The translations under genes were made by a program, and so were the position numbers. A stretch of 64,000 bases of DNA. Origin: Hufsiella ginkgonis. GTDB taxonomy: Bacteria; Bacteroidota; Bacteroidia; Sphingobacteriales; Sphingobacteriaceae. Numbering within the stretch: position 1 is the stretch's first letter; each line of letters begins with the position of its first letter. Below the pieces are notes generated by a model. It searched no databases, was not told the origin of the DNA, and was given only the letters and a program-made list of their open reading frames with translations. The stretch covers positions 248,001-312,000 of the forward strand of contig NZ_WVHS01000002.1 in assembly GCF_009834915.1 (NCBI RefSeq). Direction: 5' to 3'. Positions 1-64,000 of this stretch are shown here, piece by piece.

Positions 1-718
1 GCCGTTTGCCCTGAAAGGATTTTTATGGTACCAGGGAGAAACCAATTGTTTTCAGAATGAGACCATTGAGTATACTTACAAAATGCAGGAGCTGGTTAAT
101 GGCTGGCGGAAACTTTGGGAGAATACGGCACTGCCGTTTTATTACGTGCAGATAGCGCCCTTTTATTATGCTAAAAGTGCGGGCAAATATCCGTTAACCA
201 CCGAAACATTGCCACGCTTTTGGGAAGCACAATCGCTCGCCGCCAGCATTCGCAATACCGCGATGGCCACAATTACCGATTTGATAGACAGCCCCGAAGA
301 TCTCCATCCCGGCTATAAATGGGAAGTTGGGCGTAGATTGGCTCTCCTGGCACTCCACCACACGTACGGGTTAAAGATCCGGTCCTCTGGTCCTGTTTAT
401 GTTGATATGAAGAAACAAAAAGGAAAAATATCCCTCGAATTTACCGAAACGGGCGCCGGATTAACCAGCAACGACGGTAAAACGCTTCGTGGCTTTACCA
501 TTGCCGGTGCCGACGGAAAATTCGTTCCGGCAGACGCCAGGATCAACGGCAATAAAGTGATCGTGTCCGCACCCTCCGTTCCCGTGCCCGTTTCCGTGCG
601 CTTTGGTTGGGATGAAGCCGGAAAGTTTAATTTCTTTAATAAAGATGGTCTTCCCGCGGTTCCGTTCAGGACGGACAATCCGTTTTTGGGCCTCTTTAGA
701 ACAACTGCGAAAAAATGA
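1..718 (+). CDS. Sialate O-acetylesterase-like SGNH hydrolase, 5' truncated
   Basis: C-terminal 238 residues of a secreted-type carbohydrate esterase; the gene begins before the window and is read from base 2. The segment GFLWYQGETN near the left edge matches the WYQGExN block of sialate O-acetylesterase (SGNH/DUF303) proteins, and DLIDSPEDLHP with the downstream GYKWEVGRRLA carries the Asp-x-x-His region expected for the catalytic His. These enzymes remove O-acetyl groups from sugars; in pectin loci they act on acetylated sugars rather than sialic acid, so the name is a family label only. The stop overlaps the next ATG by 4 bp (ATGA), placing it in the same operon as the GH2 gene. The nucleophile Ser block lies outside the window. 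Confidence 0.85.
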   Translation, partial: PFALKGFLWYQGETNCFQNETIEYTYKMQELVNGWRKLWENTALPFYYVQIAPFYYAKSAGKYPLTTETLPRFWEAQSLAASIRNTAMATITDLIDSPEDLHPGYKWEVGRRLALLALHHTYGLKIRSSGPVYVDMKKQKGKISLEFTETGAGLTSNDGKTLRGFTIAGADGKFVPADARINGNKVIVSAPSVPVPVSVRFGWDEAGKFNFFNKDGLPAVPFRTDNPFLGLFRTTAKK

Positions 719-3510
719 GCCCGTCGACTAAGTACCTGCTGACATTCGCTTTCCTGCTGTCGTTTCCAGGTTTCCTTTACGCGCAGGAAACTGAAAAAGT
801 TTACCTGAGCGGTAAGGGAAATGACCAGACCGTAACCTGGGATTTTTTTTGCACGGCGGGAAGAAACTCCGGTAAATGGACCACCATTGCCGTCCCCTCT
901 AACTGGGAACTGCAAGGTTTTGGGAAATATGATTATGGTTTTGCAAAAGATACCACACGCGGCAAAGAAAAGGGTCTATACCGGTATTTTTTTAACGTTC
1001 CCGCGGCCCGAAAGGGTAAACGCATCAACCTGGTATTTGAAGGAGTGATGACCGATGCCGAGGTTAAAATTAATGGAAAGTTGGCAGGCCCTGTTCACCA
1101 GGGAAGTTATTATGCATTTAAATATGACGTTTCCGGGTTATTGACCTATGGCGCCGCAAATCAACTGGAAGTTGCGGTTTCAAAACACTCGGCGAATGAA
1201 TCCGTAAACGATGCGGAACGACGGGGTGATTTCTGGTTATTTGGCGGGATCTTCAGACCCGTATATCTTGAAGTACTGCCGGCAGCGAATATTTCACATC
1301 TCGCCCTCGACGCAAAGGCGAATGGCGACTTCAAAGCCATGCTAACCGTTGCGAAAACGGCGATTGCCGGAACGGTATCCGCCCAGGTCTATGACAGCAA
1401 TGGTAAAAAGATCGGTGTGCCATTTTCATCGAAAATAAGCGCCAGGGATTCCATCGTCTATCTCCAGTCGAAGACGATCTCTCCGCGCTTGTGGTCGCCT
1501 GAATACCCTCACCTATATAAGGTGAAAGTAGATCTGGTCCTCAACGGAAAGATCACACACACCGTTTCACAAAAGTTCGGCTTCCGCAGCATCGTGGTAA
1601 AAGAAAAGGACGGCGTATATGTCAACGGCGTAAAAGTGAAGTTTAAAGGTGTGAACCGGCATTCCTTCTGGCCTTCGTCGGGACGTACATTGAGTAAAAA
1701 GCTCAGCATTATGGACGTAAACCTGATGAAAGACATGAACATGAACGCAGTACGCATGTCGCATTACCCGCCCGACGATCATTTTCTCGACGTTTGCGAT
1801 TCGTTGGGTATTTTTGTGTTCGACGAACTGGCTGGCTGGCATGGCAAATACAATACGCCCACCGGAACGAAACTGGTGAAAGAGCTATTACGCCATGACG
1901 TAAATCACCCGTCCATTATTTTCTGGATCAACGGTAACGAAGGCGGACATAATTATGCGCTGGATGCTGATTTTGACACCGGAGATATTCAGCGCCGGCC
2001 GGTGATCCATGCCTGGGAAAACTTTAGGGGATTCGACACTCAGCACTACCGGGAATTTGATTACGGCATCGGGAATTACATGCAGGGACACGACCTGGTC
2101 ATGCCAACCGAGTTCCTTCATGGCATGTTCGATGGGGGACATGGTGCGGGCCTCGAGGATTACTGGGAAGCCATGTGGCGCGATCCGCTCGCTGCCGGTG
2201 GATTTCTCTGGGATTTTTCTGACGAAGGGGTTGTTAGAAGCGACAAAAATAACGAAATAGATACCGACGGGAATCATGGCGCGGATGGCATCGTAGGCCC
2301 ATACCGCGAAAAAGAGGGAAGCTTTTTCACCATCAGGCAGATATGGTCGCCGGTATTCTTTGAAAAACGGGAGATTACCCCGGCTTTTGACGGATCGTTC
2401 CGGGTAGAGAACCGCTTTGCATTCACCAATACCATGGAATGCACATTTTCAGGAAAACTGGTGAAGGCGGCTGATCCGTACGACGCTTCCGCGGGAAATG
2501 AAACGGAATTCTCCATTGTTTCGCCGGGCATTGCACCATCCGGAAAGGGAACAGTAAAACTTAATTTGCCGTCCAACTGGAAATCATACGATTTTTTATA
2601 CGTCACGGTAACCGATCCGCATAAGCGGTTGATCTTCACCTGGAGCTGGCCCATCTCCCGGCCTTCCGTCATTGCTGACCAGGTTGTAAAGCAACGCGGC
2701 AGCGGGAAGGTGGAAACTTCCGGGGTTGATTCGCTATTTATCGTCACAGCGAACGGAGTGCGCGTGTCCTTTAGTAAAAAAACGGGACAGCTTAGGCAAG
2801 TGGAGAACGCTAAAGGCGTAATCGGTTTAAGAAACGGCCCGGTATTGCAGGAGGGAGCCACCAATTTCTCGGGTTTTATCCAAAAGATGGACGGCAATAA
2901 CGTAGTGATCGAATCAGTATTTGATAAGAAAAACAGCTTTAATACCCTTCAATGGACGATCTATCCTTCAGGATGGATAAAGATGAAGGTATTGTATTTC
3001 CCCGGCGCTTATTTTACCAGTTTCGTCGGCGTTAACTTCGGGTACCCGGAAGCCCAAATGAAAGGCGTACAGTGGATGGGCAACGGCCCGTACCGGGTAT
3101 GGAAAAACCGTATGAAAGGTAACCAACTGGGAGTATGGACAAAAGCCTATAACAATTCGGCCACGGGTGAACCTCCATTTCTCTACCCGGAATTTAAAGG
3201 CTATCATTCGAACATGTACTGGTGTCGCTTTAACACCACTGAACAGCCTTTTACGGTAGTTGCCGAACAAGAAGATATTTTCCTGAGACTGTACACACCA
3301 AAAGTTTCTGATGATCCTTATAATAACCTGGCGCCAGCATTTCCTTCCGGCGACATCTCTTTCATGCAGGGAATCTCTGGGATCGGTACAAAAACACAGA
3401 AAACGGATACAACCGGTCCAATGGGCATGAAATATAGCTTCTACGACTACGAAAAAGACCAGAACCGAGCAAAAGAGCTGGTGCTGTACTTTGATTTTTC
3501 CGGAAGATAA
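715..3510 (+). CDS. Glycoside hydrolase family 2 (beta-galactosidase-like), secreted
   Basis: A 931-residue GH2 enzyme with a signal peptide (hydrophobic residues 7-21 then FLYAQE). Order: jelly-roll sugar-binding domain (about 35-190), Ig-like domain (about 195-295), TIM barrel (about 300-570), then C-terminal beta domains. The acid/base is predicted to be Glu409 in WINGNEGG and the nucleophile Glu466 in MPTEFLHG. GH2 covers beta-galactosidases, beta-glucuronidases, beta-mannosidases and alpha-L-arabinopyranosidases, so specificity is open; the pectin-type context favours a side-chain exo-enzyme. It overlaps the upstream esterase stop by 4 bp and is followed one base after its own stop by a GH78 gene. 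Family confidence is high, substrate confidence low. Confidence 0.9.
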   Translation: MSPSTKYLLTFAFLLSFPGFLYAQETEKVYLSGKGNDQTVTWDFFCTAGRNSGKWTTIAVPSNWELQGFGKYDYGFAKDTTRGKEKGLYRYFFNVPAARKGKRINLVFEGVMTDAEVKINGKLAGPVHQGSYYAFKYDVSGLLTYGAANQLEVAVSKHSANESVNDAERRGDFWLFGGIFRPVYLEVLPAANISHLALDAKANGDFKAMLTVAKTAIAGTVSAQVYDSNGKKIGVPFSSKISARDSIVYLQSKTISPRLWSPEYPHLYKVKVDLVLNGKITHTVSQKFGFRSIVVKEKDGVYVNGVKVKFKGVNRHSFWPSSGRTLSKKLSIMDVNLMKDMNMNAVRMSHYPPDDHFLDVCDSLGIFVFDELAGWHGKYNTPTGTKLVKELLRHDVNHPSIIFWINGNEGGHNYALDADFDTGDIQRRPVIHAWENFRGFDTQHYREFDYGIGNYMQGHDLVMPTEFLHGMFDGGHGAGLEDYWEAMWRDPLAAGGFLWDFSDEGVVRSDKNNEIDTDGNHGADGIVGPYREKEGSFFTIRQIWSPVFFEKREITPAFDGSFRVENRFAFTNTMECTFSGKLVKAADPYDASAGNETEFSIVSPGIAPSGKGTVKLNLPSNWKSYDFLYVTVTDPHKRLIFTWSWPISRPSVIADQVVKQRGSGKVETSGVDSLFIVTANGVRVSFSKKTGQLRQVENAKGVIGLRNGPVLQEGATNFSGFIQKMDGNNVVIESVFDKKNSFNTLQWTIYPSGWIKMKVLYFPGAYFTSFVGVNFGYPEAQMKGVQWMGNGPYRVWKNRMKGNQLGVWTKAYNNSATGEPPFLYPEFKGYHSNMYWCRFNTTEQPFTVVAEQEDIFLRLYTPKVSDDPYNNLAPAFPSGDISFMQGISGIGTKTQKTDTTGPMGMKYSFYDYEKDQNRAKELVLYFDFSGR

Positions 3511-3511
3511 C

Positions 3512-6277
3512 ATGACACGCAGTATGAAAAGACTCCTGATTATCGCAATACTGTTCTTATGCACGTCTTTTAAAGAAGAGCCGGTGCCTGGTATCGTTAA
3601 CCCGCGTTGCGAGATGCTGGTAAACCCGCTGGGGATCGATGCAGTTTTCCCGAGGTTAAGCTGGGAAATTGTGAGCGCGCAAAGAAACGTGGAACAGACC
3701 GCTTACCAGGTGATCGTCTCGTCTTCCCCGGAGAAACTAGAAGCAGGAAAAGGTGACCTGTGGAACTCCGGGAAGGTAACCAGCGATCAATCGGTACACG
3801 TTAACTATGCAGGCGTGTCGCTAAAAAGCCGGATGTCTTGTTTCTGGAAAGTTAAAACATGGACTAACCATGGCGAGTCTGCCTGGAGCGAACCGGCGAA
3901 GTGGACGATGGGGCTGATCAATTACGTGGACTGGAAAGGCAGGTGGATCGGTCTGGACAAGCTGGCCCAACAGGATCGCGGAACCCAGTTCTCCCGGTTA
4001 TCGGCGAGGTACCTGCGAAAGGAGTTCAACGCGGCAAAAGCCATTAATAAAGCAACCATATACATCATTGGATTAGGCCTTTACGAGCTTTACATAAACG
4101 GGTCTCGTGTAGGGGATCAAGTGCTCGCGCCGGGACCTACCGACTACAATAAGGGAGTTAAATACAACACGTTCGATGTTACGGATCTACTAAAACAGGG
4201 TAAGAACGCCATCGGAACGATCTTGGGCAACGGCCGTTATTTCGCCATGCGGCAAGACTACAAACCTTATAAGATTAAAACGTTCGGCTACCCCAAGATG
4301 CTGATGAACCTGGATATCGAATACGCCGACGGCTCCAAAGAGACCATATCGACGGACGACACGTGGAGATTGAATGTAAACGGCCCTATACGCGCAAACA
4401 ATGAGTATGATGGCGAAGAATACGATGCCACCAAAGAGTTCGCAGGCTGGGCCGCTGCCGGATTTAACGATGCATTATGGCCTAAAGCCACCTTCGTGCA
4501 AGAACCCGGTGGTACATACGAAGCCCAGATGAATAGTAATATGAAGGTAATGGAAACCATTAAGCCGGTATCCGTTAAGCGATTAAAATCAAATACTTAT
4601 ATACTTGACATGGGTCAGAACATGGCCGGCTGGCTCCGGCTGCGGGCAACCGGTAAGCGCGGCGATAAGATCACCCTTCGCTTTGCCGAAACCCTGCAGC
4701 CGGATGGCGGACTTTACGTGAGGAACCTGCGCGATGCGTTGGTCACCGATATATATACGATGAAAGGTACTGTGAAAGAATCGTGGGAACCATCTTTCGT
4801 TTATCATGGCTTCAGGTACGCGGAAATTACCGGATACCCGGGAACGCCTACAGTAAATGATTTTGACGGCAGGGTGGTATATGATGACATGATCACCGCC
4901 GGCGATTTCACCACCTCGAACGCAACCATCAACCATGTTTACAAAAACGCTTACTGGGGCATCCGCAGTAATTATAAAGGAATGCCGGTAGACTGTCCGC
5001 AACGAAATGAACGTCAACCCTGGCTGGGCGACCGCACGACCGGCGCTTATGGCGAAAGCTTCATCTTCGATAATGGCAGGTTGTATGCCAAATGGCTGGA
5101 TGACATTCGTCAATCCCAGAAGGAAGACGGAAGTATCCCGGATGTGGCCCCCTCGTTCTGGCGCTACTATGGAGATAACGTAACCTGGCCGGGGACCTAT
5201 ATCGCCGTGGCCGACATGTTGTATACCCAATATGGTGATGAAACCGCTGTCGCCGAACACTATCCATACATGAAAAAATGGATGGATTACATGGCAGAAA
5301 AATATTCCGCAAATGGAATTATTACAAAAGACAAGTATGGCGATTGGTGCGTACCGCCCGAATCAAAAGAGCTGATTCATGCCAGGGACCCGGCGAGGAT
5401 CACCGACGGTGAGCTGATCGCTACCGCAACGTATATCCGCTGGCTTTCAGTAATGGAGCGTTTCGCCAAGTTACTCGATAAAACATCAGACGCAAAATCG
5501 TTCGCTTTCCTGTCTGATAACATGAAGGCCGCGTTTAACCGAAAGTTTTATAATACTTCAAACGCACAGTACAGCAACAATACGGTTACCGCAAACCTGC
5601 TCCCGCTGATGTTTGGCATAGTGCCGGCCGGCAGTGAAGACAAAGTGCTGAAGAACATCGGGGATAAGATCCTGATCGGGAACAATGGTCATATCAGCAC
5701 CGGCGTGATCGGCACGCAGTGGCTGATGCGCGGTCTTTCCTCGCACGGAAGGGCGGATATTGCATACAAGATCGCTTCAAATACCGACTACCCGAGCTGG
5801 GGTTATATGGCGGAGAATGGCGCTACTACCATCTGGGAGCTGTGGAACGGCAATACCGCCGATCCTGAAATGAACTCCCAGAACCACGTGATGCTCCTGG
5901 GAGACCTGGTTGTATGGTATTACGAAAACCTGGCAGGAATCAAGACCTCTGCCGAAGCGCCGGGGTTTAAAAAAATTATCATGAAACCCGAAATGGCCGA
6001 CGGGCTGAACTCCGCAAAGGCGATGTACCGATCGATGTATGGCATCATAAAAAGCAGCTGGCGTAAAAGTGAAGGCCAGTTTTCCTGGGATATCACCGTG
6101 CCACCCAATACGAAAGCGCTGATCTATATCCCCGCAGGAATAAATGCACAGGTCACCGAAAGCGGGAAACCGGCCGCGACCGCCCAAGGGGTCCGGTTCG
6201 TCGAAAATATACCAGGACGCCAGGTTTTTGAGGCAGGTTCGGGAAATTATTCATTTACATCGCCATTAACTCATTGA
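3512..6277 (+). CDS. Alpha-L-rhamnosidase, GH78, secreted
   Basis: About 921 residues. GH78 hallmarks: N-terminal beta domain with NPRCEMLVNPLGID and PRLSWEI (around 20-55), a rhamnosidase-N jelly roll, then the (alpha/alpha)6 barrel starting at the DCPQRNERQPWLGD block (about residue 494). The common family form is DCPQRDERLGWTGD, so Asp at +5 is Asn here while the Glu at +6 and final Asp are kept. It should release terminal L-rhamnose by inversion. The start is ATG 3512 immediately after the GH2 stop; ATG 3524 is possible, and the TTG at 3491 inside the GH2 gene is unlikely. The N-terminus is a signal peptide; a Cys at its end (FLCTSF) is a poor lipobox. Confidence 0.92.
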   Translation: MTRSMKRLLIIAILFLCTSFKEEPVPGIVNPRCEMLVNPLGIDAVFPRLSWEIVSAQRNVEQTAYQVIVSSSPEKLEAGKGDLWNSGKVTSDQSVHVNYAGVSLKSRMSCFWKVKTWTNHGESAWSEPAKWTMGLINYVDWKGRWIGLDKLAQQDRGTQFSRLSARYLRKEFNAAKAINKATIYIIGLGLYELYINGSRVGDQVLAPGPTDYNKGVKYNTFDVTDLLKQGKNAIGTILGNGRYFAMRQDYKPYKIKTFGYPKMLMNLDIEYADGSKETISTDDTWRLNVNGPIRANNEYDGEEYDATKEFAGWAAAGFNDALWPKATFVQEPGGTYEAQMNSNMKVMETIKPVSVKRLKSNTYILDMGQNMAGWLRLRATGKRGDKITLRFAETLQPDGGLYVRNLRDALVTDIYTMKGTVKESWEPSFVYHGFRYAEITGYPGTPTVNDFDGRVVYDDMITAGDFTTSNATINHVYKNAYWGIRSNYKGMPVDCPQRNERQPWLGDRTTGAYGESFIFDNGRLYAKWLDDIRQSQKEDGSIPDVAPSFWRYYGDNVTWPGTYIAVADMLYTQYGDETAVAEHYPYMKKWMDYMAEKYSANGIITKDKYGDWCVPPESKELIHARDPARITDGELIATATYIRWLSVMERFAKLLDKTSDAKSFAFLSDNMKAAFNRKFYNTSNAQYSNNTVTANLLPLMFGIVPAGSEDKVLKNIGDKILIGNNGHISTGVIGTQWLMRGLSSHGRADIAYKIASNTDYPSWGYMAENGATTIWELWNGNTADPEMNSQNHVMLLGDLVVWYYENLAGIKTSAEAPGFKKIIMKPEMADGLNSAKAMYRSMYGIIKSSWRKSEGQFSWDITVPPNTKALIYIPAGINAQVTESGKPAATAQGVRFVENIPGRQVFEAGSGNYSFTSPLTH

Positions 6278-6279
6278 AT

Positions 6280-6975
6280 ATGAAAAGATTAATAATTACG
6301 TCAGCGTTCCTGGCGGCCGTATCATTCACTTCCGCCTATGCGCAGGAACAACCAAAAGTAACGGCGCCGACCGCTGAAACGAAAGCAAAATCGGATGCGG
6401 AACTGGATAAAAAGGCCGGTGAATGGGCGGCTTCACTGACCTTAGGCGATACAGAAAAGGAAACGAGGGTAAAAGGTGTGATCCTGGCTCACCTTAAAGC
6501 TGTCCGCGACTGGCACAATGACCACCCTCCTGTTACCGTTCCTGCCGGCATTAATCCCTTATCAGGCAAACCGTTATCCGATCTCGACCGGCAGTTGATC
6601 GCCGACTCGGCAATCCCTTCGTCTGTTCACCAGGACCTGATGGCCGGCCTGGGCAAGGATCTTACTGCTGATCAGGTAAATGCGATCCTTGATAAATACA
6701 CGATCAGCAAAGTGGCTTTTACCATGGGTGGTTACCGCGCCATCGTTCCCAACCTCACCGCCAGGGAAGAAGAAGCGATCCTGGGATTCCTGGTACAGGC
6801 ACGCGAACAGGCCGTGGATTACAAGAACATGACCGAGATCTCCGCTATTTTCGAGATCTACAAAACCAAATCCGAGCAATACCTCAATGCCAATGGCCGC
6901 AATTGGCGCGAGATGTATAAAGCCTATACTGATGCGGTAAAAGCAAAAAAACTGCAGGATACCAAAAAACAATAA
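6280..6975 (+). CDS. DUF3826-family secreted protein
   Basis: A 231-residue predicted periplasmic protein with a clear signal peptide (MKRLIITSAFLAA to AYAQEQ). The mature part is alpha-helical and charged, with WHNDHPP, GINPLSGKPLSDLDRQL and MGGYRAIVPNL, which I associate with DUF3826, a family seen in Bacteroidota pectin and rhamnogalacturonan loci. Its biochemical role is unknown to me. Start ATG 6280 follows the GH78 stop by 2 bp. Location between a GH78 rhamnosidase and an Asp-box propeller suggests co-use with extracytoplasmic glycan breakdown, but no catalytic motif is evident. Confidence 0.75.
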   Translation: MKRLIITSAFLAAVSFTSAYAQEQPKVTAPTAETKAKSDAELDKKAGEWAASLTLGDTEKETRVKGVILAHLKAVRDWHNDHPPVTVPAGINPLSGKPLSDLDRQLIADSAIPSSVHQDLMAGLGKDLTADQVNAILDKYTISKVAFTMGGYRAIVPNLTAREEEAILGFLVQAREQAVDYKNMTEISAIFEIYKTKSEQYLNANGRNWREMYKAYTDAVKAKKLQDTKKQ

Positions 6976-7003
6976 AAAGGTAATGAACAAAGAAGGATCT
7001 GCA

Positions 7004-8161
7004 ATGAAGAACTACTTGTCAGGAACAAGAAAAAATATTTGCGTCATGCTAATGGTCCTGGCAGCGGCAACCGATTCGTATGCACAGCCGCTTCCATGGA
7101 AATCCGGGATTTTGCTCGATGAGTTTATTTTCGAGAAAGCCCCGTTTCCCGAGAGCCACGCGGCAACGATTGCAGAAACACCGGGCGGCCTGGTAACAGC
7201 CTGGTTTGGAGGGACTAAGGAGCGAAACCCGGATGTATGTATCTGGGTGAGCAGGCAGGTTAACGGAAAGTGGACGGCGCCCGCGAACGTCGCTGACGGC
7301 ATCCAGGATGAAAAACTACGGTACCCTACCTGGAATCCCGTGCTTTTCCAGGTGCCTGGCGGCGATCTGTTATTGTTTTATAAAGTGGGACCAAGCCCGT
7401 CGACCTGGAAAGGCTGGATGAAAACCTCTCCGGATGGCGGCGTAACCTGGTCTAAAGCCATTGCACTACCCGGGGGCTACATCGGCCCGGTAAAAAATAA
7501 ACCAGTGTTACTGGCTAACGGAAACTTATTCTGCCCGTCGAGTACCGAAGGAAATGGGTGGAAGCTGCATTTCGAAGTAACCCCCGACTTCGGAAAAACA
7601 TGGAGGACCGTCGGCCCGATCAGCGACGGGAAAACACTGAACGCGATCCAACCCAGTATTCTCCAACATGGAAACGGCAAGCTACAGATCCTCGCGCGGA
7701 GCCGCGACAGGGCGTTAATAGAGTCCTGGTCATACGATAACGGCGAAACCTGGACAACTCCAACGAAAACAACCCTGCCTAATAATAATTCCGGCACAGA
7801 TGCGGTAACACTAAAAGACGGCAGGCATATGCTGGTGTACAACCATGTTTTACCGCCGGGAACAGAAGCCAAAGGCCCAAGAACGCCTTTAAATATTTCC
7901 GTCTCAAAAGATGGAAGAACCTGGTATGCCGGCGCGATCATCGAAGATTCACCGGTCAGTCAATATTCATATCCCTCTATTATCCAAACTTCCGACGGGT
8001 TGGTCCATGTAGTCTACACCTGGAGAAGGTTGGCCATCAAGCATACGGTCATAGACCCGTCAAAGCTGAAATTGAAGAAAATAACAGGCGGCACCTGGCC
8101 CGGGATCAAGGGCTATACCGCACCGGTCGCCACGGAGATCACCAAAGACGGGGGGGAATAA
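7004..8161 (+). CDS. Asp-box (BNR) beta-propeller, sialidase-superfamily, secreted
   Basis: A 385-residue secreted propeller protein. Four Asp-box repeats are visible (SPDGGVTW, TPDFGKTW, SYDNGETW and the degenerate SKDGRTW), as in BNR/sialidase-like folds. The conserved GGTKERNPDVCIWVSR block near the N-terminus occurs in the BNR_2 group, which includes lyases and glycosidases of plant and algal polysaccharides. True sialidase activity is unlikely: no sialic acid genes are nearby. The start is ATG 7004, with AAGGA about six bases upstream and the signal peptide following; ATG 6983 would add seven residues. It is the last extracytoplasmic protein before the cytoplasmic acid-sugar block of the operon. 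Confidence 0.8.
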   Translation: MKNYLSGTRKNICVMLMVLAAATDSYAQPLPWKSGILLDEFIFEKAPFPESHAATIAETPGGLVTAWFGGTKERNPDVCIWVSRQVNGKWTAPANVADGIQDEKLRYPTWNPVLFQVPGGDLLLFYKVGPSPSTWKGWMKTSPDGGVTWSKAIALPGGYIGPVKNKPVLLANGNLFCPSSTEGNGWKLHFEVTPDFGKTWRTVGPISDGKTLNAIQPSILQHGNGKLQILARSRDRALIESWSYDNGETWTTPTKTTLPNNNSGTDAVTLKDGRHMLVYNHVLPPGTEAKGPRTPLNISVSKDGRTWYAGAIIEDSPVSQYSYPSIIQTSDGLVHVVYTWRRLAIKHTVIDPSKLKLKKITGGTWPGIKGYTAPVATEITKDGGE

Positions 8162-8162
8162 C

Positions 8163-9308
8163 ATGCAAGGATTAACGATATATTTCCCGGGTAAACTAGT
8201 GTTCGGAAAGAACTGCCTGGCCGACCTTCCCGGGGATATTATCCGGCTGCAGCCGGCGAAAGTGCTGGTCATTACGATAAGGCCGCTATTGAATGCGCTG
8301 GCCGGTTTTACCGCACAGCTGATAGCTGCGGGAATTGAGGTCAAAACAAATACCAGCATCACACGCGAGCCGTCGTTTAACGACTTTAAAGCGCTGATGG
8401 AAGATGTTTCTCTTTTTAACCCCGGCGTGGTGGTTGGAATTGGCGGAGGCAGCGTGCTCGACGTGGCGAAATTGGTCGCCGCACAACTCGAAAACGATCA
8501 ACTGCTTGAAGAGATTGTTGGCATCGGGTTTCTAAGGTCGAGAAAAAAGAAACTTATTTGCGTTCCGGCCACATCCGGTACCGGGAGTGAAGCTTCCCCT
8601 AACGCCATTCTGGTCGACGATACAGACAACCAGAAAAAAGGGATCATCAGCCCGTTTTTGGTACCAGATATGGTATATGTTGATCCCATGTTAACCCTCA
8701 GCGTGCCGCCAGACGTAACCGCCGCTACGGGGCTCGACGCGCTTACCCATTGTTTAGAGGCCTATACCAACAAGTTTGCGCACCCGTTTATCGACTTGTA
8801 CGCGTTTGAAGGCATGCGCCTTATTGCCCGGAACCTGGTGAAAGCGGTGACGGACGGCACCGACGAAGAAGCCCGCGCGCAGGTAGCCATGGGCAGCTTA
8901 TTGGGCGGCATTTGTCTCGGTCCGGTTAACACCGCTGCCGTTCATGCGCTATCGTACCCGTTAGGAAGCGGGTTCCACCTCGCGCACGGCCTTTCAAACG
9001 CGCTTTTATTACCCTATGTGATGGAGTTCAACGCCCCTTCCAGTTCAAAGCGCTACGCACAAGTGGCTATCGCCCTTGGCTGTGAACCGGCGGGAACAGA
9101 TGATGAAACAGCTTTAAGAGGCATCAGAAAGGTACGCGAGCTGGTAAGATCGTGCGGCATACCTTCAACACTCCGGGAGGTAGGCATCCCGGAAAGCGCC
9201 ATTCCCGCGATGGCCAATGATGCGTTAAAAATAACACGACTATTAAAAAACAATCCCAGGGAGGTGACGCTGGAAGATGCCGTCGCCATATACAAGGCAG
9301 CTTATTAA
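8163..9308 (+). CDS. Iron-containing (group III) alcohol dehydrogenase
   Basis: A 381-residue cytoplasmic NAD(P)-dependent dehydrogenase. GIGGGSVLDVAK (about 92-103) is the nucleotide-binding Gly-rich turn and PATSGTGSEAS follows. Predicted Fe ligands Asp192, His196 (GLDALTHCLEAY), His261 (VHALSYP) and His275 (AHGLSN) are all present. The family reduces short aldehydes or oxidises hydroxyacids; FucO-type lactaldehyde reductase and 4-hydroxybutyrate dehydrogenase are relatives. Sitting before a DapA-fold aldolase, a PdxA2 and a DUF1537 kinase, it plausibly handles an aldehyde or hydroxyacid intermediate of the same route. It ends in a TAATG junction (one-base overlap) with the aldolase gene. 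Confidence 0.88.
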   Translation: MQGLTIYFPGKLVFGKNCLADLPGDIIRLQPAKVLVITIRPLLNALAGFTAQLIAAGIEVKTNTSITREPSFNDFKALMEDVSLFNPGVVVGIGGGSVLDVAKLVAAQLENDQLLEEIVGIGFLRSRKKKLICVPATSGTGSEASPNAILVDDTDNQKKGIISPFLVPDMVYVDPMLTLSVPPDVTAATGLDALTHCLEAYTNKFAHPFIDLYAFEGMRLIARNLVKAVTDGTDEEARAQVAMGSLLGGICLGPVNTAAVHALSYPLGSGFHLAHGLSNALLLPYVMEFNAPSSSKRYAQVAIALGCEPAGTDDETALRGIRKVRELVRSCGIPSTLREVGIPESAIPAMANDALKITRLLKNNPREVTLEDAVAIYKAAY

Positions 9309-10246
9309 TGAAAAGGATCAAGAAAAAATACCAGGGAAATGTGATACCGCTGATCACGCCCCTCACGCCAGGGCTGGCGCTGGACGAGGCCGCAGTGGAG
9401 CGGATAGTTATCCGGGCGCAGGACCACGGCGCCATGCCGTTTGTAATGGGCACAACAGGCGAGTCGGTTTCGCTGTCAAACGCACTTAAACACGATTATA
9501 TCAGGCAGGCCGCGAGGCTAAAACGCCAGGGAACGCAACTGTATGCCGGAATTTCATCTAACAGCCTCGAGGAAGCCGTGGTTTTCGGCAAACAGTGCTT
9601 TGATGAAGGCGCGGATGCCGTGGCGGCTACGTTGCCCTCTTATTACCAGCTCACAGAGTACCAGATGAAAAACTGGTTCGAACAATTGGCAGACGGGATC
9701 GGTGGTCCGCTGATCATTTATAATATTCCCGCCACTACACATATGTCCATTCCCCTGGACCTCATCAACGACTTAAGCCGGCATGAATTCATCGTGGGTA
9801 CCAAGGATTCCGAAAGAAACGAGCAACGCTTACACGACTCGCTGGCACTCTGGAGGGATCGCCCTGATTTTAGTCATTTTCTTGGTTGGGCCGCCAAATC
9901 GGCCATGGGGCTTGAAAATGGAAGCGACGGCCTGATCCCGAGCACCGGGAATCTTCACCCGGCACTTTACCAGCAGCTGGAACGTGCGGTAGCCGAAGGG
10001 GATATGGACCATGCCTATTACTGCCAGGTACTTTCTGACAGGCTGGGCGATATTTACCAGTCGGGCCGCACATTGGGCGGATCCCTTTGGGCACTAAAGG
10101 TGCTGATGAGCGAATTTGAGCTCTGCGAGTCGTTTATGATGCCCCCGTTAACGGGAGGAACACCGGAGGACGCCGCGAAATTGAAAGAAGCCTTACGTAA
10201 AACCCTGTCGGCAGAAGAACTGCCTTTATCCATCAGCAGGCCATGA
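9308..10246 (+). CDS. DapA-family aldolase/lyase (dihydrodipicolinate synthase-like)
   Basis: A 312-residue TIM-barrel class I aldolase. The N-terminal GNVIPLITPLT, the GTTGES phosphate/carboxylate loop (48-53), Tyr138 (IIYNIPATT) and Schiff-base Lys166 (IVGTKDSERN) identify the DHDPS/N-acetylneuraminate lyase/2-keto-3-deoxy-acid aldolase superfamily. It is unlikely to be the lysine-biosynthetic DapA because it is locked in a catabolic operon between a Fe-dehydrogenase and PdxA2, with one-base and 4-bp overlaps. A 2-keto-3-deoxy sugar acid is the natural guess for substrate, giving pyruvate plus an aldehyde that the neighbouring dehydrogenase could reduce; this is inference. Confidence 0.88.
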   Translation: MKRIKKKYQGNVIPLITPLTPGLALDEAAVERIVIRAQDHGAMPFVMGTTGESVSLSNALKHDYIRQAARLKRQGTQLYAGISSNSLEEAVVFGKQCFDEGADAVAATLPSYYQLTEYQMKNWFEQLADGIGGPLIIYNIPATTHMSIPLDLINDLSRHEFIVGTKDSERNEQRLHDSLALWRDRPDFSHFLGWAAKSAMGLENGSDGLIPSTGNLHPALYQQLERAVAEGDMDHAYYCQVLSDRLGDIYQSGRTLGGSLWALKVLMSEFELCESFMMPPLTGGTPEDAAKLKEALRKTLSAEELPLSISRP

Positions 10247-11292
10247 ATATTAAACCTATCGTTGCGGTTACCATGGGTGACCCGGCCGGTATCGGTCCCG
10301 AAATAGCCGTGAAGGCGCTCTTACAAGATAACGTTACCTCGATATGCCGACCGATCTTAATTGGCGATGCTGCCACTTTAAACGATATTATTAAAAGACT
10401 GGCATTAAAGGCCACGGTCAACGCGGTAAACAATGTGTCGGATGCCCGTTTTGAACCGGGAGTTATCGATGTTTTCGACCTCGAAAACGTCGACCTGGAA
10501 ACACTTCATTTTGGCGAGATCTCGGCCATGGCCGGGGCCGCATCGTTCGAATCGGTTAAAAAAGCGATAGACCTTGCCCTCGCGGGCGAAGCCGACGCAA
10601 CAGTGACCGGGCCTATCAACAAGAAATCGGTGAACGAAGCGGGTCATCATTTTGCCGGTCACACAGAGATCTATGCCTATTTCACGGGTACCCGCAAGTA
10701 TGCGATGCTGCTGGTGGAAGATAACCTGAAGGTGATCCACGTGTCTACGCATGTTTCGCTCAGGCAGGCATGTGACCTGGTGAAGAAAGACCGGATATTG
10801 GAGGTGGTCGGCCTGTTACAGGACGGATTGATCAGCCTCGGCGAAACCAACCTAAAGATTGGCATTGCCGGATTAAATCCACATGCCGGAGACTCTGGCT
10901 TATTTGGTACGGAAGACGATGAAGAGATCCTGCCCGCGGTAGAAGAGGCCAGGCGCCGCGGGTTTGACGTTGAAGGGCCGGTTCCGGCAGACACTTTATT
11001 TTCAAAAGCGGCTACCGGTTTTTATGGCGGTGTAGTCGCTATGTACCACGACCAGGGCCATATTCCATTCAAGCTTTCGGGCTTTAAATGGAACCCGGAA
11101 AAGAAACAGATGGACAGCGTAAAAGGCGTAAATATCACCATGGGGTTACCAATTATCCGCACTTCTGTTGATCATGGTACCGCTTTTGAGATCGCCGGTA
11201 AGGGCGTAGCCAGCGCAGATGCCATGGTGCTGGCCATCGAGTCGGCAGTTCAATTGGCCAGGTATCGTAAAACCGCGTATCCCGCAACATGA
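10243..11292 (+). CDS. pdxA2: PdxA2-type 4-phospho-D-threonate/erythronate dehydrogenase
   Basis: A 349-residue PdxA-family metal-dependent oxidative decarboxylase. MGDPAGIGPE (11-20), TGPINKK (122-128), GHTE (139-142) and the three metal-binding histidines His170 (STHVS), His214 (NPHAGD) and His269 (YHDQGH) match the family, each offset by four from the E. coli PdxA ligands. The adjacent DUF1537 kinase overlaps by 4 bp; PdxA2 paired with such a kinase is the established D-threonate/D-erythronate route (4-phosphorylation, then oxidation and decarboxylation to dihydroxyacetone phosphate). The pairing argues against a role in pyridoxal phosphate synthesis. The exact acid sugar cannot be told from the sequence. 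Confidence 0.85.
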   Translation: MNIKPIVAVTMGDPAGIGPEIAVKALLQDNVTSICRPILIGDAATLNDIIKRLALKATVNAVNNVSDARFEPGVIDVFDLENVDLETLHFGEISAMAGAASFESVKKAIDLALAGEADATVTGPINKKSVNEAGHHFAGHTEIYAYFTGTRKYAMLLVEDNLKVIHVSTHVSLRQACDLVKKDRILEVVGLLQDGLISLGETNLKIGIAGLNPHAGDSGLFGTEDDEEILPAVEEARRRGFDVEGPVPADTLFSKAATGFYGGVVAMYHDQGHIPFKLSGFKWNPEKKQMDSVKGVNITMGLPIIRTSVDHGTAFEIAGKGVASADAMVLAIESAVQLARYRKTAYPAT

Positions 11293-12470
11293 TCGCGGTA
11301 ATTGCGGATGACCTGACGGGCGCTGCTGAAATCGCGGGCATCGGCCTGCGTTTCGGGCTAAACGTGGAACTCTCGATGGAAGTACCGGGAGCCTCGCATG
11401 CGGATCTGCTGGTGATCGCCACCGACACGCGTTCGCGTTCGCGGGAAGAAGCCGTAGCCATCTCCGGAAAAACCACCTCGGCGCTGACAAAACTACGGCC
11501 GCAATGGATCTATAAGAAGATCGACTCCGTAATGCGCGGTCACCTGCTCCCGGAAATCGCGGCGCAAATGACCGCCATGAATTGCGACACGGCATTGATC
11601 GTGCCCGCTAATCCACACCTTGGGCGAACCATCAAAAACGGCAGGTACCTGGTCCATGATACCCCGGTTAACCAGACCGGTTTTGCTCACGACCCGGATT
11701 TCCCGGTAACAGAGTCAGACATTTTAAGGAGGTTCAGCCAGGAAGAACATACGCTGCAGGTATTGAGCTGCCGCGGGGAACTATCCGGTAAGGGCATTTA
11801 CGTCGGCGAAGCGGCATCCGGTTCAGACCTCGGCGCATGGGCCGGGCTAAAAAGCAAGCCAGGGGTTTTGGCCGGAGCGGCGGGTTTTTTTTCTTCGCTG
11901 CTGGAACATGAAGGATTAAAAGCGCGGATCAATGTCAAGGCAGTCCGTTTTGAATCCCCTTCTTTATACGTATGCGGCAGCGCCTACAAAGAGCGGGTAG
12001 ACCTGGTCCGGGCGGCATTTGAACGAAATTCACCAGTAAGCTACCTTCCGGCGGCATTAACGCAGGCCGTAGCGCGCGCAGGGGCCGGTGTAACCGCGTG
12101 GTGCGACGAGATTGTTTCGCTGCTTAACCAATATGGTACCGCGATCATCGCCATAGACCCCGCGGCGGTGGAACCATCGGCTACGGCAACCCATCTCCGG
12201 AAAGTAATGGCCGCGGCGGTAGCCCGGGTGCTTCGTAACATACCGGTTAGAGAGCTTTTTATTGAAGGGGGATCCACGGCTTCTGCTATCTTAGAAGAAG
12301 CAAAAATAACCGCACTTTCGCCAATAAACGAGTTGGCTGCCGGGGTGGTCCGGATGCAGGCGGCCGCTGATCCCGGTTTTCATATCACCATAAAGCCAGG
12401 GAGTTATCATTGGCCGGAAATGGTAAACAACTTTTTTGCAAAGGCAAACTATACTAAACCAATTATATGA
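11289..12470 (+). CDS. DUF1537 four-carbon acid-sugar kinase (DtnK-like)
   Basis: A 393-residue cytoplasmic kinase. The N-terminal VIADDLTGAAEIAG is the DUF1537 (SBD_N) active-site motif with the Asp pair at 7-8, and IYKKIDSVMRGH is the second conserved block. The C-terminal nucleotide-binding half carries LFIEGGSTASAIL, the counterpart of the usual AGGDTS loop, with Glu replacing Ala. Members phosphorylate C4 acid sugars such as D-threonate, L-threonate and D-erythronate. Its 4-bp overlaps with PdxA2 upstream and the SSS symporter downstream suggest an uptake, phosphorylation and oxidation series. A second, longer DUF1537 protein lies at 36188-37567 with different partners. Confidence 0.85.
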   Translation: MIAVIADDLTGAAEIAGIGLRFGLNVELSMEVPGASHADLLVIATDTRSRSREEAVAISGKTTSALTKLRPQWIYKKIDSVMRGHLLPEIAAQMTAMNCDTALIVPANPHLGRTIKNGRYLVHDTPVNQTGFAHDPDFPVTESDILRRFSQEEHTLQVLSCRGELSGKGIYVGEAASGSDLGAWAGLKSKPGVLAGAAGFFSSLLEHEGLKARINVKAVRFESPSLYVCGSAYKERVDLVRAAFERNSPVSYLPAALTQAVARAGAGVTAWCDEIVSLLNQYGTAIIAIDPAAVEPSATATHLRKVMAAAVARVLRNIPVRELFIEGGSTASAILEEAKITALSPINELAAGVVRMQAAADPGFHITIKPGSYHWPEMVNNFFAKANYTKPII

Positions 12471-14032
12471 TCAAACCTGTTTTAAGCGGTATTGACTATG
12501 GGATCATCGTCGCGGTCCTGCTCATTACCCTATATTTTGGATTGCGTTTTGCCCGGAACCAGGGGTCAACACAAGCCTATTTTTCGGCAAAAGGAAGAGT
12601 ACCCGCATGGGCGATCGGGATGTCGCTGCTCGCCACGCTGATCAGCAGTGTCACGTTCCTGGGATACCCCGGGGAGGGGTATTCCTCTAACTGGATCCTC
12701 CTGGTGCAGGGACTGATGGTTCCGCTCGTGCTCTTCGGCACGATCTGGTTCATCGTACCCTTGTACCGTAAAGTAATCAAGCTCAGCACATACGAGTATT
12801 TCGAAAAAAGATTCGGCACCTTTGCCCGTTATTACAGCTCCGTGGCTTTCGTGCTCCGGCAGTTCTCAGGAATGGGGACGGTATTTTTTCTTCTTGCCAT
12901 CGCGTTGTCGAACATGACGGGAGGCAATACTTTCGCTATTATTGTCCTTGTAGGGTCGCTCATTATCGTGATCAACCTGTTGGGCGGTATAGAAGCGGTG
13001 ATCTGGCTGGATGTTTTCCAGGGGTTTATGCTATTCGCCAGCGGCATCGTCTGCCTGGTGATTATTGTACTGTCGGTTGACGGCGGACCTTCGGCCATTA
13101 TGGAAGTGGCCGGCGCAAATGGAAGGACCGGGTTCGGGCCGTACGATGCGGACCTAACAAAGCTTACGTTCATCGTGATGGTGATCAATGGCATGTTCTA
13201 CGCCATTCAAAAATACGGCACCGATCAGACCGTAGTACAACGGTACCTTACGGCGAAAACGGATAAAGGCGCGATCCGGGCATCTCTGATGGGTATTTTA
13301 CTAACCGTTCCGGTATGGACCATGTTTATGCTGATCGGCACCGCGTTATTTGTGTTCTACAAACAAAATCCGTTGCCTGCAGGCATGAATCCCAATGCGG
13401 TTTTCCCGTATTTTATCATGACCCACTTGCCAAACGGCGCCATAGGCTTCATCCTGGCCGCCATGATCTCGGCCGCTGTCTGCAGCCTCAGCGCCGACCT
13501 GAATTCTCTTGCGGCAGTAGGGGTGGAGGATTACTACAAAAAGCTCCGGCCAAACCGTCCCGACAATGAGTATTTGCGCGCCGGAAAATGGATCGTAGTA
13601 TTGTCCGGCATCGTTTCGATCCTGATCGGCGGTATTTATGTGAACGCCGGGAACGAAGGCGTTTTAGGCATTATCTTTACCTTGTATGCCATATTTTCGG
13701 GAGGGATCGTCGGAATTTTCCTGCTTGGCTTATTAAGTGCACGTGCCAACCGGCAGGGGATAAATATCGCGATCGCGGTATGTGTGGTGTTTACCGCTTA
13801 TGCGTTCTTAACGTCGACACAGATTGGCAGCGGGGAGCGCAAAATATTGTTGCTCGATCTCGGCGACTACAACTTTAAACACCACAAACTGATGCTGGGT
13901 GTATACAGCCACGTGGTGGTTATCGTGGTTGGTTACATCGCCAGCCTCTTCTTCCCTAAACCAGCGCTCGATAAAAACTTATTGTACAGCGGCTGGCTGG
14001 CCGCAAAACGCGAAGCAAAAAGAAATTCATGA
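12467..14032 (+). CDS. Sodium:solute symporter (SSS family)
   Basis: A 521-residue inner-membrane protein with about 13 hydrophobic segments spread along its length. DYGIIVAVLLITLYFGLRFA (TM1), the YFSAKGRVPAWAIGMSLLA loop and the YGTDQTVVQRYL segment are typical of SSS-family sugar and acid symporters. It overlaps the DUF1537 kinase by 4 bp and the following hydrolase by 4 bp, so it most likely imports the substrate handled by this operon. Substrate is unknown. A second SSS symporter is encoded at 42611-44200 in a different operon; the two are clearly different in sequence. Confidence 0.9.
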   Translation: MIKPVLSGIDYGIIVAVLLITLYFGLRFARNQGSTQAYFSAKGRVPAWAIGMSLLATLISSVTFLGYPGEGYSSNWILLVQGLMVPLVLFGTIWFIVPLYRKVIKLSTYEYFEKRFGTFARYYSSVAFVLRQFSGMGTVFFLLAIALSNMTGGNTFAIIVLVGSLIIVINLLGGIEAVIWLDVFQGFMLFASGIVCLVIIVLSVDGGPSAIMEVAGANGRTGFGPYDADLTKLTFIVMVINGMFYAIQKYGTDQTVVQRYLTAKTDKGAIRASLMGILLTVPVWTMFMLIGTALFVFYKQNPLPAGMNPNAVFPYFIMTHLPNGAIGFILAAMISAAVCSLSADLNSLAAVGVEDYYKKLRPNRPDNEYLRAGKWIVVLSGIVSILIGGIYVNAGNEGVLGIIFTLYAIFSGGIVGIFLLGLLSARANRQGINIAIAVCVVFTAYAFLTSTQIGSGERKILLLDLGDYNFKHHKLMLGVYSHVVVIVVGYIASLFFPKPALDKNLLYSGWLAAKREAKRNS

Positions 14033-15417
14033 AAAAAATAACATTCATTTTCCTTCTCCTGCTGTCGGTGCATGCGGTTGGCCAGACTTCCGACGACGCC
14101 TTTAAAGAACCGTTAAAAAATGTGATCTCCAGGATCCGTGAACGGTACCAGGTGGCTATCCGCTATCCGGAAGAGCTCGTAAAAGACCGGTTTGTTACCT
14201 ATGCGGGATGGCGGTTCACTCCAGATGCAGAGAAAACGATGGCGAACATTTTCGCGTCGCAGGATATTACTTTCGTAAAAGAAGGCGATCGTAAATATAA
14301 GCTGCAAGCTTATCAATATCACCTGAAAACCCCTGAAGAAGGAAAACTGCAGCTCGATTATTTCGCAACACTTTACAACGATCTCAGAGGATGGGAAAAA
14401 CGAAAAGCCGTGTTAAAGAAAGAGATCCTTTCTGCTCTTCGTTTGCAGCCCTTACCCGTAAAACCGGCGTCGGCGCCCATAACTACACCCGTAAGAAAGA
14501 TGAACGGCTATACCGTGCAGAATATCGCGATCGAAACGTTACCCGGGTTATATGTCTGCGGATCGGTGTACCGCCCGGTAAATGCAAAAGGCAAACTGCC
14601 CGTGATATTAAACCCGGACGGTCATTTTGATAAGGGCCGGTATCGTGCTGATAGCCAGTATCGTTGTGCGATGCTGGCCAGGATGGGAGCCATTGCGATG
14701 GATTACGATCTGTTCGCATGGGGCGAGTCGCTCTTACAGTTTAAAACCGCCGATCACCGCAGGGCGATCGCACAAAGCATCCAGGCGCTTAACGGTATGC
14801 GTATCCTGGATTACCTGCTGTCTCTCAGAGATTCAGATCCTTCCCGGGTCGCCATTACCGGGGGCTCGGGCGGTGGGAGTCAAACCATGCTGCTGTCAGC
14901 CATCGACGACCGGTTTACGCTAAGCGTCTCGGTAGTAATGCTATCTTCCTATCATAGTGGAGGTTGTCCATGCGAAAGCGGGATGGGGACGCATCTTTGC
15001 GGTGGCGGTACCAATAACGTGGAGATCGCGGCCATGTCCGCACCCAAACCCCAGCTGGTGATCTCAGACGGAAAGGACTGGACGCAAAATGTACCACAAA
15101 CAGAATTTCCTTTCCTGCAGAAGATCTATGGATTTTATGGAAGAAGTGAGCTTGCAGAAAACGCGCATTTTCCCGGGGAAGGGCATGACTACGGTCTCAG
15201 TAAGCGGTTAGCCATGTACCGGTTCATTGCCGGGAACTTTCACCTCGATCTGAAAAAGATCGGGGACGCAAATGGAAAGATCGACGAAACCCCGGTGACC
15301 ATAGAAACGGAAGCCGCTCAATACGTTTTCGGCGAAAAAGGGGAGAAGCTGCCAGCCAATGCCATCCGCAGCTTTGCAGACCTGGAAAAGATATTTACAC
15401 GGTATACCACTCAGTAA
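14029..15417 (+). CDS. Secreted alpha/beta-hydrolase, acetyl-esterase-like
   Basis: A 462-residue exported hydrolase with a short signal peptide (MKKITFIFLLLLSV to GQTS). The nucleophile elbow is GGSGGG with Ser280; Asp347 (ISDGKDW) and His386 (GEGHDYG) are the likely remaining triad members. SGGCPCESGMGTH and CGGGTNN form a Cys-rich loop near the active site that might hold a disulfide. The fold is that of bacterial acetyl-xylan/cephalosporin-C or pectin acetylesterases, but I cannot assign a CAZy CE family. An N-terminal helical part (20-130) precedes the hydrolase core. The gene joins the next one through TAATG. Confidence 0.75.
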   Translation: MKKITFIFLLLLSVHAVGQTSDDAFKEPLKNVISRIRERYQVAIRYPEELVKDRFVTYAGWRFTPDAEKTMANIFASQDITFVKEGDRKYKLQAYQYHLKTPEEGKLQLDYFATLYNDLRGWEKRKAVLKKEILSALRLQPLPVKPASAPITTPVRKMNGYTVQNIAIETLPGLYVCGSVYRPVNAKGKLPVILNPDGHFDKGRYRADSQYRCAMLARMGAIAMDYDLFAWGESLLQFKTADHRRAIAQSIQALNGMRILDYLLSLRDSDPSRVAITGGSGGGSQTMLLSAIDDRFTLSVSVVMLSSYHSGGCPCESGMGTHLCGGGTNNVEIAAMSAPKPQLVISDGKDWTQNVPQTEFPFLQKIYGFYGRSELAENAHFPGEGHDYGLSKRLAMYRFIAGNFHLDLKKIGDANGKIDETPVTIETEAAQYVFGEKGEKLPANAIRSFADLEKIFTRYTTQ

Positions 15418-16301
15418 TGAACAGGCGAAAATTTATCGGGCGTACAGCGTTACTTGCAGGCGGATTACTGTTTCCCGCGATTTCAAAAGCGGGCGCAGCA
15501 AAGAAACAACGGTACAAAGTGGCGGTTATTGACCTGATGATCCTGAAGCGACAAAAATTAAGCGCGTTCCCGTTGGCAAAAGAACTGGGCGCAGATGGAC
15601 TGGAAGTGGATATGGGCGGATTGGGCGATCGCGAAACGTTCGACAGCCAGCTTGGAGACGGCGAAATGCGCAAGCAGTTCCTGGCCAAAGCGAGAGAGCT
15701 GAACGTGGAGATCTGCTCGCTTGCCATGACGGGGTTTTACGCCCAGTCTTTCGCCGAACGCCCTACGTACCAGCGCATGATCCGTGATTGCTTTGATGCA
15801 ATGAAGGCCATGGATGTAAAGATCGCTTTCCTGCCGCTTGGCATAAAAGGTGACCTGGTAAAGTATCCTGAACTGCGGCCGGCCATTGTAGAACGCCTGA
15901 AAGTGGTTGCCATGATGGCGGCCAAAGCCGGGGTGATCGTAGGAATCGAAACCGCACTGGATGCAGCTGGAGAGGTAGCTTTATTAAACGAGATCGGGTC
16001 GAAACACATCCAGGTCTATTTCAATTTTTCAAATCCGCTGAAAGCGGGAAGAGACCTGCACCAGGAGCTCCGCATCCTCGGCAAAAAGCGGATCTGCCAG
16101 ATCCATTGCACGGACGAAGACGGCGTGTGGCTGCAAAATAATACCCGTCTCGATCTAAAAAAAGTTAAACAGACCCTCGATTCAATGGGATGGAAGGGTT
16201 GGCTGGTCATCGAACGCTCTAGGGACGCGAAAGAACCTACGAATGTGAAAAAGAATTTTACCGCAAATACCGCGTATGTAAAGTCCGTCTTCCAGGAATA
16301 A
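15417..16301 (+). CDS. Sugar phosphate isomerase/epimerase-like TIM barrel with Tat signal
   Basis: A 294-residue xylose-isomerase-like TIM-barrel protein (AP-endonuclease 2 superfamily). The N-terminus MNRRKFIGRTALLAGGLL is a Tat signal (RRKFIG), so the folded, probably metal-bound protein is exported. GADGLEVDMGGLG, GIETALDAAGEV, VYFNFSNPL and CQIHCTDEDG are the metal-site strands, with the usual Glu, Asn/Asp and His positions. Family members isomerise or epimerise sugars or act as hydroxypyruvate isomerase-like enzymes; many Tat-exported versions in Bacteroidota have no known substrate. It closes the first operon; the next gene lies about 125 bp further on. Confidence 0.8.
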   Translation: MNRRKFIGRTALLAGGLLFPAISKAGAAKKQRYKVAVIDLMILKRQKLSAFPLAKELGADGLEVDMGGLGDRETFDSQLGDGEMRKQFLAKARELNVEICSLAMTGFYAQSFAERPTYQRMIRDCFDAMKAMDVKIAFLPLGIKGDLVKYPELRPAIVERLKVVAMMAAKAGVIVGIETALDAAGEVALLNEIGSKHIQVYFNFSNPLKAGRDLHQELRILGKKRICQIHCTDEDGVWLQNNTRLDLKKVKQTLDSMGWKGWLVIERSRDAKEPTNVKKNFTANTAYVKSVFQE

Positions 16302-16307
16302 GATTTC

Positions 16308-16367
16308 CATTTTGACAAGTTGGAGTTAAGTGTCGAAATTATTCATAATTCATTGGTTGTCAAAATG
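16308..16367. repeat. Nested inverted repeat after the first operon
   Basis: CATTTTGACAA at 16308-16318 and its perfect reverse complement TTGTCAAAATG at 16357-16367 enclose 38 bases. Inside lies a second perfect hairpin, AATTAT-TC-ATAATT at 16337-16350. It starts six bases after the stop of the isomerase-like gene and ends 59 bases before the Rpn-like gene. The long loop and lack of a terminal T-tract make a standard terminator unlikely. A cruciform, an operator or the trace of an insertion are possible. Confidence 0.6.
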
Positions 16368-16426
16368 ATACCAGCGCTTGTAGATATCAGGATTACTATC
16401 CATTTTCGCGTCCCGCTAATGTGCAG

Positions 16427-17245
16427 ATGGCGAATAATTACGACAAGATCCTGAGAGAGAATTTCCGGCAGCCTAAAAAACTGCTGGTTAGTGAACTATT
16501 GAACACCGATCCTGTACGCGTGGTGCCGCTGGTACCAAAAATCCAGCACACGATTCTCGAACGGGAAACCGACACCATTGCCGAGGTGCTTACCAGCGAC
16601 GGTAAACTGGTGATCCTGCATATAGAATGGCAAAGCTCGAACGACCCCAAAATGGGCCTTAGGATGGCGATCTACGACCTCCTCCTGCATCAAACGTATG
16701 AGAAAGATGTGATTGGAGTGGTACTGTATGTGGGTAGATCCAAAATGACCATGACGGGAAAACTCGCTTTCGCCGGGTTGCGTTATAAATGTATCATATT
16801 AGATATCAGGAGATTTGATCCTTCCATGTTCCTGGAGTCGGATGACCCTGGCGAGATAATACTGGCGGTGCTGGCGGGAGGAGAAAACGACAAGTCACAG
16901 GTCGTAAATAGAATATTTGTTAAATTGCAGCAACTTTTAGATAATGATAAAACAGAGCTGAAAAAGCGGATCAGGCAGCTGGAGTTACTGTCATTACTGA
17001 GAGGAGAAGACGTACAGCGATTAGTTAATAAAAAGGAAGATAAAATGGCGGTTACAATAGACATCACACGGGATTTAAAATATCGGGCCGGCCTGGAAAA
17101 AGGTCAGGAGAGATTTTTTAAAGGGATTAACCAAATGCTCAGCGAAGGCTACTCACAAACCGAAATACAACGTTTCTTTGGTCTTTCGAAAAAAGAGATC
17201 AATCGCGTAATGGCGTTAAACGATGCTGCCGTCAAAGATCAATAG
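16427..17245 (+). CDS. Rpn/PD-(D/E)XK nuclease-transposase family protein
   Basis: A 272-residue cytoplasmic protein. ETDTIAEVLTSDGKLVILHI followed by EWQS gives the D...ExQ arrangement of the Rpn (recombination-promoting nuclease) type PD-(D/E)XK fold, and MGLRMAIYDLLLHQTYE is the helix that follows. The C-terminus (about 230-265) has SEGYSQTEIQRFFGLSKKEI, a helix-turn-helix-like tail common in this group. Such proteins are often multicopy. It is unrelated in function to the surrounding sugar genes and is bounded by an inverted repeat upstream. ATG 16427 is preferred over GTG 16421. It converges on the IclR gene, with 4 bp between stops. Confidence 0.75.
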   Translation: MANNYDKILRENFRQPKKLLVSELLNTDPVRVVPLVPKIQHTILERETDTIAEVLTSDGKLVILHIEWQSSNDPKMGLRMAIYDLLLHQTYEKDVIGVVLYVGRSKMTMTGKLAFAGLRYKCIILDIRRFDPSMFLESDDPGEIILAVLAGGENDKSQVVNRIFVKLQQLLDNDKTELKKRIRQLELLSLLRGEDVQRLVNKKEDKMAVTIDITRDLKYRAGLEKGQERFFKGINQMLSEGYSQTEIQRFFGLSKKEINRVMALNDAAVKDQ

Positions 17246-17249
17246 TTTA

Positions 17250-18023
17250 TCATACCCCGATCTTCTTTTCGATCCTCTTGGCACAAAGATTAGCTTCAGC
17301 GAGGATTTTTTCATTAGCTACGCCCATATCGATATTGTGCAGCGTTGTTAACCTCGAAACCGTTAAACAAGCGATAATGCCCGAAGTCTTATTTCCTACC
17401 GGGATAGAAATATCGGTCACTCCCTCCGCCAGGTCGCTGTTTTTGATATAATAACCGTCTGCCCGGATTTTCGTCAGCGTTTGCATGAAATCTTTTTTTT
17501 GCTGGTCGGGGTAGGATTTATAGATCTTGATATTCTTTAACATCGCGCGCTGTTCATCTTCGGGAAGATAAGCAAGTAATACGCGGCCTGATGCGGTAAG
17601 CGGTAACGGGAACAGGTTTCCCTCCTCGATGGACAGTGCGATAGGTCCCGGGCTTTTCGAATGGATGATCACCATCAACTGGTTATGATATAAAATACTC
17701 AGGTGACAAGATTGACGAATAGTTTGCGAAAGCTCCTCCATCGGGTATTGTGCCGCTTTCCGCAGCTCATCTACCGGCGAATGCCTGTGCGAAATATGAT
17801 ATAACTTCAGCGAAAGTTTGTACTTGCCGGAAACTTCTTCCCTAAGAATATAACCACGTTCTTCCAGGCACATCAGCATGCGATAGATCTCATTTTGACT
17901 TCGTTCAATCCCCGTTGCAATCTCCGTTTGCGATTGCGGAGCCGATTGAGACGAAAGATACTCCAGGATGTCGAGTCCCTTATCTAAGGCGGGCGCCTGG
18001 TACCTGCTTTCTTTTTCCTGCAT
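17250..18023 (-). CDS. IclR-family transcriptional regulator
   Basis: A 257-residue regulator: winged helix-turn-helix (about 8-75; LDKGLDILEYLSS, QTEIATGIERSQNEIYRMLM, EERGYILRE) followed by an IclR effector domain (PLTASGRVLLAYLPEDE, SDLAEGVTDISIPVGN). It is divergently transcribed from the rhamnosidase/CoA-transferase operon and is its obvious local regulator; the ligand is probably a sugar or acid intermediate. The start is placed at ATG 18023. An in-frame TTG at 18053 overlaps a TAAGTTTG -7 box, which argues against the longer form. A perfect inverted repeat at 18075-18098 is the candidate binding site. Confidence 0.9.
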   Translation of the reverse strand: MQEKESRYQAPALDKGLDILEYLSSQSAPQSQTEIATGIERSQNEIYRMLMCLEERGYILREEVSGKYKLSLKLYHISHRHSPVDELRKAAQYPMEELSQTIRQSCHLSILYHNQLMVIIHSKSPGPIALSIEEGNLFPLPLTASGRVLLAYLPEDEQRAMLKNIKIYKSYPDQQKKDFMQTLTKIRADGYYIKNSDLAEGVTDISIPVGNKTSGIIACLTVSRLTTLHNIDMGVANEKILAEANLCAKRIEKKIGV

Positions 18024-18050
18024 AATGGTTTTTACAATGGTCAGCCAAGA

Positions 18051-18058
18051 CAAACTTA
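18051..18058 (-). promoter_or_regulatory. Candidate -7 box of the iclR-type gene
   Basis: On the minus strand this reads TAAGTTTG, a full match to the Bacteroidota -7 consensus TAnnTTTG, and lies 28 bases upstream of ATG 18023. The -33 region would fall at about 18078-18083, inside the inverted repeat at 18075-18098, consistent with autoregulation. Confidence 0.5.
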
Positions 18059-18074
18059 AGCAAAGTATTGTACT

Positions 18075-18098
18075 TTATGCCGCCGTGATGCGGCATAA
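18075..18098. promoter_or_regulatory. Candidate IclR operator (perfect 9-bp inverted repeat)
   Basis: TTATGCCGC at 18075-18083 and GCGGCATAA at 18090-18098 are perfect reverse complements separated by six bases (CGTGAT). The element is GC-rich in an otherwise AT-rich divergent intergenic region and lies between the two candidate -7 boxes. Length and symmetry suit an IclR dimer or tetramer. It is not followed by a T-tract on either strand, so a terminator is unlikely. Confidence 0.65.
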
Positions 18099-18131
18099 TT
18101 AAAATATATTTTCATATTTAAAAGTTATATT

Positions 18132-18139
18132 TATATTTG
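18132..18139 (+). promoter_or_regulatory. Candidate -7 box for the GH78/CoA-transferase operon
   Basis: TATATTTG matches TAnnTTTG and sits 22 bases upstream of the TTG start at 18162. No good -33 TTTG is seen about 20 bases further upstream, as might be expected for an activator-dependent promoter. The inverted repeat lies about 34-57 bases upstream of the box. Confidence 0.45.
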
Positions 18140-18161
18140 AATTACCAATTATTGAGCTGAC

Positions 18162-20942
18162 TTGTTTAGGAACTATCTTCTTACCTCGCTTCTTATCATT
18201 GCTTGGGCGGCCTCGCAAGCTGCTGTCCTCACCGTGAGCGCTTTACGCTGTGAATCGAGAGTGAACCCTTCCGGTATAGAAACCCTGACGCCCCGATTTA
18301 GCTGGGAAATTACTTCACCGGTAAGGAATACACGGCAAACGGCTTACCGGATCCTTGTTTCGGACGACGCCACGATGCTTGCAAAAAACATCGGTAATGT
18401 ATGGGATTCGAAAAAGACCTATTCAACGGCGTCTATTCAAGTCGCTTTCGCCGGAAAATCGCTGCAGGCCATTCGGTCCTATTCCTGGAAAGTGATGATA
18501 TGGGATAACCACGGCCAATCTTCCGCCTGGAGTTTAACCGCAACTTGGCAAATGGGGTTATTAACGACCTCGGACTGGAAGAACGCCCGCTGGATCACGC
18601 ACGAGATCATGCCTGATTCGATCCGCAATATTCTTCCCGTAGACGGACAAAAAGACAAGATTTATTTAAACAATACACTCCCGCTGCTGCGGAAAAGCTT
18701 TTCGCTAAAAGAACGGGTTAAGAAGGCGACCTTTTTTATTTCAGGGTTAGGTCACTTTGAGCTGCACGTAAACGGCAGGAAAATCGGCGATCACTTTCTC
18801 GACCCCGGCTGGACCAAATATGACAAAGAGGCCCAGTATGTCCCTTTTGATCTCACATCGCAGTTGCGCCCGGGAGAAAATGTACTCGGCGTGATGTTGG
18901 GAAATGGCTTCTATTATGTTCCGCTGGTTAAACAACGTTACCGCAAGCTGAAATCGGCTTTTGGTTTTCCTAAGATGATCGGCCGGCTGGTGATCGAATA
19001 TACCAGCGGCCGGGTTGAAAATATCGTGAGCGACCCTTCCTGGAAAACTGCGGCCGGTCCCATCACTTTCTCCAGTATTTACGGTGGTGAAGACTATAAC
19101 GCCAACCTTGAACAAAACGGCTGGGACGCGCCATCGTTTAACGACAGGACCTGGACGGCTGCTTTGCTTACAGATGGTCCGCCCCGGCTGTATGCCCAGC
19201 AACAGGAGCCCCTCAGGATATTTGAGAACTTCGCGCCGGCAAAATCCACGAAACTGGCATCGGGCGACTGGGTGTTCGACCTCGGTCAAAATGCCTCCGG
19301 GATCGTAAAGATCCAGGTAAAAGGGAACAAGGGTGATACCGTTAGGATCGTTCCTGCGGAGCTGTTAAAAGAAGATGGAAATGTAAACCAGCGTCCCGTT
19401 GGCAGCCCGTTTTATTTTGAATACGTATTAAAAGGCGAAGGCGTAGAAACGTGGCAGCCCCGTTTTACTTATTACGGCTTCAGGTACCTCCAGGTAAAAG
19501 GCGCAATGCCCGGGGGGCAGCCAAATCCTTCCCGTAAGGCTGAGGTCCTGGCGGTTACTGGCTTGCATATCCGCAACGCAGCAGAACGCGCCGGCAATTT
19601 TGCCAGTTCCAGCGACCTTTTCAACCGTACCGGTAAGCTTATCGACTGGGCGGTTAAAAGCAACATAGTAAGCGTTTTTACGGATTGTCCGCACCGCGAG
19701 AAACTCGGGTGGCTGGAGGAAGTTCACCTGGTGGGACCGTCGGTACGCTACAATTATGATATTGAAACATTATGCCGCAAGACCATTTCAGACATGATCA
19801 GTTCGCAGACTGCAGACGGATTGGTGCCCGGGATCGCACCTGAATATGTGAAATTTGAATGGGGTGGCGATATGTTCCGTGACTCCCCGGAATGGGGCAG
19901 CAGCAGCATCCTGGTGCCCTGGTACACCTATCAATGGTATGGAGACAGCCGGGTGTTGCGTGACAGCTACGCGATGATGCAGCGCTACATCGCTTACCTC
20001 GGCACGAAAGCTAAAAACAATATTCTTTCGCAGGGGCTGGGAGACTGGTACGACCTCGGACCAAAACCGCCGGGCGTGTCGCAACTTACCCCGATGGGAG
20101 TTACGGGCACCGCCATGTATTATTACGACCTGAAGGTGCTTTGTGAAATTGCGGCCCTGCTTGGCAAGTCAAACGACGTATCTCTCTATTCACAATTGGC
20201 GGAAAAAGTAAGAAAATCCTTTAACGATACCTTTTTCAACAGCGAGACCAAACAGTACGCTACCGGCAGTCAAACCGCTAACGCGATGGCCATTTACATG
20301 CAATTGGTTAATCCCGCTGATAAGGCGGCAGTGATGGATAACCTGGTAAAAGAGATCCGAAGCCATAATAACAGCCTCACTGCCGGTGATATCGGTTACC
20401 GTTACCTGCTCCGGGTATTGGAACAGGAAGGGCGCTCGGACGTGATCTTTGATATGAATAACCGCGATGATGTACCTGGCTACGGGTACCAATTAGCGAA
20501 AGGCGCCACCGCTTTAACCGAATCGTGGCAAGCGCTCCCAACGGTATCAAATAATCATTTGATGCTGGGGCATGTGATGGAATGGTTTTACAGTGGGCTC
20601 GCCGGCATTCGTCCCGCTGCCGGATCCATCGCGTTTAACCGCATACACATCCAGCCTGAAGTGGTAGGTGATATCTCTTCCGCACATGGTTCATACCATT
20701 CTCCTTATGGGATGATTTCGAGCGACTGGAAAAGAGACGACGTTACGTTTGAACTGAACGTCACCATTCCGCCGAACACGCTTGCAACCATTTATCTCCC
20801 CGCGGGAGAAAACGACAATATACAAGAAAATGGAAAATCGCTTGCCGGCACCCGTGGGTTAGAAGTGCTGAAGAACGAAAACGGGCGCACCGCGATTAAA
20901 ACAGGGTCGGGTATATACCATTTCGTGGTAACAAAGAAATGA
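18162..20942 (+). CDS. Alpha-L-rhamnosidase, GH78, secreted, TTG start
   Basis: A 926-residue GH78 enzyme. Signal peptide at 1-21 (NYLLTSLLIIAWAASQAA), then LRCESRVNPSGIE and PRFSWEIT, the rhamnosidase-N jelly roll, and the (alpha/alpha)6 domain with DCPHREKLGWLEE (Asp508, Glu513, Glu520), a recognised GH78 sub-form different from the DCPQR form in the gene at 3512. An in-frame stop at 18153-18155 forces a start after it, and TTG 18162 is the only initiator that leaves a full signal peptide. It is the first gene of the IclR-linked operon, suggesting that the operon deals with a rhamnosylated compound. It overlaps the next gene by 4 bp. Confidence 0.92.
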   Translation: MFRNYLLTSLLIIAWAASQAAVLTVSALRCESRVNPSGIETLTPRFSWEITSPVRNTRQTAYRILVSDDATMLAKNIGNVWDSKKTYSTASIQVAFAGKSLQAIRSYSWKVMIWDNHGQSSAWSLTATWQMGLLTTSDWKNARWITHEIMPDSIRNILPVDGQKDKIYLNNTLPLLRKSFSLKERVKKATFFISGLGHFELHVNGRKIGDHFLDPGWTKYDKEAQYVPFDLTSQLRPGENVLGVMLGNGFYYVPLVKQRYRKLKSAFGFPKMIGRLVIEYTSGRVENIVSDPSWKTAAGPITFSSIYGGEDYNANLEQNGWDAPSFNDRTWTAALLTDGPPRLYAQQQEPLRIFENFAPAKSTKLASGDWVFDLGQNASGIVKIQVKGNKGDTVRIVPAELLKEDGNVNQRPVGSPFYFEYVLKGEGVETWQPRFTYYGFRYLQVKGAMPGGQPNPSRKAEVLAVTGLHIRNAAERAGNFASSSDLFNRTGKLIDWAVKSNIVSVFTDCPHREKLGWLEEVHLVGPSVRYNYDIETLCRKTISDMISSQTADGLVPGIAPEYVKFEWGGDMFRDSPEWGSSSILVPWYTYQWYGDSRVLRDSYAMMQRYIAYLGTKAKNNILSQGLGDWYDLGPKPPGVSQLTPMGVTGTAMYYYDLKVLCEIAALLGKSNDVSLYSQLAEKVRKSFNDTFFNSETKQYATGSQTANAMAIYMQLVNPADKAAVMDNLVKEIRSHNNSLTAGDIGYRYLLRVLEQEGRSDVIFDMNNRDDVPGYGYQLAKGATALTESWQALPTVSNNHLMLGHVMEWFYSGLAGIRPAAGSIAFNRIHIQPEVVGDISSAHGSYHSPYGMISSDWKRDDVTFELNVTIPPNTLATIYLPAGENDNIQENGKSLAGTRGLEVLKNENGRTAIKTGSGIYHFVVTKK

Positions 20943-22060
20943 TCATGAAAATACTCGGGCAAATAGCGTTAGCGCTGGTGGTCTTCGCAGGCGGAGCTAC
21001 CGCCCGGCAGGACGGGAAAACGGTGCCTGCCGCTGCAATGCGGCAAATCTACGAGGAAGTTAAAACGCCCTATAAATACGGCATGGTGGTCGTTCCGGCC
21101 GACAATACCAGTAAAATTGATTGCCCTACCGTTTTTCAAAAAGGGAACAAATGGTACATGACCTACCTTGTATTTGACGGTCGCGGCTACGAAACCTGGT
21201 TGGCCGCCAGCACCGACCTGCTCGACTGGAAAGCAATGGGGAAGGTGCTTTCCCGCAGCGCGGATACCGCAAAATGGGACGCCAACCAGCTGGCTGGCTA
21301 CCCTTCGCTTGGCGACACCAAATGGGGAGGCGGGTACCGGCTCGGCCGTTATAATGGCCGGCGTTGGATGTCGTACTTTGGGGGAAACGTGAAGGGCTAC
21401 GAGGCGGGCGATCTATCCATCGCCATAGCGCATACTACCGGTGATGTAGCAACCGCCCATGAATGGGAGCATGCAGCCTCACCCGTGTTTACCGCCAGGG
21501 ATCCCGGTGTACGCTGGTGGGAAAACCGGAAACTTTTTAAAAGCACCGTGATCCGCGATAAGCAAAAGCTGACCGGTTATCCTTTCGTAATGTACTACAA
21601 CGCCAATGGCGATTCTGCAGTTAATAACGTAAAAACAAGGTGGTTTGAACGGATCGGGATGGCAGTGTCAAACGATATGGTCACCTGGAAACGCATGGTG
21701 AACGATCCGCTGGTACATCACCCGGTCGGTATTACCGGCGACCCCGTGATCCAAAAGATCGGGGATGTATGGGTAATGTTCTATTTCGGCGCCTTCTGGC
21801 AGGACCGGAAAGGGGCTTTTAATCGATTCGCCTGCTCTTACGACCTCGTGAACTGGACTGACTGGACAGGAGAAAACCTGGTCTCGTCGTCCGAACCGTT
21901 TGATGAGTTATACGCACATAAGTCATTTGTAGTGAAGCATAAAGGAGTAGTATATCACTTCTATTGCGCCGTAAATAAAAAGGAACAACGGGGTATAGCG
22001 GTAGCTACTTCTGTCGATAAAGGAAAAAGTAAACTTAATTTTATACCTGCGGGAAAGTGA
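20939..22060 (+). CDS. Five-bladed beta-propeller glycosidase-like protein, secreted
   Basis: A 373-residue exported protein (signal peptide to about residue 22) with the repeated W/Y-x-Y/F patterns of GH43/GH32/GH130-type propellers: KWYMTYLVFDG, RWMSYFGGN, FVMYYNA, VWVMFYFGAFW and VVYHFYCAV. Asp61 in KIDCPTVF is in the position of the conserved N-terminal Asp of these clans. I cannot assign a CAZy family. It probably removes a second sugar after or before the rhamnosidase it overlaps by 4 bp. ATG 20945 is an alternative start. Confidence 0.7.
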   Translation: MIMKILGQIALALVVFAGGATARQDGKTVPAAAMRQIYEEVKTPYKYGMVVVPADNTSKIDCPTVFQKGNKWYMTYLVFDGRGYETWLAASTDLLDWKAMGKVLSRSADTAKWDANQLAGYPSLGDTKWGGGYRLGRYNGRRWMSYFGGNVKGYEAGDLSIAIAHTTGDVATAHEWEHAASPVFTARDPGVRWWENRKLFKSTVIRDKQKLTGYPFVMYYNANGDSAVNNVKTRWFERIGMAVSNDMVTWKRMVNDPLVHHPVGITGDPVIQKIGDVWVMFYFGAFWQDRKGAFNRFACSYDLVNWTDWTGENLVSSSEPFDELYAHKSFVVKHKGVVYHFYCAVNKKEQRGIAVATSVDKGKSKLNFIPAGK

Positions 22061-22062
22061 GT

Positions 22063-23220
22063 ATGGAGAAGATCCGTTTAAAGGGCATTACCTGGAATCA
22101 TAGCCGCGGCCTGCTGCCCATGGCGGCGACTGCACAACGGTTTAATGAGCTGCATCCGCATATAGAGATCACCTGGGAAAAACGGTCGCTGCAGGAGTTC
22201 GCCGACCTGTCTATCGGGCAACTGGCCGCCAGGTTTGACTTGCTGATGATTGATCATCCCTGGGCTGGCTTCGCCGCCGAAACCGCGGCAGTGTTGCCGT
22301 TAGACCAATATTTACCGGCTGGGTTTATCGATGATCAGCGCAAAAACAGTGTCGGCCGTTCATACGGGAGTTATACCTACGGCGGTCATCAATGGGCTCT
22401 TTCAATAGACGCAGCCACGCCTGTAGCCTCAAGCCGGCCGGACCTGCTGGCTAAACACGGCTTATTGCTGCCTGCGCGCTTTAACGACCTGCTTGAACTT
22501 GCCAAACAGCGCCTCGTAGGGTTTTCGCTCATCCCCATAGATACACTAATGAGCTTTTACATGTTCTGCTGCTCACTCGGTGAACCGCCCTGCCTGCGAA
22601 CGGAAGAGGTGATCTCCGAAAAGACCGGCACCCGGGCATTGCAATTGTTCAGGCAGCTCGCCAGCCTCGTGAACCGCGATTTTTTTGAGAAGAATCCCAT
22701 CGCTGTTTATGAGACCATGACCCTGACCGACGAGATAGCCTATTGCCCCTTTGCTTACGGGTATTCCAATTATGCACGCGACGGCTATGCACGCAAGCTC
22801 CTGCATTTTCACGACCTGGTGAGCCTCGACGGAATTACGCCTATGCAAAGTACACTTGGCGGGACCGGCCTGGCGGTTTCATCCAACTGTACACATCGCC
22901 GGGAAGCGCTGATGTATGCAGAATATGTCGCGTCGCCAGTTTGCCAGCAGACGCTTTATTTCCAGAACGGCGGACAGCCGGGACATTTAAGTGCCTGGAA
23001 GAACGAAAAAGTTAACGCGTCGTCGTCCGACTATTTTACCAATACTTTACCTGCGCTGGAACGCGCCTTCCTGCGTCCACGGTACCATGGGCACATGTAT
23101 TTCCAGGACCATGCGGGCGATTACGTAAGAGAATATTTACTGGACGGCGGTCAGGAACGCCCCCTGCTGCAAAAGCTGAACGACATCTACCATCAATCGC
23201 AAAAAGCGCAACCATTATGA
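22063..23220 (+). CDS. Cytoplasmic solute-binding-protein-like protein A (no signal peptide)
   Basis: A 385-residue protein with the family 1 extracellular solute-binding fold: ITWNHSRGLLPMAATAQRF, FNELHPHIEITWEKR, FDLLMIDHPWAGFAAE and YVASPVCQQTLYFQNGGQPG are typical of ABC sugar-binding proteins. It has no signal peptide: an in-frame stop at 22036-22038 and the start codons available (GTG 22057, ATG 22063) exclude one. No ABC permease or ATPase for sugar import is in the operon. It sits directly before a CoA-transferase with a 4-bp overlap. A cytoplasmic ligand-binding or enzyme-partner role is more likely than transport; this is inference. Confidence 0.75.
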   Translation: MEKIRLKGITWNHSRGLLPMAATAQRFNELHPHIEITWEKRSLQEFADLSIGQLAARFDLLMIDHPWAGFAAETAAVLPLDQYLPAGFIDDQRKNSVGRSYGSYTYGGHQWALSIDAATPVASSRPDLLAKHGLLLPARFNDLLELAKQRLVGFSLIPIDTLMSFYMFCCSLGEPPCLRTEEVISEKTGTRALQLFRQLASLVNRDFFEKNPIAVYETMTLTDEIAYCPFAYGYSNYARDGYARKLLHFHDLVSLDGITPMQSTLGGTGLAVSSNCTHRREALMYAEYVASPVCQQTLYFQNGGQPGHLSAWKNEKVNASSSDYFTNTLPALERAFLRPRYHGHMYFQDHAGDYVREYLLDGGQERPLLQKLNDIYHQSQKAQPL

Positions 23221-24383
23221 CGAAACCCCTGGAAGGCATCGTGATGCTTGAGTTCTGCCAGTTTATGGCCGGCCCGTCTGCGGGCCTCAAACTAGCCGAC
23301 CTCGGGGCTAGGGTGATCAAAATTGAACGTCCCGTTCACGGCGAATCAGGCAGACAAATTGCCATAAAGAACATTTTTATCGAAGGAAACAGCCTGGTTT
23401 TTCACACCATCAACCGCAACAAGGAATCCTATGCCGCTGATCTGAAGAATCCCGCCGACCTTGCGATGGTTAAAAAGCTGATCGCACATGCGGATATTAT
23501 CACGCATAACTTCCGTGCAGGCGTAATGGAAAAGCTCGGCCTGGATTACGGATCGGCAAAGGCGATCAATCCCAGGATCGTTTATGGTGTGGTTACCGGT
23601 TACGGGAATAACGGTCCCTGGGCGCTAAAACCCGGGCAGGACCTGCTGGTACAATCGCTCTCCGGCCTCACCTACCTCTCGGGAACGCGCAATGACGGCC
23701 CGGTGCCCTTCGGCCTGGCCGTTACGGATATTTTTTGCGGCGCGCATTTCGCCCAGGGACTGCTTGCCGCGTTACTGAAACGGGCAAAAACCAATAAAAG
23801 CGTGCTGGTGGAAGTAAGCCTGCTCGAGTCTGCGCTCGACATGCAGTTCGAGGTAATTACCACTTACCTGAACGATGGCGGCAAACTACCCATGCGCGGC
23901 GCGGCGAACGGCACCGGCCATGCTTACCTGAACGCGCCATATGGCGTTTACCGGACAAAAGACAGCTATCTCGCCATGGCCATGGGCGATCTTCCTGCCA
24001 TCGGCGATGCGATCGGCTGCAAGATAACCGTACTTTTCCCCGACCCGGCGCGCTGGTTCGGCCAGCGTGACGATATCGCTAAACACATAGCCGATTGCCT
24101 GCGGGAACAAACCACTTCATACTGGGTAGCATTGCTGGAATCGTTAAAGATCTGGTGCTCGGCCGTATTTAACTACCGCGATGTGCTGGAACACGAAGGC
24201 TATAAATCACTGGAAATGGCGCAGGAAGTGCAGCTGTCAGGCGACAACACCTTAACTACTACACGCTGCCCCATCCGGATCAACCGGCAAAAGATCTATT
24301 CGCCGGTAGCCGCACCGCTGGCAGGCGCCGATACCGATTCCATTAACCACGAATTTAACCTCACCACTCATGAAACCACTTGA
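23217..24383 (+). CDS. Family III CoA-transferase A (CaiB/BaiF)
   Basis: A 388-residue cytoplasmic CoA-transferase. [21 protein letters not shown] (15-39 region), [35 protein letters not shown] and [12 protein letters not shown] are classic CaiB/BaiF blocks. Asp171 ([10 protein letters not shown]) occupies the nucleophile position of formyl-CoA transferase (Asp169), so the enzyme should be active. It moves CoA from a donor acyl-CoA to a carboxylic acid. The following gene is a clear paralogue that it overlaps by 14 bp, raising the possibility of a heterodimer as in benzylsuccinate CoA-transferase. The acid substrate is unknown. Confidence 0.9.
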
Positions 24384-25512
24384 GGATTACCTGGTAATAG
24401 ATTTCAGCCAATTCCTTTCGGGACCATCCGCCAGCCTTAAAATGGCAGACATGGGAGCGCGGGTCATTAAAATAGAGCGCCCGGTTACCGGTGATATTTG
24501 CCGGAGTCTGTATACTTCCAACGTAGTGATGAATGGCGAATCATCGGTATTTCACGCCATCAACCGCAATAAGGAAAGTTTCGCCGCCGATCTGAAGGAC
24601 GAAAACGACCGGGCAGCCATCTGGCAGCTTATCGTAAAAGCCGATGTAGTAATGCATAACTTCCGCCCGGGCGTAATGAAACGGCTTGGCCTGGATTACG
24701 CAGCAGTAAGAAAAGTAAATCCAGGTGTGGTGTACGGCGAAATATCCGGTTACGGCGAAGAAGGGCCCTGGAAAGATAAGCCAGGGCAAGATCTCCTGCT
24801 GCAATCGCTCTCCGGCCTTACCTGGCTGAGCGGTAACGAAGGGAACGGGCCTGTACCCATGGGGCTCTCGATCATCGACATGCTGGCCGGTATGCATCTT
24901 TCGCAAGGTATTCTCGCCTGCCTGCTTCAGCGGACCGCTAATGCACAGGGTTCGCTGGTGCAGGTGAGCATGCTGGAATCGGCGCTCGACCTGCAGTTTG
25001 AAACGATTACCACCTTTTACCGCGATGGGGTGTTGCCCGAACGCTCCCGGCAAAACAACGCGCACGCGTATTTAAGCGCACCTTACGGGGTTTATAAAAC
25101 AGTAAACAGCTACATTGCGCTGGCCATGGGAAGTATTCCGCAACTGGGCAAACTGTTAAACTGTAGCGGACTGCTTGAATTTAACAGCATTGATGCCGCA
25201 TTTGAACACCGTGACGAAATAAAATCTATTTTAGCTGGCCATTTATTGACAAACACCACCGAATATTGGCTTTCCGTACTTGAACCTGCGGATATCTGGT
25301 GTTCGGACGTGCTTTCCTGGGACAGGCTGATGCAGCACGACGGCTTTAAGTCGTTAGAAATGGTCCAGGAAGTACAAATGAGCGACGGGTTTACTTACCG
25401 TACTACCCGCTGCCCGATCCGGATAGATGGTGAACTAATGACATCGGCTAAAGGATCGCCAAAGCTAGGCGAAGATAATAGTCGTGTATTTAGCGACTTA
25501 TCAATTAACTAA
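24370..25512 (+). CDS. Family III CoA-transferase B (CaiB/BaiF)
   Basis: A 380-residue paralogue of the preceding CoA-transferase, similar along its whole length ([57 protein letters not shown]). The nucleophile Asp170 ([10 protein letters not shown]) is present, so neither paralogue looks inactive. Both also share a C-terminal block [15 protein letters not shown] / [15 protein letters not shown]. The 14-bp overlap with the upstream copy implies tight co-translation. Two active paralogues may form a heterodimer or serve two successive acids. Confidence 0.9.
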
Positions 25513-25515
25513 CCA

Positions 25516-26760
25516 ATGTCTCTACAACAGTCTGACCACTTTCGCATCGCCGTGCGAAAATTTGGCCCTTTCGAAACCATGCTTCAAAAGACGTGGGATG
25601 AATACTGCAGCCATTCAGGCTGCCGCCTCGCCGGAGAACTGGTTGCGCTCGACCTTCATCCTTTGCACCAAACCCTGCTAACGGATGGCGGCCTGAAAAA
25701 CGGAGACTGGGACGTGGCTCATATCAGTACCGACTGGTTGTATGAAGCGTATAACAGCGGTTCGCTCGAAGACCTGGCGCCTTACTTGGGCAATGTCCCG
25801 CCCGAAGACTTTCCTCACGGCTGGAGCGAGTCTTTACTCGGCCTCCAGCAGTTCGGCGGCACGATTGGAGCCTTACCTTTTCATGACGGCCCGGAGTGCC
25901 TTATTTACCGCAAGGACCTTTTTGGCGACCCGCGGGAGCAGGAGATTTTTTTTAAACTTTACGGAAAGAAACTGGCGCCGCCAGTAACCTGGGAGGAGTT
26001 CAGGGACATTGCGCGTTTTTTTAACCGGCCGGGCGAGCAACGGTATGGCGCCGTGTTCGCCTGTTTCCCCGACGGCCACAATACCGTATTTGATTTCAGC
26101 CTGCAAGTTTGGACACGCGGCGGATCCCTCGTTAATAGGCTCGGCCAAATAGATATAGACACCCCGGAAGCTGCCGAAGGGCTGAAGTTTTACCGCGACA
26201 TGGTGAACGACGTATCGGCGGTCCATCCCGGCTCGGCGGGCTTTGATTCGGTGGCAGCCGGCGCCGCATTTGCCCGTGGCGAAGCCGCCATGATGGTAAA
26301 CTGGTTTGGATTTGCGTCGGTTTGCGAAGTTTCAGAAACATCGCAGGTAAAGGGAAAGGTTGATATCACCAACGTCCCCGCCGCCATGCCGCACGAAACT
26401 GCCTCGTTAAATGTTTATTGGCTTTACGCGATCGGGTCCGGGAGCCGCCATAAGCAAACGGCTTATGATTTTATCCGCTTCGCGTTAAGCAAAACAAACG
26501 ACAGGCTGCTCACCCTGGAAGGTGGCATTGGCTGCCGCATTTCTACCTGGACCGACCCGGAGATCAATCAGCTGATCCCATACTACCATAAGCTGGAGGA
26601 ATTACACCGGCACGCACGCACGCTGCCGCTTAAAGATAACTGGAATGCCATTGCCGCTGTAATTGATGAAGTGGTGCTCGAAGCCACCGGCACGCAAAAA
26701 CCAATTAACCAGCTCCTGGCCCGGGGCCAGGGAAAGATCCTGTCACTTAATAAGGCTTAG
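25516..26760 (+). CDS. Cytoplasmic solute-binding-protein-like protein B (no signal peptide)
   Basis: A 414-residue family 1 solute-binding-type protein: WDVAHISTDWLYEAYNSG, GALPFHDGPECLIYRKDLFG, PVTWEEFRDIARFF, AFARGEAAMMVNWFG and AYDFIRFAL follow the normal order of these proteins. The in-frame TAA at 25510-25512 lies two codons before ATG 25516, so no signal peptide can exist and the product must be cytoplasmic. Similarity to protein A is at fold level. Flanking a CoA-transferase pair with one such protein on each side is unusual; a ligand-sensing, chaperoning or catalytic role linked to the CoA-transferases is the inference. Confidence 0.75.
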   Translation: MSLQQSDHFRIAVRKFGPFETMLQKTWDEYCSHSGCRLAGELVALDLHPLHQTLLTDGGLKNGDWDVAHISTDWLYEAYNSGSLEDLAPYLGNVPPEDFPHGWSESLLGLQQFGGTIGALPFHDGPECLIYRKDLFGDPREQEIFFKLYGKKLAPPVTWEEFRDIARFFNRPGEQRYGAVFACFPDGHNTVFDFSLQVWTRGGSLVNRLGQIDIDTPEAAEGLKFYRDMVNDVSAVHPGSAGFDSVAAGAAFARGEAAMMVNWFGFASVCEVSETSQVKGKVDITNVPAAMPHETASLNVYWLYAIGSGSRHKQTAYDFIRFALSKTNDRLLTLEGGIGCRISTWTDPEINQLIPYYHKLEELHRHARTLPLKDNWNAIAAVIDEVVLEATGTQKPINQLLARGQGKILSLNKA

Positions 26761-26763
26761 CGA

Positions 26764-27840
26764 ATGGAATTATTATATAAACCGCTCTTACCGAGGACAC
26801 CGCTCCCCATCGTAATTATAGGCGCAGGCGGAATTGTAGGCGATGCGCATTTACCCGCCTACCAGCAGGCTGGTTTCACCGTACATGGCATTACGAACCG
26901 CACACGTGAAAAGGCCGAAGCACTTGCCGGCAGGTTCGGGATCCAAAACGTGTATTCTTCGGTAAATGAAGCCGTAAATCATGCACCAGGTAATGCAGTA
27001 TATGATATTACCATTATGCCCCAACAGTTCCTGGAAACGCTGAACCAATTGCCGGACGGGAGCGGGGTGCTGATCCAGAAGCCGATGGGCGATTACTTTA
27101 GCCAGAGCAAAGAGATCCTGGAGGTTTGCCGCAAAAAGAACCTTGCCGCCGCCGTTAACTGCCAGCTGCGTTTTGCGCCGTTCGTGAGCGCAGCCCGGCA
27201 CATGATCGAGCGCGGCATGATCGGCGAGCTGTATGATATGGAGGTGCGCGTGACGGTGAAAACCCCGTGGGAATTGTTTCCGCATGTAATGGTCCACCCA
27301 CGGTTGGAGATCCAGTATCATAGCATCCATTACATCGACCTGGTGCGCTCGTTCCTTGGCGATCCGCGGAACGTGATGGCTAAAACACTCAAACATCCTG
27401 CTAAAACGCTTTCTTCATCGCGCTCTACTATTTTGTTCGACTACGGGGATACCATACACGCCGTGATCAATACCAACCACGACCACGATTTTGGTCCGCA
27501 TAACCAGGAAAGCTACATTAAATGGGAGGGGACAAAAGGCGCCATCAAGGCTAAAATGGGCCTGCTGATGGATTATCCGCATGGCGTGCCGGATCATTTT
27601 GAATATTGTATCCGCAATGATCACGAGCCACCCGAATGGGAAACTGCAGCGCTCGAAGGCTCGTGGTTCCCCGATGCGTTTGCCGGCACCATGAGCAGCC
27701 TGATGCGGTACAAGAACGGCGAGTCCAATCTATTGCCTACCCATGTAGAAGACGTCATAAAAACGATGGCCGTAGTAGAAGCGGCGTATAATTCGAGCGA
27801 CAGCGGCGGTACGCCGATAAATTATGGATCAAGCAACTAA
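26764..27840 (+). CDS. Gfo/Idh/MocA-family oxidoreductase
   Basis: A 358-residue NAD(P)-dependent sugar or cyclitol dehydrogenase. Rossmann motif IIGAGGIVGDAHLPAY (about 18-33); the usual E-K-P is QKP (IQKPMGD, about 105), with the catalytic Lys kept; QYHSIHYIDLVRSFLG provides the conserved C-terminal His block. The last two-thirds form the GFO_IDH_MocA C-terminal beta sheet. In this operon it would oxidise a sugar, or a sugar-derived hydroxyl, ahead of CoA activation. It lies 3 bp after protein B and 3 bp before the MaoC gene. Confidence 0.87.
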   Translation: MELLYKPLLPRTPLPIVIIGAGGIVGDAHLPAYQQAGFTVHGITNRTREKAEALAGRFGIQNVYSSVNEAVNHAPGNAVYDITIMPQQFLETLNQLPDGSGVLIQKPMGDYFSQSKEILEVCRKKNLAAAVNCQLRFAPFVSAARHMIERGMIGELYDMEVRVTVKTPWELFPHVMVHPRLEIQYHSIHYIDLVRSFLGDPRNVMAKTLKHPAKTLSSSRSTILFDYGDTIHAVINTNHDHDFGPHNQESYIKWEGTKGAIKAKMGLLMDYPHGVPDHFEYCIRNDHEPPEWETAALEGSWFPDAFAGTMSSLMRYKNGESNLLPTHVEDVIKTMAVVEAAYNSSDSGGTPINYGSSN

Positions 27841-27843
27841 GCG

Positions 27844-28284
27844 ATGTATTTTAAATCTACTTTCTTCGAAGATTACACGATAAATGATAAACGGGTTACC
27901 CTTGGCCGTACCGTCACGGAGACCGATTTCGTAGTACACGCAGGCCATACCGGCGATTTCTTTCCCCACCACCTCGATGCGGAGTGGTGTAAAACGCAGC
28001 CCTTCGGGCAGCGTATCGCCCATGGCACCATGATCTTTGCCATCGGTATCGGGCTAACCGCCTCCGAGATCAACCCGGAAGCTTTTTCGAAAGGATACGA
28101 CCGGCTGCGCTTCGTAAAACCGGTTTTTGTAGGCGATACGATCCATTCGGAAGTAACGATTTCCGAAAAATCGGAAGCAAAAAAACCGGGATATGGTACC
28201 GTAACGGAACATGTGGAAGTAATTAACCAGCATGGCGAAGTGGTACTGGTATGCGATCACTTGCTGGTTGTTAAAAAATCATGA
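27844..28284 (+). CDS. MaoC-like hydratase/dehydratase
   Basis: A 146-residue single hot-dog-fold protein. [13 protein letters not shown] contains Asp38 and His43 in the spacing of the hydratase-2 motif GDxNPxH, with Phe40 replacing Asn, as seen in some mesaconyl/itaconyl-CoA hydratase-like members; [10 protein letters not shown] is the following conserved segment. It should add or remove water on an enoyl-CoA or beta-hydroxyacyl-CoA. Together with two CoA-transferases it strongly suggests a CoA-thioester pathway rather than ordinary sugar catabolism. The Asn-to-Phe change makes the exact substrate class uncertain. Confidence 0.85.
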
Positions 28285-28285
28285 T

Positions 28286-29539
28286 ATGAAAGCCTCCAAC
28301 AACGTTTACCTGGTTCCTTTCATTCTCGTTACGAGCCTGTTTTTCCTTTGGGGAATGGTGCACAACCTCGATGGCATTCTGATCCCCCACCTTAAAAAAG
28401 CCTGTCAGCTGAACAACCGGCAATCGACACTGGTGGATACCGCCATTTTCCTGGCTTATTTTATCATGGCCATCCCGGCAGGGCTGTTACTGAAAAAGTG
28501 GGGATATAAGATCAGCATCGTAACGGGACTGGTGATCGCCGCCGCCGGCGCAGCGCTGTTTGTACCTGCAGCCAACCAGCGTGCATACGAAATGTTTCTC
28601 GGGGCCCTGTTTATTATCGGGTGCGGGATCGCCATCCTCGAAACTGCTGCAAACCCGTATACCGAAGCACTGGGCGCGCCTGAAACAGCCACCATCCGCA
28701 TGAACCTGGCCGCGTCTTTTAACGGTCTGGCTGCAGCCGTAGCGCCGATCGTGGGCAGTATATTCATTTTCTCGGGAAAGAACTACACAACTGAACGATT
28801 ACAGGCGATGTCGGACGCAACGCGGAACGACTACCTGTTTACGGAAGCGGCATCTGTAAAACTGCCGTACCTGGTTTTAAGCGGCGCACTGTTATTGGTG
28901 GCGCTACTGTTTTATCTCACCAGGATCCCGGAGATCAAACCAGCCGAAGATCTCGCAGTGCCAAAAGGAAATCTTTTCTCCGTACTTCGTAATAAGCACG
29001 TTTCGTGGGCAGTAGTCGCACAATTCTTTTATGTGGGTGCGCAGGTTTGTGTCACCAGTTTCTTTATCCGCATGGCGGAACAGGGCGCCGGTATGGATGA
29101 GAAAACAGCGGCCTGGTACTTGTCTGTTTATGGTACGTTGTTCATGACCGGGCGATTTGCGGGCACTTTCCTGCTTCGTTTTACCACGCCGCAACGCTTG
29201 CTGTTTATTTACGCGCTGGCTTCCATCGTGCTTTGCGCGATCGCGATCCTGGGCGACGGCGCTTATGTGATCTACGCACTCGGCGGATTAGGGTTTTTTA
29301 TGTCGATCATGTTCCCGACTATCTTCTCGCTTGGAATTAAAGGTTTGAATGAAGACGCTAAACCGGCCTCCTCATGGCTCATTATGGCAATAGTGGGCGG
29401 AGCGGTATTGCCATACCTGATGGGCACGATGATCGACCTCAACCACGACCTTATCCAGCCGGGTTATACAATACCACTTATTTGCTATGCCGTTATCCTG
29501 TTCTTCGCATGGCGGGGATACAAGGTAAAAACGGTGTAA
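28286..29539 (+). CDS. FucP-like major facilitator sugar permease
   Basis: A 417-residue, about 12-TM inner-membrane permease. LVTSLFFLWGMVHNLDGILIPHLKKAC matches the fucose:H+ symporter group, here with MVHNLD where FucP has the conserved N/D region; AANPYTEALG and the MFPTIFSLGIKGL block are also typical. The start is ATG 28286, one base after the MaoC stop; in-frame ATG 28232 inside the MaoC gene is rejected. It is the last gene of the IclR-linked operon and is the only transporter there, so it rather than an ABC system must import the substrate. Confidence 0.88.
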   Translation: MKASNNVYLVPFILVTSLFFLWGMVHNLDGILIPHLKKACQLNNRQSTLVDTAIFLAYFIMAIPAGLLLKKWGYKISIVTGLVIAAAGAALFVPAANQRAYEMFLGALFIIGCGIAILETAANPYTEALGAPETATIRMNLAASFNGLAAAVAPIVGSIFIFSGKNYTTERLQAMSDATRNDYLFTEAASVKLPYLVLSGALLLVALLFYLTRIPEIKPAEDLAVPKGNLFSVLRNKHVSWAVVAQFFYVGAQVCVTSFFIRMAEQGAGMDEKTAAWYLSVYGTLFMTGRFAGTFLLRFTTPQRLLFIYALASIVLCAIAILGDGAYVIYALGGLGFFMSIMFPTIFSLGIKGLNEDAKPASSWLIMAIVGGAVLPYLMGTMIDLNHDLIQPGYTIPLICYAVILFFAWRGYKVKTV

Positions 29540-29548
29540 ATTCATCGT

Positions 29549-29556
29549 TACTTTCG
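29549..29556 (+). promoter_or_regulatory. Possible -7 box upstream of the efflux operon
   Basis: TACTTTCG is one base away from TAnnTTTG and lies in the 129-bp gap between the FucP-like gene and the outer-membrane efflux gene. No -33 element is obvious. Weak evidence, given because the efflux genes are functionally separate from the operon before them. Confidence 0.25.
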
Positions 29557-29648
29557 TCGCAATATTGGCTTACGGTTGTCGCTAATTCGCTGGGTGTGAT
29601 CGCTTTCATAATCTTCGTTTAAAACAAGGAAGTATACTCACGGTTAAT

Positions 29649-29670
29649 ATCAGGTATCGTTAAACCTGAT
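29649..29670. repeat. Inverted repeat over the start codon of the efflux operon
   Basis: ATCAGGT (29649-29655) and ACCTGAT (29664-29670) are perfect reverse complements with an 8-base loop. The right arm runs into the first two bases of ATG 29669, so the hairpin could mask the start codon, or the element could be an operator. Confidence 0.45.
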
Positions 29671-31012
29671 GATAAACCGAAAAAAATACTTCCGGGCAGG
29701 ACCAGCAAGACTGTTGCTGCTGCTGTTGATCGGCCTGGGCAGCGCGGCATTTGCACAGGATAGCCTGAAAACGTCTCCCGTTAGCTGGGACCTTGATGCA
29801 TGCCTCCGCTACGCGAGAGAAAATAATATCCGGCTGAACAACCTCCGCCTTACGCGGCAGATCAGTGAGCAAGAGCTGCTGCTGGCAAAGTCGGCCGTAT
29901 TACCCGACCTGTATGGCTCCGCCTCGCAATCGCTCGACTATTCCGGGAGACGTACTAACGGAAGCGCGATCGGTGTTTCCGGCGCTTATGGTGTCAACTC
30001 AAACTGGACACTTTATCGCGGCGGTTTCTTGAGAACAGATATCCGTCAGAAAGATCTCCTGCTGCAGTCGTCGGAACTAAACGTACAGGCCGGCGAAAAC
30101 GACATCACGCTCCAGATCACGCAGGCTTACCTGAACATCCTGGTCGACAAAGAATCGGTGATCTATGCCGGCGACCTGGTAAATACTTCGACGGCGCAAT
30201 TGGAACAGGCCCGCCGCAGGTTCGAGGCCGGTAGCGTGGCACGTAAAGACGTTGCCCAGTTTGAAGCACAACTCGCTAACGACCGGTATATGCTAACCAC
30301 GTCGCAAAATGCGGAGAGGCAAGACAAACTTACGCTGAAGCAGATTCTTCAATTGCCCACGGAATATACTTTCGACGTGGTAAAGCCCGATACCATCCTT
30401 GCCGCCGCCGCGGTTCCGCCCGTACGGCAGGTCCAGCAGTTTGCGCTCAACAATCGCCCGGAAGTAAAAAGCAGCGAGTTGGGCGTACAGGTATCTGAGC
30501 TGGGGCTACGCAAAGCACAAACCGGTTATCTCCCTTCCATTAGCGTAGGCGCGGGACTGGGGACCAGCTACGCCAACGGCACGGGCTTCGGTGCTTTCCG
30601 GCAGTTCGACCGTAACTTCTCACAATCACTTGGCATTAATTTATCAGTGCCACTTTTCACGAAAAGACTAAATAAAACAAATGTCGCGGAAGCGAAAATC
30701 ACCATCGAGCAAGCCACGCTTTCTTTAAAAGATACGAAAACGACGTTGAGCCAGGCGGTAGAACAATCCTATCTCAACGTAATAAATGCCGGCGACCAGT
30801 TTAACGCAGCTGCGGAACAATTAAAATATACACGCGAAGTGTACCGGATCGCAAGTGAAGAGCTGCGCCTCGGAGCCGCCAATATCGTGGACTTTTACCA
30901 GCAGCGAAACCTCTACATACAGGCGATGCAACGGTACATCCAGGCTAAGTACAACGCGGCCCTTTCAACAAAAATATACGAATTCTATTCCGGTGTACCG
31001 GTTAAACTATAA
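29669..31012 (+). CDS. TolC-family outer-membrane efflux protein
   Basis: A 447-residue outer-membrane channel component with a signal peptide (LLLLLLIGLGSAAFAQ) and two OEP-type coiled-coil repeats (about 45-225 and 250-435), including ALRYARENN-like starts (CLRYARENNIRLNNL) and LSQAVEQSYLNV. TolC proteins trimerise to form the exit duct of tripartite pumps. It is the first gene of a four-gene efflux operon (4-bp gap to the adaptor gene). Substrate cannot be told from sequence; secretion of a toxic compound or siderophore-like molecule is typical for MacB-linked systems. Confidence 0.9.
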   Translation: MINRKKYFRAGPARLLLLLLIGLGSAAFAQDSLKTSPVSWDLDACLRYARENNIRLNNLRLTRQISEQELLLAKSAVLPDLYGSASQSLDYSGRRTNGSAIGVSGAYGVNSNWTLYRGGFLRTDIRQKDLLLQSSELNVQAGENDITLQITQAYLNILVDKESVIYAGDLVNTSTAQLEQARRRFEAGSVARKDVAQFEAQLANDRYMLTTSQNAERQDKLTLKQILQLPTEYTFDVVKPDTILAAAAVPPVRQVQQFALNNRPEVKSSELGVQVSELGLRKAQTGYLPSISVGAGLGTSYANGTGFGAFRQFDRNFSQSLGINLSVPLFTKRLNKTNVAEAKITIEQATLSLKDTKTTLSQAVEQSYLNVINAGDQFNAAAEQLKYTREVYRIASEELRLGAANIVDFYQQRNLYIQAMQRYIQAKYNAALSTKIYEFYSGVPVKL

Positions 31013-31016
31013 TGGC

Positions 31017-32264
31017 ATGACCCGAAAAAAAACAATCACCTATATTGTGATCACGCTGGTGGTACTGGCACTGGCCTGGTGGTTTTTTATACACAAAAAA
31101 GAAGAGCCCGTAAAGCTGGAAACCGAGAAGGCAGAAATAGGCTACATCTCTGAAAGCGTTACGGCCACAGGTAAGATCCAGCCGGTGGACACCGTGCAGG
31201 TAGGTACCCAGGTTTCGGGCACGATCGCCAGGATCTATACCGACTTTAACGCGACTGTAAAAAAAGGACAGCTGCTTGCCGAATTAGATAAGTTATTGCT
31301 CCAGGCGGCCGTCGACCAGATCAAAGCCAATCTTACCCAGTCGGAAAGTAATCTCACCTACCAGGCGGGCAACTTCAACCGCCAGAAACAGCTATTTGAG
31401 ACAGGTTCCATCAGCCGGGCAGATTATGAGATCGCTCAAAATACTTTTAACGCAGCCAAAGCGAATGTGAACAGCGTAAAAGCTCAGTTAAGGTCGGCGC
31501 AGCGAAACCTTTCATTTACAGAGATCTATTCACCGATTGACGGGGTGGTGTTAAACAAAAATGTGAACATCGGGCAAACGGTGGCCGCGAGCTTCAGCAC
31601 ACCCACGTTATTCACCCTGGCGAAAGATATTACCAAAATGCAGGTGCAGGCCAACGTCGACGAAGCAGACATAGGCAACATCCGCGAGGGGTTAAGGGCT
31701 AGTTTCACCGTAGATGCTTTTCTCGAAGATGAGTTTAGCGGTACCGTGCGCGAGATCAGGCTGCGGCCCTCCGTTTCATCAAACGTAGTTACTTACACCA
31801 CGCTCATCGATGCCCAGAATGACGACAAAAAGCTAAAACCAGGTATGACCGCCAACATTGCCATTTACACGAAGGAGGTCGACAGCGCGTTGCTGATCCC
31901 GGCACGGGCTATTAAATTCCACCCGGATTCTTCCCTCAGCAAGCAATACACCCTGGTGCCCGACACTTCCATGAGCAGAAAAGGGAAGAAGGGCATGGGT
32001 GCAGGCGCCGGCAGGCCGGGCGGAAAAACCCGGGGCAAATCATCAGGATCAGACGGCGACCGGGCTTCGGTATGGGTGCTGCAGGGCGAAAAACTGGTGC
32101 AAAAAAAGATCAGGACAGGGCTAAACGACAATACCAAGATCGAGGTGCTTGAAGGGCTTTCCGCGACAGACATCGTGGTAACCGGTTCTACCGCACCGGC
32201 AGGTAAGAAAACACAGCAGGGACAGGCATCCAGCCCTTTCATGCCACAACGTCGGGGAAGATGA
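31017..32264 (+). CDS. MacA/HlyD-type periplasmic adaptor protein
   Basis: A 415-residue membrane-fusion protein: one N-terminal TM anchor (ITYIVITLVVLALAWWFF), split lipoyl domain (VQVGTQVSGTIARIY ... IYSPIDGVVLNKNVNIGQTV), a coiled-coil hairpin between them (about 90-155), and a beta-barrel domain. A Gly/Lys-rich insert (KGKKGMGAGAGRPGGK, about 325-345) interrupts the C-terminal membrane-proximal region. The start is ATG 31017, four bases after the TolC-like stop; a reading-frame extension upstream overlaps the TolC gene and is rejected. It overlaps the ATPase gene by 4 bp. Confidence 0.9.
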   Translation: MTRKKTITYIVITLVVLALAWWFFIHKKEEPVKLETEKAEIGYISESVTATGKIQPVDTVQVGTQVSGTIARIYTDFNATVKKGQLLAELDKLLLQAAVDQIKANLTQSESNLTYQAGNFNRQKQLFETGSISRADYEIAQNTFNAAKANVNSVKAQLRSAQRNLSFTEIYSPIDGVVLNKNVNIGQTVAASFSTPTLFTLAKDITKMQVQANVDEADIGNIREGLRASFTVDAFLEDEFSGTVREIRLRPSVSSNVVTYTTLIDAQNDDKKLKPGMTANIAIYTKEVDSALLIPARAIKFHPDSSLSKQYTLVPDTSMSRKGKKGMGAGAGRPGGKTRGKSSGSDGDRASVWVLQGEKLVQKKIRTGLNDNTKIEVLEGLSATDIVVTGSTAPAGKKTQQGQASSPFMPQRRGR

Positions 32265-33010
32265 GCAAGAAGATCCTGGAAATACACGATGTAAAGCGCG
32301 AGTTTAAAATGGGCACAGAAGTGGTACGCGCGCTGAAAGGGGTCTCGTTCAATGTGGAGGCAGGGGAGTTCATTACCATCATGGGAAGCAGCGGCTCGGG
32401 TAAAACCACCCTCCTTAACATGCTAGGTTGCCTCGATAAACCCACGTCAGGCTCGTACTTATTGGATGGCGTCGACATCAAAGGGCTCTCGCGCGACGAG
32501 CTGGCCCGTCTCCGGAACCATAAGATCGGCTTCGTATTCCAGGCGTATAACCTGCTGCCCCGTACTTCGGCGCTCGAAAACGTGGAGCTTCCCCTGCTTT
32601 ATAATGCAGCGATCAGCACGAAAGAAAGAAAAGAGCGCGCAATTAATGCCCTGAAAGCCGTAAAGCTCGACGGCAGGTTTGACCATACGCCCAATCAGCT
32701 ATCCGGCGGGCAGCAGCAGCGGGTGGCCATTGCACGCGCACTGGTGAATGAACCGGTAATGATCCTGGCGGATGAGGCTACCGGGAACCTCGACACACGT
32801 ACCTCCTACGAGATCATGGCGCTGATGCAGGAATTGAACCAGCAGCAGGGAAAAACCATCGTATTTGTGACACATGAGCCCGACATTGCGGCTTTCAGCA
32901 GCCGGACCGTAATGCTGCGCGACGGGAAAGTGCAAAAGGATACCGCTAATACAAACAGGAAATCGGCAAGAGAATTACTTGATTCGTTACCGGAAACAGA
33001 CGACTACTAA
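32261..33010 (+). CDS. ABC transporter ATPase (MacB/LolD type)
   Basis: A 249-residue ABC ATPase: Walker [10 protein letters not shown] (about 45-53), Q-loop FQAYNLLPR, signature LSGGQQQRV, Walker B MILADEAT and the H-loop FVTHEPDIA. The separate ATPase and permease polypeptides correspond to the two halves of E. coli MacB. It energises the TolC/adaptor/permease pump encoded around it, probably by mechanotransmission. Confidence 0.93.
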
Positions 33011-33018
33011 ATTAAGTT

Positions 33019-34239
33019 ATGAACATTTTCAACCTCATCCGACTCGCATTAAGGGCCTTACAGCGTAACAAGCTGCGCGCCTTATTAACAATGCTTGGAA
33101 TCATCATTGGTGTGGCGGCAGTGATCACGATGATGTCCATCGGGGAGGGCTCCAAGCAAAGTATCCAAAGCTCGTTATCGAACATGGGCTCTAACATGAT
33201 CACTATCTCGCCGCAAAGCAACCAGCAAGGCGGCGCACGCACGCAGGGCAGCAGCATCCAGACCCTTACGATAGATGATGTTAAAGCGCTGAAACGCGAC
33301 GCTACCAAGATCAGTGCCCTTTCGCCCGCGGTATCGTCGAGCGGCCAAACGATCAAAGGCGCATTAAACTGGCCGACAACTATACAGGGAGTGGCCCCGG
33401 AGTACCTCGATATCCGCAAGCTCTCTGTAAAAGAAGGGATCATGTTCTCGGACGATGCCGTACGGTCGTCAGCAAAAGTATGCCTGCTGGGTCAGACCGT
33501 TGTAGATAACCTGTTCTCCGCCGGCGAAGACCCGGTAGGGCAGACCATCCGCTTTAACCGGATCCCGTTCCAAGTGATCGGGGTGTTGTCGCCCAAGGGG
33601 CAAAGCAGCTTCGGCCAGGACCAGGACGATATTATCCTTGCGCCCTATACCACCGTTCAGAAACGGATCCTTTCGCGGATCTATTTCTCCAACGTCTATG
33701 CATCCGCAATCAATGAAGATGCCTCCGAAGCCGCTACCCAGGAGGTCACCAGCATCCTGCGTGAAAGTCACCGGCTGCGGGATTCGGATGAGGACGATTT
33801 CCGCGTACGTACACAGGCGGAACTCATCCAGACATTGGGATCTACCAGCAGCATGATGACCACCCTACTTACGGCGGTGGCCGGCATCTCCCTGGTGATA
33901 GGGGGTATCGGCATCATGAATATCATGTACGTATCGGTAACCGAACGTACCCGTGAAATCGGCCTGAGGATGTCTATCGGTGCACGCGGAACCGATATCC
34001 TTCTTCAATTCCTGATTGAAGCGATCATGATCAGTATTACCGGCGGCGTGATCGGTGTGTTGCTCGGCGTATCGTCGTCGATGATCGTATCCTCTACGTT
34101 AAACTGGCCGACGGTGATCTCGCGATCGTCCATCTTGCTGTCCTTCATCGTATGCGCGATCACTGGTATCTTCTTTGGCTATTACCCGGCACAGAAGGCT
34201 TCTAGACTCGACCCGATCGAAGCGCTCAGGTACGAGTAG
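33019..34239 (+). CDS. ABC transporter permease (MacB-like)
   Basis: A 406-residue permease with TM1 near the N-terminus (LRALLTMLGIIIGVAAVITMM), a large periplasmic MacB_PCD domain (about 45-270), and three C-terminal TM segments (TLLTAVAGISLVIGGIGIMNIM, EAIMISITGGVIGVLLGV, SILLSFIVCAITGIFFG). It forms the type VII ABC exporter core with the preceding ATPase. The stop (34237-34239) overlaps the 3' end of the convergent BASS gene by 14 bp, leaving no room for an intergenic terminator. Confidence 0.92.
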   Translation: MNIFNLIRLALRALQRNKLRALLTMLGIIIGVAAVITMMSIGEGSKQSIQSSLSNMGSNMITISPQSNQQGGARTQGSSIQTLTIDDVKALKRDATKISALSPAVSSSGQTIKGALNWPTTIQGVAPEYLDIRKLSVKEGIMFSDDAVRSSAKVCLLGQTVVDNLFSAGEDPVGQTIRFNRIPFQVIGVLSPKGQSSFGQDQDDIILAPYTTVQKRILSRIYFSNVYASAINEDASEAATQEVTSILRESHRLRDSDEDDFRVRTQAELIQTLGSTSSMMTTLLTAVAGISLVIGGIGIMNIMYVSVTERTREIGLRMSIGARGTDILLQFLIEAIMISITGGVIGVLLGVSSSMIVSSTLNWPTVISRSSILLSFIVCAITGIFFGYYPAQKASRLDPIEALRYE

Positions 34240-35509
34240 CATCGTTTGCCGGTCTTTTTCGCCAGTAGTTGGCGAGGATAGATCCCGAGATATTCATCCA
34301 TGGGCTGAATACTGCGGCCGCGAGGCCTACGGTGCCAAGCTTCCCCATACTTCCGGCAAGACCCGAAGCCATACCACCATTCTGGAGGCCGACCTCAAAG
34401 GCGATTGTGCGGGATGAGTTGACGTCCATGCCGAATGCCCTTCCCAGCCAGTAACCGAAAAAATACCCGGCTGCATTGTGAAAAACCGATGCGAGGAACA
34501 GGATCATCCCTACGGTTAACAGGTCGTCGTGACCCGCCGCAGTTGTCACCGTGGTAAAGTAAACGATACCGAACATGGAAACATACGGCATCAGGTCGTC
34601 CAGCTTACGAAAACGTGTCGAGCACCAGTGATACAGCGCTCCGGCAGCTACCGCTCCCGCAAGGAAGCCGAAGATTTCCGCGGAATGGACTGCCGGCTCC
34701 GAAAGATTGGCGGATAAAGTTTCCCACAATCCTAACGGCAAGAAAATCAGCCATATTACGCACCCGGATAAGATAGCGCCAAAGATCTTAACACTTTTTG
34801 GCGATGCTGTTTTCAGGTAATCGTGCAATAAAGCAGCGCCGATGGGCACCAATACGATCTTAATGATCTCCAGCATCATATTCAGGAATTTCACTTCGAG
34901 AAGCGTACCGGCCAGGATCTTCATTAAGAACGGGGTCAGGAACGGTGCAGCAAGAGTGGCCATGGCGGTAACGGTAACAGAAAGCACCAGGTTCGCACGG
35001 GCGATGTACACCATCACGTTCGAGGCTAGCCCGCTTGAACAGGAGCCTATCAGGATAACGCCGGCGGCGATCTCGGGCTGGAAATGGAAAATGCGGGTGA
35101 GACCGAAACCTACCAGCGGCATGATGGTAAAATGGCATAAAAGGCCGATCAGTACGCCACGCCCGGTTTGCGCCAGGCCGGAAAAATCGCGCAGGCTCAT
35201 TTGAATCCCCATACCGAACATCACCAGCTGCACGATCACCAGGATGAGCCACTTATTCCTCAGATCAAACGGGCCCCATTTCAGGAAGGCGCCGGGATAT
35301 GTCATCCCGACGACCACCGCTACGATGATCCAGGCGGTATACTGGTAGCTTTTTAGTGCCGGAAGCGCCCAGATCCCGATCGCCGTAAAAACCGCGATGG
35401 CCACTCCCGAAGCCTGTATAGTGGGGGTATGCCCGGTAAAAATCCCGCCGAAAAAGATAAGCAGCAGCGCTGCCGCCAAAATGAGGCATAACTTCCGGAA
35501 TGCATTCAT
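34226..35509 (-). CDS. BASS-family (bile acid:sodium symporter-like) transporter
   Basis: A 427-residue inner-membrane protein with about ten to twelve TM segments. FGMGIQMSLRDFSGL, GSCSSGLASNVMVYIARANLVLSV and FEVGLQNGGMASGLA are diagnostic of the SBF/BASS family, including its crossover-helix motifs. Bacterial BASS proteins import sodium with organic acids such as pantoate, keto acids or sulfonates. As the last gene of an operon with a RuBisCO-like protein, an acid-sugar kinase and a racemase-fold protein, it may import the acid they metabolise, or export an end product such as glycolate. The gap to the racemase-like gene is 5 bp. Confidence 0.88.
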   Translation of the reverse strand: MNAFRKLCLILAAALLLIFFGGIFTGHTPTIQASGVAIAVFTAIGIWALPALKSYQYTAWIIVAVVVGMTYPGAFLKWGPFDLRNKWLILVIVQLVMFGMGIQMSLRDFSGLAQTGRGVLIGLLCHFTIMPLVGFGLTRIFHFQPEIAAGVILIGSCSSGLASNVMVYIARANLVLSVTVTAMATLAAPFLTPFLMKILAGTLLEVKFLNMMLEIIKIVLVPIGAALLHDYLKTASPKSVKIFGAILSGCVIWLIFLPLGLWETLSANLSEPAVHSAEIFGFLAGAVAAGALYHWCSTRFRKLDDLMPYVSMFGIVYFTTVTTAAGHDDLLTVGMILFLASVFHNAAGYFFGYWLGRAFGMDVNSSRTIAFEVGLQNGGMASGLAGSMGKLGTVGLAAAVFSPWMNISGSILANYWRKRPANDATRT

Positions 35510-35514
35510 GGTGG

Positions 35515-36168
35515 CTATAAAATTGTTTTCAGGTGTTGGATCGCCAATGCGGGACTTGCCAGGATGGGAACACGTTTCGCCGCCTCCCCAAGCTGGTCGA
35601 CCACACGTGCCATTGATGCTTGTGCGAGCACAATGACATCGACCTGGTCCGACAGTTGTTTGAGTGCTGCCGAAACCATTTCATCGTGCTTTGCAGGATT
35701 TCCGCCCATCAGGGCTTCGAAAGCGCCTTCGCATAACACGGATGTGAGTTCGATTTCCTTCGCGACGGCCGATGCCCGGCGTTTAACCAGGTCGCTGGTA
35801 GGCCCCAGGGTGCTAGGCAGCGTAGCGATCACGCCGATGCGTTTTCCCGTTTGAACAGCGAGGTCGGCCATTGGCTGGTCAACACGCAGCACAGGGACCC
35901 GGGTCAATGATGCAGATGCTTCTACGGCAGCTCCGATGGAGGAACAAGTAACCAGGATCAGATCCGCACCGGCCAGCTCTGCCGAACCGACATGATCTAC
36001 CACCCGGCGTGAGGTAAGGCTGGTAAGCTCGTTACGCGTAATCACATCTTTGATCAGGCTGTCATCTACGATATTAAATACGTTGATGCCCGGCAGATGC
36101 TCGCTGCATAGTTGTTGAAACACCGGAACAAGCGTAGCGGAAGTATGGATCAGTCCAAGAGTTTTCAT
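35515..36168 (-). CDS. Asp/Glu-racemase-superfamily protein with one active-site Cys
   Basis: A 217-residue cytoplasmic protein of the Asp/Glu/hydantoin racemase and arylmalonate decarboxylase fold. The first Cys is present (LILVTCSSIG, about residue 75), but the second, normally in a GCT-like loop, is replaced by LAQASMARV. A single Cys fits arylmalonate decarboxylase or maleate-isomerase-like chemistry better than two-base racemisation. Lying between the DUF1537 kinase and the BASS transporter genes, it may isomerise or decarboxylate a sugar acid; function is unassigned. Confidence 0.72.
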   Translation of the reverse strand: MKTLGLIHTSATLVPVFQQLCSEHLPGINVFNIVDDSLIKDVITRNELTSLTSRRVVDHVGSAELAGADLILVTCSSIGAAVEASASLTRVPVLRVDQPMADLAVQTGKRIGVIATLPSTLGPTSDLVKRRASAVAKEIELTSVLCEGAFEALMGGNPAKHDEMVSAALKQLSDQVDVIVLAQASMARVVDQLGEAAKRVPILASPALAIQHLKTIL

Positions 36169-36187
36169 TTGTTTTAGGTTAATCAGG

Positions 36188-37567
36188 TTATATTTTTCCG
36201 TTCAATATGTCTATAAAGTAATGATCTCCACCTACTTGTCCGCCTTTAAAAACCACCTCTTTACCGTCAAGCGGCGATCCCGGCGCGTACGCCTTGCATA
36301 AAGGTGCACCGGGCGACAAAGGCGCGATCATTTCCACCGCCTCAATTCCCATCGCCCTGGCGGCGAAGCTGGAGGTATCACCGCCGGCGATCACGATCCG
36401 GCTAACATCACCATGTTGTACGACCGCACGGGCTATATTACCCAGCACGGTACCATAAATACGTGAAGTATGTGATTTCGGGATACCCCGGCTGGCGAAA
36501 AGTGCACGGGAACGCGCGATCCGGTCGTCGTCAATTCCTTTACTGGTATGTACGATTACGCTGGTTCCGTTCTTCAGCCACCCGGCGATCTTTAAACCGG
36601 GCACATTTACAGCCTGTGGGTCATCCGTCAACATTTCCGCAGGCTCCAGCGATATCTCGGCAAACCCGGATTGAACGGCCGTGCCGATCTGGCGGGCGGT
36701 AACCGGTGAACAGCTGCCGGAAATTACCAGGATCGCTTTCTGTGCTGCAGGGTTGGGCCAGTAAACGGGAGGAGTAAGCATACCTCTCGACGTCCAATAT
36801 TTTCCCAGTGCCATTTCAATGCCCGATGAACCTACTGAAAAAAAAGGCTGCCGGCTATCTTCAGCTTCCTGGTCTATCACTTCGCCGGTCACGCGGAGCT
36901 GATCATCGTACAACCCGTCAAAAAGAATAATCCTGTGGCCTGCCTTAAGCCGGGCGTCAATCAGCCCGCGCACTTCATGGGTTTGCTTCCCAAGATCCAG
37001 TATATCTACCAGGCCGATCTTCTTCCCGGTTTGTTTGCCCAGGTGCACACGCAGATCGGCCTCGTCTGCCGGCGTTACCGGGTGGTTTTTCATTGAAGGA
37101 TGCCGGTCGAGCCGGAAGATCTCGCCGGCACTTCCAATTCCCACGCTTGCGAACAGGTTTCCAAACACGCAATACCTGCCCAGCGTAGGCGCCGCCACCA
37201 GCAGTGGCACATACCTTCCGGGAAACAAGGCGGTTCCGGTCTCGATCGCCGTACCTATATTCCCTATAGCAGGCGACGAGTCGAACGTAGAACACACCTT
37301 ATAATGGATATGCCGCGCGCCGGTTTGCCGCATTTTCCAGAATGCGGAGCTGAGCTCGCTTGCCATATCTTCCGGTTCCAGCGAACGGCTGAGTCCCGCA
37401 ACGCCGAATGCCCGGATACCTGGATAGTTACGCAGCGTTTCAGCCGAAGGCGGCGTAATAAACAGCACGGTGCGTACGCCCGACCGGCTCAGCATCTCCA
37501 TCGCATCGGTCGACCCGGTAAAATCGTCACCGTAATACCCCAGTAAAAGTTGCGTACTACTTTGCAT
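36188..37567 (-). CDS. DUF1537 acid-sugar kinase (OtnK/OiaK-like)
   Basis: A 459-residue kinase with YYGDDFTGSTDAMEML at the N-terminus (the DUF1537 Asp-Asp motif) and IVIAGGDTSSFAARAMG at the ATP site near the C-terminus. It is about 65 residues longer than the DtnK-like protein at 11289 and belongs to the group found with RuBisCO-like proteins. It overlaps the RuBisCO-like gene by one base. In D-apiose catabolism a DUF1537 enzyme (OiaK) phosphorylates 3-oxo-isoapionate before a RuBisCO-like enzyme cleaves it; this gene pair fits that arrangement but has not been tested. Confidence 0.85.
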   Translation of the reverse strand: MQSSTQLLLGYYGDDFTGSTDAMEMLSRSGVRTVLFITPPSAETLRNYPGIRAFGVAGLSRSLEPEDMASELSSAFWKMRQTGARHIHYKVCSTFDSSPAIGNIGTAIETGTALFPGRYVPLLVAAPTLGRYCVFGNLFASVGIGSAGEIFRLDRHPSMKNHPVTPADEADLRVHLGKQTGKKIGLVDILDLGKQTHEVRGLIDARLKAGHRIILFDGLYDDQLRVTGEVIDQEAEDSRQPFFSVGSSGIEMALGKYWTSRGMLTPPVYWPNPAAQKAILVISGSCSPVTARQIGTAVQSGFAEISLEPAEMLTDDPQAVNVPGLKIAGWLKNGTSVIVHTSKGIDDDRIARSRALFASRGIPKSHTSRIYGTVLGNIARAVVQHGDVSRIVIAGGDTSSFAARAMGIEAVEMIAPLSPGAPLCKAYAPGSPLDGKEVVFKGGQVGGDHYFIDILNGKI

Positions 37568-38811
37568 TATTTAGTGCCAAACTTTTCGACAGAGCGCCCG
37601 AAAGCAGGGTAGGTTTTTGCCGCTTCTTCCACCGACAAGCCATCGACCGCCGCTTTCCATGCCTGCCTCACCGCCTCCACGCCGGAAGAAGGGCCGTCCG
37701 GGTGCGCCATAATACCGCCGCCCGCCATATAAAGAAGGTCGATGGTTTTTGTCCGGCGGTAAGTTTCCGGCGCCTGGCCTCCCCATTGCCCGGAGGATAC
37801 GACGGGCATGATCGAAAAGCCGCCCAGCATAGGCTCGAGGCAAGCCATTATGGAGCGCACCACCGAATCGTCGGACTCCCAGAACTTATTTTGAATGCCG
37901 TTTACGTGGATCTGGTCTACACCGGCCAGCCGCCAAAGCTTTTGATAGGCAGGGAACCCGATCCCCAGCAATGGATGCCGGTTGAGCATTCCCCAACCGT
38001 TCCGGTGCCCGTGTATGGCTAGTTCTCCCTGGTCGCAGATCTTTTTAGTACCCGAAAGCCCCACACTATTCAGGCTGATCATGGCGCAGTTGCCACCGGC
38101 CGCCAGGATATGTTCGTAGCGATACATCATCTCATCGATTTCGCCGCTGATATTGAAAGCGTACATCACCTCTTTCCCGGTCCGGTCGGCGTGGTGGTTA
38201 AGCACGCGCATAACGGCGTTCACCCGGTCTTCGAACAACGAATTGGCGGAAGAAGAAAGCAGCTCATCGTCCTTAATAAAATCGATGCCGGCCGTTACCA
38301 GGGTCGATACCAGCGTGGCGGTTTCCGAGGGCGTTAAGCCGATACTTGGTTTAATGATGGTACCGATCAGCGGACGGCCGGTAACCCCGGTTAACCTGCG
38401 GCAGCCCTCGATGCCAAAACGCGGGCCCGGAAAATGATCCGCGTAAGAGGGGGGAACATCCAGTTCCATCAATTTCAGACCCGTGAACTGGGTAAGCTCG
38501 TACAAGTTCCCCTGAAGCGTAGAAACCAGCACCGGGAGGTTATAACCAAAATTTTCAATCGACCAGGAGACTTTAATGATGGCCCGGTGGTAAAGCCCGG
38601 TTCCGGCGGCGCTCCCTGGGATGGCAGGCTCAGTAACCGCTTCGAGTAATTCGACGGATTCTACCCGGGCCGCAAAACGCGCTTTTAATGCTTCGGTTTC
38701 ACCGGGAACGGCTACAAAAGTGCCCGACGACTGTTCGCCCGCAAGAATAGCGGCGGCTTTTTCTATCGCTATCGGTGTCTCAATAAAATAGGTGGCAATG
38801 ATCCTTTCCAT
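37567..38811 (-). CDS. RuBisCO-like protein (type IV), OiaX-like candidate
   Basis: A 414-residue RuBisCO large-subunit homologue. The family TIIKPSIGL gives Lys154, GIDFIKDDELLSS gives the carbamylatable Lys180 with Asp182 and Glu183, and GELAIHGHRNGWG and SSGQWGGQ follow. The loop-6 region is NGIQNKFWES instead of the RuBisCO GKLEGE, so carbon fixation is not expected. RuBisCO-like proteins act in methionine salvage or as transcarboxylase/hydrolases on acid-sugar phosphates; the adjacent kinase favours the latter (3-oxo-isoapionate 4-phosphate to 3-phosphoglycerate and glycolate). The start is ATG 38811; TTG 38814 would add one residue. It is first in a four-gene minus-strand operon. Confidence 0.88.
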   Translation of the reverse strand: MERIIATYFIETPIAIEKAAAILAGEQSSGTFVAVPGETEALKARFAARVESVELLEAVTEPAIPGSAAGTGLYHRAIIKVSWSIENFGYNLPVLVSTLQGNLYELTQFTGLKLMELDVPPSYADHFPGPRFGIEGCRRLTGVTGRPLIGTIIKPSIGLTPSETATLVSTLVTAGIDFIKDDELLSSSANSLFEDRVNAVMRVLNHHADRTGKEVMYAFNISGEIDEMMYRYEHILAAGGNCAMISLNSVGLSGTKKICDQGELAIHGHRNGWGMLNRHPLLGIGFPAYQKLWRLAGVDQIHVNGIQNKFWESDDSVVRSIMACLEPMLGGFSIMPVVSSGQWGGQAPETYRRTKTIDLLYMAGGGIMAHPDGPSSGVEAVRQAWKAAVDGLSVEEAAKTYPAFGRSVEKFGTK

Positions 38812-38936
38812 CAAATTTCCTGGCTAAATTGGTTGTGCCGGGAAAGTTAACTGTTTTAGCAATTGGCCGTTAACGTTAGGATAACATCATACATTAGTTT
38901 GAAAAAATGGTATAATGAAGCAGGATCAGGTAGTGG

Positions 38937-38944
38937 TAGTTTTG
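38937..38944 (+). promoter_or_regulatory. Candidate -7 box for the beta-helix operon
   Basis: TAGTTTTG matches TAnnTTTG and lies 29 bases upstream of ATG 38973. The in-frame ATG at 38946 would start almost at the transcription start, supporting the shorter protein. The 161-bp divergent gap to the RuBisCO-like gene also contains a CGTTAACG palindrome near 38869-38876. Confidence 0.4.
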
Positions 38945-38972
38945 AATGCTAGCCAATCCCGAGTCAACCTGC

Positions 38973-40886
38973 ATGCAGAGAGCTATCCTACTATTTTCAT
39001 TGACCCTGGTCTTGTTTTCGCCTTTCAAAGTTACAGGCGCCGAGATCTGGGTTTCTCCCGCCGGTTCTGACAGGAATATTGGGACCAGGGAGTCGCCGCT
39101 GGCCACCTTAAACATGGCGATCCGCAAAGCGAGAGAACTGCGCAGGTTGAACGACCCCGCCCTAAAAGACGGTATCCGGGTGATTATAAGGGGCGGAATT
39201 TACCTGCTCGGCGAACCTGTATTTATCCGGCCGGAAGATTCCGGCACCCCGTCATCACCTACCACCATTATGGCGGCTCCCGGGGAACACCCGGTTTTTT
39301 CGGGCGGCGTAAAGGTAACCGGTTGGAAAAGAACCACGGGCATCGTGCCTGGTTTGCCCATATCGGCGAAAAACAAGGTGTGGGAAGCACCTGCACCGCG
39401 CGCTGGCGGACACCTTTTGCTCACCCGGCAGCTTTGGATAAACAACCTGAAAGCAACCCGCGCCCGCGATCGCAATACCGATAGTATGTCGCGTATCTTA
39501 TCATGGGACCATCGCTCCCAAACCTGCTGGATACCCAAACCGAAAGGGTTTACGTCCGCCGGGGCTAACGGCATGGAAATGCTGATCCAGCAATGGTGGG
39601 CTACCGCGGTGCTCCGCATTAAAACGACCCGGATACAAGGCGACAGCATCCAACTCAGCTTTGTTGAACCGGAAGGCAGGGTACAGTCTGAACATCCCTG
39701 GCCGGCGCCCTGGATCTCTAAAAAAACAGGCAACTCCCCATTTTACTTAACTAACGCGATCCGGTTCCTGGATCAGCCGGGCGAATGGTTCCTCGATGAA
39801 GCTTCACAAAAGATTTATTACTGGCCAAGGCCAGAAGAGAACCCCGCGACTTCGAGTATCATCGTGCCGAAGCTGGAAACACTCGTTAAGGTAACGGGAA
39901 CGACCGACCACCCGGTTTCGCATCTTTACTTCCGGGAAATTTCGTTCGAACATACGGCATGGCTTCGCCCGTCACTAACGGGCAGTGTTCCCCACCAGGC
40001 AGGAATGTACATGCTCGACGCCTATAAATTGGAAATTCCAGGTACACTCGACAAAAAGACACTGGAAAACCAGGCTTGGGTGGGCCGGCCCGCCGCAGGC
40101 ATCGAGTTAAATTATACAGACCATACCGGGTTTTACGGATGCCGTTTCAGGCATATGGCGGCTACCGGCCTGGACTATCACCGGGGGAATATGTCCGATG
40201 AGATCAAGGGGAACATCTTCCAGGACATCGGCGGGACCGCGATCCATGCCGGGGTCTTTTCCGACGAATCGACAGAGGTACACCTACCTTACAACCCCTC
40301 CAACGAGCGCGAGATTACAACTAAGCTATTGATCAGCAATAATTTGATACAGGACGCCGCCAACGAAGACTGGGGATGTGTGGGGATCGGGGCGGGCTAT
40401 GTGCGTGATATCCGGATAGCGCACAACGAGGTGTCGGAAGTGGCTTATACTGGCATCAGTATAGGCTGGGGATGGACCAAAACCCTTAATGCGATGAAAA
40501 ACAACATAATAACCGCAAACAAGATCCATCATTATGCGCGGCATCTGTATGACGTTGCCGCGATCTATACGCTTTCCGCGCAACCAGCGTCGATGATCAC
40601 CGAAAATTATGCCGACAGCATTTACCTGGCGCCCTACGCACACGATCCGCACCACTGGTTCTATCTCTATTGCGATGAAGGCTCTTCGTATATCACGGTT
40701 AAGGACAATTGGTGTCCAAGCCAAAAGTTTTTGCAAAATGCCAATGGGCCCGGTAATGTTTGGGAAAATAACGGGCCGATGGTTTCCGCCGACATTAAAC
40801 GCAACGCCGGGCTGGAAAAAGATTATCAACACCTTCTCCAAGAGAAAACAGTGCTCCGTAATAATTGGCCTATTAATCATGAGTAA
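38973..40886 (+). CDS. Secreted right-handed beta-helix glycan-active protein (GH141-like candidate)
   Basis: A 637-residue exported protein (signal peptide to about residue 23). IWVSPAGSDRNIGTRESPLATL is the usual opening of secreted parallel beta-helix enzymes; later coils carry NLIQDAANEDWG, HNEVSEVAYTGISIGWGW and NKIHHYARHLYDVAAIYTL. This organisation occurs in pectate-lyase-like proteins and in GH141, whose known members include a fucosidase acting on rhamnogalacturonan II. Assignment to GH141 is a guess. Its 3' end overlaps the following mutarotase-like gene by 8 bp. Confidence 0.75.
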   Translation: MQRAILLFSLTLVLFSPFKVTGAEIWVSPAGSDRNIGTRESPLATLNMAIRKARELRRLNDPALKDGIRVIIRGGIYLLGEPVFIRPEDSGTPSSPTTIMAAPGEHPVFSGGVKVTGWKRTTGIVPGLPISAKNKVWEAPAPRAGGHLLLTRQLWINNLKATRARDRNTDSMSRILSWDHRSQTCWIPKPKGFTSAGANGMEMLIQQWWATAVLRIKTTRIQGDSIQLSFVEPEGRVQSEHPWPAPWISKKTGNSPFYLTNAIRFLDQPGEWFLDEASQKIYYWPRPEENPATSSIIVPKLETLVKVTGTTDHPVSHLYFREISFEHTAWLRPSLTGSVPHQAGMYMLDAYKLEIPGTLDKKTLENQAWVGRPAAGIELNYTDHTGFYGCRFRHMAATGLDYHRGNMSDEIKGNIFQDIGGTAIHAGVFSDESTEVHLPYNPSNEREITTKLLISNNLIQDAANEDWGCVGIGAGYVRDIRIAHNEVSEVAYTGISIGWGWTKTLNAMKNNIITANKIHHYARHLYDVAAIYTLSAQPASMITENYADSIYLAPYAHDPHHWFYLYCDEGSSYITVKDNWCPSQKFLQNANGPGNVWENNGPMVSADIKRNAGLEKDYQHLLQEKTVLRNNWPINHE

Positions 40887-41571
40887 ACCAGTGTTCCTGC
40901 TTTTTTGCCTGTTGCCGCCGCTCTTTTTGAGTTGCGGGGAAGTAAAGAAGGAAATCACAACCAAAGACGTATTCCCGGTGATCGAATTGATCGCGCCGGC
41001 AGGCGACTCGATCGCCACGACGACGCTCCTGGCATTTAGTAAAACACATGACCTGCCCGCGGGATCGGTCTATCGGTGGAAGAACCATGCGGTTATTTAC
41101 ACGATGAGTAACCAAACTGAGCTCCCCGAAGAAACGGTCAAAACAGCATTTCCGGGAGCAGATGTCAAGTTATACGAAACGCCCTTCTACCATTTCAACC
41201 GAAGGTTGTGTAAAGACGCCACAGGTGCCGGGGAGTGCGAAAATATCCTGCTCACGGCCAGCCTCGTAGCTGATACCGTCCTGCAAAACGAGTACCTTAA
41301 TTACCATAAGATACAGTTTAAGGAATGGCCCGAAGTATCCGCCGGCTTTTGCAACGCCGATTTCCGGCACTTGCTCGTTTACCGGAACCAGCGCCAACTG
41401 ATGCTGATCATCAGCATCCCCAAAGGAAAGACATTGGACGAACTGAATCCCCGGACCACCGAAAACAATCCGCGTATGGACGACTGGAACAAACTCATGA
41501 CAAAATACCAGGAAGGCATCCCGGGCACTGCCCCGGGCGAGACCTGGGTCTTCTTAAAACCTATTAACTGA
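40879..41571 (+). CDS. Lipoprotein with L-rhamnose mutarotase (RhaM)-like C-terminal domain
   Basis: A 230-residue protein with a lipoprotein-like leader (LFLSCGEV, Cys19). Residues about 135-230 match RhaM/DUF718: YLNYHKIQFKEWPE keeps the Tyr-x3-His pair (Tyr139, His143) and Trp150, and MDDWNKLMTKYQ and GETWVFLKPI match the family end. The family interconverts alpha and beta anomers of L-rhamnose. Residues 30-130 form an extra, possibly ferredoxin-like, domain with PFYHFNRRLC. An envelope-anchored mutarotase would supply the right anomer after extracytoplasmic rhamnosidases act. The start ATG 40879 overlaps the beta-helix gene by 8 bp; the longer in-frame extension is rejected. Confidence 0.75.
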   Translation: MSKPVFLLFCLLPPLFLSCGEVKKEITTKDVFPVIELIAPAGDSIATTTLLAFSKTHDLPAGSVYRWKNHAVIYTMSNQTELPEETVKTAFPGADVKLYETPFYHFNRRLCKDATGAGECENILLTASLVADTVLQNEYLNYHKIQFKEWPEVSAGFCNADFRHLLVYRNQRQLMLIISIPKGKTLDELNPRTTENNPRMDDWNKLMTKYQEGIPGTAPGETWVFLKPIN

Positions 41572-41573
41572 AT

Positions 41574-42614
41574 ATGCTAACCTTAGGAATCCTGGGCCTC
41601 GGTGAAGGCCGCAGCACCATGTCCGCAGCCCTTAACAGTGCCAAGTGGAAGTTAAAAACCATTTGCGACCGCAACGAAGCGCTGTGTCGCCACCGGGCGG
41701 AAGAGTTCAACTTTCACCATTACACCACGCAATACCAGGAGATGCTCGACGATGAGGAGATCGACGTAATCGCCATCTACACGCCCGATCACCTGCATGC
41801 CGATCACGTTAAACAGGCGCTCCTGCACAACAAGCACGTGGTTTGTACCAAGCCGTTTATTGACGACGTTTCGCGGGGGCAGGAGTTGCTCGATCTCGCG
41901 GAACAAACCGGGAAGAAGGTATTTGTAGGTCAAAGTTCACGCTTTTTCGAGCCCATGAAGCGCCAGCGCGCCGATTTTGAAGCGGGCCTGATCGGCGACC
42001 TGGTCACCATCGAGGGCTATTACCATGCCGATCACCGCTGGTTCCTGGAGAAGGGATGGTCGCTGGATAATGCGTTCAAGTGGCTGTACGGAGGCTTGAG
42101 TCACCCGGTCGACTTCATTCGATGGTACCTTCCCGGGATCGAAGAGGTGATGGGCTACGGCATGTTAAGCGCCAATGGCGTTAAGGGCGGGTTAAAAAAT
42201 GCAGATACCATGCACTTCATCTTCAAGGCCAAAGACGGACGTATCGCCCGGGTGAGCGGCGCCTACACCGGCCCGGTTCAGCCGGTTACGCGCGACAGTG
42301 AAATGAGCTGTATCCTCCGCGGCACGCACGGCTGCAGCCAGGCGGATTATATGGACCTCCGTTACGCCATTACTGACCGTACCGGGGAAGAGCGCATCAT
42401 CACCTGGGAACATAAACTCAAGCATTATTTCCGTTTCGAAGGCAAGAGTCACCACGCGGGCGAATACCAGAACTACCTCGAATATTTTGCGGATTGCATC
42501 GCCTCAGGAAAAACCGCATTCCCCGACATTAAAGAAGGGATCGGCACGGTAACGCTGCTGCAGGCCATGGACCGTTCGCTGGAAACCGGTAAACCCGTAA
42601 AGATCGAACTATGA
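41574..42614 (+). CDS. Gfo/Idh/MocA-family oxidoreductase
   Basis: A 346-residue NAD(P)-dependent dehydrogenase. GILGLGEGRSTMSAAL is the Rossmann turn, IAIYTPDHLHADHVKQAL the NADP-side helix, and CTKPFIDD has Thr in place of Glu in the E-K-P motif while keeping Lys. YGGLSHPVDFIRWYLPG provides the active-site His-x3-Asp-type segment (GxxxHxxDxxxW). It sits between a rhamnose mutarotase-like lipoprotein and an SSS symporter with 2- and 4-bp junctions, so it probably oxidises the sugar they deliver. Some D-apiose dehydrogenases are, to my recollection, of this family, which is a possible link to the RuBisCO-like block. Confidence 0.87.
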   Translation: MLTLGILGLGEGRSTMSAALNSAKWKLKTICDRNEALCRHRAEEFNFHHYTTQYQEMLDDEEIDVIAIYTPDHLHADHVKQALLHNKHVVCTKPFIDDVSRGQELLDLAEQTGKKVFVGQSSRFFEPMKRQRADFEAGLIGDLVTIEGYYHADHRWFLEKGWSLDNAFKWLYGGLSHPVDFIRWYLPGIEEVMGYGMLSANGVKGGLKNADTMHFIFKAKDGRIARVSGAYTGPVQPVTRDSEMSCILRGTHGCSQADYMDLRYAITDRTGEERIITWEHKLKHYFRFEGKSHHAGEYQNYLEYFADCIASGKTAFPDIKEGIGTVTLLQAMDRSLETGKPVKIEL

Positions 42615-44200
42615 AAGGAAACATCACCGGTAACCTTACCGCCCTGGATTACGCGATCGTTGTGGCCTACCTGGCGGTCCTTTTTATCATTGGCTTCAGG
42701 GCAAGTTTCTCGAAAAAGGGGGAAACTGGCGGATCGCTGTTCCTGGCCAATAAATCCTTAAGCTGGCCGAGCATCGGTTTTAACATGTGGGGCACGAACG
42801 TAGGGCCTTCTATGCTGCTGGCTTTCGCGAGCATTGGCTATACGACAGGTATCGTGGCGGTTAATTTCGACTGGTATGCGTTTATCTTTCTTTTCCTGCT
42901 TGCCATTGTGTTCGCGCCACGCTATCTGGCGGCTAAGGTGAGCACTATGCCCGAATTTATGGGGAACCGGTACGGGGATTCCACACAGGACATCCTCGCC
43001 TGGTATGCGTTGGTGAAGATCCTGATCTCCTGGCTGTCGCTGGGGTTGTTTGCCGGCGGCTTCCTGGTGCGGCAGATCCTGGGCATCCCGATGGCGCAAT
43101 CTATCGTCGTACTAGTCGCCTTCGCCGGGATATTTACGTTTGCCGGCGGCTTGAAAGCCATCGCGAAAGTGAACGTGTTCCAGATGATCCTGCTGATCGT
43201 GGTTTCACTGACCTTAAGCGTGCTTGGCATCATGAAAGCGGGTGGCCTGGCCAAGGTGTTTCACGGCGTTCCGCCCGGGTACTGGAACCTGTTGCACCCG
43301 GCGAGCGATCCCAAATATCCATGGTACGCCATCCTGCTTGGCTACCCGGTGTCCGCGGTCGCTTTTTTCTGTACGGACCAGGCGATGGTACAATCTGTGC
43401 TGGGCGCCAAAAGCCTGGAACAAGGGCAGTTGGGCATAAACTTCATCGGCTGGTTAAAGATCCTCTCGCTACCGCTGTTTATCCTTACGGGAATCCTTTG
43501 CTTCATCCTTTTCCCCGGGCTTAAAGATCCCAATGAGGCCTATATGACCATGGTAACCAATCTTTTCCCTCCCGGGATGAACGGCCTCGTGATCGTGGTG
43601 CTTATCGCGGTGCTGGTGGGAACCATAGGGTCTTCGCTGAATTCGCTGAGCACCGTCTTTACCATGGACGTATACCTGAAAAAGATCAACCCAAACGCCA
43701 CGAATAAAGAAATCGTGAAGGTGGGCAGGTTGTCGGTTATCGCCGGTTGCATCTTTGCTGTCGCCGTGGCGCTGGCCATCGACAATATAAAAGGGCTGAA
43801 CCTGTTTGACGTCTTTCAATCGGTACTCGGTTTTATCGCGCCCCCCTTAGCGGTAGTTTTCCTGCTTACGGTATTCTGGAAGCGGACAACCAAACTGGCC
43901 GTGAACGCGATCTTATCCGCAGGATCGGCCTTCAGCCTCGGCACAGGCGTACTGTACTTATGGGTATTTACGCCTGACCGGTACGCTTTCTGGCCGCATT
44001 ACATGCTGTTGTCCTTTTACATTTTCGTAATACTGTTCATTGCGGCGATCATTATCTCGCTGCTCAATACCGGCGGCACCACCGTCGGGCAGACAGCCGA
44101 AATGGCAAAGCCCGCAAAACCGACCAGGCGGGTAATGATCCTCTGGGGTGCACTGGCGGCGGTGATGATCGGGCTATACCTGTATTTTAACGGTAACTAA
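42611..44200 (+). CDS. Sodium:solute symporter (SSS family), second copy
   Basis: A 529-residue, about 13-14 TM symporter. ALDYAIVVAYLAVLFIIGF (TM1), FLANKSLSWPSIGFNMWGTN, FAGGLKAIAKVNVFQMILL and FFCTDQAMVQSVLGAKS are SSS/SGLT-type blocks; CTDQxxVQ is the family sugar-symporter signature. It resembles the SglT/rhamnose-type sugar symporters more than the copy at 12467, whose equivalent is YGTDQTVVQRYL. It overlaps the oxidoreductase gene by 4 bp and probably imports the sugar released by the surrounding rhamnosidase and beta-helix proteins. Confidence 0.9.
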   Translation: MKGNITGNLTALDYAIVVAYLAVLFIIGFRASFSKKGETGGSLFLANKSLSWPSIGFNMWGTNVGPSMLLAFASIGYTTGIVAVNFDWYAFIFLFLLAIVFAPRYLAAKVSTMPEFMGNRYGDSTQDILAWYALVKILISWLSLGLFAGGFLVRQILGIPMAQSIVVLVAFAGIFTFAGGLKAIAKVNVFQMILLIVVSLTLSVLGIMKAGGLAKVFHGVPPGYWNLLHPASDPKYPWYAILLGYPVSAVAFFCTDQAMVQSVLGAKSLEQGQLGINFIGWLKILSLPLFILTGILCFILFPGLKDPNEAYMTMVTNLFPPGMNGLVIVVLIAVLVGTIGSSLNSLSTVFTMDVYLKKINPNATNKEIVKVGRLSVIAGCIFAVAVALAIDNIKGLNLFDVFQSVLGFIAPPLAVVFLLTVFWKRTTKLAVNAILSAGSAFSLGTGVLYLWVFTPDRYAFWPHYMLLSFYIFVILFIAAIIISLLNTGGTTVGQTAEMAKPAKPTRRVMILWGALAAVMIGLYLYFNGN

Positions 44201-44242
44201 TAATAACAACCAGCATTCGTACTTCAATTTAACATGCATAAT

Positions 44243-46396
44243 ATGAAAAGAGTTCTTTTGGTGATCACGATCACACTGCTCTGCTGCATCCAGGCCATCG
44301 CCCGGCAGGCCACCTGGATTTGGTACCCTGGGGATTTCGAGGTATGGCTCGGTAACAAAATGCAAAATCGCCGTACAGAAAGAGGTTCCTTTCTTCCTCC
44401 TTTCTGGAAACTTGACAGCCATTATAACCTGATAGATTTCCATAAAGTGTTCGACCTCAAAGAGGCCGAAGAAGCGGACCTGTTCGTGGAAGGCGAATAC
44501 AATGTAAAAATAGACGGAAAAGCGCTGTTCGGCTATCCTAAGCGGATAAGCATTCCGGCAGGAAAACACCGCATCAGTCTTAAGGTGTTTTCACAGGACC
44601 GGGTGCCGGCGATCTTCGTGAGGGGAAAACAGGTCGTTTCAGATTCTACCTGGCTGGTAACCTTCGAAGACAAGGAATGGATCGACCAAACCGGCAAGGT
44701 CTCCGACCAGTCGGCAACGGTTTGGCTCAATGCCGGCAACTGGAATTTTAACGATCCTGCAGCCGCCCCTTCAAAATTCCGGCTGCCGGTACAGCCCATG
44801 CAGCCGGCAGCCAGCGAAAAAACCAGCGACGGCACCCTTTACGATTTTGGTAAAGAAACGTTTGGGTTTATCAAACTGAACGGGGTAGAAGGAAGCGGAA
44901 CGGTGGCTATTTATTACGGAGAATCGCGCGAGGAAGCACTGTCAAAGGACCACGGAGAAACCATCGATCGAATCGATGTAAACTTTAAAGAAAAACGTGA
45001 CACCACCATCCAGTTATCGAAAGCGTTCAGGTACGTACAGGTGGTGCCCTCCACGGGCGTAAAACTTGCGCCGGTGAGCATGTTGTATGAATATGCCGAC
45101 GTAAAAGACCGCGGCAGTTTTACGTGTTCGGATAACCAGATCAATAAAATTTACGACGTCGCCAAATACACGCTGCATCTCAATACACGCGAATTCTTTA
45201 TAGATGGCATTAAACGCGATCGTTGGATATGGTCCGGCGATGCTTACCAAAGCTACCTGATGAATTACTACCTCACGTTCGATTCTCCGACGGTAACGCG
45301 TACCTTACTCGCCTTGCGCGGAAAAGACCCGGTAACCAGTCACATAAACACTATTATGGATTATACTTTTTACTGGTTCTTAGGCATTTACGATTATTAT
45401 CAGTATACCGGCGACAAAACATTTATCCGCCAGTTTTACCCGCGGATGCAAAGCCTGATGGATTATTGCCTTTCGAGAAGAAATGCGAACGGGTTAATGG
45501 AGGGGCTGCCCGGCGACTGGATCTTTATCGATTGGGCCGACGGCCTGAGCAAACAGGGAGAAGTTAGTTTCGAGCAGCTGCTGTTTGCCCGGAGCCTCGA
45601 AACCATGGGTATTTGCGCGGACCTGGTGAACGACAAAACCAATGCGGCGAAGTATAAGGAACTGTCGGCCGACCTGCGCACCAAACTGTTCAGCTATTAC
45701 TGGAACGATTCGAAACAGGCACTCGTACATAGCCGCGTAAATGGCCGGCAAACCGATAATGTTACCCGTTATTCAAACATGTTCGGCATTTTCTTCAACT
45801 ATTTCACGGAGGCGCAAAAACAGGGAGTGAAAAAGAATGTCCTGTTAAACGATAAGATCCAGAAGATCACTACGCCCTATATGCGTTTTTACGAACTGGA
45901 AGCTTTATGCGCCATGGGCGAACAGCCGCTGGTGCTCAAAGAAATAAAAGATTACTGGGGCGGTATGCTAAAATTAGGCGCTACTTCTTTTTGGGAAGAA
46001 TATAATCCCAATAAAAAAGGAGCGGAACACCTGGAGATGTACGGCCGGCCGTTCGGCAAAAGTCTTTGTCATGCCTGGGGCGCCAGCCCGGTGTACCTGC
46101 TGGGCAAATATTACCTGGGTATAAAACCTACCTCCCCGGCGTACGCAACTTACGTGGTAGAGCCGGACCTTGGCGGACTCGCATGGATGCAAGGAACCGT
46201 ACCCACACCGAACGGTAAGATCGAATTGTATTGCAGCACGAAACAGATCAAGGTAAAGTCGGATGAAGGCAACGGCACGCTTCGCTTTAAGAGCGCAAAA
46301 AAGCCGGTCAGCAAAAATGCAGCGATTACCGATAAAGGAGCCGGCATTTATGAAATGACCATCGGGAAAGGGAAGGAGTACACCGTAAACCTCTAG
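44243..46396 (+). CDS. Alpha-L-rhamnosidase-related protein (GH78-like), secreted
   Basis: About 717 residues with a signal peptide ending near AIARQA. An N-terminal beta domain (30-270) with YDFGKETFGFIKL and the segment KAFRYVQVVPS is followed by an (alpha/alpha)6 barrel with DGIKRDRWIWSGD, the counterpart of the DCPQRxERxxWxGD motif of GH78, keeping Asp at both ends but with Asp at +5. GATSFWEEYNP and CHAWGASPVYLLGKYYLGI are the second catalytic region, with a Glu pair. It is shorter than the other two GH78 genes here and lacks the long N-terminal rhamnosidase domains. ATG 44234 would add three residues. Confidence 0.85.
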   Translation: MKRVLLVITITLLCCIQAIARQATWIWYPGDFEVWLGNKMQNRRTERGSFLPPFWKLDSHYNLIDFHKVFDLKEAEEADLFVEGEYNVKIDGKALFGYPKRISIPAGKHRISLKVFSQDRVPAIFVRGKQVVSDSTWLVTFEDKEWIDQTGKVSDQSATVWLNAGNWNFNDPAAAPSKFRLPVQPMQPAASEKTSDGTLYDFGKETFGFIKLNGVEGSGTVAIYYGESREEALSKDHGETIDRIDVNFKEKRDTTIQLSKAFRYVQVVPSTGVKLAPVSMLYEYADVKDRGSFTCSDNQINKIYDVAKYTLHLNTREFFIDGIKRDRWIWSGDAYQSYLMNYYLTFDSPTVTRTLLALRGKDPVTSHINTIMDYTFYWFLGIYDYYQYTGDKTFIRQFYPRMQSLMDYCLSRRNANGLMEGLPGDWIFIDWADGLSKQGEVSFEQLLFARSLETMGICADLVNDKTNAAKYKELSADLRTKLFSYYWNDSKQALVHSRVNGRQTDNVTRYSNMFGIFFNYFTEAQKQGVKKNVLLNDKIQKITTPYMRFYELEALCAMGEQPLVLKEIKDYWGGMLKLGATSFWEEYNPNKKGAEHLEMYGRPFGKSLCHAWGASPVYLLGKYYLGIKPTSPAYATYVVEPDLGGLAWMQGTVPTPNGKIELYCSTKQIKVKSDEGNGTLRFKSAKKPVSKNAAITDKGAGIYEMTIGKGKEYTVNL

Positions 46397-46706
46397 CCAC
46401 TGGAAGCTTAGTCAAACTTATGCCTGGTCACGCCGATATTTTATTTTGCCACATTTAACGAATTCACGGCGATGCTTTACGCTATATTTATCACAGCTAA
46501 ACGCATCGCGCCCATCCGGGCGGCAAACAGCAGGCGGACCTTTTCACCGGTTAACAAGCCTGGTACGGCGTTCTTCACGGACGATGCAAAAATATCACCC
46601 AACACGCAACCACAAAATAAAATTCGGCCCTCCGTCCAACTTGTAAATCGTTATCTTCGTTTATTTCACGTTGGGTTTTGAGATCATCCCCGGCAATAAT
46701 TAAGAC
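46397..46706. other. Intergenic gap of 310 bp with an imperfect hairpin
   Basis: No convincing gene: the two short overlapping reading frames here (66 and 69 codons) have no homology that I recognise and no signal. GCGATGC (46469-46475) and GCATCGC (46503-46509) form an inverted repeat that can extend through TTTA/TAAA with one bulged base; it has no T-tract. TATCTTCG at 46652-46659 is a weak -7-like box about 50 bases before the thioredoxin-like gene. Confidence 0.5.
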
Positions 46707-47510
46707 ATGAAAAAAGCGACTATTTTCTTCCTGTTCATGGCATTGCTTACGGGGTTTGCCCAGGCAACCCTCCAGGTGGGCGAGCCGGTTATGCCCGTGG
46801 TTAATATCCTGAAAGACTACGAGACGCTCAGCCGTTATTACGTAAGCGAAGTGCGCCTTTGGGACGATTTTAAAGGATACGATGCGTCGATGCACCCGTT
46901 AAAAGAAGCTGATTTCCTGAAGCAGAATGCGACAGGAAAATACCTCCCGCTACGCCTTGTCGCCAAAGATGGCAGTCTCATATACAAGCTCTACCCGGCG
47001 AAACTTCCCGCCGAAAGCATAATGCGTGCATTACTGGAATGGAAAGGCGGCGAACGATATAAATTTTACCTGATGGAAGGAAAGAAACTACCGGATTTCA
47101 ACTTTACAGATATAAATGGCAAACTTTATAACGCACAGTCGACCAAGAACAAGCTGGTAGTTTTAAAGTTCTGGTTTATAAGCTGCAAGCCTTGCGCGGA
47201 AGAAATGCCGGGGCTTAACAGGATGGTTGCCGGGTATAAGGACCGCAAAGATATCCTGTTCGTAAGCCTTGCGCTTGATCCGAAAAAAGACCTCCAGGCT
47301 TTCCTGAAAACCACCACGTTCAGTTATGCGGTAGTGCCTGATAAAGACAAGTACTTGCGCGAGGTGCTTAAAATAGACGCATATCCCACCCATATGATTG
47401 TTGACAAACAGGGTACGATCTCTAAAGTGCTCGGCACCGCCGATGAACTGGTGGCGGCGCTAAATAAGGAAGCGGCGGGGAAGTGGCACAGTTCTTCACT
47501 GGTAAACTAA
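46707..47510 (+). CDS. TlpA/AhpC-TSA-type thiol-disulfide protein, exported
   Basis: A 267-residue periplasmic thioredoxin-fold protein with a signal peptide (FFLFMALLTGFAQA). LPDFNFTDINGKLYNA opens the redox domain, and FWFISCKPCAEEMP holds the C160-x2-C163 redox pair; YPTHMIVDKQGTI contains the cis-Pro. Residues 22-120 are an extra N-terminal region without a recognised motif. Proteins of this type reduce or maintain periplasmic disulfides, for example during cytochrome c maturation. No redox partner genes are nearby. Confidence 0.88.
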   Translation: MKKATIFFLFMALLTGFAQATLQVGEPVMPVVNILKDYETLSRYYVSEVRLWDDFKGYDASMHPLKEADFLKQNATGKYLPLRLVAKDGSLIYKLYPAKLPAESIMRALLEWKGGERYKFYLMEGKKLPDFNFTDINGKLYNAQSTKNKLVVLKFWFISCKPCAEEMPGLNRMVAGYKDRKDILFVSLALDPKKDLQAFLKTTTFSYAVVPDKDKYLREVLKIDAYPTHMIVDKQGTISKVLGTADELVAALNKEAAGKWHSSSLVN

Positions 47511-47522
47511 TACGCTCCCGCC

Positions 47523-48017
47523 ATGACTCTCGGCTTTACCACGATCATGAACGATCAGCCCAACTACTTCGTCGAAAAAGTGTGGCAGAGCCTGTTCGAA
47601 ACCTGGCCGGGGAGGGAAATGAGCGACGCTTATTCCGATTACCTTCTTAAATATACCGCCACCTTCGGGCGGGAATGGGACGGCACCCAGTTGGAAGACC
47701 TCCAACCTAAGTACCATTCCGTACGCCGCGACAGGCATCATCGCTGGAAACCCGGTAACCTCATCCATTTCGTAGTGAATAATCGCACGGCCAGCCGCTT
47801 CCAGTTCGCGCCCGCGCTTCCCTGCACCTCCGTACAGGAAATTGAATTTATCGTTAACGAAAACAAAATTCTCCTCATCGACGGCCGCGAGCTTTCTTAC
47901 GAAGAAAAGAAAGCGTTCGCCCTCAACAACGGCTTCGATTCTATCGCCCGGATGGCACAAAACTCACCGAAAGGTTTTAAAGGAAGGATCGTGCACTGGA
48001 CGGAGCTCCGCTATTGA
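47523..48017 (+). CDS. Small ASCH/PUA-like hypothetical protein
   Basis: A 164-residue cytoplasmic protein. KYHSVRRDRHHRWKPGNLIH, a conserved ILLIDGREL strand, LNNGFDSIARM and a C-terminal GRIVHWTELRY follow an order I associate with ASCH/PUA-like proteins, common as small stand-alone genes and in phages. These folds bind RNA or modified nucleotides. No function can be given here. ATG 47547 (MNDQPNYFVEKVWQ) is a credible alternative start. It begins 13 bp after the thioredoxin-like gene on the same strand. Confidence 0.65.
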   Translation: MTLGFTTIMNDQPNYFVEKVWQSLFETWPGREMSDAYSDYLLKYTATFGREWDGTQLEDLQPKYHSVRRDRHHRWKPGNLIHFVVNNRTASRFQFAPALPCTSVQEIEFIVNENKILLIDGRELSYEEKKAFALNNGFDSIARMAQNSPKGFKGRIVHWTELRY

Positions 48018-48127
48018 GAGCGATGCGCAGCAGGTGATACCCTTCGCCGGTTCCCGGTGATTTCCGCAATGGCAATATCCTACATCACCTTGAGAAAATA
48101 ATACAAAAAACCCGGTCCAACCCCCTA

Positions 48128-48135
48128 TATATTTG
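48128..48135 (+). promoter_or_regulatory. Candidate -7 box for the GH2/GntR/GH106/GH127 operon
   Basis: TATATTTG, followed by TGG, is a full TAnnTTTG match in the 162-bp gap before the GTG start at 48180. No clear TTTG is seen 19-21 bases upstream, so the -33 element is weak or replaced by an activator site. Confidence 0.45.
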
Positions 48136-48179
48136 TGGAAACGGCTAACTAATTCCTGTAAATTAACATAGACCTCTTC

Positions 48180-50585
48180 GTGCGATTCCCGGGATCTTTA
48201 TTTTTTCTGTTACTTGTACTGTGCCTGGAAGGGTATGGACAAACATCGCCACGTGCAACGATTAATTTTAACCAGGACTGGAAGTTTTACCCGGGAGATA
48301 TCCAGGAGGCCTCTGCTGCCAATTTTGACGATACCGGTTGGCGCATATTAAACCTGCCACATGATTGGAGCGTCGAAGCACAGTTTGACGAGAATGCAGC
48401 CGCTACCACGCAAGGCGGCGCTTTGCCCGGCGGTATCGGCTGGTACCGGAAAACCTTCCGGCTGCCTGCATCGGCCAGTAACAAATCTGTCTCGGTAGAA
48501 TTTGACGGCATTTACCGCAACAGCGAAGTGTGGATTAACGGGCACTACCTTGGCAAAAGGCCCAACGGTTACATCTCCTTCAAATACGACCTCGACCGAT
48601 GGCTGCACTACGGCGCGGAGAAAAATGTGATCAGCGTACGCGTGAATAATGCCGAACAGCCAAATTCCCGCTGGTATACAGGCTCCGGCATCTACCGCAA
48701 TGTGAGGCTGGTCAGCAAAAACCGCGTCGCGATAGCCCATTGGGGAACTTTTATCACTACGCCGCAAGTTACTGCCGCTAACGCCACCGTAAGGGTAAAA
48801 ACCACGGTTAAAACATCACGGCCGGGCCTCAGGATATCAATAGAATACACGATCATGGACAGGGACAAGGTGATCGCCACCCGCCGGGATCCGCTATACA
48901 GCGTTGACACAACAGCACTTAACACGGTCGATCTAACGATCCCATCCCCTAAGCGCTGGTCAGTTTCATCGCCATCGCTCTATACGCTTCGTACCCGCGT
49001 ATTTGCCAACAACCAGCTTACCGACCAGGAGGAAACCACGTTCGGCATACGTGATTTCTATTTCGATGCCGCGAAGGGATTTTTCCTCAATGGCAAACCG
49101 CTTAAAATACTGGGTGTATGCAACCACCACGACCTTGGCGCCATCGGTGCCGCCGTTAATGTACGCGCCATGGAACGCCAGCTGGAAATACTCAAAAAAA
49201 TGGGGTGTAACGCCATCCGCACCGCGCATAACCCGCCTGCTACCGAACTGCTCGACCTATGTGATAAAATGGGTTTTATCGTGATGGACGAGGCATTTGA
49301 TGTCTGGAAGAAGAAGAAGACGTCTAAAGGATATCACCTGGACTGGGACGAATGGCATAAAACCGACCTTGAAGACCAGGTTAAACGCGACCGTAACCAT
49401 CCCTCCGTGATGATCTGGAGCATTGGCAACGAGATCCGGGAGCAGTTTGACAGTACAGGAGTCGCCATTACCAGGGAGTTGACCGCGATCGTAAAATCGC
49501 TTGACCCTACAAGACCGGTTACTTCGGCGCTCACGGAAACGGTCGCTGAAAAGAATTTCATCTACCGGGCCGGCGCGCTCGACCTGTATGGGCTGAATTA
49601 TAACCATAAATTATACAAGGATTTCCCGGTGAATTATCCCGGGCAAAAGCTCATCGCCACAGAAACTACTTCCGCACTAGAAACACGCGGGCAATACGAT
49701 ATGAATTCCGACAGCATCCGGCGCTGGCCGAAAGATGGAAAAACCAAGCTTACAGGTGCCAACCCCGACTGGACCGCTTCTTCGTATGACAATGCCGCGG
49801 CGTACTGGGGTTCTACCCACGAAGAAACCTGGAAAGAAGTAAAAAAATACGATTTTGTTTCCGGGCTGTTTATCTGGACGGGCTTTGATTACCTCGGCGA
49901 ACCTCACCCATACCCCTGGCCGGCACGCAGCTCCTACTTCGGGATCGTTGATTTGGCGGGATTTCCAAAAGACATTTATTACCTCTATCAAAGCGAGTGG
50001 ACAAACACGCCGGTACTGCACCTTTTCCCGCACTGGAACTGGCCGCCAGGAAAGATCGTAGACCTTTGGGCATACTTTAACCAGGCCGATGAAGTAGAGC
50101 TGTTCCTGAACGGGAGGTCGCTCGGCACAAAACGCAAACAGGGTGAAGCTCTCCATGTACTGTGGCGGGTGGCTTACGAGCCCGGAACCGTTAAGGCTGT
50201 TTCCAGGAAGAACGGCAAAATGGTACTTACGCGCGAGATCCAGACGGCGGGACCGCCCGCGGAGATCCGCCTGACGCCCGACCGGGATCTCCTTAAAGCC
50301 GGCGGGACCGACCTTTCGTTTGTAACGGCGCAGATTTTCGACAAAGACGGCATCCCGGTACCCAACGCCATGAACGAGATCACCTTTAATGTAACGGGAG
50401 GCACACTTGCAGGAACAGACAACGGCTACCAGGCAAGCCCCGAACCTTTTTATTCGCCACTGCGTAAAGCATACAATGGCAAATGCCTGGCGATCGTACG
50501 GTCGCCGGTAAAGGCAGGGACAATTACGCTAACGGCGTCGTCACCAAACCTGCTACCTAAAACCATTACGTTAATCTCTAAATAA
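48180..50585 (+). CDS. Glycoside hydrolase family 2, secreted, GTG start
   Basis: An 801-residue GH2 enzyme. Signal peptide (FLLLVLCLEGYGQ), sugar-binding domain with LPHDWSVEAQF and GGIGWYRKTF, Ig-like domain, TIM barrel with acid/base Glu418 (MIWSIGNEIREQ) and nucleophile Glu495 (LIATETTSAL), and a C-terminal DUF4982/Ig-like part (WPPGKIVDLWAYFNQADEVELFLNGRSLG). The ATETTSAL nucleophile region is typical of the beta-galactosidase group with the extra C-terminal domains. The start is GTG 48180, just before the signal peptide. It heads a four-gene operon with a GntR-type regulator and two further glycosidases. Confidence 0.9.
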   Translation: MRFPGSLFFLLLVLCLEGYGQTSPRATINFNQDWKFYPGDIQEASAANFDDTGWRILNLPHDWSVEAQFDENAAATTQGGALPGGIGWYRKTFRLPASASNKSVSVEFDGIYRNSEVWINGHYLGKRPNGYISFKYDLDRWLHYGAEKNVISVRVNNAEQPNSRWYTGSGIYRNVRLVSKNRVAIAHWGTFITTPQVTAANATVRVKTTVKTSRPGLRISIEYTIMDRDKVIATRRDPLYSVDTTALNTVDLTIPSPKRWSVSSPSLYTLRTRVFANNQLTDQEETTFGIRDFYFDAAKGFFLNGKPLKILGVCNHHDLGAIGAAVNVRAMERQLEILKKMGCNAIRTAHNPPATELLDLCDKMGFIVMDEAFDVWKKKKTSKGYHLDWDEWHKTDLEDQVKRDRNHPSVMIWSIGNEIREQFDSTGVAITRELTAIVKSLDPTRPVTSALTETVAEKNFIYRAGALDLYGLNYNHKLYKDFPVNYPGQKLIATETTSALETRGQYDMNSDSIRRWPKDGKTKLTGANPDWTASSYDNAAAYWGSTHEETWKEVKKYDFVSGLFIWTGFDYLGEPHPYPWPARSSYFGIVDLAGFPKDIYYLYQSEWTNTPVLHLFPHWNWPPGKIVDLWAYFNQADEVELFLNGRSLGTKRKQGEALHVLWRVAYEPGTVKAVSRKNGKMVLTREIQTAGPPAEIRLTPDRDLLKAGGTDLSFVTAQIFDKDGIPVPNAMNEITFNVTGGTLAGTDNGYQASPEPFYSPLRKAYNGKCLAIVRSPVKAGTITLTASSPNLLPKTITLISK

Positions 50586-50610
50586 TTTACCCCTTATTTT
50601 CCCAATTATT

Positions 50611-51636
50611 ATGAGCAGCGACTTTTATGAATATATTAACGTGGATGTTTATTCTGCCACGCCCAAGTACCTGCAGCTGGCAAACTCGATCTTAAACGCC
50701 ATCGAAGCAGGCGTGATCGGTAAAAACAGGCTCCTGCCATCGCTCAACGACCTTCGGTTTAACCTCGAGATCTCGCGCGACACCGCCGACCGGGGGTATA
50801 AGTACCTGAATGAGCTGGGGGTGTTAAAGGTGATCCCAGGTAAAGGGCATTTTACCACCACTGCATCGATCAAGCAAAAGCTAAATATCCTGATCCTGGT
50901 AAATGAGCTGAACGACGAACGAAAAGCCTTTTACGATGCTTTCGTAAACTCGCTCGGGGAACCCGCCGCATTCGATTTTTACGTATATAACAATGAATAC
51001 CAGTTCTTTAAAAGATTGCTGATGGCTAAATCGGGCTACTCACACTACCTGATCATCCCCAACTTTAACGAAGATGCCGACCTGGCCGCTGAATTGATAG
51101 ACAGCATTCCCAAAGAAAAACTGATCCTCCTCGACGCACTGCCGTCGGAAGTTAACGGCAGTTTTGGCGCCGTATACCTCAACTTTAAACAATGCTGCTT
51201 CGAGCTCCTGGAAAAAGCGCTTCCCGCGTTGAGCAAATATGATACCCTGAACCTCGTGTTCCCGGCCGATAACTCCTTTAACGAAGAGCTCGTTGCCGGC
51301 TTTGAAGCGTTCTGCATGGAATACGCTTTCGAACGCAAAGTGATCAACCAGGCAAAAAAAGGCAACCCGGAAGCCGGGCAAGCTTATATCTGCCTGCGTG
51401 AAGAGGATATGGTGACGTTAATTGAACAGGTGAACAACAGCAAGTTAACGCCCGGGGTTGATATCGGAATACTTTCTTATAATGATACGCCTCTGAAGAA
51501 ATATATCTTAAATGGAGTCAGCACTTTTTCTGTCGACTACCATAAAATGGGAAGTTTAGCGGCAAAAATGATAAGGGAGGAGCAGAACGCAAAAATGGAA
51601 TTAAGCTATGAACTGCAACTAAGGGGTTCGCTATGA
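50611..51636 (+). CDS. GntR-type regulator with LacI-like ligand-binding domain
   Basis: A 341-residue regulator: GntR winged helix (about 18-85; YLQLANSILNAIEAGVIG, LPSLNDLRFNLEISRDTADRG) fused to a periplasmic-binding-protein type I effector domain (about 90-335). This architecture occurs in Bacteroidota sugar regulators, for example for fucose or arabinose use. It is embedded in the GH2/GH106/GH127 operon, 25 bp after the GH2 gene and overlapping the GH106 gene by 4 bp, so it most likely controls its own operon in response to the released sugar. No autonomous operator was found in the 25-bp gap. Confidence 0.88.
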   Translation: MSSDFYEYINVDVYSATPKYLQLANSILNAIEAGVIGKNRLLPSLNDLRFNLEISRDTADRGYKYLNELGVLKVIPGKGHFTTTASIKQKLNILILVNELNDERKAFYDAFVNSLGEPAAFDFYVYNNEYQFFKRLLMAKSGYSHYLIIPNFNEDADLAAELIDSIPKEKLILLDALPSEVNGSFGAVYLNFKQCCFELLEKALPALSKYDTLNLVFPADNSFNEELVAGFEAFCMEYAFERKVINQAKKGNPEAGQAYICLREEDMVTLIEQVNNSKLTPGVDIGILSYNDTPLKKYILNGVSTFSVDYHKMGSLAAKMIREEQNAKMELSYELQLRGSL

Positions 51637-54600
51637 AAAGGAAATCCTGGGGGACACATAAAGCTTTTTCGAAAAAGGGCCCGGGACATTTTTCGCGTTC
51701 TTTGCGAAAATATTTGCGCCCTTTGCGTGAAATAACCGCCCTCATACTTCCCGTCTTCCTTACCATACCCTCATACTCCCAATCGTCCAAACCATGGACC
51801 TTCTGGTACTGGATCCAATCCGGCATCTCCAAACCCGGCATTACCGCCGATCTCGAAGCCATGAAAGCCGCAGGCATTGCCGGGGCCTACCTGATGCCCA
51901 TTAAAGGCGCAGCCACCCCGCCTCTATACACGCCATCCAGCGATCAGCTTACACCGGAATGGTGGGAAATGGTGAAATTCTCCCTTAAGGAGGCCAAACG
52001 ACTCGATCTTAAGATCGGTATGCATCTGAGCGACGGTTTTGCGCTTGCCGGCGGACCATGGATCACCCCGGAATTATCCATGCAAAAGATCGTGTCATCG
52101 TCCCTGACCATCGCCGGCGGGCAGCAATTTAACGGTCAACTGGCACAACCAACCACCACTGAACATTATTACCGTGATATCGCCGTTTATGCCTACCCGT
52201 CGCCTGAAGGAACGGGCATTAACACCCGCACCGTCCCGCCGGTAGTGAGCACGAGTAACGGCGCAGAAGCTGGATTCCTCACACTTGACCAAACGAAACA
52301 AAGTTTCCGGAGCGACAGCACCTGCTGGATCCAGTATGCTTTCGACAAACCATTTACCTGCCGCACACTTACGGTCCGTACCAACGGCAATAATTTCCAG
52401 GCACAACGGCTGGTAGTGCAGGTAAGCGACGACGGGCAGGCATTCCGTTCAGCCGGCAGACTCGTTCCTCCCCGGGCGGGATGGCAGGACACCGACGCCG
52501 ATTTTACGTATTCCATGGTCCCGGTTACTGCCCGGTATTTTCGTTTCGTATACGATAAAACAGGAACTGAGCCCGGATCCGAGGACCTCGACGCCGCTAA
52601 ATGGAAACCGACACTCAAACTCGTAGCCCTAGAATTGTCTGCGGCGGCAACTATTCACCAATATGAAGGCAAAACCGGAGAGATCTGGCGGGTAAGCGGA
52701 CGCACCAGTGCCGCACAAGTGCCCGACGTACTTTGCATCCCGAAAGATAAACTGGTAAACCTCACCGCTAAATTAACGGCCGATGGTCGCCTGAACTGGA
52801 CAGTTCCCGCCGGGAGCTGGACAATTCTCCGCATCGGGCATACGTCAACGGGTCACCGCAATGACACCGGCGGGGCGGGAAAAGGCCTCGAATGCGATAA
52901 GTTTAACCCCGCAGCCGTTACCCTCCAGTTTAACAAGTGGTATGGCGAAGCGCTCAGGCAGGCAGGACCGGCGCTGTCGAAGGTATTGTCGGCATTCCAT
53001 GTAGATAGCTGGGAATGCGGAAGTCAGAATTGGTCGGATACCTTCCCCGCGGAATTTAAAAAAAGACGGGGTTATGATCTCCTGCCATATCTACCGGTAA
53101 TGACGGGAATCCCGGTAGCTAGCGCCGATGTGTCCGAGAAAGTACTCTATGATGTGAGACTCACCATCGCCGAACTGGTATCCGATAGTTTCTATAAAAC
53201 ACTGGCACAGCTGGCGAAAGCAAAAGGCGTGGCCTTCTCCGCCGAATGCGTAGCGCCGACCATGACAAGCGACGGTTTACTGCACTATAAACGGGTAGAC
53301 TTGCCAATGGGCGAATTCTGGCATAACAGTCCCACGCACGACAAGCCCAACGACATGCTCGATGCCATATCGGGCGCACATATTTATGGTAAGAATATTA
53401 TCCAGGCCGAAGGTTTTACCACCGTGAGGATGGCGTGGAACGAACATCCCGGGATGCTGAAAACCCTGCAGGACCGGAATTATGCCTTGGGCGTGAATAA
53501 GTTAGTTTACCATGTATTTTCACATAATCCCTGGACCGACCGTAAACCAGGCATGACCCTGGATGGGGTAGGGCTCTATTTCCAGCGCGATCAAACCTGG
53601 TGGAAACCGGGTAAAGCCTGGGTAGATTACGCAGAGCGATGCCAGGCATGGCTGCAGCAGGGAAAGCCGGTAGCGGATATCGCGGTATTTACAGGCGAAG
53701 AGCTCCCTGGACGCGCCGTGCTTCCCGACCGGCTGGTGCCGTTATTGCCCGGGATCGTGGGCGAGGCCCGCGTGGAAAGCGAAGCCAGGCGACTGGCGAA
53801 CAAGGGCGAGCCCATGCGGCAGGTTCCCGCAGGCGTTACCAATACCGCGAACATGGCTGACGCCGAAAACTGGGTAAACCCGCTAAACGGTTATGCCTAC
53901 GATTCGGTGAACCCGGATGCGCTGATGACCGCTACCGTAGTAAACCGCGAAGTTGTGCTTCCATCAGGCGCAGCTTACAAGATATTGGTTATTCCCGGCA
54001 GGCAGAAAATGGATCCGTCTAATCGCATGAGCCTACGGATCGCCGGTAAACTCGCGGAGCTTGCCCGCCTGGGCGCAATTATCGTGATAGGTGAAAAGCC
54101 AGCCGGCGTCACAGGTCTTAATGGAACGGATAAACAGTTGGACCAGGTAACCGCTAACTTATGGAGCGATGCGGGGCCGAAAAACGTGATCAAAGCGCCT
54201 TACAAGTCTAAAACATTTTCGGATGCGGGCGTCGCGCGTGATGTGGAAGTACTGGACGCTTCCGGCGAATATGTCTCCGGTATTGCCTGGAATCACCGGA
54301 TAAGCGCTTCGAAAGAGATCTACTTTATTGCCAACCAGCAAGCAGAGGAGCGCATCCTCAGGTTTACGTTCCGGGTAACGGCCAAAACGCCCGTCGTTTA
54401 CGACCCCGTAACCGATATCATCACGGCTTTGCCCGACTGGCGGGTCGAAAACAACCGGACCGCTATAACGCTTAAGCTGGCCGCGAACGCCTCGTTGTTC
54501 GTTATTTTTGGCCCGTCAAACGGGGCGGGCAGTGCGACTGGCGGCAAAAACTGGCCAGAGTTTAAGCCGGTACAATCTTTAACCGGAACATGGCAGGTTA

Positions 54601-55043
54601 AATTCGATCCTGCATCCGGCGGACCGAAAGAACCGGTAACGTTTAATACACTTAGCGATTGGACCAACAGTGCCGATACGCTGATCAGGTATTATTCCGG
54701 CACGGCTACTTATTCGAAAAACTTCACCGTAAATGTCCCGGAGAGCACCATGTTCGTAGATTTAGGGAGGATAGCCAATCTTGCGGTCGTCAGGTTAAAC
54801 GGTATCTACTGCGGCACCTTGTGGACCCCCCCATACCGTGTCGACATCAGCAAAGCCGTACGAAAGGGCGACAACCAATTGACCATTGAAATTACCAATA
54901 CGTGGGCCAACCGGCTCATCGGCGATCACCGGCTCCCGGAAAATCGACGGATCACCCAAACCACCGCACCGTTCAGGCTGGAAGGCAAACCCTTACAGGA
55001 AGCGGGGCTGCTCGGCCCGGTAATGCTGCAAACCAATCAATAA
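51633..55043 (+). CDS. GH106-family alpha-L-rhamnosidase, secreted
   Basis: Up to 1136 residues. KPWTFWYWIQSGISKPGIT and DLEAMKAAGIAGAYLMP are the opening of the GH106 (beta/alpha)8 core; LSAFHVDSWECGSQNW, FSAECVAPTMTSDGLLH and LPMGEFWHN hold the carboxylates likely to be catalytic. A C-terminal jelly roll (about 990-1125; VDLGRIANLAVVRLNG) follows. GH106 releases L-rhamnose from rhamnogalacturonan. The N-terminus from ATG 51633 has an unusually long, basic 30-residue n-region encoded by repeat-like DNA; an in-frame TTG at 51723 would give the normal leader MREITALILPVFLTIPSYSQ. The ATG form overlaps the regulator gene by 4 bp. Confidence 0.87.
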   Translation: MKRKSWGTHKAFSKKGPGHFSRSLRKYLRPLREITALILPVFLTIPSYSQSSKPWTFWYWIQSGISKPGITADLEAMKAAGIAGAYLMPIKGAATPPLYTPSSDQLTPEWWEMVKFSLKEAKRLDLKIGMHLSDGFALAGGPWITPELSMQKIVSSSLTIAGGQQFNGQLAQPTTTEHYYRDIAVYAYPSPEGTGINTRTVPPVVSTSNGAEAGFLTLDQTKQSFRSDSTCWIQYAFDKPFTCRTLTVRTNGNNFQAQRLVVQVSDDGQAFRSAGRLVPPRAGWQDTDADFTYSMVPVTARYFRFVYDKTGTEPGSEDLDAAKWKPTLKLVALELSAAATIHQYEGKTGEIWRVSGRTSAAQVPDVLCIPKDKLVNLTAKLTADGRLNWTVPAGSWTILRIGHTSTGHRNDTGGAGKGLECDKFNPAAVTLQFNKWYGEALRQAGPALSKVLSAFHVDSWECGSQNWSDTFPAEFKKRRGYDLLPYLPVMTGIPVASADVSEKVLYDVRLTIAELVSDSFYKTLAQLAKAKGVAFSAECVAPTMTSDGLLHYKRVDLPMGEFWHNSPTHDKPNDMLDAISGAHIYGKNIIQAEGFTTVRMAWNEHPGMLKTLQDRNYALGVNKLVYHVFSHNPWTDRKPGMTLDGVGLYFQRDQTWWKPGKAWVDYAERCQAWLQQGKPVADIAVFTGEELPGRAVLPDRLVPLLPGIVGEARVESEARRLANKGEPMRQVPAGVTNTANMADAENWVNPLNGYAYDSVNPDALMTATVVNREVVLPSGAAYKILVIPGRQKMDPSNRMSLRIAGKLAELARLGAIIVIGEKPAGVTGLNGTDKQLDQVTANLWSDAGPKNVIKAPYKSKTFSDAGVARDVEVLDASGEYVSGIAWNHRISASKEIYFIANQQAEERILRFTFRVTAKTPVVYDPVTDIITALPDWRVENNRTAITLKLAANASLFVIFGPSNGAGSATGGKNWPEFKPVQSLTGTWQVKFDPASGGPKEPVTFNTLSDWTNSADTLIRYYSGTATYSKNFTVNVPESTMFVDLGRIANLAVVRLNGIYCGTLWTPPYRVDISKAVRKGDNQLTIEITNTWANRLIGDHRLPENRRITQTTAPFRLEGKPLQEAGLLGPVMLQTNQ
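51664..51727. repeat. Palindromic and TTTGCG-repeat stretch in the GH106 leader
   Basis: CTTTTTCGAAAAAG (51664-51677) is a perfect 14-bp palindrome; TTTTCGC/GCGAAAA (51690-51696 and 51704-51710) is an inverted repeat with a 7-base spacer; and TTTGCG occurs three times (51701, 51713, 51722). It resembles dispersed intergenic repeats of Bacteroidota and lies in the first 31 codons of the annotated GH106 frame. Confidence 0.5.
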
Positions 55044-55049
55044 ACGATT

Positions 55050-57071
55050 ATGAAAACATTACACGTTATTTTCGTGCCGCTCTTTTTGTTTACGGTCCCG
55101 GCCGGCGCACAAAACAAATCGTTGGTAAACACCACTTCAAGCCCCTACGCAAAACTCCATGCACCCGATATGCAGGACGTGAAATGGACGACCGGGTTCT
55201 GGTCAGAGCGCGTATCGGTGGTGAAGAGCTCCATGATGCCGCATCTTTGGAAAACATACAAAGACCCGGTAATCAGCCACGCCTTTAAGAATTTCGAAAT
55301 TGCCGCCGGCCTCGACACCGGCTCGCACCAAGGCCCCTCTTTCCACGATGGTGATTTCTATAAACTGCTCGAATCTGTAGCGAGTTTGTATGCGACAACC
55401 GGCGAACTAAAACTGGACCTGATGATGGACTCGGCCATCGCAGTGATCGCGAAATCGCAGCGCGAAGACGGATACATTTACACCAGGGCGATGATTGAGC
55501 AAAAGAAAACCGGGACGAAAAACCAGTTCCAGGACCGGCTGAGCTTCGAGGCTTACAATATCGGGCACCTGATGACGGCGGGCTGTATCCACTATCGTGC
55601 CACGGGGAAAACCACGTTGCTGAATGTGGCCAAAAAGGCGACAGACTACCTGTATAATTTTTACCGCCAGGCGTCACCGGCCCTTGCAAGGAACGCCATC
55701 TGTCCCTCACATTATATGGGCGTGATAGAAATGTACCGGACTACGAAAGACCCTAGGTACCTGGAGCTTGCAAAACACCTCATAGACATTAAGGGAAAGA
55801 TCGACGACGGAACGGATGACAACCAGGACAGGATTCCTTTTCGCCAGCAGACCAAAGCAACGGGCCATGCCGTACGCGCTAATTACCTGTATGCCGGTGC
55901 AGCCGACCTGTATGCGGAAACAGGCGATGAATCACTCCTTAAAACCCTCAACCTGATGTGGGATGACGTGATCCGTCATAAAATGTACGTTACCGGCGGA
56001 TGCGGTTCATTATACGATGGCGTTTCCCCGGACGGTACTTCCTATAACCCGAACGATGTACAAAAGATCCACCAGGCCTATGGCCGGGATTACCAGCTGC
56101 CCAGCTTTACCGCTCATAACGAAACCTGTGCGAATATCGGTAACGTATTGTGGAACTGGCGGATGCTGCAGCTCACCGGCGACGCCAAATACGCCGACGT
56201 ACTGGAATTAGCGCTCTATAACAGCGTGCTTTCGGGCGGAAGTATGGACGGTAAAAGATTCTTGTACACCAACCCGCTCAGCTACACAGATGACTTGCCC
56301 TTTAAACAGCGCTGGTCAAAAGACCGTGTCGGATACATCAGCTATTCCGACTGCTGCCCGCCAAACCTGGTACGAACCATTGCCGAAGTGAGCAATTACG
56401 CGTACGGCATTTCCGAAAAAGGCATCTGGATGAACCTGTATGGCGGCAACACACTGTCGACCAGGCTGCATGACGGATCGGCCCTGGAACTGAAACAGGA
56501 AACCGCATACCCCTGGAACGGGAAGGTGATCATCACCGTACGACAGGCTTCGGCCAAACCATTTTCGATGTTTCTCCGCGTCCCGGGATGGTGCCGGAGT
56601 GCGGGGATCCTGGTGAACGGGAAAAGCTTTTCGCAGAACGTGGCAGGAGGGAAGTACCAGGAAATTAACCGCACCTGGGCAACCGGCGATGTGATCGAGC
56701 TCGATATGCCCATGAAAGCCACCCTGCTGGAGTCGAACCCGCTGGTAGAAGAAACACGAAACCAGGCCGCGGTACGTTTTGGCCCGGTGATCTATTGCCT
56801 CGAATCGGTCGATGTCCCGGGGAAGAAGATATTTGATTATACCATTCCTTCGAAGATCGTGTTCACCCCAAAAATGATCACCATCGATAAGGCGCCGGTA
56901 CTAAGCCTGGAAGGAACCGCAATAATGGTAAAGAACCCGGACTGGAATAATGTACTTTACCGGGAAATTTCGAATGCGAATGTGCCCGCCCGGATCAGGC
57001 TGATCCCTTATTTCGCGTGGGGCAATCGCGGGCATTCGGAAATGGCGGTATGGCTGCCGGTTAGCAAATAA
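55050..57071 (+). CDS. GH127/GH146-type beta-L-arabinofuranosidase, secreted
   Basis: A 673-residue exported enzyme (signal peptide to about residue 20) of the DUF1680 fold. FHDGDFYKLLESVASLYATTG and GHLMTAGCIHYRATGK are core helices; Glu358 and Cys360 in HNETCAN and Cys435-Cys436 in SDCCPPN match the zinc-site residues of the GH127 enzyme HypBA1 (Glu338, Cys340, Cys417, Cys418), with the first of the last two being the nucleophile. Family relatives also include an aceric acid hydrolase of rhamnogalacturonan II breakdown. It closes the plus-strand operon, six bases after the GH106 stop. Confidence 0.9.
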   Translation: MKTLHVIFVPLFLFTVPAGAQNKSLVNTTSSPYAKLHAPDMQDVKWTTGFWSERVSVVKSSMMPHLWKTYKDPVISHAFKNFEIAAGLDTGSHQGPSFHDGDFYKLLESVASLYATTGELKLDLMMDSAIAVIAKSQREDGYIYTRAMIEQKKTGTKNQFQDRLSFEAYNIGHLMTAGCIHYRATGKTTLLNVAKKATDYLYNFYRQASPALARNAICPSHYMGVIEMYRTTKDPRYLELAKHLIDIKGKIDDGTDDNQDRIPFRQQTKATGHAVRANYLYAGAADLYAETGDESLLKTLNLMWDDVIRHKMYVTGGCGSLYDGVSPDGTSYNPNDVQKIHQAYGRDYQLPSFTAHNETCANIGNVLWNWRMLQLTGDAKYADVLELALYNSVLSGGSMDGKRFLYTNPLSYTDDLPFKQRWSKDRVGYISYSDCCPPNLVRTIAEVSNYAYGISEKGIWMNLYGGNTLSTRLHDGSALELKQETAYPWNGKVIITVRQASAKPFSMFLRVPGWCRSAGILVNGKSFSQNVAGGKYQEINRTWATGDVIELDMPMKATLLESNPLVEETRNQAAVRFGPVIYCLESVDVPGKKIFDYTIPSKIVFTPKMITIDKAPVLSLEGTAIMVKNPDWNNVLYREISNANVPARIRLIPYFAWGNRGHSEMAVWLPVSK

Positions 57072-57097
57072 CGCGACCTGACTGACCGGCTAACCCG

Positions 57098-59404
57098 TCA
57101 TTTCATGAGTACTACATCGTTGCGCCGGGATTCCGGGCTTACCTTTACAGAAACTACTTTCCCGTTGCTAAATACGGCTTCAACCGTCGTCTGGTAGGGG
57201 GCGCTTAACTTAAAGTGCACATCCCAGCTGCTTGGCCAGGCAGGAAACAACAGGATCCTCCTGCCGTCAGTTTGCATGAGCATTTCCTGGAGCCCGATCA
57301 TGGCCGAACCGCCCCAGTTATGGTCGGGTGCCCAGTCATAGCCCGGGCCCCAGAATGCCGGGAACCTTCTGCCCGAATCTTTTAGTTTTGCCAGCGTTAA
57401 CGCAGCGGCATCGTCGGTAAGCCCCAGTCGCGCGGCAAAGATATTATCCTGTTTCCACCCCACATGGCTGCGGAACTTTAACACATCCGGGTCGAAACGA
57501 TAGGTATTGATCGCAGTGTCGAGCCCGGGTTTGCCTATTCCATACATCCCCCAAGGGAAAACCGGGTATAGCTGGGGGCTTTCGGTGTTGTTAACGCGCT
57601 CCCAAACCTTCGCAGGAGCAATAGTGGGATGCCCGCTGAACTGCTGAAAATTAACGGGAGGAATGCGGCCAAGCATCGTTTCCAGGTCCTTGCGGTGCGA
57701 TGCCGGCACGGCGGAAGGCGGAAGCATGAGCAAACGTGTAAGCACGGTTTTCAGCGCGGCAACCGTCGAGGAGGAGTTATACGTCATTTTATACGTTTCT
57801 GCCGCTGATCCGGGATACAGCACCAGCTTCCCGGCGGCATCGAACGCTTTGCTCCCGCGATTTTTTGCCAGGTATTGATAGTGCTCGTTAAAAAAGGTAA
57901 GACAACTTTCGATAAACGGCACATATTCGGCAATGTCCTTCCCGGCGTACCGCTCCGTTTCCAGCATCATCAAACAAAACTCGAGCACGGTGTCCCATTC
58001 GTATTCCAGCCAGGCATTGTACTCCATGCCTTTGTCATAACCTGGAGGCCGCTTCCAGCCGTATTCCGCCGGGTTCGGCAACCCGAAATTCTCCAGCTGT
58101 TCGGTAAAACTAGCGCCTTTGTGGTTCCATGCCGTTTCCGTGCGCAATTCCGCGTTGCGGAGGAGGCGGAGATAAAAATCAAACTGCGGGCGCATCAGGT
58201 CCGCATCCCCGCTTTTCAGCATCGGCCAGTATACCAGCCGCTGGTTTTGCGCGGTGTGGGTGCCGCCGCCCCAATTGCGGAAGTCGGGCGTAAACTTCAT
58301 CGCGGAGTCGGTAACCGAAGGATCGACCGTAAACAACCCGCCATTAAATTTCGTGGGCCAATTTCCTGTTGCATTACATCCCAGCAGGTACCGGAACAAC
58401 TGGTAATTTCGCCCCGCCTGCCATTCTGCGGAGGGCTTGGCAGCTTTGCCGGGATCGATCAATACAAAACTGCGGTCCCAGAAGCTATGCCACCATTCGA
58501 GGTTCTTCTTTAAGACCACGTACTTCGTTTTATTTGCGGCAGTCATTACGGCTTCCAGCCCGGTTTGCCATTCCGATGCGGATCCGGCGAGCGACGTATG
58601 AAGAAAAACCGCCGCCTGGTGCGTTTTTGCAGGCCGGGTGCTTTCGAGCTTCCAGCCCCTGAAGTCGGTATCAAGGTATTTGCCTTCATAGGTGCCGGCC
58701 GCCTTCATGTCTTTACCGGTAAGCATTCCGCCAAAAACGAGCCCGTGCAGCGGATTATAGAGCTGGCTTTTTACCTGGTCCAGCCCTTGCTGCTTAACTA
58801 CCGCGTCGAATACCGTGCTTTCTGCGTTGCCGTGAAAAAAACGGACCTGGTCACCGTCAAACCCCACCTCGTCTTTTGCCGTTTTTACCTCGCCCTGCGG
58901 CGCCCATTTCCAAGAGTTACCGTTATTCTCCCGACCGGTGATCACCCGGTCGCGGTAACGCCAGCTTTCATAAGCCACGCTGGCCGATAGCGGTTTATTG
59001 GCAACGATCTCAACGTGCGCTACAGGTTGAAACACGTCGGCCCAGATCTTAACATGCGCTTGGAGGCCGTTTTTAACTCCACGTATGCTGATGAAGCCAT
59101 CCCGCAATACCAACTCCTGCGTGAAACTTGTACCGTTTTCAAATGGGTTCGGAAAAAGCTTTATACGGATCCTTCCGGCTTTTAACAAGGAATTGTTTTC
59201 GTCGAAACTTCCGCTGCGGGCGATATAAAACAGGAGGTCGCCCTTTTCTACCCATACGTTTAGCCCGGTATCGCCTCCGCCGCAAGGCATGGACTCGCCG
59301 GCATTTTTGCTGGGACTATTCCAGGTTAAATTGTATTGATCGACCTGTTGAGAAAAAGCCAATTTTCCAGAAAACACCAGCAACAGGATAATCCAGCGCC
59401 TCAT
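57098..59404 (-). CDS. DUF5703-like (alpha/alpha)6 glycosidase, secreted
   Basis: A 768-residue exported protein (signal peptide RRWIILLLVFSGKLAFS). YNLTWNSPSKNAGESMPCGG and GDTGLNVWV form an N-terminal beta domain like that of GH95/GH65-type enzymes; FNGGLFTVDP, FRNWGGGTHTAQNQRLVYWP and GYDWAPDHNWGGSAMIGLQEML lie in a helical barrel. This resembles DUF5703 proteins of Bacteroidota glycan loci; substrate and catalytic acids are not established. ATG 59404 is preferred; the TTG upstream at 59440 would place 12 odd residues before the leader. It overlaps the preceding small gene by 4 bp and converges on the GH127 gene. Confidence 0.75.
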   Translation of the reverse strand: MRRWIILLLVFSGKLAFSQQVDQYNLTWNSPSKNAGESMPCGGGDTGLNVWVEKGDLLFYIARSGSFDENNSLLKAGRIRIKLFPNPFENGTSFTQELVLRDGFISIRGVKNGLQAHVKIWADVFQPVAHVEIVANKPLSASVAYESWRYRDRVITGRENNGNSWKWAPQGEVKTAKDEVGFDGDQVRFFHGNAESTVFDAVVKQQGLDQVKSQLYNPLHGLVFGGMLTGKDMKAAGTYEGKYLDTDFRGWKLESTRPAKTHQAAVFLHTSLAGSASEWQTGLEAVMTAANKTKYVVLKKNLEWWHSFWDRSFVLIDPGKAAKPSAEWQAGRNYQLFRYLLGCNATGNWPTKFNGGLFTVDPSVTDSAMKFTPDFRNWGGGTHTAQNQRLVYWPMLKSGDADLMRPQFDFYLRLLRNAELRTETAWNHKGASFTEQLENFGLPNPAEYGWKRPPGYDKGMEYNAWLEYEWDTVLEFCLMMLETERYAGKDIAEYVPFIESCLTFFNEHYQYLAKNRGSKAFDAAGKLVLYPGSAAETYKMTYNSSSTVAALKTVLTRLLMLPPSAVPASHRKDLETMLGRIPPVNFQQFSGHPTIAPAKVWERVNNTESPQLYPVFPWGMYGIGKPGLDTAINTYRFDPDVLKFRSHVGWKQDNIFAARLGLTDDAAALTLAKLKDSGRRFPAFWGPGYDWAPDHNWGGSAMIGLQEMLMQTDGRRILLFPAWPSSWDVHFKLSAPYQTTVEAVFSNGKVVSVKVSPESRRNDVVLMK

Positions 59405-59601
59405 ATGATATCTATCTTTTCGTAAGTTAAGAAGGTCCATCCTGGTTGCTTGCCGGCAATATCTTTTTCGTAAGTCACTTTAAACGTGTCTTTGGGCACC
59501 AGGGTGAAATGGAAGGATAACGTGGTCATACGATCGTCTTTTGGGATAAACCCCGGCAGGAGCGCATCCGCAACTTGCCTGATTTTTTCGGGTGAGATCA
59601 T
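59401..59601 (-). CDS. Small hypothetical protein, 66 residues
   Basis: A charged 66-residue protein (ISPEKIRQVADALLPGFIPK at its start) that I do not recognise. Support comes from layout: its ATG directly follows the stop of the 73-residue upstream frame (TAAATG) and its stop overlaps the ATG of the DUF5703-like gene (ATGA), the same coupling used by established operons in this window. No signal peptide or TM segment. Confidence 0.5.
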   Translation of the reverse strand: MISPEKIRQVADALLPGFIPKDDRMTTLSFHFTLVPKDTFKVTYEKDIAGKQPGWTFLTYEKIDII

Positions 59602-59823
59602 TTAATTCACTGATAGGGTTACCTTACCAAGTTGTTTGACCAGGTATTTCAGGTACGTTTCAAAATAGGCCGCTGTTTGCGCGAAACGGAGATCGCTTTG
59701 TATGTTAATTTGTACGGCGAGCGATTCGTAAGCCCGATCGTTTGCGTTTTTTTGAAAAGTACCTGCCGCGGCGTTCATGGAACCGGGCATCAGTATGCAA
59801 AAAAAAGCGGGCAGTTTAGTCAT
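59602..59823 (-). CDS. Small hypothetical protein, 73 residues, possibly exported
   Basis: A 73-residue frame with a short hydrophobic start (MTKLPAFFCILMPGSMNAAA) that could be a weak signal peptide, then a soluble part with ESLAVQINIQSDLRFAQTAA and YLKYLVKQLGKVTLSVN. Family unknown. It is coupled by TAAATG to the next small gene and is the first of a minus-strand set leading into the DUF5703-like glycosidase. ATG 59778 is an alternative start. It diverges from the FAD/4Fe-4S oxidase gene. Confidence 0.45.
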   Translation of the reverse strand: MTKLPAFFCILMPGSMNAAAGTFQKNANDRAYESLAVQINIQSDLRFAQTAAYFETYLKYLVKQLGKVTLSVN

Positions 59824-59880
59824 AGCGGTAAATGATGCAAATTATGAAAAATTCGTACATCGCTGTATCACCGGATGGGT

Positions 59881-59888
59881 TACTTTTG
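59881..59888 (+). promoter_or_regulatory. Possible -7 box before the FAD/4Fe-4S oxidase
   Basis: TACTTTTG matches TAnnTTTG but lies only five bases before the proposed GTG start 59894, so either the transcript is nearly leaderless or the true start is a little further downstream (in-frame TTG or GTG within the next 40 bases). Confidence 0.3.
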
Positions 59889-59893
59889 CAAGT

Positions 59894-62719
59894 GTGAGCG
59901 ACCTGGTAAAATTATTGTCGGAGGTGATCCATTCCCGGAGGATCAAGAGCAGGCTTATCGACCTGGTATCTTATGCGGCCGATGCCGGTTTTTATCACCT
60001 GGTGCCTAAAGCGGTCGTTCAGCCTGTATCGGAAAAAGAAATTGCGGCGCTCTTTATTTTCTCCGCAAACCACCAGGTGCCGCTTACTTTCCGAACGGCG
60101 GGAACAAGCTTATCCGGCCAGTCGATCACGGATGGCATCCTGGTAGACCTGAGCCAGTATTGGGAGGGTGTGCACGTAGAGGCAGGCGGCGGGCTGGTAC
60201 GCGTGCAGCCGGGTGTGATCGGCGCCACGGTAAACGCGCATCTCAAAAAATATAGCCGTAAGATCGGGCCGGACCCGGCGAGCATTAATACCGCGATGAT
60301 GGGCGGTATTCTCTCTAACAATGCCAGCGGGATGTGCTGCGGCGTTACCCGCAATTCATACCATACCCTGAAATACATCCGCTTCATTCTGCCGAACGGG
60401 ATGACGTATTCCACGGAAAACCCGGACGACTACCGGCGTTTTAAAACCGAATGCCCTGATATTTTCTTACAAATTGGCTTTTTGCGCGACCAGGTCCGTG
60501 AAGATGCCAGCCTGCACGCTCTTATCCGCAACAAGTATCAAACAAAAAATACGGTTGGTTACTCGGTAAACGCGTTTATCGATCATGAAGAACCGATGGA
60601 TATCCTGGCGCACCTGCTTATTGGCGCAGAGGGAACGCTGGGATTCATCGCGGAAGCGGTATTGCATACGGTGCCTGATCATCCGCATAAATCGACCGGT
60701 TTGCTATACTTCGAAACGATCTTCGATGCCTGTAACGCCATTATGCCGCTTACGGCTGCCCGCGCCGAGGCGGTAGAGCTGATGGACAGGGCCTCGCTGC
60801 GTTCTATCGAACATATCCATGGCATCCCTGACGTGTTAAAAATACTGCCCGAAACAGCGGCCGCCTTATTGGTCGAATTCCAGGGCGCTACCATGGCGGA
60901 GGTACAGGATAAGGTCGACAGTTTCCTCGGCATGAGCAACAACCTGGCAATGCTGAATGAGCCGGTATTCTCCAACGACTCCGCACAACAGGCCTTTTTA
61001 TGGAAGCTCCGCAAAGGCATGTTCCCGGCGGTAGGCGCCATTCGCGCGAGCGGGACCACCGTAATACTGGAAGACGTTGCGTTCCCGGTAGCGCAGCTGG
61101 GCAATGCCATTTCTGACCTCCAGCTGCTGTTTAAAAAATATGCCTACGAACGGGCGATCATTTTCGGCCATGCCAAAGACGGCAACATACACTTCGTGGT
61201 CACACAACCGTTCGATACCAGCCAGGAAATCGACCGTTATGACCGTTTCCTGAACGAGGTGGTGCTTTTGGTGGTAAAAAAGTATAACGGGGCGCTTAAA
61301 GCGGAACACGGCACCGGCCGCAACATGGCCCCGTTCGTGCAAACGGAATGGGGTCCTGACGTTTACCGCATCATGAAATCGCTGAAACACGTGATCGACC
61401 CGCAGAACCTGCTTAATCCCGGCGTGATCATCAACAGCGACGCACAGGCGCATATCCGGAACCTGAAAGCACTTCCCAGGGTAGAAGAGGAGGTAGATAA
61501 GTGTATCGAGTGTGGTTTCTGCGAGCCTAAATGCCCCAGCCGTCACCTCACCACCACTCCCCGCAGGCGGATCGTGATACGGCGTGCGTTGGTTAAGTTT
61601 AAAGAACAAAAAAAGGAAGCGAAATATAAGGAGCTGCTGGACCAATACCAGTACGATGGCCTGGAAACCTGCGCCGTGGATGGCCTCTGCGCAACCGCAT
61701 GCCCGGTCGACATCAATACAGGCTCGCTGGTAAAACGCCTGCGCCGCGAAAGCCACAGCCAGTTCGCCAACCGCAACGCCCTGTTGATAGCCCGCAATTT
61801 TGGCAAGGTGGAATGGACCGTAAAGACAGCGCTGCGGGCCGGTGAGGCAATAAATTCCATATTCGGTAAAAACACCATGCACGGCCTGACACGTGCTGCG
61901 AAAAAGATCATACCCGCTTTCCCCCTATGGTCAAATCAGTTAAAACCTTCGGGGTCGTTAAGAAAAGCACGTAAGCAAGAAAACCCGGCAGGAGAGGCTT
62001 CGATCGTTTATTTCCCTACCTGCATCTCCCGCGTGATGGGAGGCAGTTACCAGGGGAAAGAAAACCTGCCATCCGCGTTCGTACGCGTGTCCGGGAAAGC
62101 GGGCGTCAACGCCATTATTCCCAAAGATGTTACGGGTACCTGCTGCGGCCAGATCTATTCGTCGAAAGGATTTTCAAAGGCACTCGAACATACGTCGAAC
62201 CAAACCATCCGTAAGATATGGAAATGGACACTGGAGGGGAAACTTCCTGTGGTGACCGATATTACCTCCTGCACATTCCAGCTGCAGGGTTGCCGCCCGC
62301 TCCTTACCGAAGAAAATAAGCGGCTTTTCGATCGGCTCACTATCATAGACAGCGTTGATTACGTGCTCGACCACCTCCTTCCACGCATCTCCGTTAAACG
62401 AAAAAAAGACAAGGTAGTACTTCACCCCGTTTGTTCCCTGCAAAAAGCCGGGCTGGAGGGCAGGTTTGCCGCTATCGCAGCGGAACTTGCGCACGAGGTA
62501 ACTATCCCTTTGCACACCGGCTGCTGCGGGATGGCCGGCGACCGCGGTTTCCTGTACCCGGAACTCACCGCTTCTGCCACTTCACGCGAAGCGGCGGAGG
62601 TTAAGCAGCAGGATTTCGACGGCTATTATTCTTCGGCTAAAACCTGCGAAATGGCCCTCTCAGACGCAGTCGGAAAGAACTACGAATCGATCATCTACCT
62701 GCTGGATGAGTGCAGTTAA
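59894..62719 (+). CDS. FAD-linked oxidase/4Fe-4S dehydrogenase (D-lactate dehydrogenase-like fusion)
   Basis: About 941 residues. The N-terminal half is a GlcD/Dld-type FAD oxidase (TFRTAGTSLSGQSITDG and GPDPASINTAMMGGILSNNASG are the PCMH FAD loops; HAKDGNIHFVV and EHGTGRNMAPF the C-terminal cap). From residue 537 come CIECGFCEPKCP and a second Cys cluster (GLCATACP), then two CCG domains (GTCCGQIY, HTGCCGMAGD) of the GlpC/LutA type. Such fusions oxidise D-lactate or D-2-hydroxyacids and feed the respiratory chain. GTG 59894 is chosen because the product then starts a few residues before the conserved RRIKSRLIDL helix; earlier in-frame codons overlap the divergent gene. Confidence 0.87.
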   Translation: MSDLVKLLSEVIHSRRIKSRLIDLVSYAADAGFYHLVPKAVVQPVSEKEIAALFIFSANHQVPLTFRTAGTSLSGQSITDGILVDLSQYWEGVHVEAGGGLVRVQPGVIGATVNAHLKKYSRKIGPDPASINTAMMGGILSNNASGMCCGVTRNSYHTLKYIRFILPNGMTYSTENPDDYRRFKTECPDIFLQIGFLRDQVREDASLHALIRNKYQTKNTVGYSVNAFIDHEEPMDILAHLLIGAEGTLGFIAEAVLHTVPDHPHKSTGLLYFETIFDACNAIMPLTAARAEAVELMDRASLRSIEHIHGIPDVLKILPETAAALLVEFQGATMAEVQDKVDSFLGMSNNLAMLNEPVFSNDSAQQAFLWKLRKGMFPAVGAIRASGTTVILEDVAFPVAQLGNAISDLQLLFKKYAYERAIIFGHAKDGNIHFVVTQPFDTSQEIDRYDRFLNEVVLLVVKKYNGALKAEHGTGRNMAPFVQTEWGPDVYRIMKSLKHVIDPQNLLNPGVIINSDAQAHIRNLKALPRVEEEVDKCIECGFCEPKCPSRHLTTTPRRRIVIRRALVKFKEQKKEAKYKELLDQYQYDGLETCAVDGLCATACPVDINTGSLVKRLRRESHSQFANRNALLIARNFGKVEWTVKTALRAGEAINSIFGKNTMHGLTRAAKKIIPAFPLWSNQLKPSGSLRKARKQENPAGEASIVYFPTCISRVMGGSYQGKENLPSAFVRVSGKAGVNAIIPKDVTGTCCGQIYSSKGFSKALEHTSNQTIRKIWKWTLEGKLPVVTDITSCTFQLQGCRPLLTEENKRLFDRLTIIDSVDYVLDHLLPRISVKRKKDKVVLHPVCSLQKAGLEGRFAAIAAELAHEVTIPLHTGCCGMAGDRGFLYPELTASATSREAAEVKQQDFDGYYSSAKTCEMALSDAVGKNYESIIYLLDECS

Positions 62720-62901
62720 ACCCGGTACAACGTAGGAAACTAAACCTTCGGCGTCCCCGGGTGTCCAAAATAATAGATAGCCCGATATGTATTTGTACGC
62801 TTTTGCTACGATCGGAAGCCGGTTAGGGACAATTGACGAGTATAAACCTGTTTGGCATCATTATTTCATAACACGTATAGTTAACAACTAAATTGAAAAT
62901 C

Positions 62902-63360
62902 ATGAAAAAGATCTTAATAGCAGTTGCCATGGCCTCAGTTTTTGCGGCATGTAACAACAAGGCAGAAGAGCAGCGTTTACAGGCAACCCGGGATTCCCTC
63001 AAGGCGGTACAGGCTCAAATGAGGTTAGATAGTGTAAAAAGAGAACAGGAGCTGGCGCTCCAGAAACAACAGGTGGCAGAACGTGAAGCTGTAGCGGCAC
63101 GACGCCAGGCGGCAGCCGCACGCAGCACAAGGGTGGCTGGCTATACCGAATCTGGCTACACCGCCCCGGTTGTACAGCAGAAAAAGGGTATGAGCTCCGC
63201 TGCTAAAGGCGCCCTGATCGGTGCCGGCGCCGGCGCCCTTACCGGAGTACTGGTAGATAAGAAAAATGGTCGTGGTGCGGTGATCGGCGGCGTAGTTGGT
63301 GCCGGTACCGGGTACGCGATCGGTCGTTCGAAGGATAAAAAATCCGGACGAAATCCATAA
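62902..63360 (+). CDS. Glycine-zipper lipoprotein
   Basis: A 152-residue lipoprotein (MKKILIAVAMASVFAAC; lipidated Cys17). Residues about 25-75 form a charged coiled coil (EEQRLQATRDSLKAVQ, QKQQVAEREAVAARRQAA), and the C-terminus has a YMGG-like glycine zipper (AAKGALIGAGAGALTGV, GAVIGGVVGAGTGYAIG) that probably inserts in or lies along a membrane. Role unknown, perhaps envelope structure or stress. ATG 62902 is preferred over TTG 62893. A strong terminator follows. Confidence 0.85.
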   Translation: MKKILIAVAMASVFAACNNKAEEQRLQATRDSLKAVQAQMRLDSVKREQELALQKQQVAEREAVAARRQAAAARSTRVAGYTESGYTAPVVQQKKGMSSAAKGALIGAGAGALTGVLVDKKNGRGAVIGGVVGAGTGYAIGRSKDKKSGRNP

Positions 63361-63392
63361 TATTAAAATATAGCTGCCTGTTAACGGCGGTT

Positions 63393-63434
63393 AAAGAAGG
63401 CCGTCCCGCAGCATGCAGGACGGCCTTCTTTTTT
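63393..63434 (+). terminator. Rho-independent terminator
   Basis: A perfect 14-bp stem, AAAGAAGGCCGTCC (63393-63406) with GGACGGCCTTCTTT (63418-63431), an 11-base loop and T's to 63434. It ends the glycine-zipper gene transcript and separates it from mqo. With A-tracts on the left arm it may work in both directions. Confidence 0.9.
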
Positions 63435-63491
63435 ACGCCTGGTAATAATATCATTTTTATCAACAAAAAAACAGTTTCTTTGTCATTATAA

Positions 63492-63509
63492 TAAAATGAA
63501 TTCATTTTA
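63492..63509. repeat. AT-rich 18-bp palindrome upstream of mqo
   Basis: TAAAATGAATTCATTTTA is a perfect palindrome, 68 bases before the mqo start, in the region where its promoter must lie. It may be an operator; AT-richness makes chance occurrence more likely than for the GC-rich repeat at 18075. Confidence 0.4.
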
Positions 63510-63577
63510 CTTATCATTTTCACCAAAAATAAGCGGATTTTTTCTCAGTTTTGCTTCACGAAACATATCATAAAGAA

Positions 63578-64000
63578 ATGACTATCAAACCGGTTAAATC
63601 GAAGAAAAGTGCAGACGTAGTACTGATAGGTGCGGGAATTATGAGCGCAACCCTGGGCATGCTTCTTAAAGAGCTGGAACCCGGGCTCACCATTGAAATC
63701 ATCGAGCGTTTAGACGTGGCAGCGGCCGAAAGCTCTGACGCCTGGAACAATGCAGGAACGGGCCACTCGGCTTTTTGTGAACTGAACTATACGCCACAGC
63801 GCGAAGATGGTTCGGTGGACGTTGCGAAAGCGGTTAAAATAGCCGAATCCTTTGAAGTTTCGAAAGAGTTTTGGGCCTTTCTGGTAGAGCAGGGACTGGT
63901 AAAAATGCCGGAGAGCTTTATCCGGCGCATCCCCCATATCAGCTTTGTCTGGGGAGAGGACAATGTAGATTATCTTAAAAAACGATATACCGAGCTTCAA
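63578..64000 (+). CDS. mqo: Malate:quinone oxidoreductase, 3' truncated by the window
   Basis: The first 141 codons of Mqo, an FAD-dependent membrane-associated enzyme that oxidises malate to oxaloacetate and passes electrons to quinone. [20 protein letters not shown] is the N-terminal dinucleotide-binding motif, and [20 protein letters not shown] followed by [11 protein letters not shown] is the hallmark Mqo block. The reading frame is open to the end of the window. It stands alone after a strong terminator, so it should have its own promoter. Confidence 0.93.

Follow-up and report, generated by a model that had tools for sequence, protein, structure and literature searches.

Closest described systems

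To our knowledge, breakdown through CoA thioesters has so far been tied to fatty, aromatic, and carnitine-type acids. In carnitine metabolism, the CoA-transferase CaiB and the crotonase CaiD handle a 3-hydroxy acid in the form of its CoA thioester. Phenyllactate is handled by FldA together with FldBC, a radical 2-hydroxyacyl-CoA dehydratase, and no solute-binding protein (SBP) is known to take part. The sugar-acid dehydratases named in PMC6336799, on the non-phosphorylative Route III pathway, are members of the enolase, ILVD/EDD, and UxaA/GarD superfamilies.

Organization of the locus

The window considered here is a stretch of 64,000 nucleotides from the genome of Hufsiella ginkgonis. Its plus strand carries, at 22057-29539, a seven-gene operon in which two SBP-like proteins are encoded together with CoA-transferases and a hydratase. 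The operon and the genes that precede it are as follows.

17250..18053, minus strand: IclR-family regulator (PF01614, 87 bits)
18162..20942, plus strand: GH78 alpha-L-rhamnosidase (Bac_rhamnosid6H, 317 bits)
20939..22060, plus strand: glycosidase resembling the N-terminal quarter of the NF049877 model (513 bits)
22057..23220, plus strand: SBP-A, solute-binding protein of 387 aa without a signal (Pfam SBP_bac_1, 42.8 bits)
23217..24383, plus strand: CoA-transferase A, class III (CaiB/BaiF; PF02515, 296 bits), overlapping SBP-A by 4 nt
24370..25512, plus strand: CoA-transferase B, class III (PF02515, 323 bits)
25516..26760, plus strand: SBP-B, second signal-less solute-binding protein, 414 aa (PF01547, 87 bits)
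26764..27840, plus strand: Gfo/Idh/MocA dehydrogenase (PF01408, 44 bits)
27844..28284, plus strand: MaoC-type enoyl-CoA hydratase (PF01575, 77 bits)
28232..29539, plus strand: FucP-type L-fucose:H+ symporter permease (TIGR00885, 352 bits, cut-off 280.4)

Pfam assigned the expected family to each of the seven operon proteins, and the order of open reading frames bears out the arrangement given in a preliminary description of this DNA, from SBP-A to FucP after a GH78 and a glycosidase. That description had also reported the lack of an ABC permease; among the ten proteins scanned with Pfam, from 17250 to 29539, we found neither an ABC permease nor a thiolase. SBP-A starts with a GTG at 22057, an ATG lying in the same frame at 22063. 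FucP, which passes the TIGR00885 cut-off, scores 325 against NF007524, below the cut-off of 427. The glycosidase aligns through residues 23-368 with positions 11-358 of the 1400 in NF049877, a beta-D-glucuronidase/beta-L-arabinofuranosidase model, its score being below the cut-off of 1800. The Gfo/Idh/MocA protein is possibly an aldose 1-dehydrogenase. Relatives of the IclR protein adjoin other copies of the operon, and this regulator probably controls the cluster. Farther along the window, a MacB-type exporter was recognized by eye at 32-34 kb.

Proposed pathway

In our reading, to which we give a probability of about 0.48, the operon supplies a CoA-dependent dehydration step to the oxidative, non-phosphorylative breakdown of a 6-deoxyhexose, namely L-rhamnose, L-fucose, or a closely related sugar. 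The sugar would enter through FucP and be oxidized at C1 by the Gfo/Idh/MocA protein or another dehydrogenase, hydrolysis then giving the aldonate. Cytoplasmic SBP-A would bind this sugar acid and work with the pair of CoA-transferases, which would load CoA onto it to form an aldonyl-CoA. MaoC would take off the 3-hydroxyl, tautomerization would yield the 2-keto-3-deoxy acyl-CoA, and the transferase would pass the CoA on to the next aldonate, as CaiB does with CaiD for carnitine. The 2-keto-3-deoxy acid would finally be oxidized at C4 by a short-chain dehydrogenase (SDR) and cleaved by a FAH-family hydrolase to pyruvate and lactate; genes for both are found elsewhere in the genome, and their activities are predicted.

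What the computations establish is the gene order, the lack of signal peptides, the retention of catalytic residues, the steady association with a CoA-transferase and an enoyl-CoA hydratase, and, in some genomes, a dehydratase gap. The identity of the sugar, the enzyme activities, the role of the SBPs, and their contact with the enzymes are our proposals. The preliminary description had postulated a CoA-thioester route for a glycan-derived compound. The link to a glycan-derived sugar stands, but rather than a pathway apart, the CoA chemistry is more likely a substitute for a single step (aldonate dehydration or a related one) in the oxidative deoxy-sugar route already known.

Distribution of the operon and its genomic company

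SBP-A constitutes a distinct family, present in 19 of the 395 Bacteroidota genomes sampled and in 18 of 398 Pseudomonadota genomes. The Bacteroidota count leaves out 36 of the 55 matching genomes, whose matches are all weak (E of 8e-10 or above, for the most part to longer proteins). Of 22 Pseudomonadota loci, 20 were taken in; one (G506:C17, L195) was left out, and that of G455 is L099, already counted. The Azospirillum locus (L172) is readable in part only. Tabulation of the SBP-A homologues, a count of the kind suggested in the preliminary description, places a CoA-transferase in all 121 SBP-A loci; in 116 of them it lies within 300 bp and is encoded on the same strand. A MaoC or crotonase gene is present somewhere in the stretch in 120 of them, and only a 6.3 kb contig lacks one. 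In 102 of 117 distinct loci, SBP-A and the CoA-transferase overlap or are separated by no more than 10 nt; this holds for 84 of the 97 loci in which SBP-A comes first and for 18 of the 20 in which the transferase leads. A script finds the complete set of seven genes in 64 of the 80 named loci; the number drops to 63 on a strict reading of L088, where FucP is represented by a remote match at another place in the locus. This rules out chance neighbours. The gene order of the window recurs in other genera and therefore reflects more than chance. GH78 and relatives of the glycosidase at 20939..22060 occur together in 24 of the 80.

The operon is thus a widespread module rather than a single oddity. 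We found no description of such an operon or pathway, and no mention of an aldonyl-CoA, in the open-licence papers searched, in line with the earlier view that no known pathway matches. The association of signal-less SBPs with CoA-transferases and a dehydratase in many bacteria suggests an undescribed intracellular breakdown of deoxy sugars.

The carriers accompanying SBP-A (FucP, RhaT, ABC, or TRAP) and the type of hydratase vary from locus to locus. In Alphaproteobacteria, the same genes stand beside carriers of the ABC or TRAP type, each equipped with an exported binding protein of its own, and clusters with a permease carry a separate exported SBP. Related clusters from other habitats are accompanied by alpha-L-fucosidases, and the set of RhaM, amidohydrolase, SDR, and FAH is complete in several, including L020, and partial in others.

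These neighbours bear on an alternative in which the CoA-transferases, MaoC, and the SBPs act on another acid, either an uncommon sugar acid or, on a pectic glycan, an acyl or branched substituent (aceric acid, a constituent of rhamnogalacturonan II, would be an example), the fucose and rhamnose genes being merely co-regulated. Such a substrate would suit the position of the operon behind a GH78 and a glycosidase that resembles an arabinofuranosidase/glucuronidase model, with a GH2, a second GH78, and a tetronate-kinase-type operon upstream, as well as Rhizobium sp. Q54, where a TRAP carrier occurs together with MaoC, CoA-transferase, crotonase, and SBP-A. However, the alpha-L-fucosidases and the RhaM, amidohydrolase, SDR, and FAH genes of related clusters, and the lack of a thiolase among the ten proteins from 17250 to 29539, argue against it, and we regard this alternative as rather unlikely.

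Deoxy-sugar genes and the dehydratase gap

The reading as a dehydration step draws on what surrounds the operon and what is missing there. FAH, SDR, ADH, and amidohydrolase genes diverge from the operon in 17 of the 80 named loci, and none of these 17 stretches contains an enolase-type or UxaA-type match. One of the 17, L075, encodes an L-fucose dehydrogenase (356 bits, cut-off 300) and matches to fuconolactonase (263 bits, below the cut-off of 400) and to 2,4-didehydro-3-deoxy-L-rhamnonate hydrolase (376 bits, below the cut-off of 500). Its genome (G445) holds one ILVD/EDD gene, one UxaA within a uronate cluster, and two enolase-family genes that score best as a racemase and MenC. The window genome carries an SDR-hydrolase pair (L123) apart from the operon; its hydrolase matches the 2,4-didehydro-3-deoxy-L-rhamnonate hydrolase model over the full length at 362 (cut-off 500), by far its best family. 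This genome has one ILVD/EDD gene, a UxaA within a uronate cluster, and two enolase-family genes that score best as epimerase/racemase types while staying under every family cut-off. Neither a known type of aldonate dehydratase nor a lactonase adjoins its operon or its SDR-hydrolase pair, and RhaA is absent from all nine genomes searched, that of the window included.

A UxaA-type gene was rejected as the gap filler in G000, G034, G013, G445, G447, G449, and G451, where it adjoins uronate genes (judged by eye); the rejection covers these seven genomes, and not the five of nine that carry such a gene beside the SDR-hydrolase pair in addition to the operon, nor G011, whose copy stands apart (L135). 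Matches to PF13378 occur in 13 of 13 genomes. The assignment of these possible enolase-type fillers covered few of all PF13378 matches: both genes above the cut-off in each of G000, G445, and G451, as well as the top gene of G013 and that of G034, were assigned to epimerase, racemase, or MenC types. By contrast, the top PF13378 genes of the two Flavobacterium genomes G447 and G449 are dehydratase-like, and the gap is less clear there: the gene of G447 resembles galactonate dehydratase (226 bits, cut-off 311), and that of G449 is of the talarate type (214 bits, cut-off 500).

Several observations count against the proposed step. Enolase-superfamily genes, some annotated as L-fuconate dehydratases, are found in a number of alphaproteobacterial clusters alongside SBP-A, CoA-transferase, Gfo, and MaoC; those scanned (L010, L022, and also L106 of Paenibacillus) match talarate/galactarate dehydratase best, below the cut-off. 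Dehydration would therefore be duplicated in such clusters. Genes of the talarate/galactarate-dehydratase type also lie in the operon stretches of L013 and L019; together with those of G447 and G449, they lowered our probability from 0.50 to 0.48. L075 carries an SDR-type L-fucose dehydrogenase as well as Gfo, which makes the oxidation assigned to Gfo doubtful. Moreover, the accessible part of PMC3454389 places the high-affinity L-fucose and L-rhamnose receptors of S. meliloti at loci other than its pSymB cluster, so that the sugar of that cluster may be another. The five genomes with a UxaA-type gene beside the SDR-hydrolase pair, the lack of a lactonase next to the operon or that pair in the window genome, and the lack of any mention of an aldonyl-CoA in the papers searched weigh in the same direction.

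Binding-protein folds without an export signal

An in-frame TAA stands at 22036-22038, the seventh codon before the first possible start of SBP-A, and another at 25510-25512, the second codon before that of SBP-B, and no hydrophobic stretch follows the first possible start in either protein (all read by eye). These features exclude a signal peptide on both proteins, as the preliminary description had maintained, and the stops rule out, for the window, that mis-called starts mask one. By a simple hydropathy rule, a hydrophobic N-terminus is absent from 114 of 121 SBP-A ORFs and appears in the other seven loci only if the longest ORF is taken; the same rule detects one in 14 of 14 ABC binding proteins from the same loci. 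Comparison with two reference permeases, and with these only, recognized no same-strand ABC permease at a distance of up to 300 bp in any SBP-A locus (0 of 121). Homologues with signal peptides and adjacent ABC permeases, which the preliminary description had named as evidence against its proposal, are not what these counts reveal.

The AlphaFold2 model of SBP-A (pLDDT 94) has the periplasmic-binding-protein fold, with a best Z of about 38 against the PDB (38.5 to MalE3), and SBP-A lacks both the signal peptide and the adjacent cognate permease of ABC substrate-binding proteins. Across 14 diverse members, 46 columns are invariant, including the motifs TWxHxRG, DHPxxG, YGYxxY, and LGGTG; these columns and the missing permease rule out a decayed ABC receptor. 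Relatives of SBP-B without a signal occur in Croceibacterium and in the archaeon Halostagnicola, where SBP-B adjoins an AMP-binding CoA ligase, with MaoC, CoA-transferase, mutarotase, amidohydrolase, and alpha-L-fucosidase genes in the vicinity.

Folds of this kind act as sensors in other systems, and SBP-B has no constant neighbour across the loci seen; the SBPs might sense or buffer sugars in the cytoplasm, sharing the operon but standing outside the CoA chemistry. Against this speaks the CoA-transferase gene found with SBP-A in every one of the 121 loci, before or after it and in most cases overlapping it or no more than 10 nt away, while the carriers and the kind of hydratase differ among loci. 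We consider a pure sensor or buffer role improbable.

CoA-transferases and hydratases

Both transferases pass the gathering score of PF02515 (296 and 323 bits for A and B, cut-off 23.3), and their CoA-transfer activity is predicted. Asp171 of A and Asp170 of B, presumably the catalytic aspartate of this class, occupy an alignment position at which all 204 CoA-transferase ORFs have Asp; it lines up with an Asp of YfdE. In four Hymenobacter loci (L031, L032, L033, L052), A and B are fused in one gene of 792-818 aa. The model of the fused protein is poor (pLDDT 64.8, pTM 0.64), and in its alignment the transferase A rows were seemingly placed on the B half; we count it against the preferred reading. 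Alternatively, the pair might include an epimerase, similar to alpha-methylacyl-CoA racemase, which inverts C2 of the aldonyl-CoA before MaoC or a classical dehydratase acts. In favour of this are the match of B to 2-methylacyl-CoA racemase (4e-24) and the two unlike transferases that are retained and even fused, and the enolase-type genes of some clusters leave room for it. Against it, B matches transferases better (formyl-CoA type, 1e-51; YfdE, 8e-47), and the Asp aligned with that of YfdE is conserved in all 204 ORFs; we deem this the least likely of the alternatives.

MaoC exceeds its PF01575 cut-off of 27 bits and has an intact motif, GDFFPHH, at residue 37; GDxxxxH is found in 68 of 69 MaoC ORFs shorter than 260 aa, and its Asp/His dyad is what we take to be the functional residues. 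The closest PDB chain is 4ffu (211 bits), to our understanding a protein from S. meliloti, whose pSymB copies of MaoC are 66% identical. On the SBP-A tree, the neighbour changes between MaoC and crotonase five times, against a shuffled mean of 19.5, and at least four of these changes are forced by supported branches. Operons of the crotonase type are found, for example, in Zobellia and Gilvimarinus.

More tentatively, SBPs may have been recruited as non-transport, cytoplasmic subunits of CoA-transferases. SBP-A would present sugar acids to a heterodimeric class III transferase, founding a CoA-thioester sugar catabolism in which MaoC (3R) and crotonase (3S) are interchangeable for acids of opposite C3 configuration, in Bacteroidota, Pseudomonadota, Bacillota, Actinomycetota, and, in part, an archaeon. 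If this is true, sugar acids can be degraded as CoA thioesters, and a fold familiar from receptors outside the membrane serves among cytoplasmic enzymes. Deoxy-sugar use in genomes with rhamnosidases but without rhamnose isomerase could thereby be explained, and annotations of these proteins as ABC-transporter substrate-binding proteins would need correction.

Comparison with known systems

As in the CaiB/CaiD system, a class III CoA-transferase is encoded together with an enoyl-CoA hydratase, and the recycling of CoA from product to substrate is the logic that we propose. Unlike that system, the operon has two different transferases, both far below the cut-off of the CaiB equivalog model NF002914 (62.9 and 74.7 bits against 413), MaoC or crotonase, cytoplasmic SBPs, and sugar-pathway neighbours. 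FldA with FldBC likewise has a hydroxy acid activated by a CoA-transferase of the same class and then dehydrated, but employs a radical 2-hydroxyacyl-CoA dehydratase and is not known to involve an SBP. SBP-A shares its fold with ABC solute-binding proteins of the MalE, trehalose/maltose, and sulfoquinovose group (Z of about 38, 2.5-3.0 A over 360-373 residues among the best 15 matches), whereas it has no signal peptide or adjoining permease, possesses its own invariant motifs, and is 12-18% identical to the matches listed. The Route III pathway for L-fucose and L-rhamnose, as far as the accessible text of PMC6336799 describes it, has possible counterparts in matches to SDR, 2,4-diketo-3-deoxy acid hydrolase, lactonase, mutarotase, and 1-dehydrogenase found with the operon or in the genomes of relatives; in contrast to Route III, some genomes have the CoA-transferase/MaoC set in the position where the dehydratase is expected.

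Gene order and signal-less binding proteins in the window

The gene order of the preliminary description is borne out by family matches (window G000:C12:248001-312000; genome size, 5.2 Mb). The features discussed here are as follows.

6274–14032: second operon, beside GH2 and GH78 genes, with DUF3826, BNR-repeat, Fe-dependent alcohol dehydrogenase, DapA-family and PdxA-family proteins
16421–17245: 274-aa protein between the upstream operon and the IclR gene
22036–22038: in-frame TAA in the frame of SBP-A, read by eye
22057–29539, plus strand: seven genes, namely SBP-A (SBP_bac_1), the CoA-transferases CoT-A and CoT-B (both CoA_transf_3), SBP-B (SBP_bac_1), Gfo (GFO_IDH_MocA), MaoC, and an MFS protein matching TIGR00885 fucP
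25510–25512: in-frame TAA in the frame of SBP-B, read by eye

Genes of the main operon overlap by 4, 14 or 53 nt (the last value stems from the longest ORF) or are separated by 3 nt; 5′ of it lie an IclR gene on the opposite strand, a GH78 rhamnosidase and a second glycosidase. The second operon also contains a weak D-threonate kinase match (121.7 bits against a cut-off of 450), followed by a transporter that by eye is of the SSS type; it is possibly a C4 sugar-acid route for a glycan shared with the main operon. The 274-aa protein has no Pfam match at 1e-5 and by eye looks like the Rpn/PD-(D/E)XK type.

Because of the upstream TAA codons, neither solute-binding protein can carry a signal peptide, as had been claimed. 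The structure model predicts with high confidence that SBP-A is a solute-binding protein. The contrary prospect, that homologues elsewhere possess signal peptides, did not materialise: a simple hydropathy rule applied to longest ORFs found a hydrophobic N-terminus in 7 of 121 SBP-A ORFs. L060, L064, L073, L076, L104 and its duplicate L204 have an in-frame Met just before the conserved start (seen in five, L204 being a repeat of L104); the 742-aa ORF of L027 misreads a gene whose annotated length is 1146 nt. All 14 ABC binding protein matches from these loci contain a hydrophobic segment. Among 82 ORFs that match SBP-B, a few of which are over-long readings (L208, L209), only that of L023 (542 aa) has such a segment, and it looks like an ABC-type protein. 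The SBP-B relatives annotated in Croceibacterium and Halostagnicola begin without a signal, and so do those of L208 and L209 when read from an internal Met.

The SBP-A/CoA-transferase core and its distribution

Loci were annotated by BLAST against reference proteins; the 121 comprise 80 from species genomes, 8 from relatives, 12 from plasmids, 20 of the 22 from Pseudomonadota, and the window, and four contigs, recognised by their length, occur twice (L015/L034, L017/L038, L018/L048, L204/L104), leaving 117 distinct loci. The suspected association with CaiB/BaiF and MaoC genes proved to be nearly universal in this set: a CoA-transferase is present in 121/121 loci, on the same strand within 300 bp in 116 (the exceptions being L024, L173, L205, L214 and L215), and a MaoC or crotonase match occurs somewhere in the stretch in 120, the sole exception being a 6.3 kb contig (L044). 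In 102 of the 117 distinct loci, SBP-A and a CoA-transferase, in either order, overlap or are separated by no more than 10 nt; six overlaps above 200 nt among these are artefacts of longest-ORF choice. The aligned Asp is present in all 204 CoA-transferase ORFs, with fused pairs counted once. CoT-A and CoT-B form a single gene (792–818 aa) in four Hymenobacter, both halves of each fusion having the Asp motif; this fusion argues for a putative CoT-A/CoT-B heterodimer.

SBP-A was found in 8 of 59 relatives (9 of 60 genomes counting the window's own). Seven of the eight share the order SBP-A, CoT-A, CoT-B, SBP-B, Gfo, MaoC, FucP; the eighth (L020) has RhaM, MaoC, SBP-A, two CoA-transferases, amidohydrolase, RhaT, Gfo, a second MaoC, SDR and FAH. 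The species-genome scan gave at least 583 relatives among at least 594 matched stretches; in the best 80, a set that leans to Bacteroidota, a script found all seven operon genes in 64 loci (63 if L088 is read strictly). Even sampling of the window's phylum found the family in 19 of 395 genomes (E 2e-149 or better; next match 8e-10), and that of Pseudomonadota found it in 18 of 398 (22 loci). Plasmid records gave 146 matches, 90 of them from Sinorhizobium and all below 60% identity; one locus each was inspected in Paenibacillus (L106) and Streptomyces (L024). Three Pseudomonadota matches (G786:C11, G678:C7, G738:C1) have one in-frame stop codon each, possibly reflecting pseudogenes or gene-end effects.

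Cluster composition varies. Alphaproteobacterial clusters are supplemented by differing combinations of amidohydrolase, ABC transporter, enolase-type protein, RhaM, SDR and FAH. A second version comprises Gfo, an isomerase-like protein, DUF4432, SDR, CoA-transferase, SBP-A and crotonase, with an additional FAH protein in L023, L206, L205 and L212; the L023 protein is a relative of 2-keto-3-deoxy-D-arabinonate dehydratase (3.7e-19), its nearest match being 9kkt (1.2e-113). The Streptomyces locus has SBP-A, FAH protein, CoA-transferase, MaoC and aldehyde dehydrogenase. In a single case, the archaeon Halostagnicola larsenii, an AMP-binding CoA ligase adjoins signal-less SBP-B in a fucose-type cluster (L216:10323-11951); its 25 kb stretch has no SBP-A match.

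Hydratase exchange and the dehydratase gap

MaoC and crotonase replace each other beside the same SBP/CoA-transferase pair. A quick-method SBP-A tree was built from 117 proteins; 38 of its 114 inner branches are starred, and several rows sit on long branches. On this tree, hydratase labels, assigned by the nearer gene where both occur (L173, L205), change five times, four changes being forced by starred branches; the shuffled mean is 19.5. The two folds are unrelated, enoyl-CoA hydration being common to both; The substrate of MaoC is 3R hydroxyacyl-CoA, that of crotonase the 3S form. L-Rhamnonate and L-fuconate share the 3R configuration, which would fit the MaoC of the window operon.

FAH, ADH, SDR and amidohydrolase genes diverge from the operon in 17 of 80 loci (Flavobacterium and two Flavobacteriaceae; best 80 of at least 583), and all 17 stretches are free of enolase-type and UxaA-type matches. 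For F. aquidurense (L075), the L-fucose dehydrogenase match exceeds the cut-off, and the fuconolactonase and 2,4-diketo acid hydrolase matches fall below it; the genome carries a single ILVD/EDD gene, a single UxaA, which lies in a uronate cluster, and two enolase-family genes that exceed the family cut-off and are of the racemase and MenC types. The gap is not general: a gene resembling galactonate or talarate dehydratase is present in two other Flavobacterium (G447, G449), and a talarate-type dehydratase gene lies near the operon in L013 and L019.

The window genome has an SDR–hydrolase pair on another contig (L123), accompanied by a weak RhaM-like gene; no dehydratase adjoins the pair. The enolase-family genes of this genome score highest as epimerase or racemase, and so do the best of G013 and G034. 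RhaA, and FucI above cut-off, are absent from all nine genomes. A UxaA-type gene adjoins the SDR–hydrolase pair in five of the nine; therefore, the operon may serve another sugar there. One UxaA-type family (~540–555 aa) lies, depending on the genome, beside deoxy-sugar SDR/hydrolase genes (L126-L130) or in uronate clusters (L132-L134, L136-L139), so the two substrates would be mixed up if genes were annotated from the family alone.

Proposed route and comparison with known systems

The gene content fits a route in which a deoxy-sugar aldonate would be turned into its CoA thioester, which MaoC or crotonase would dehydrate, the binding protein being the putative substrate-handling partner. Several observations speak against this aldonyl-CoA reading: some clusters and genomes contain enolase-type genes, dehydrogenases are doubled in Flavobacterium, and S. 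meliloti has separate high-affinity receptors for fucose and rhamnose, as described in PMC3454389.

No description of such a system was found in the open-licence literature searched. A word search of the main text of PMC6336799 returned no word beginning with CoA; the sugar-acid dehydratases named in passages of that paper belong to the enolase, ILVD/EDD and UxaA/GarD groups.
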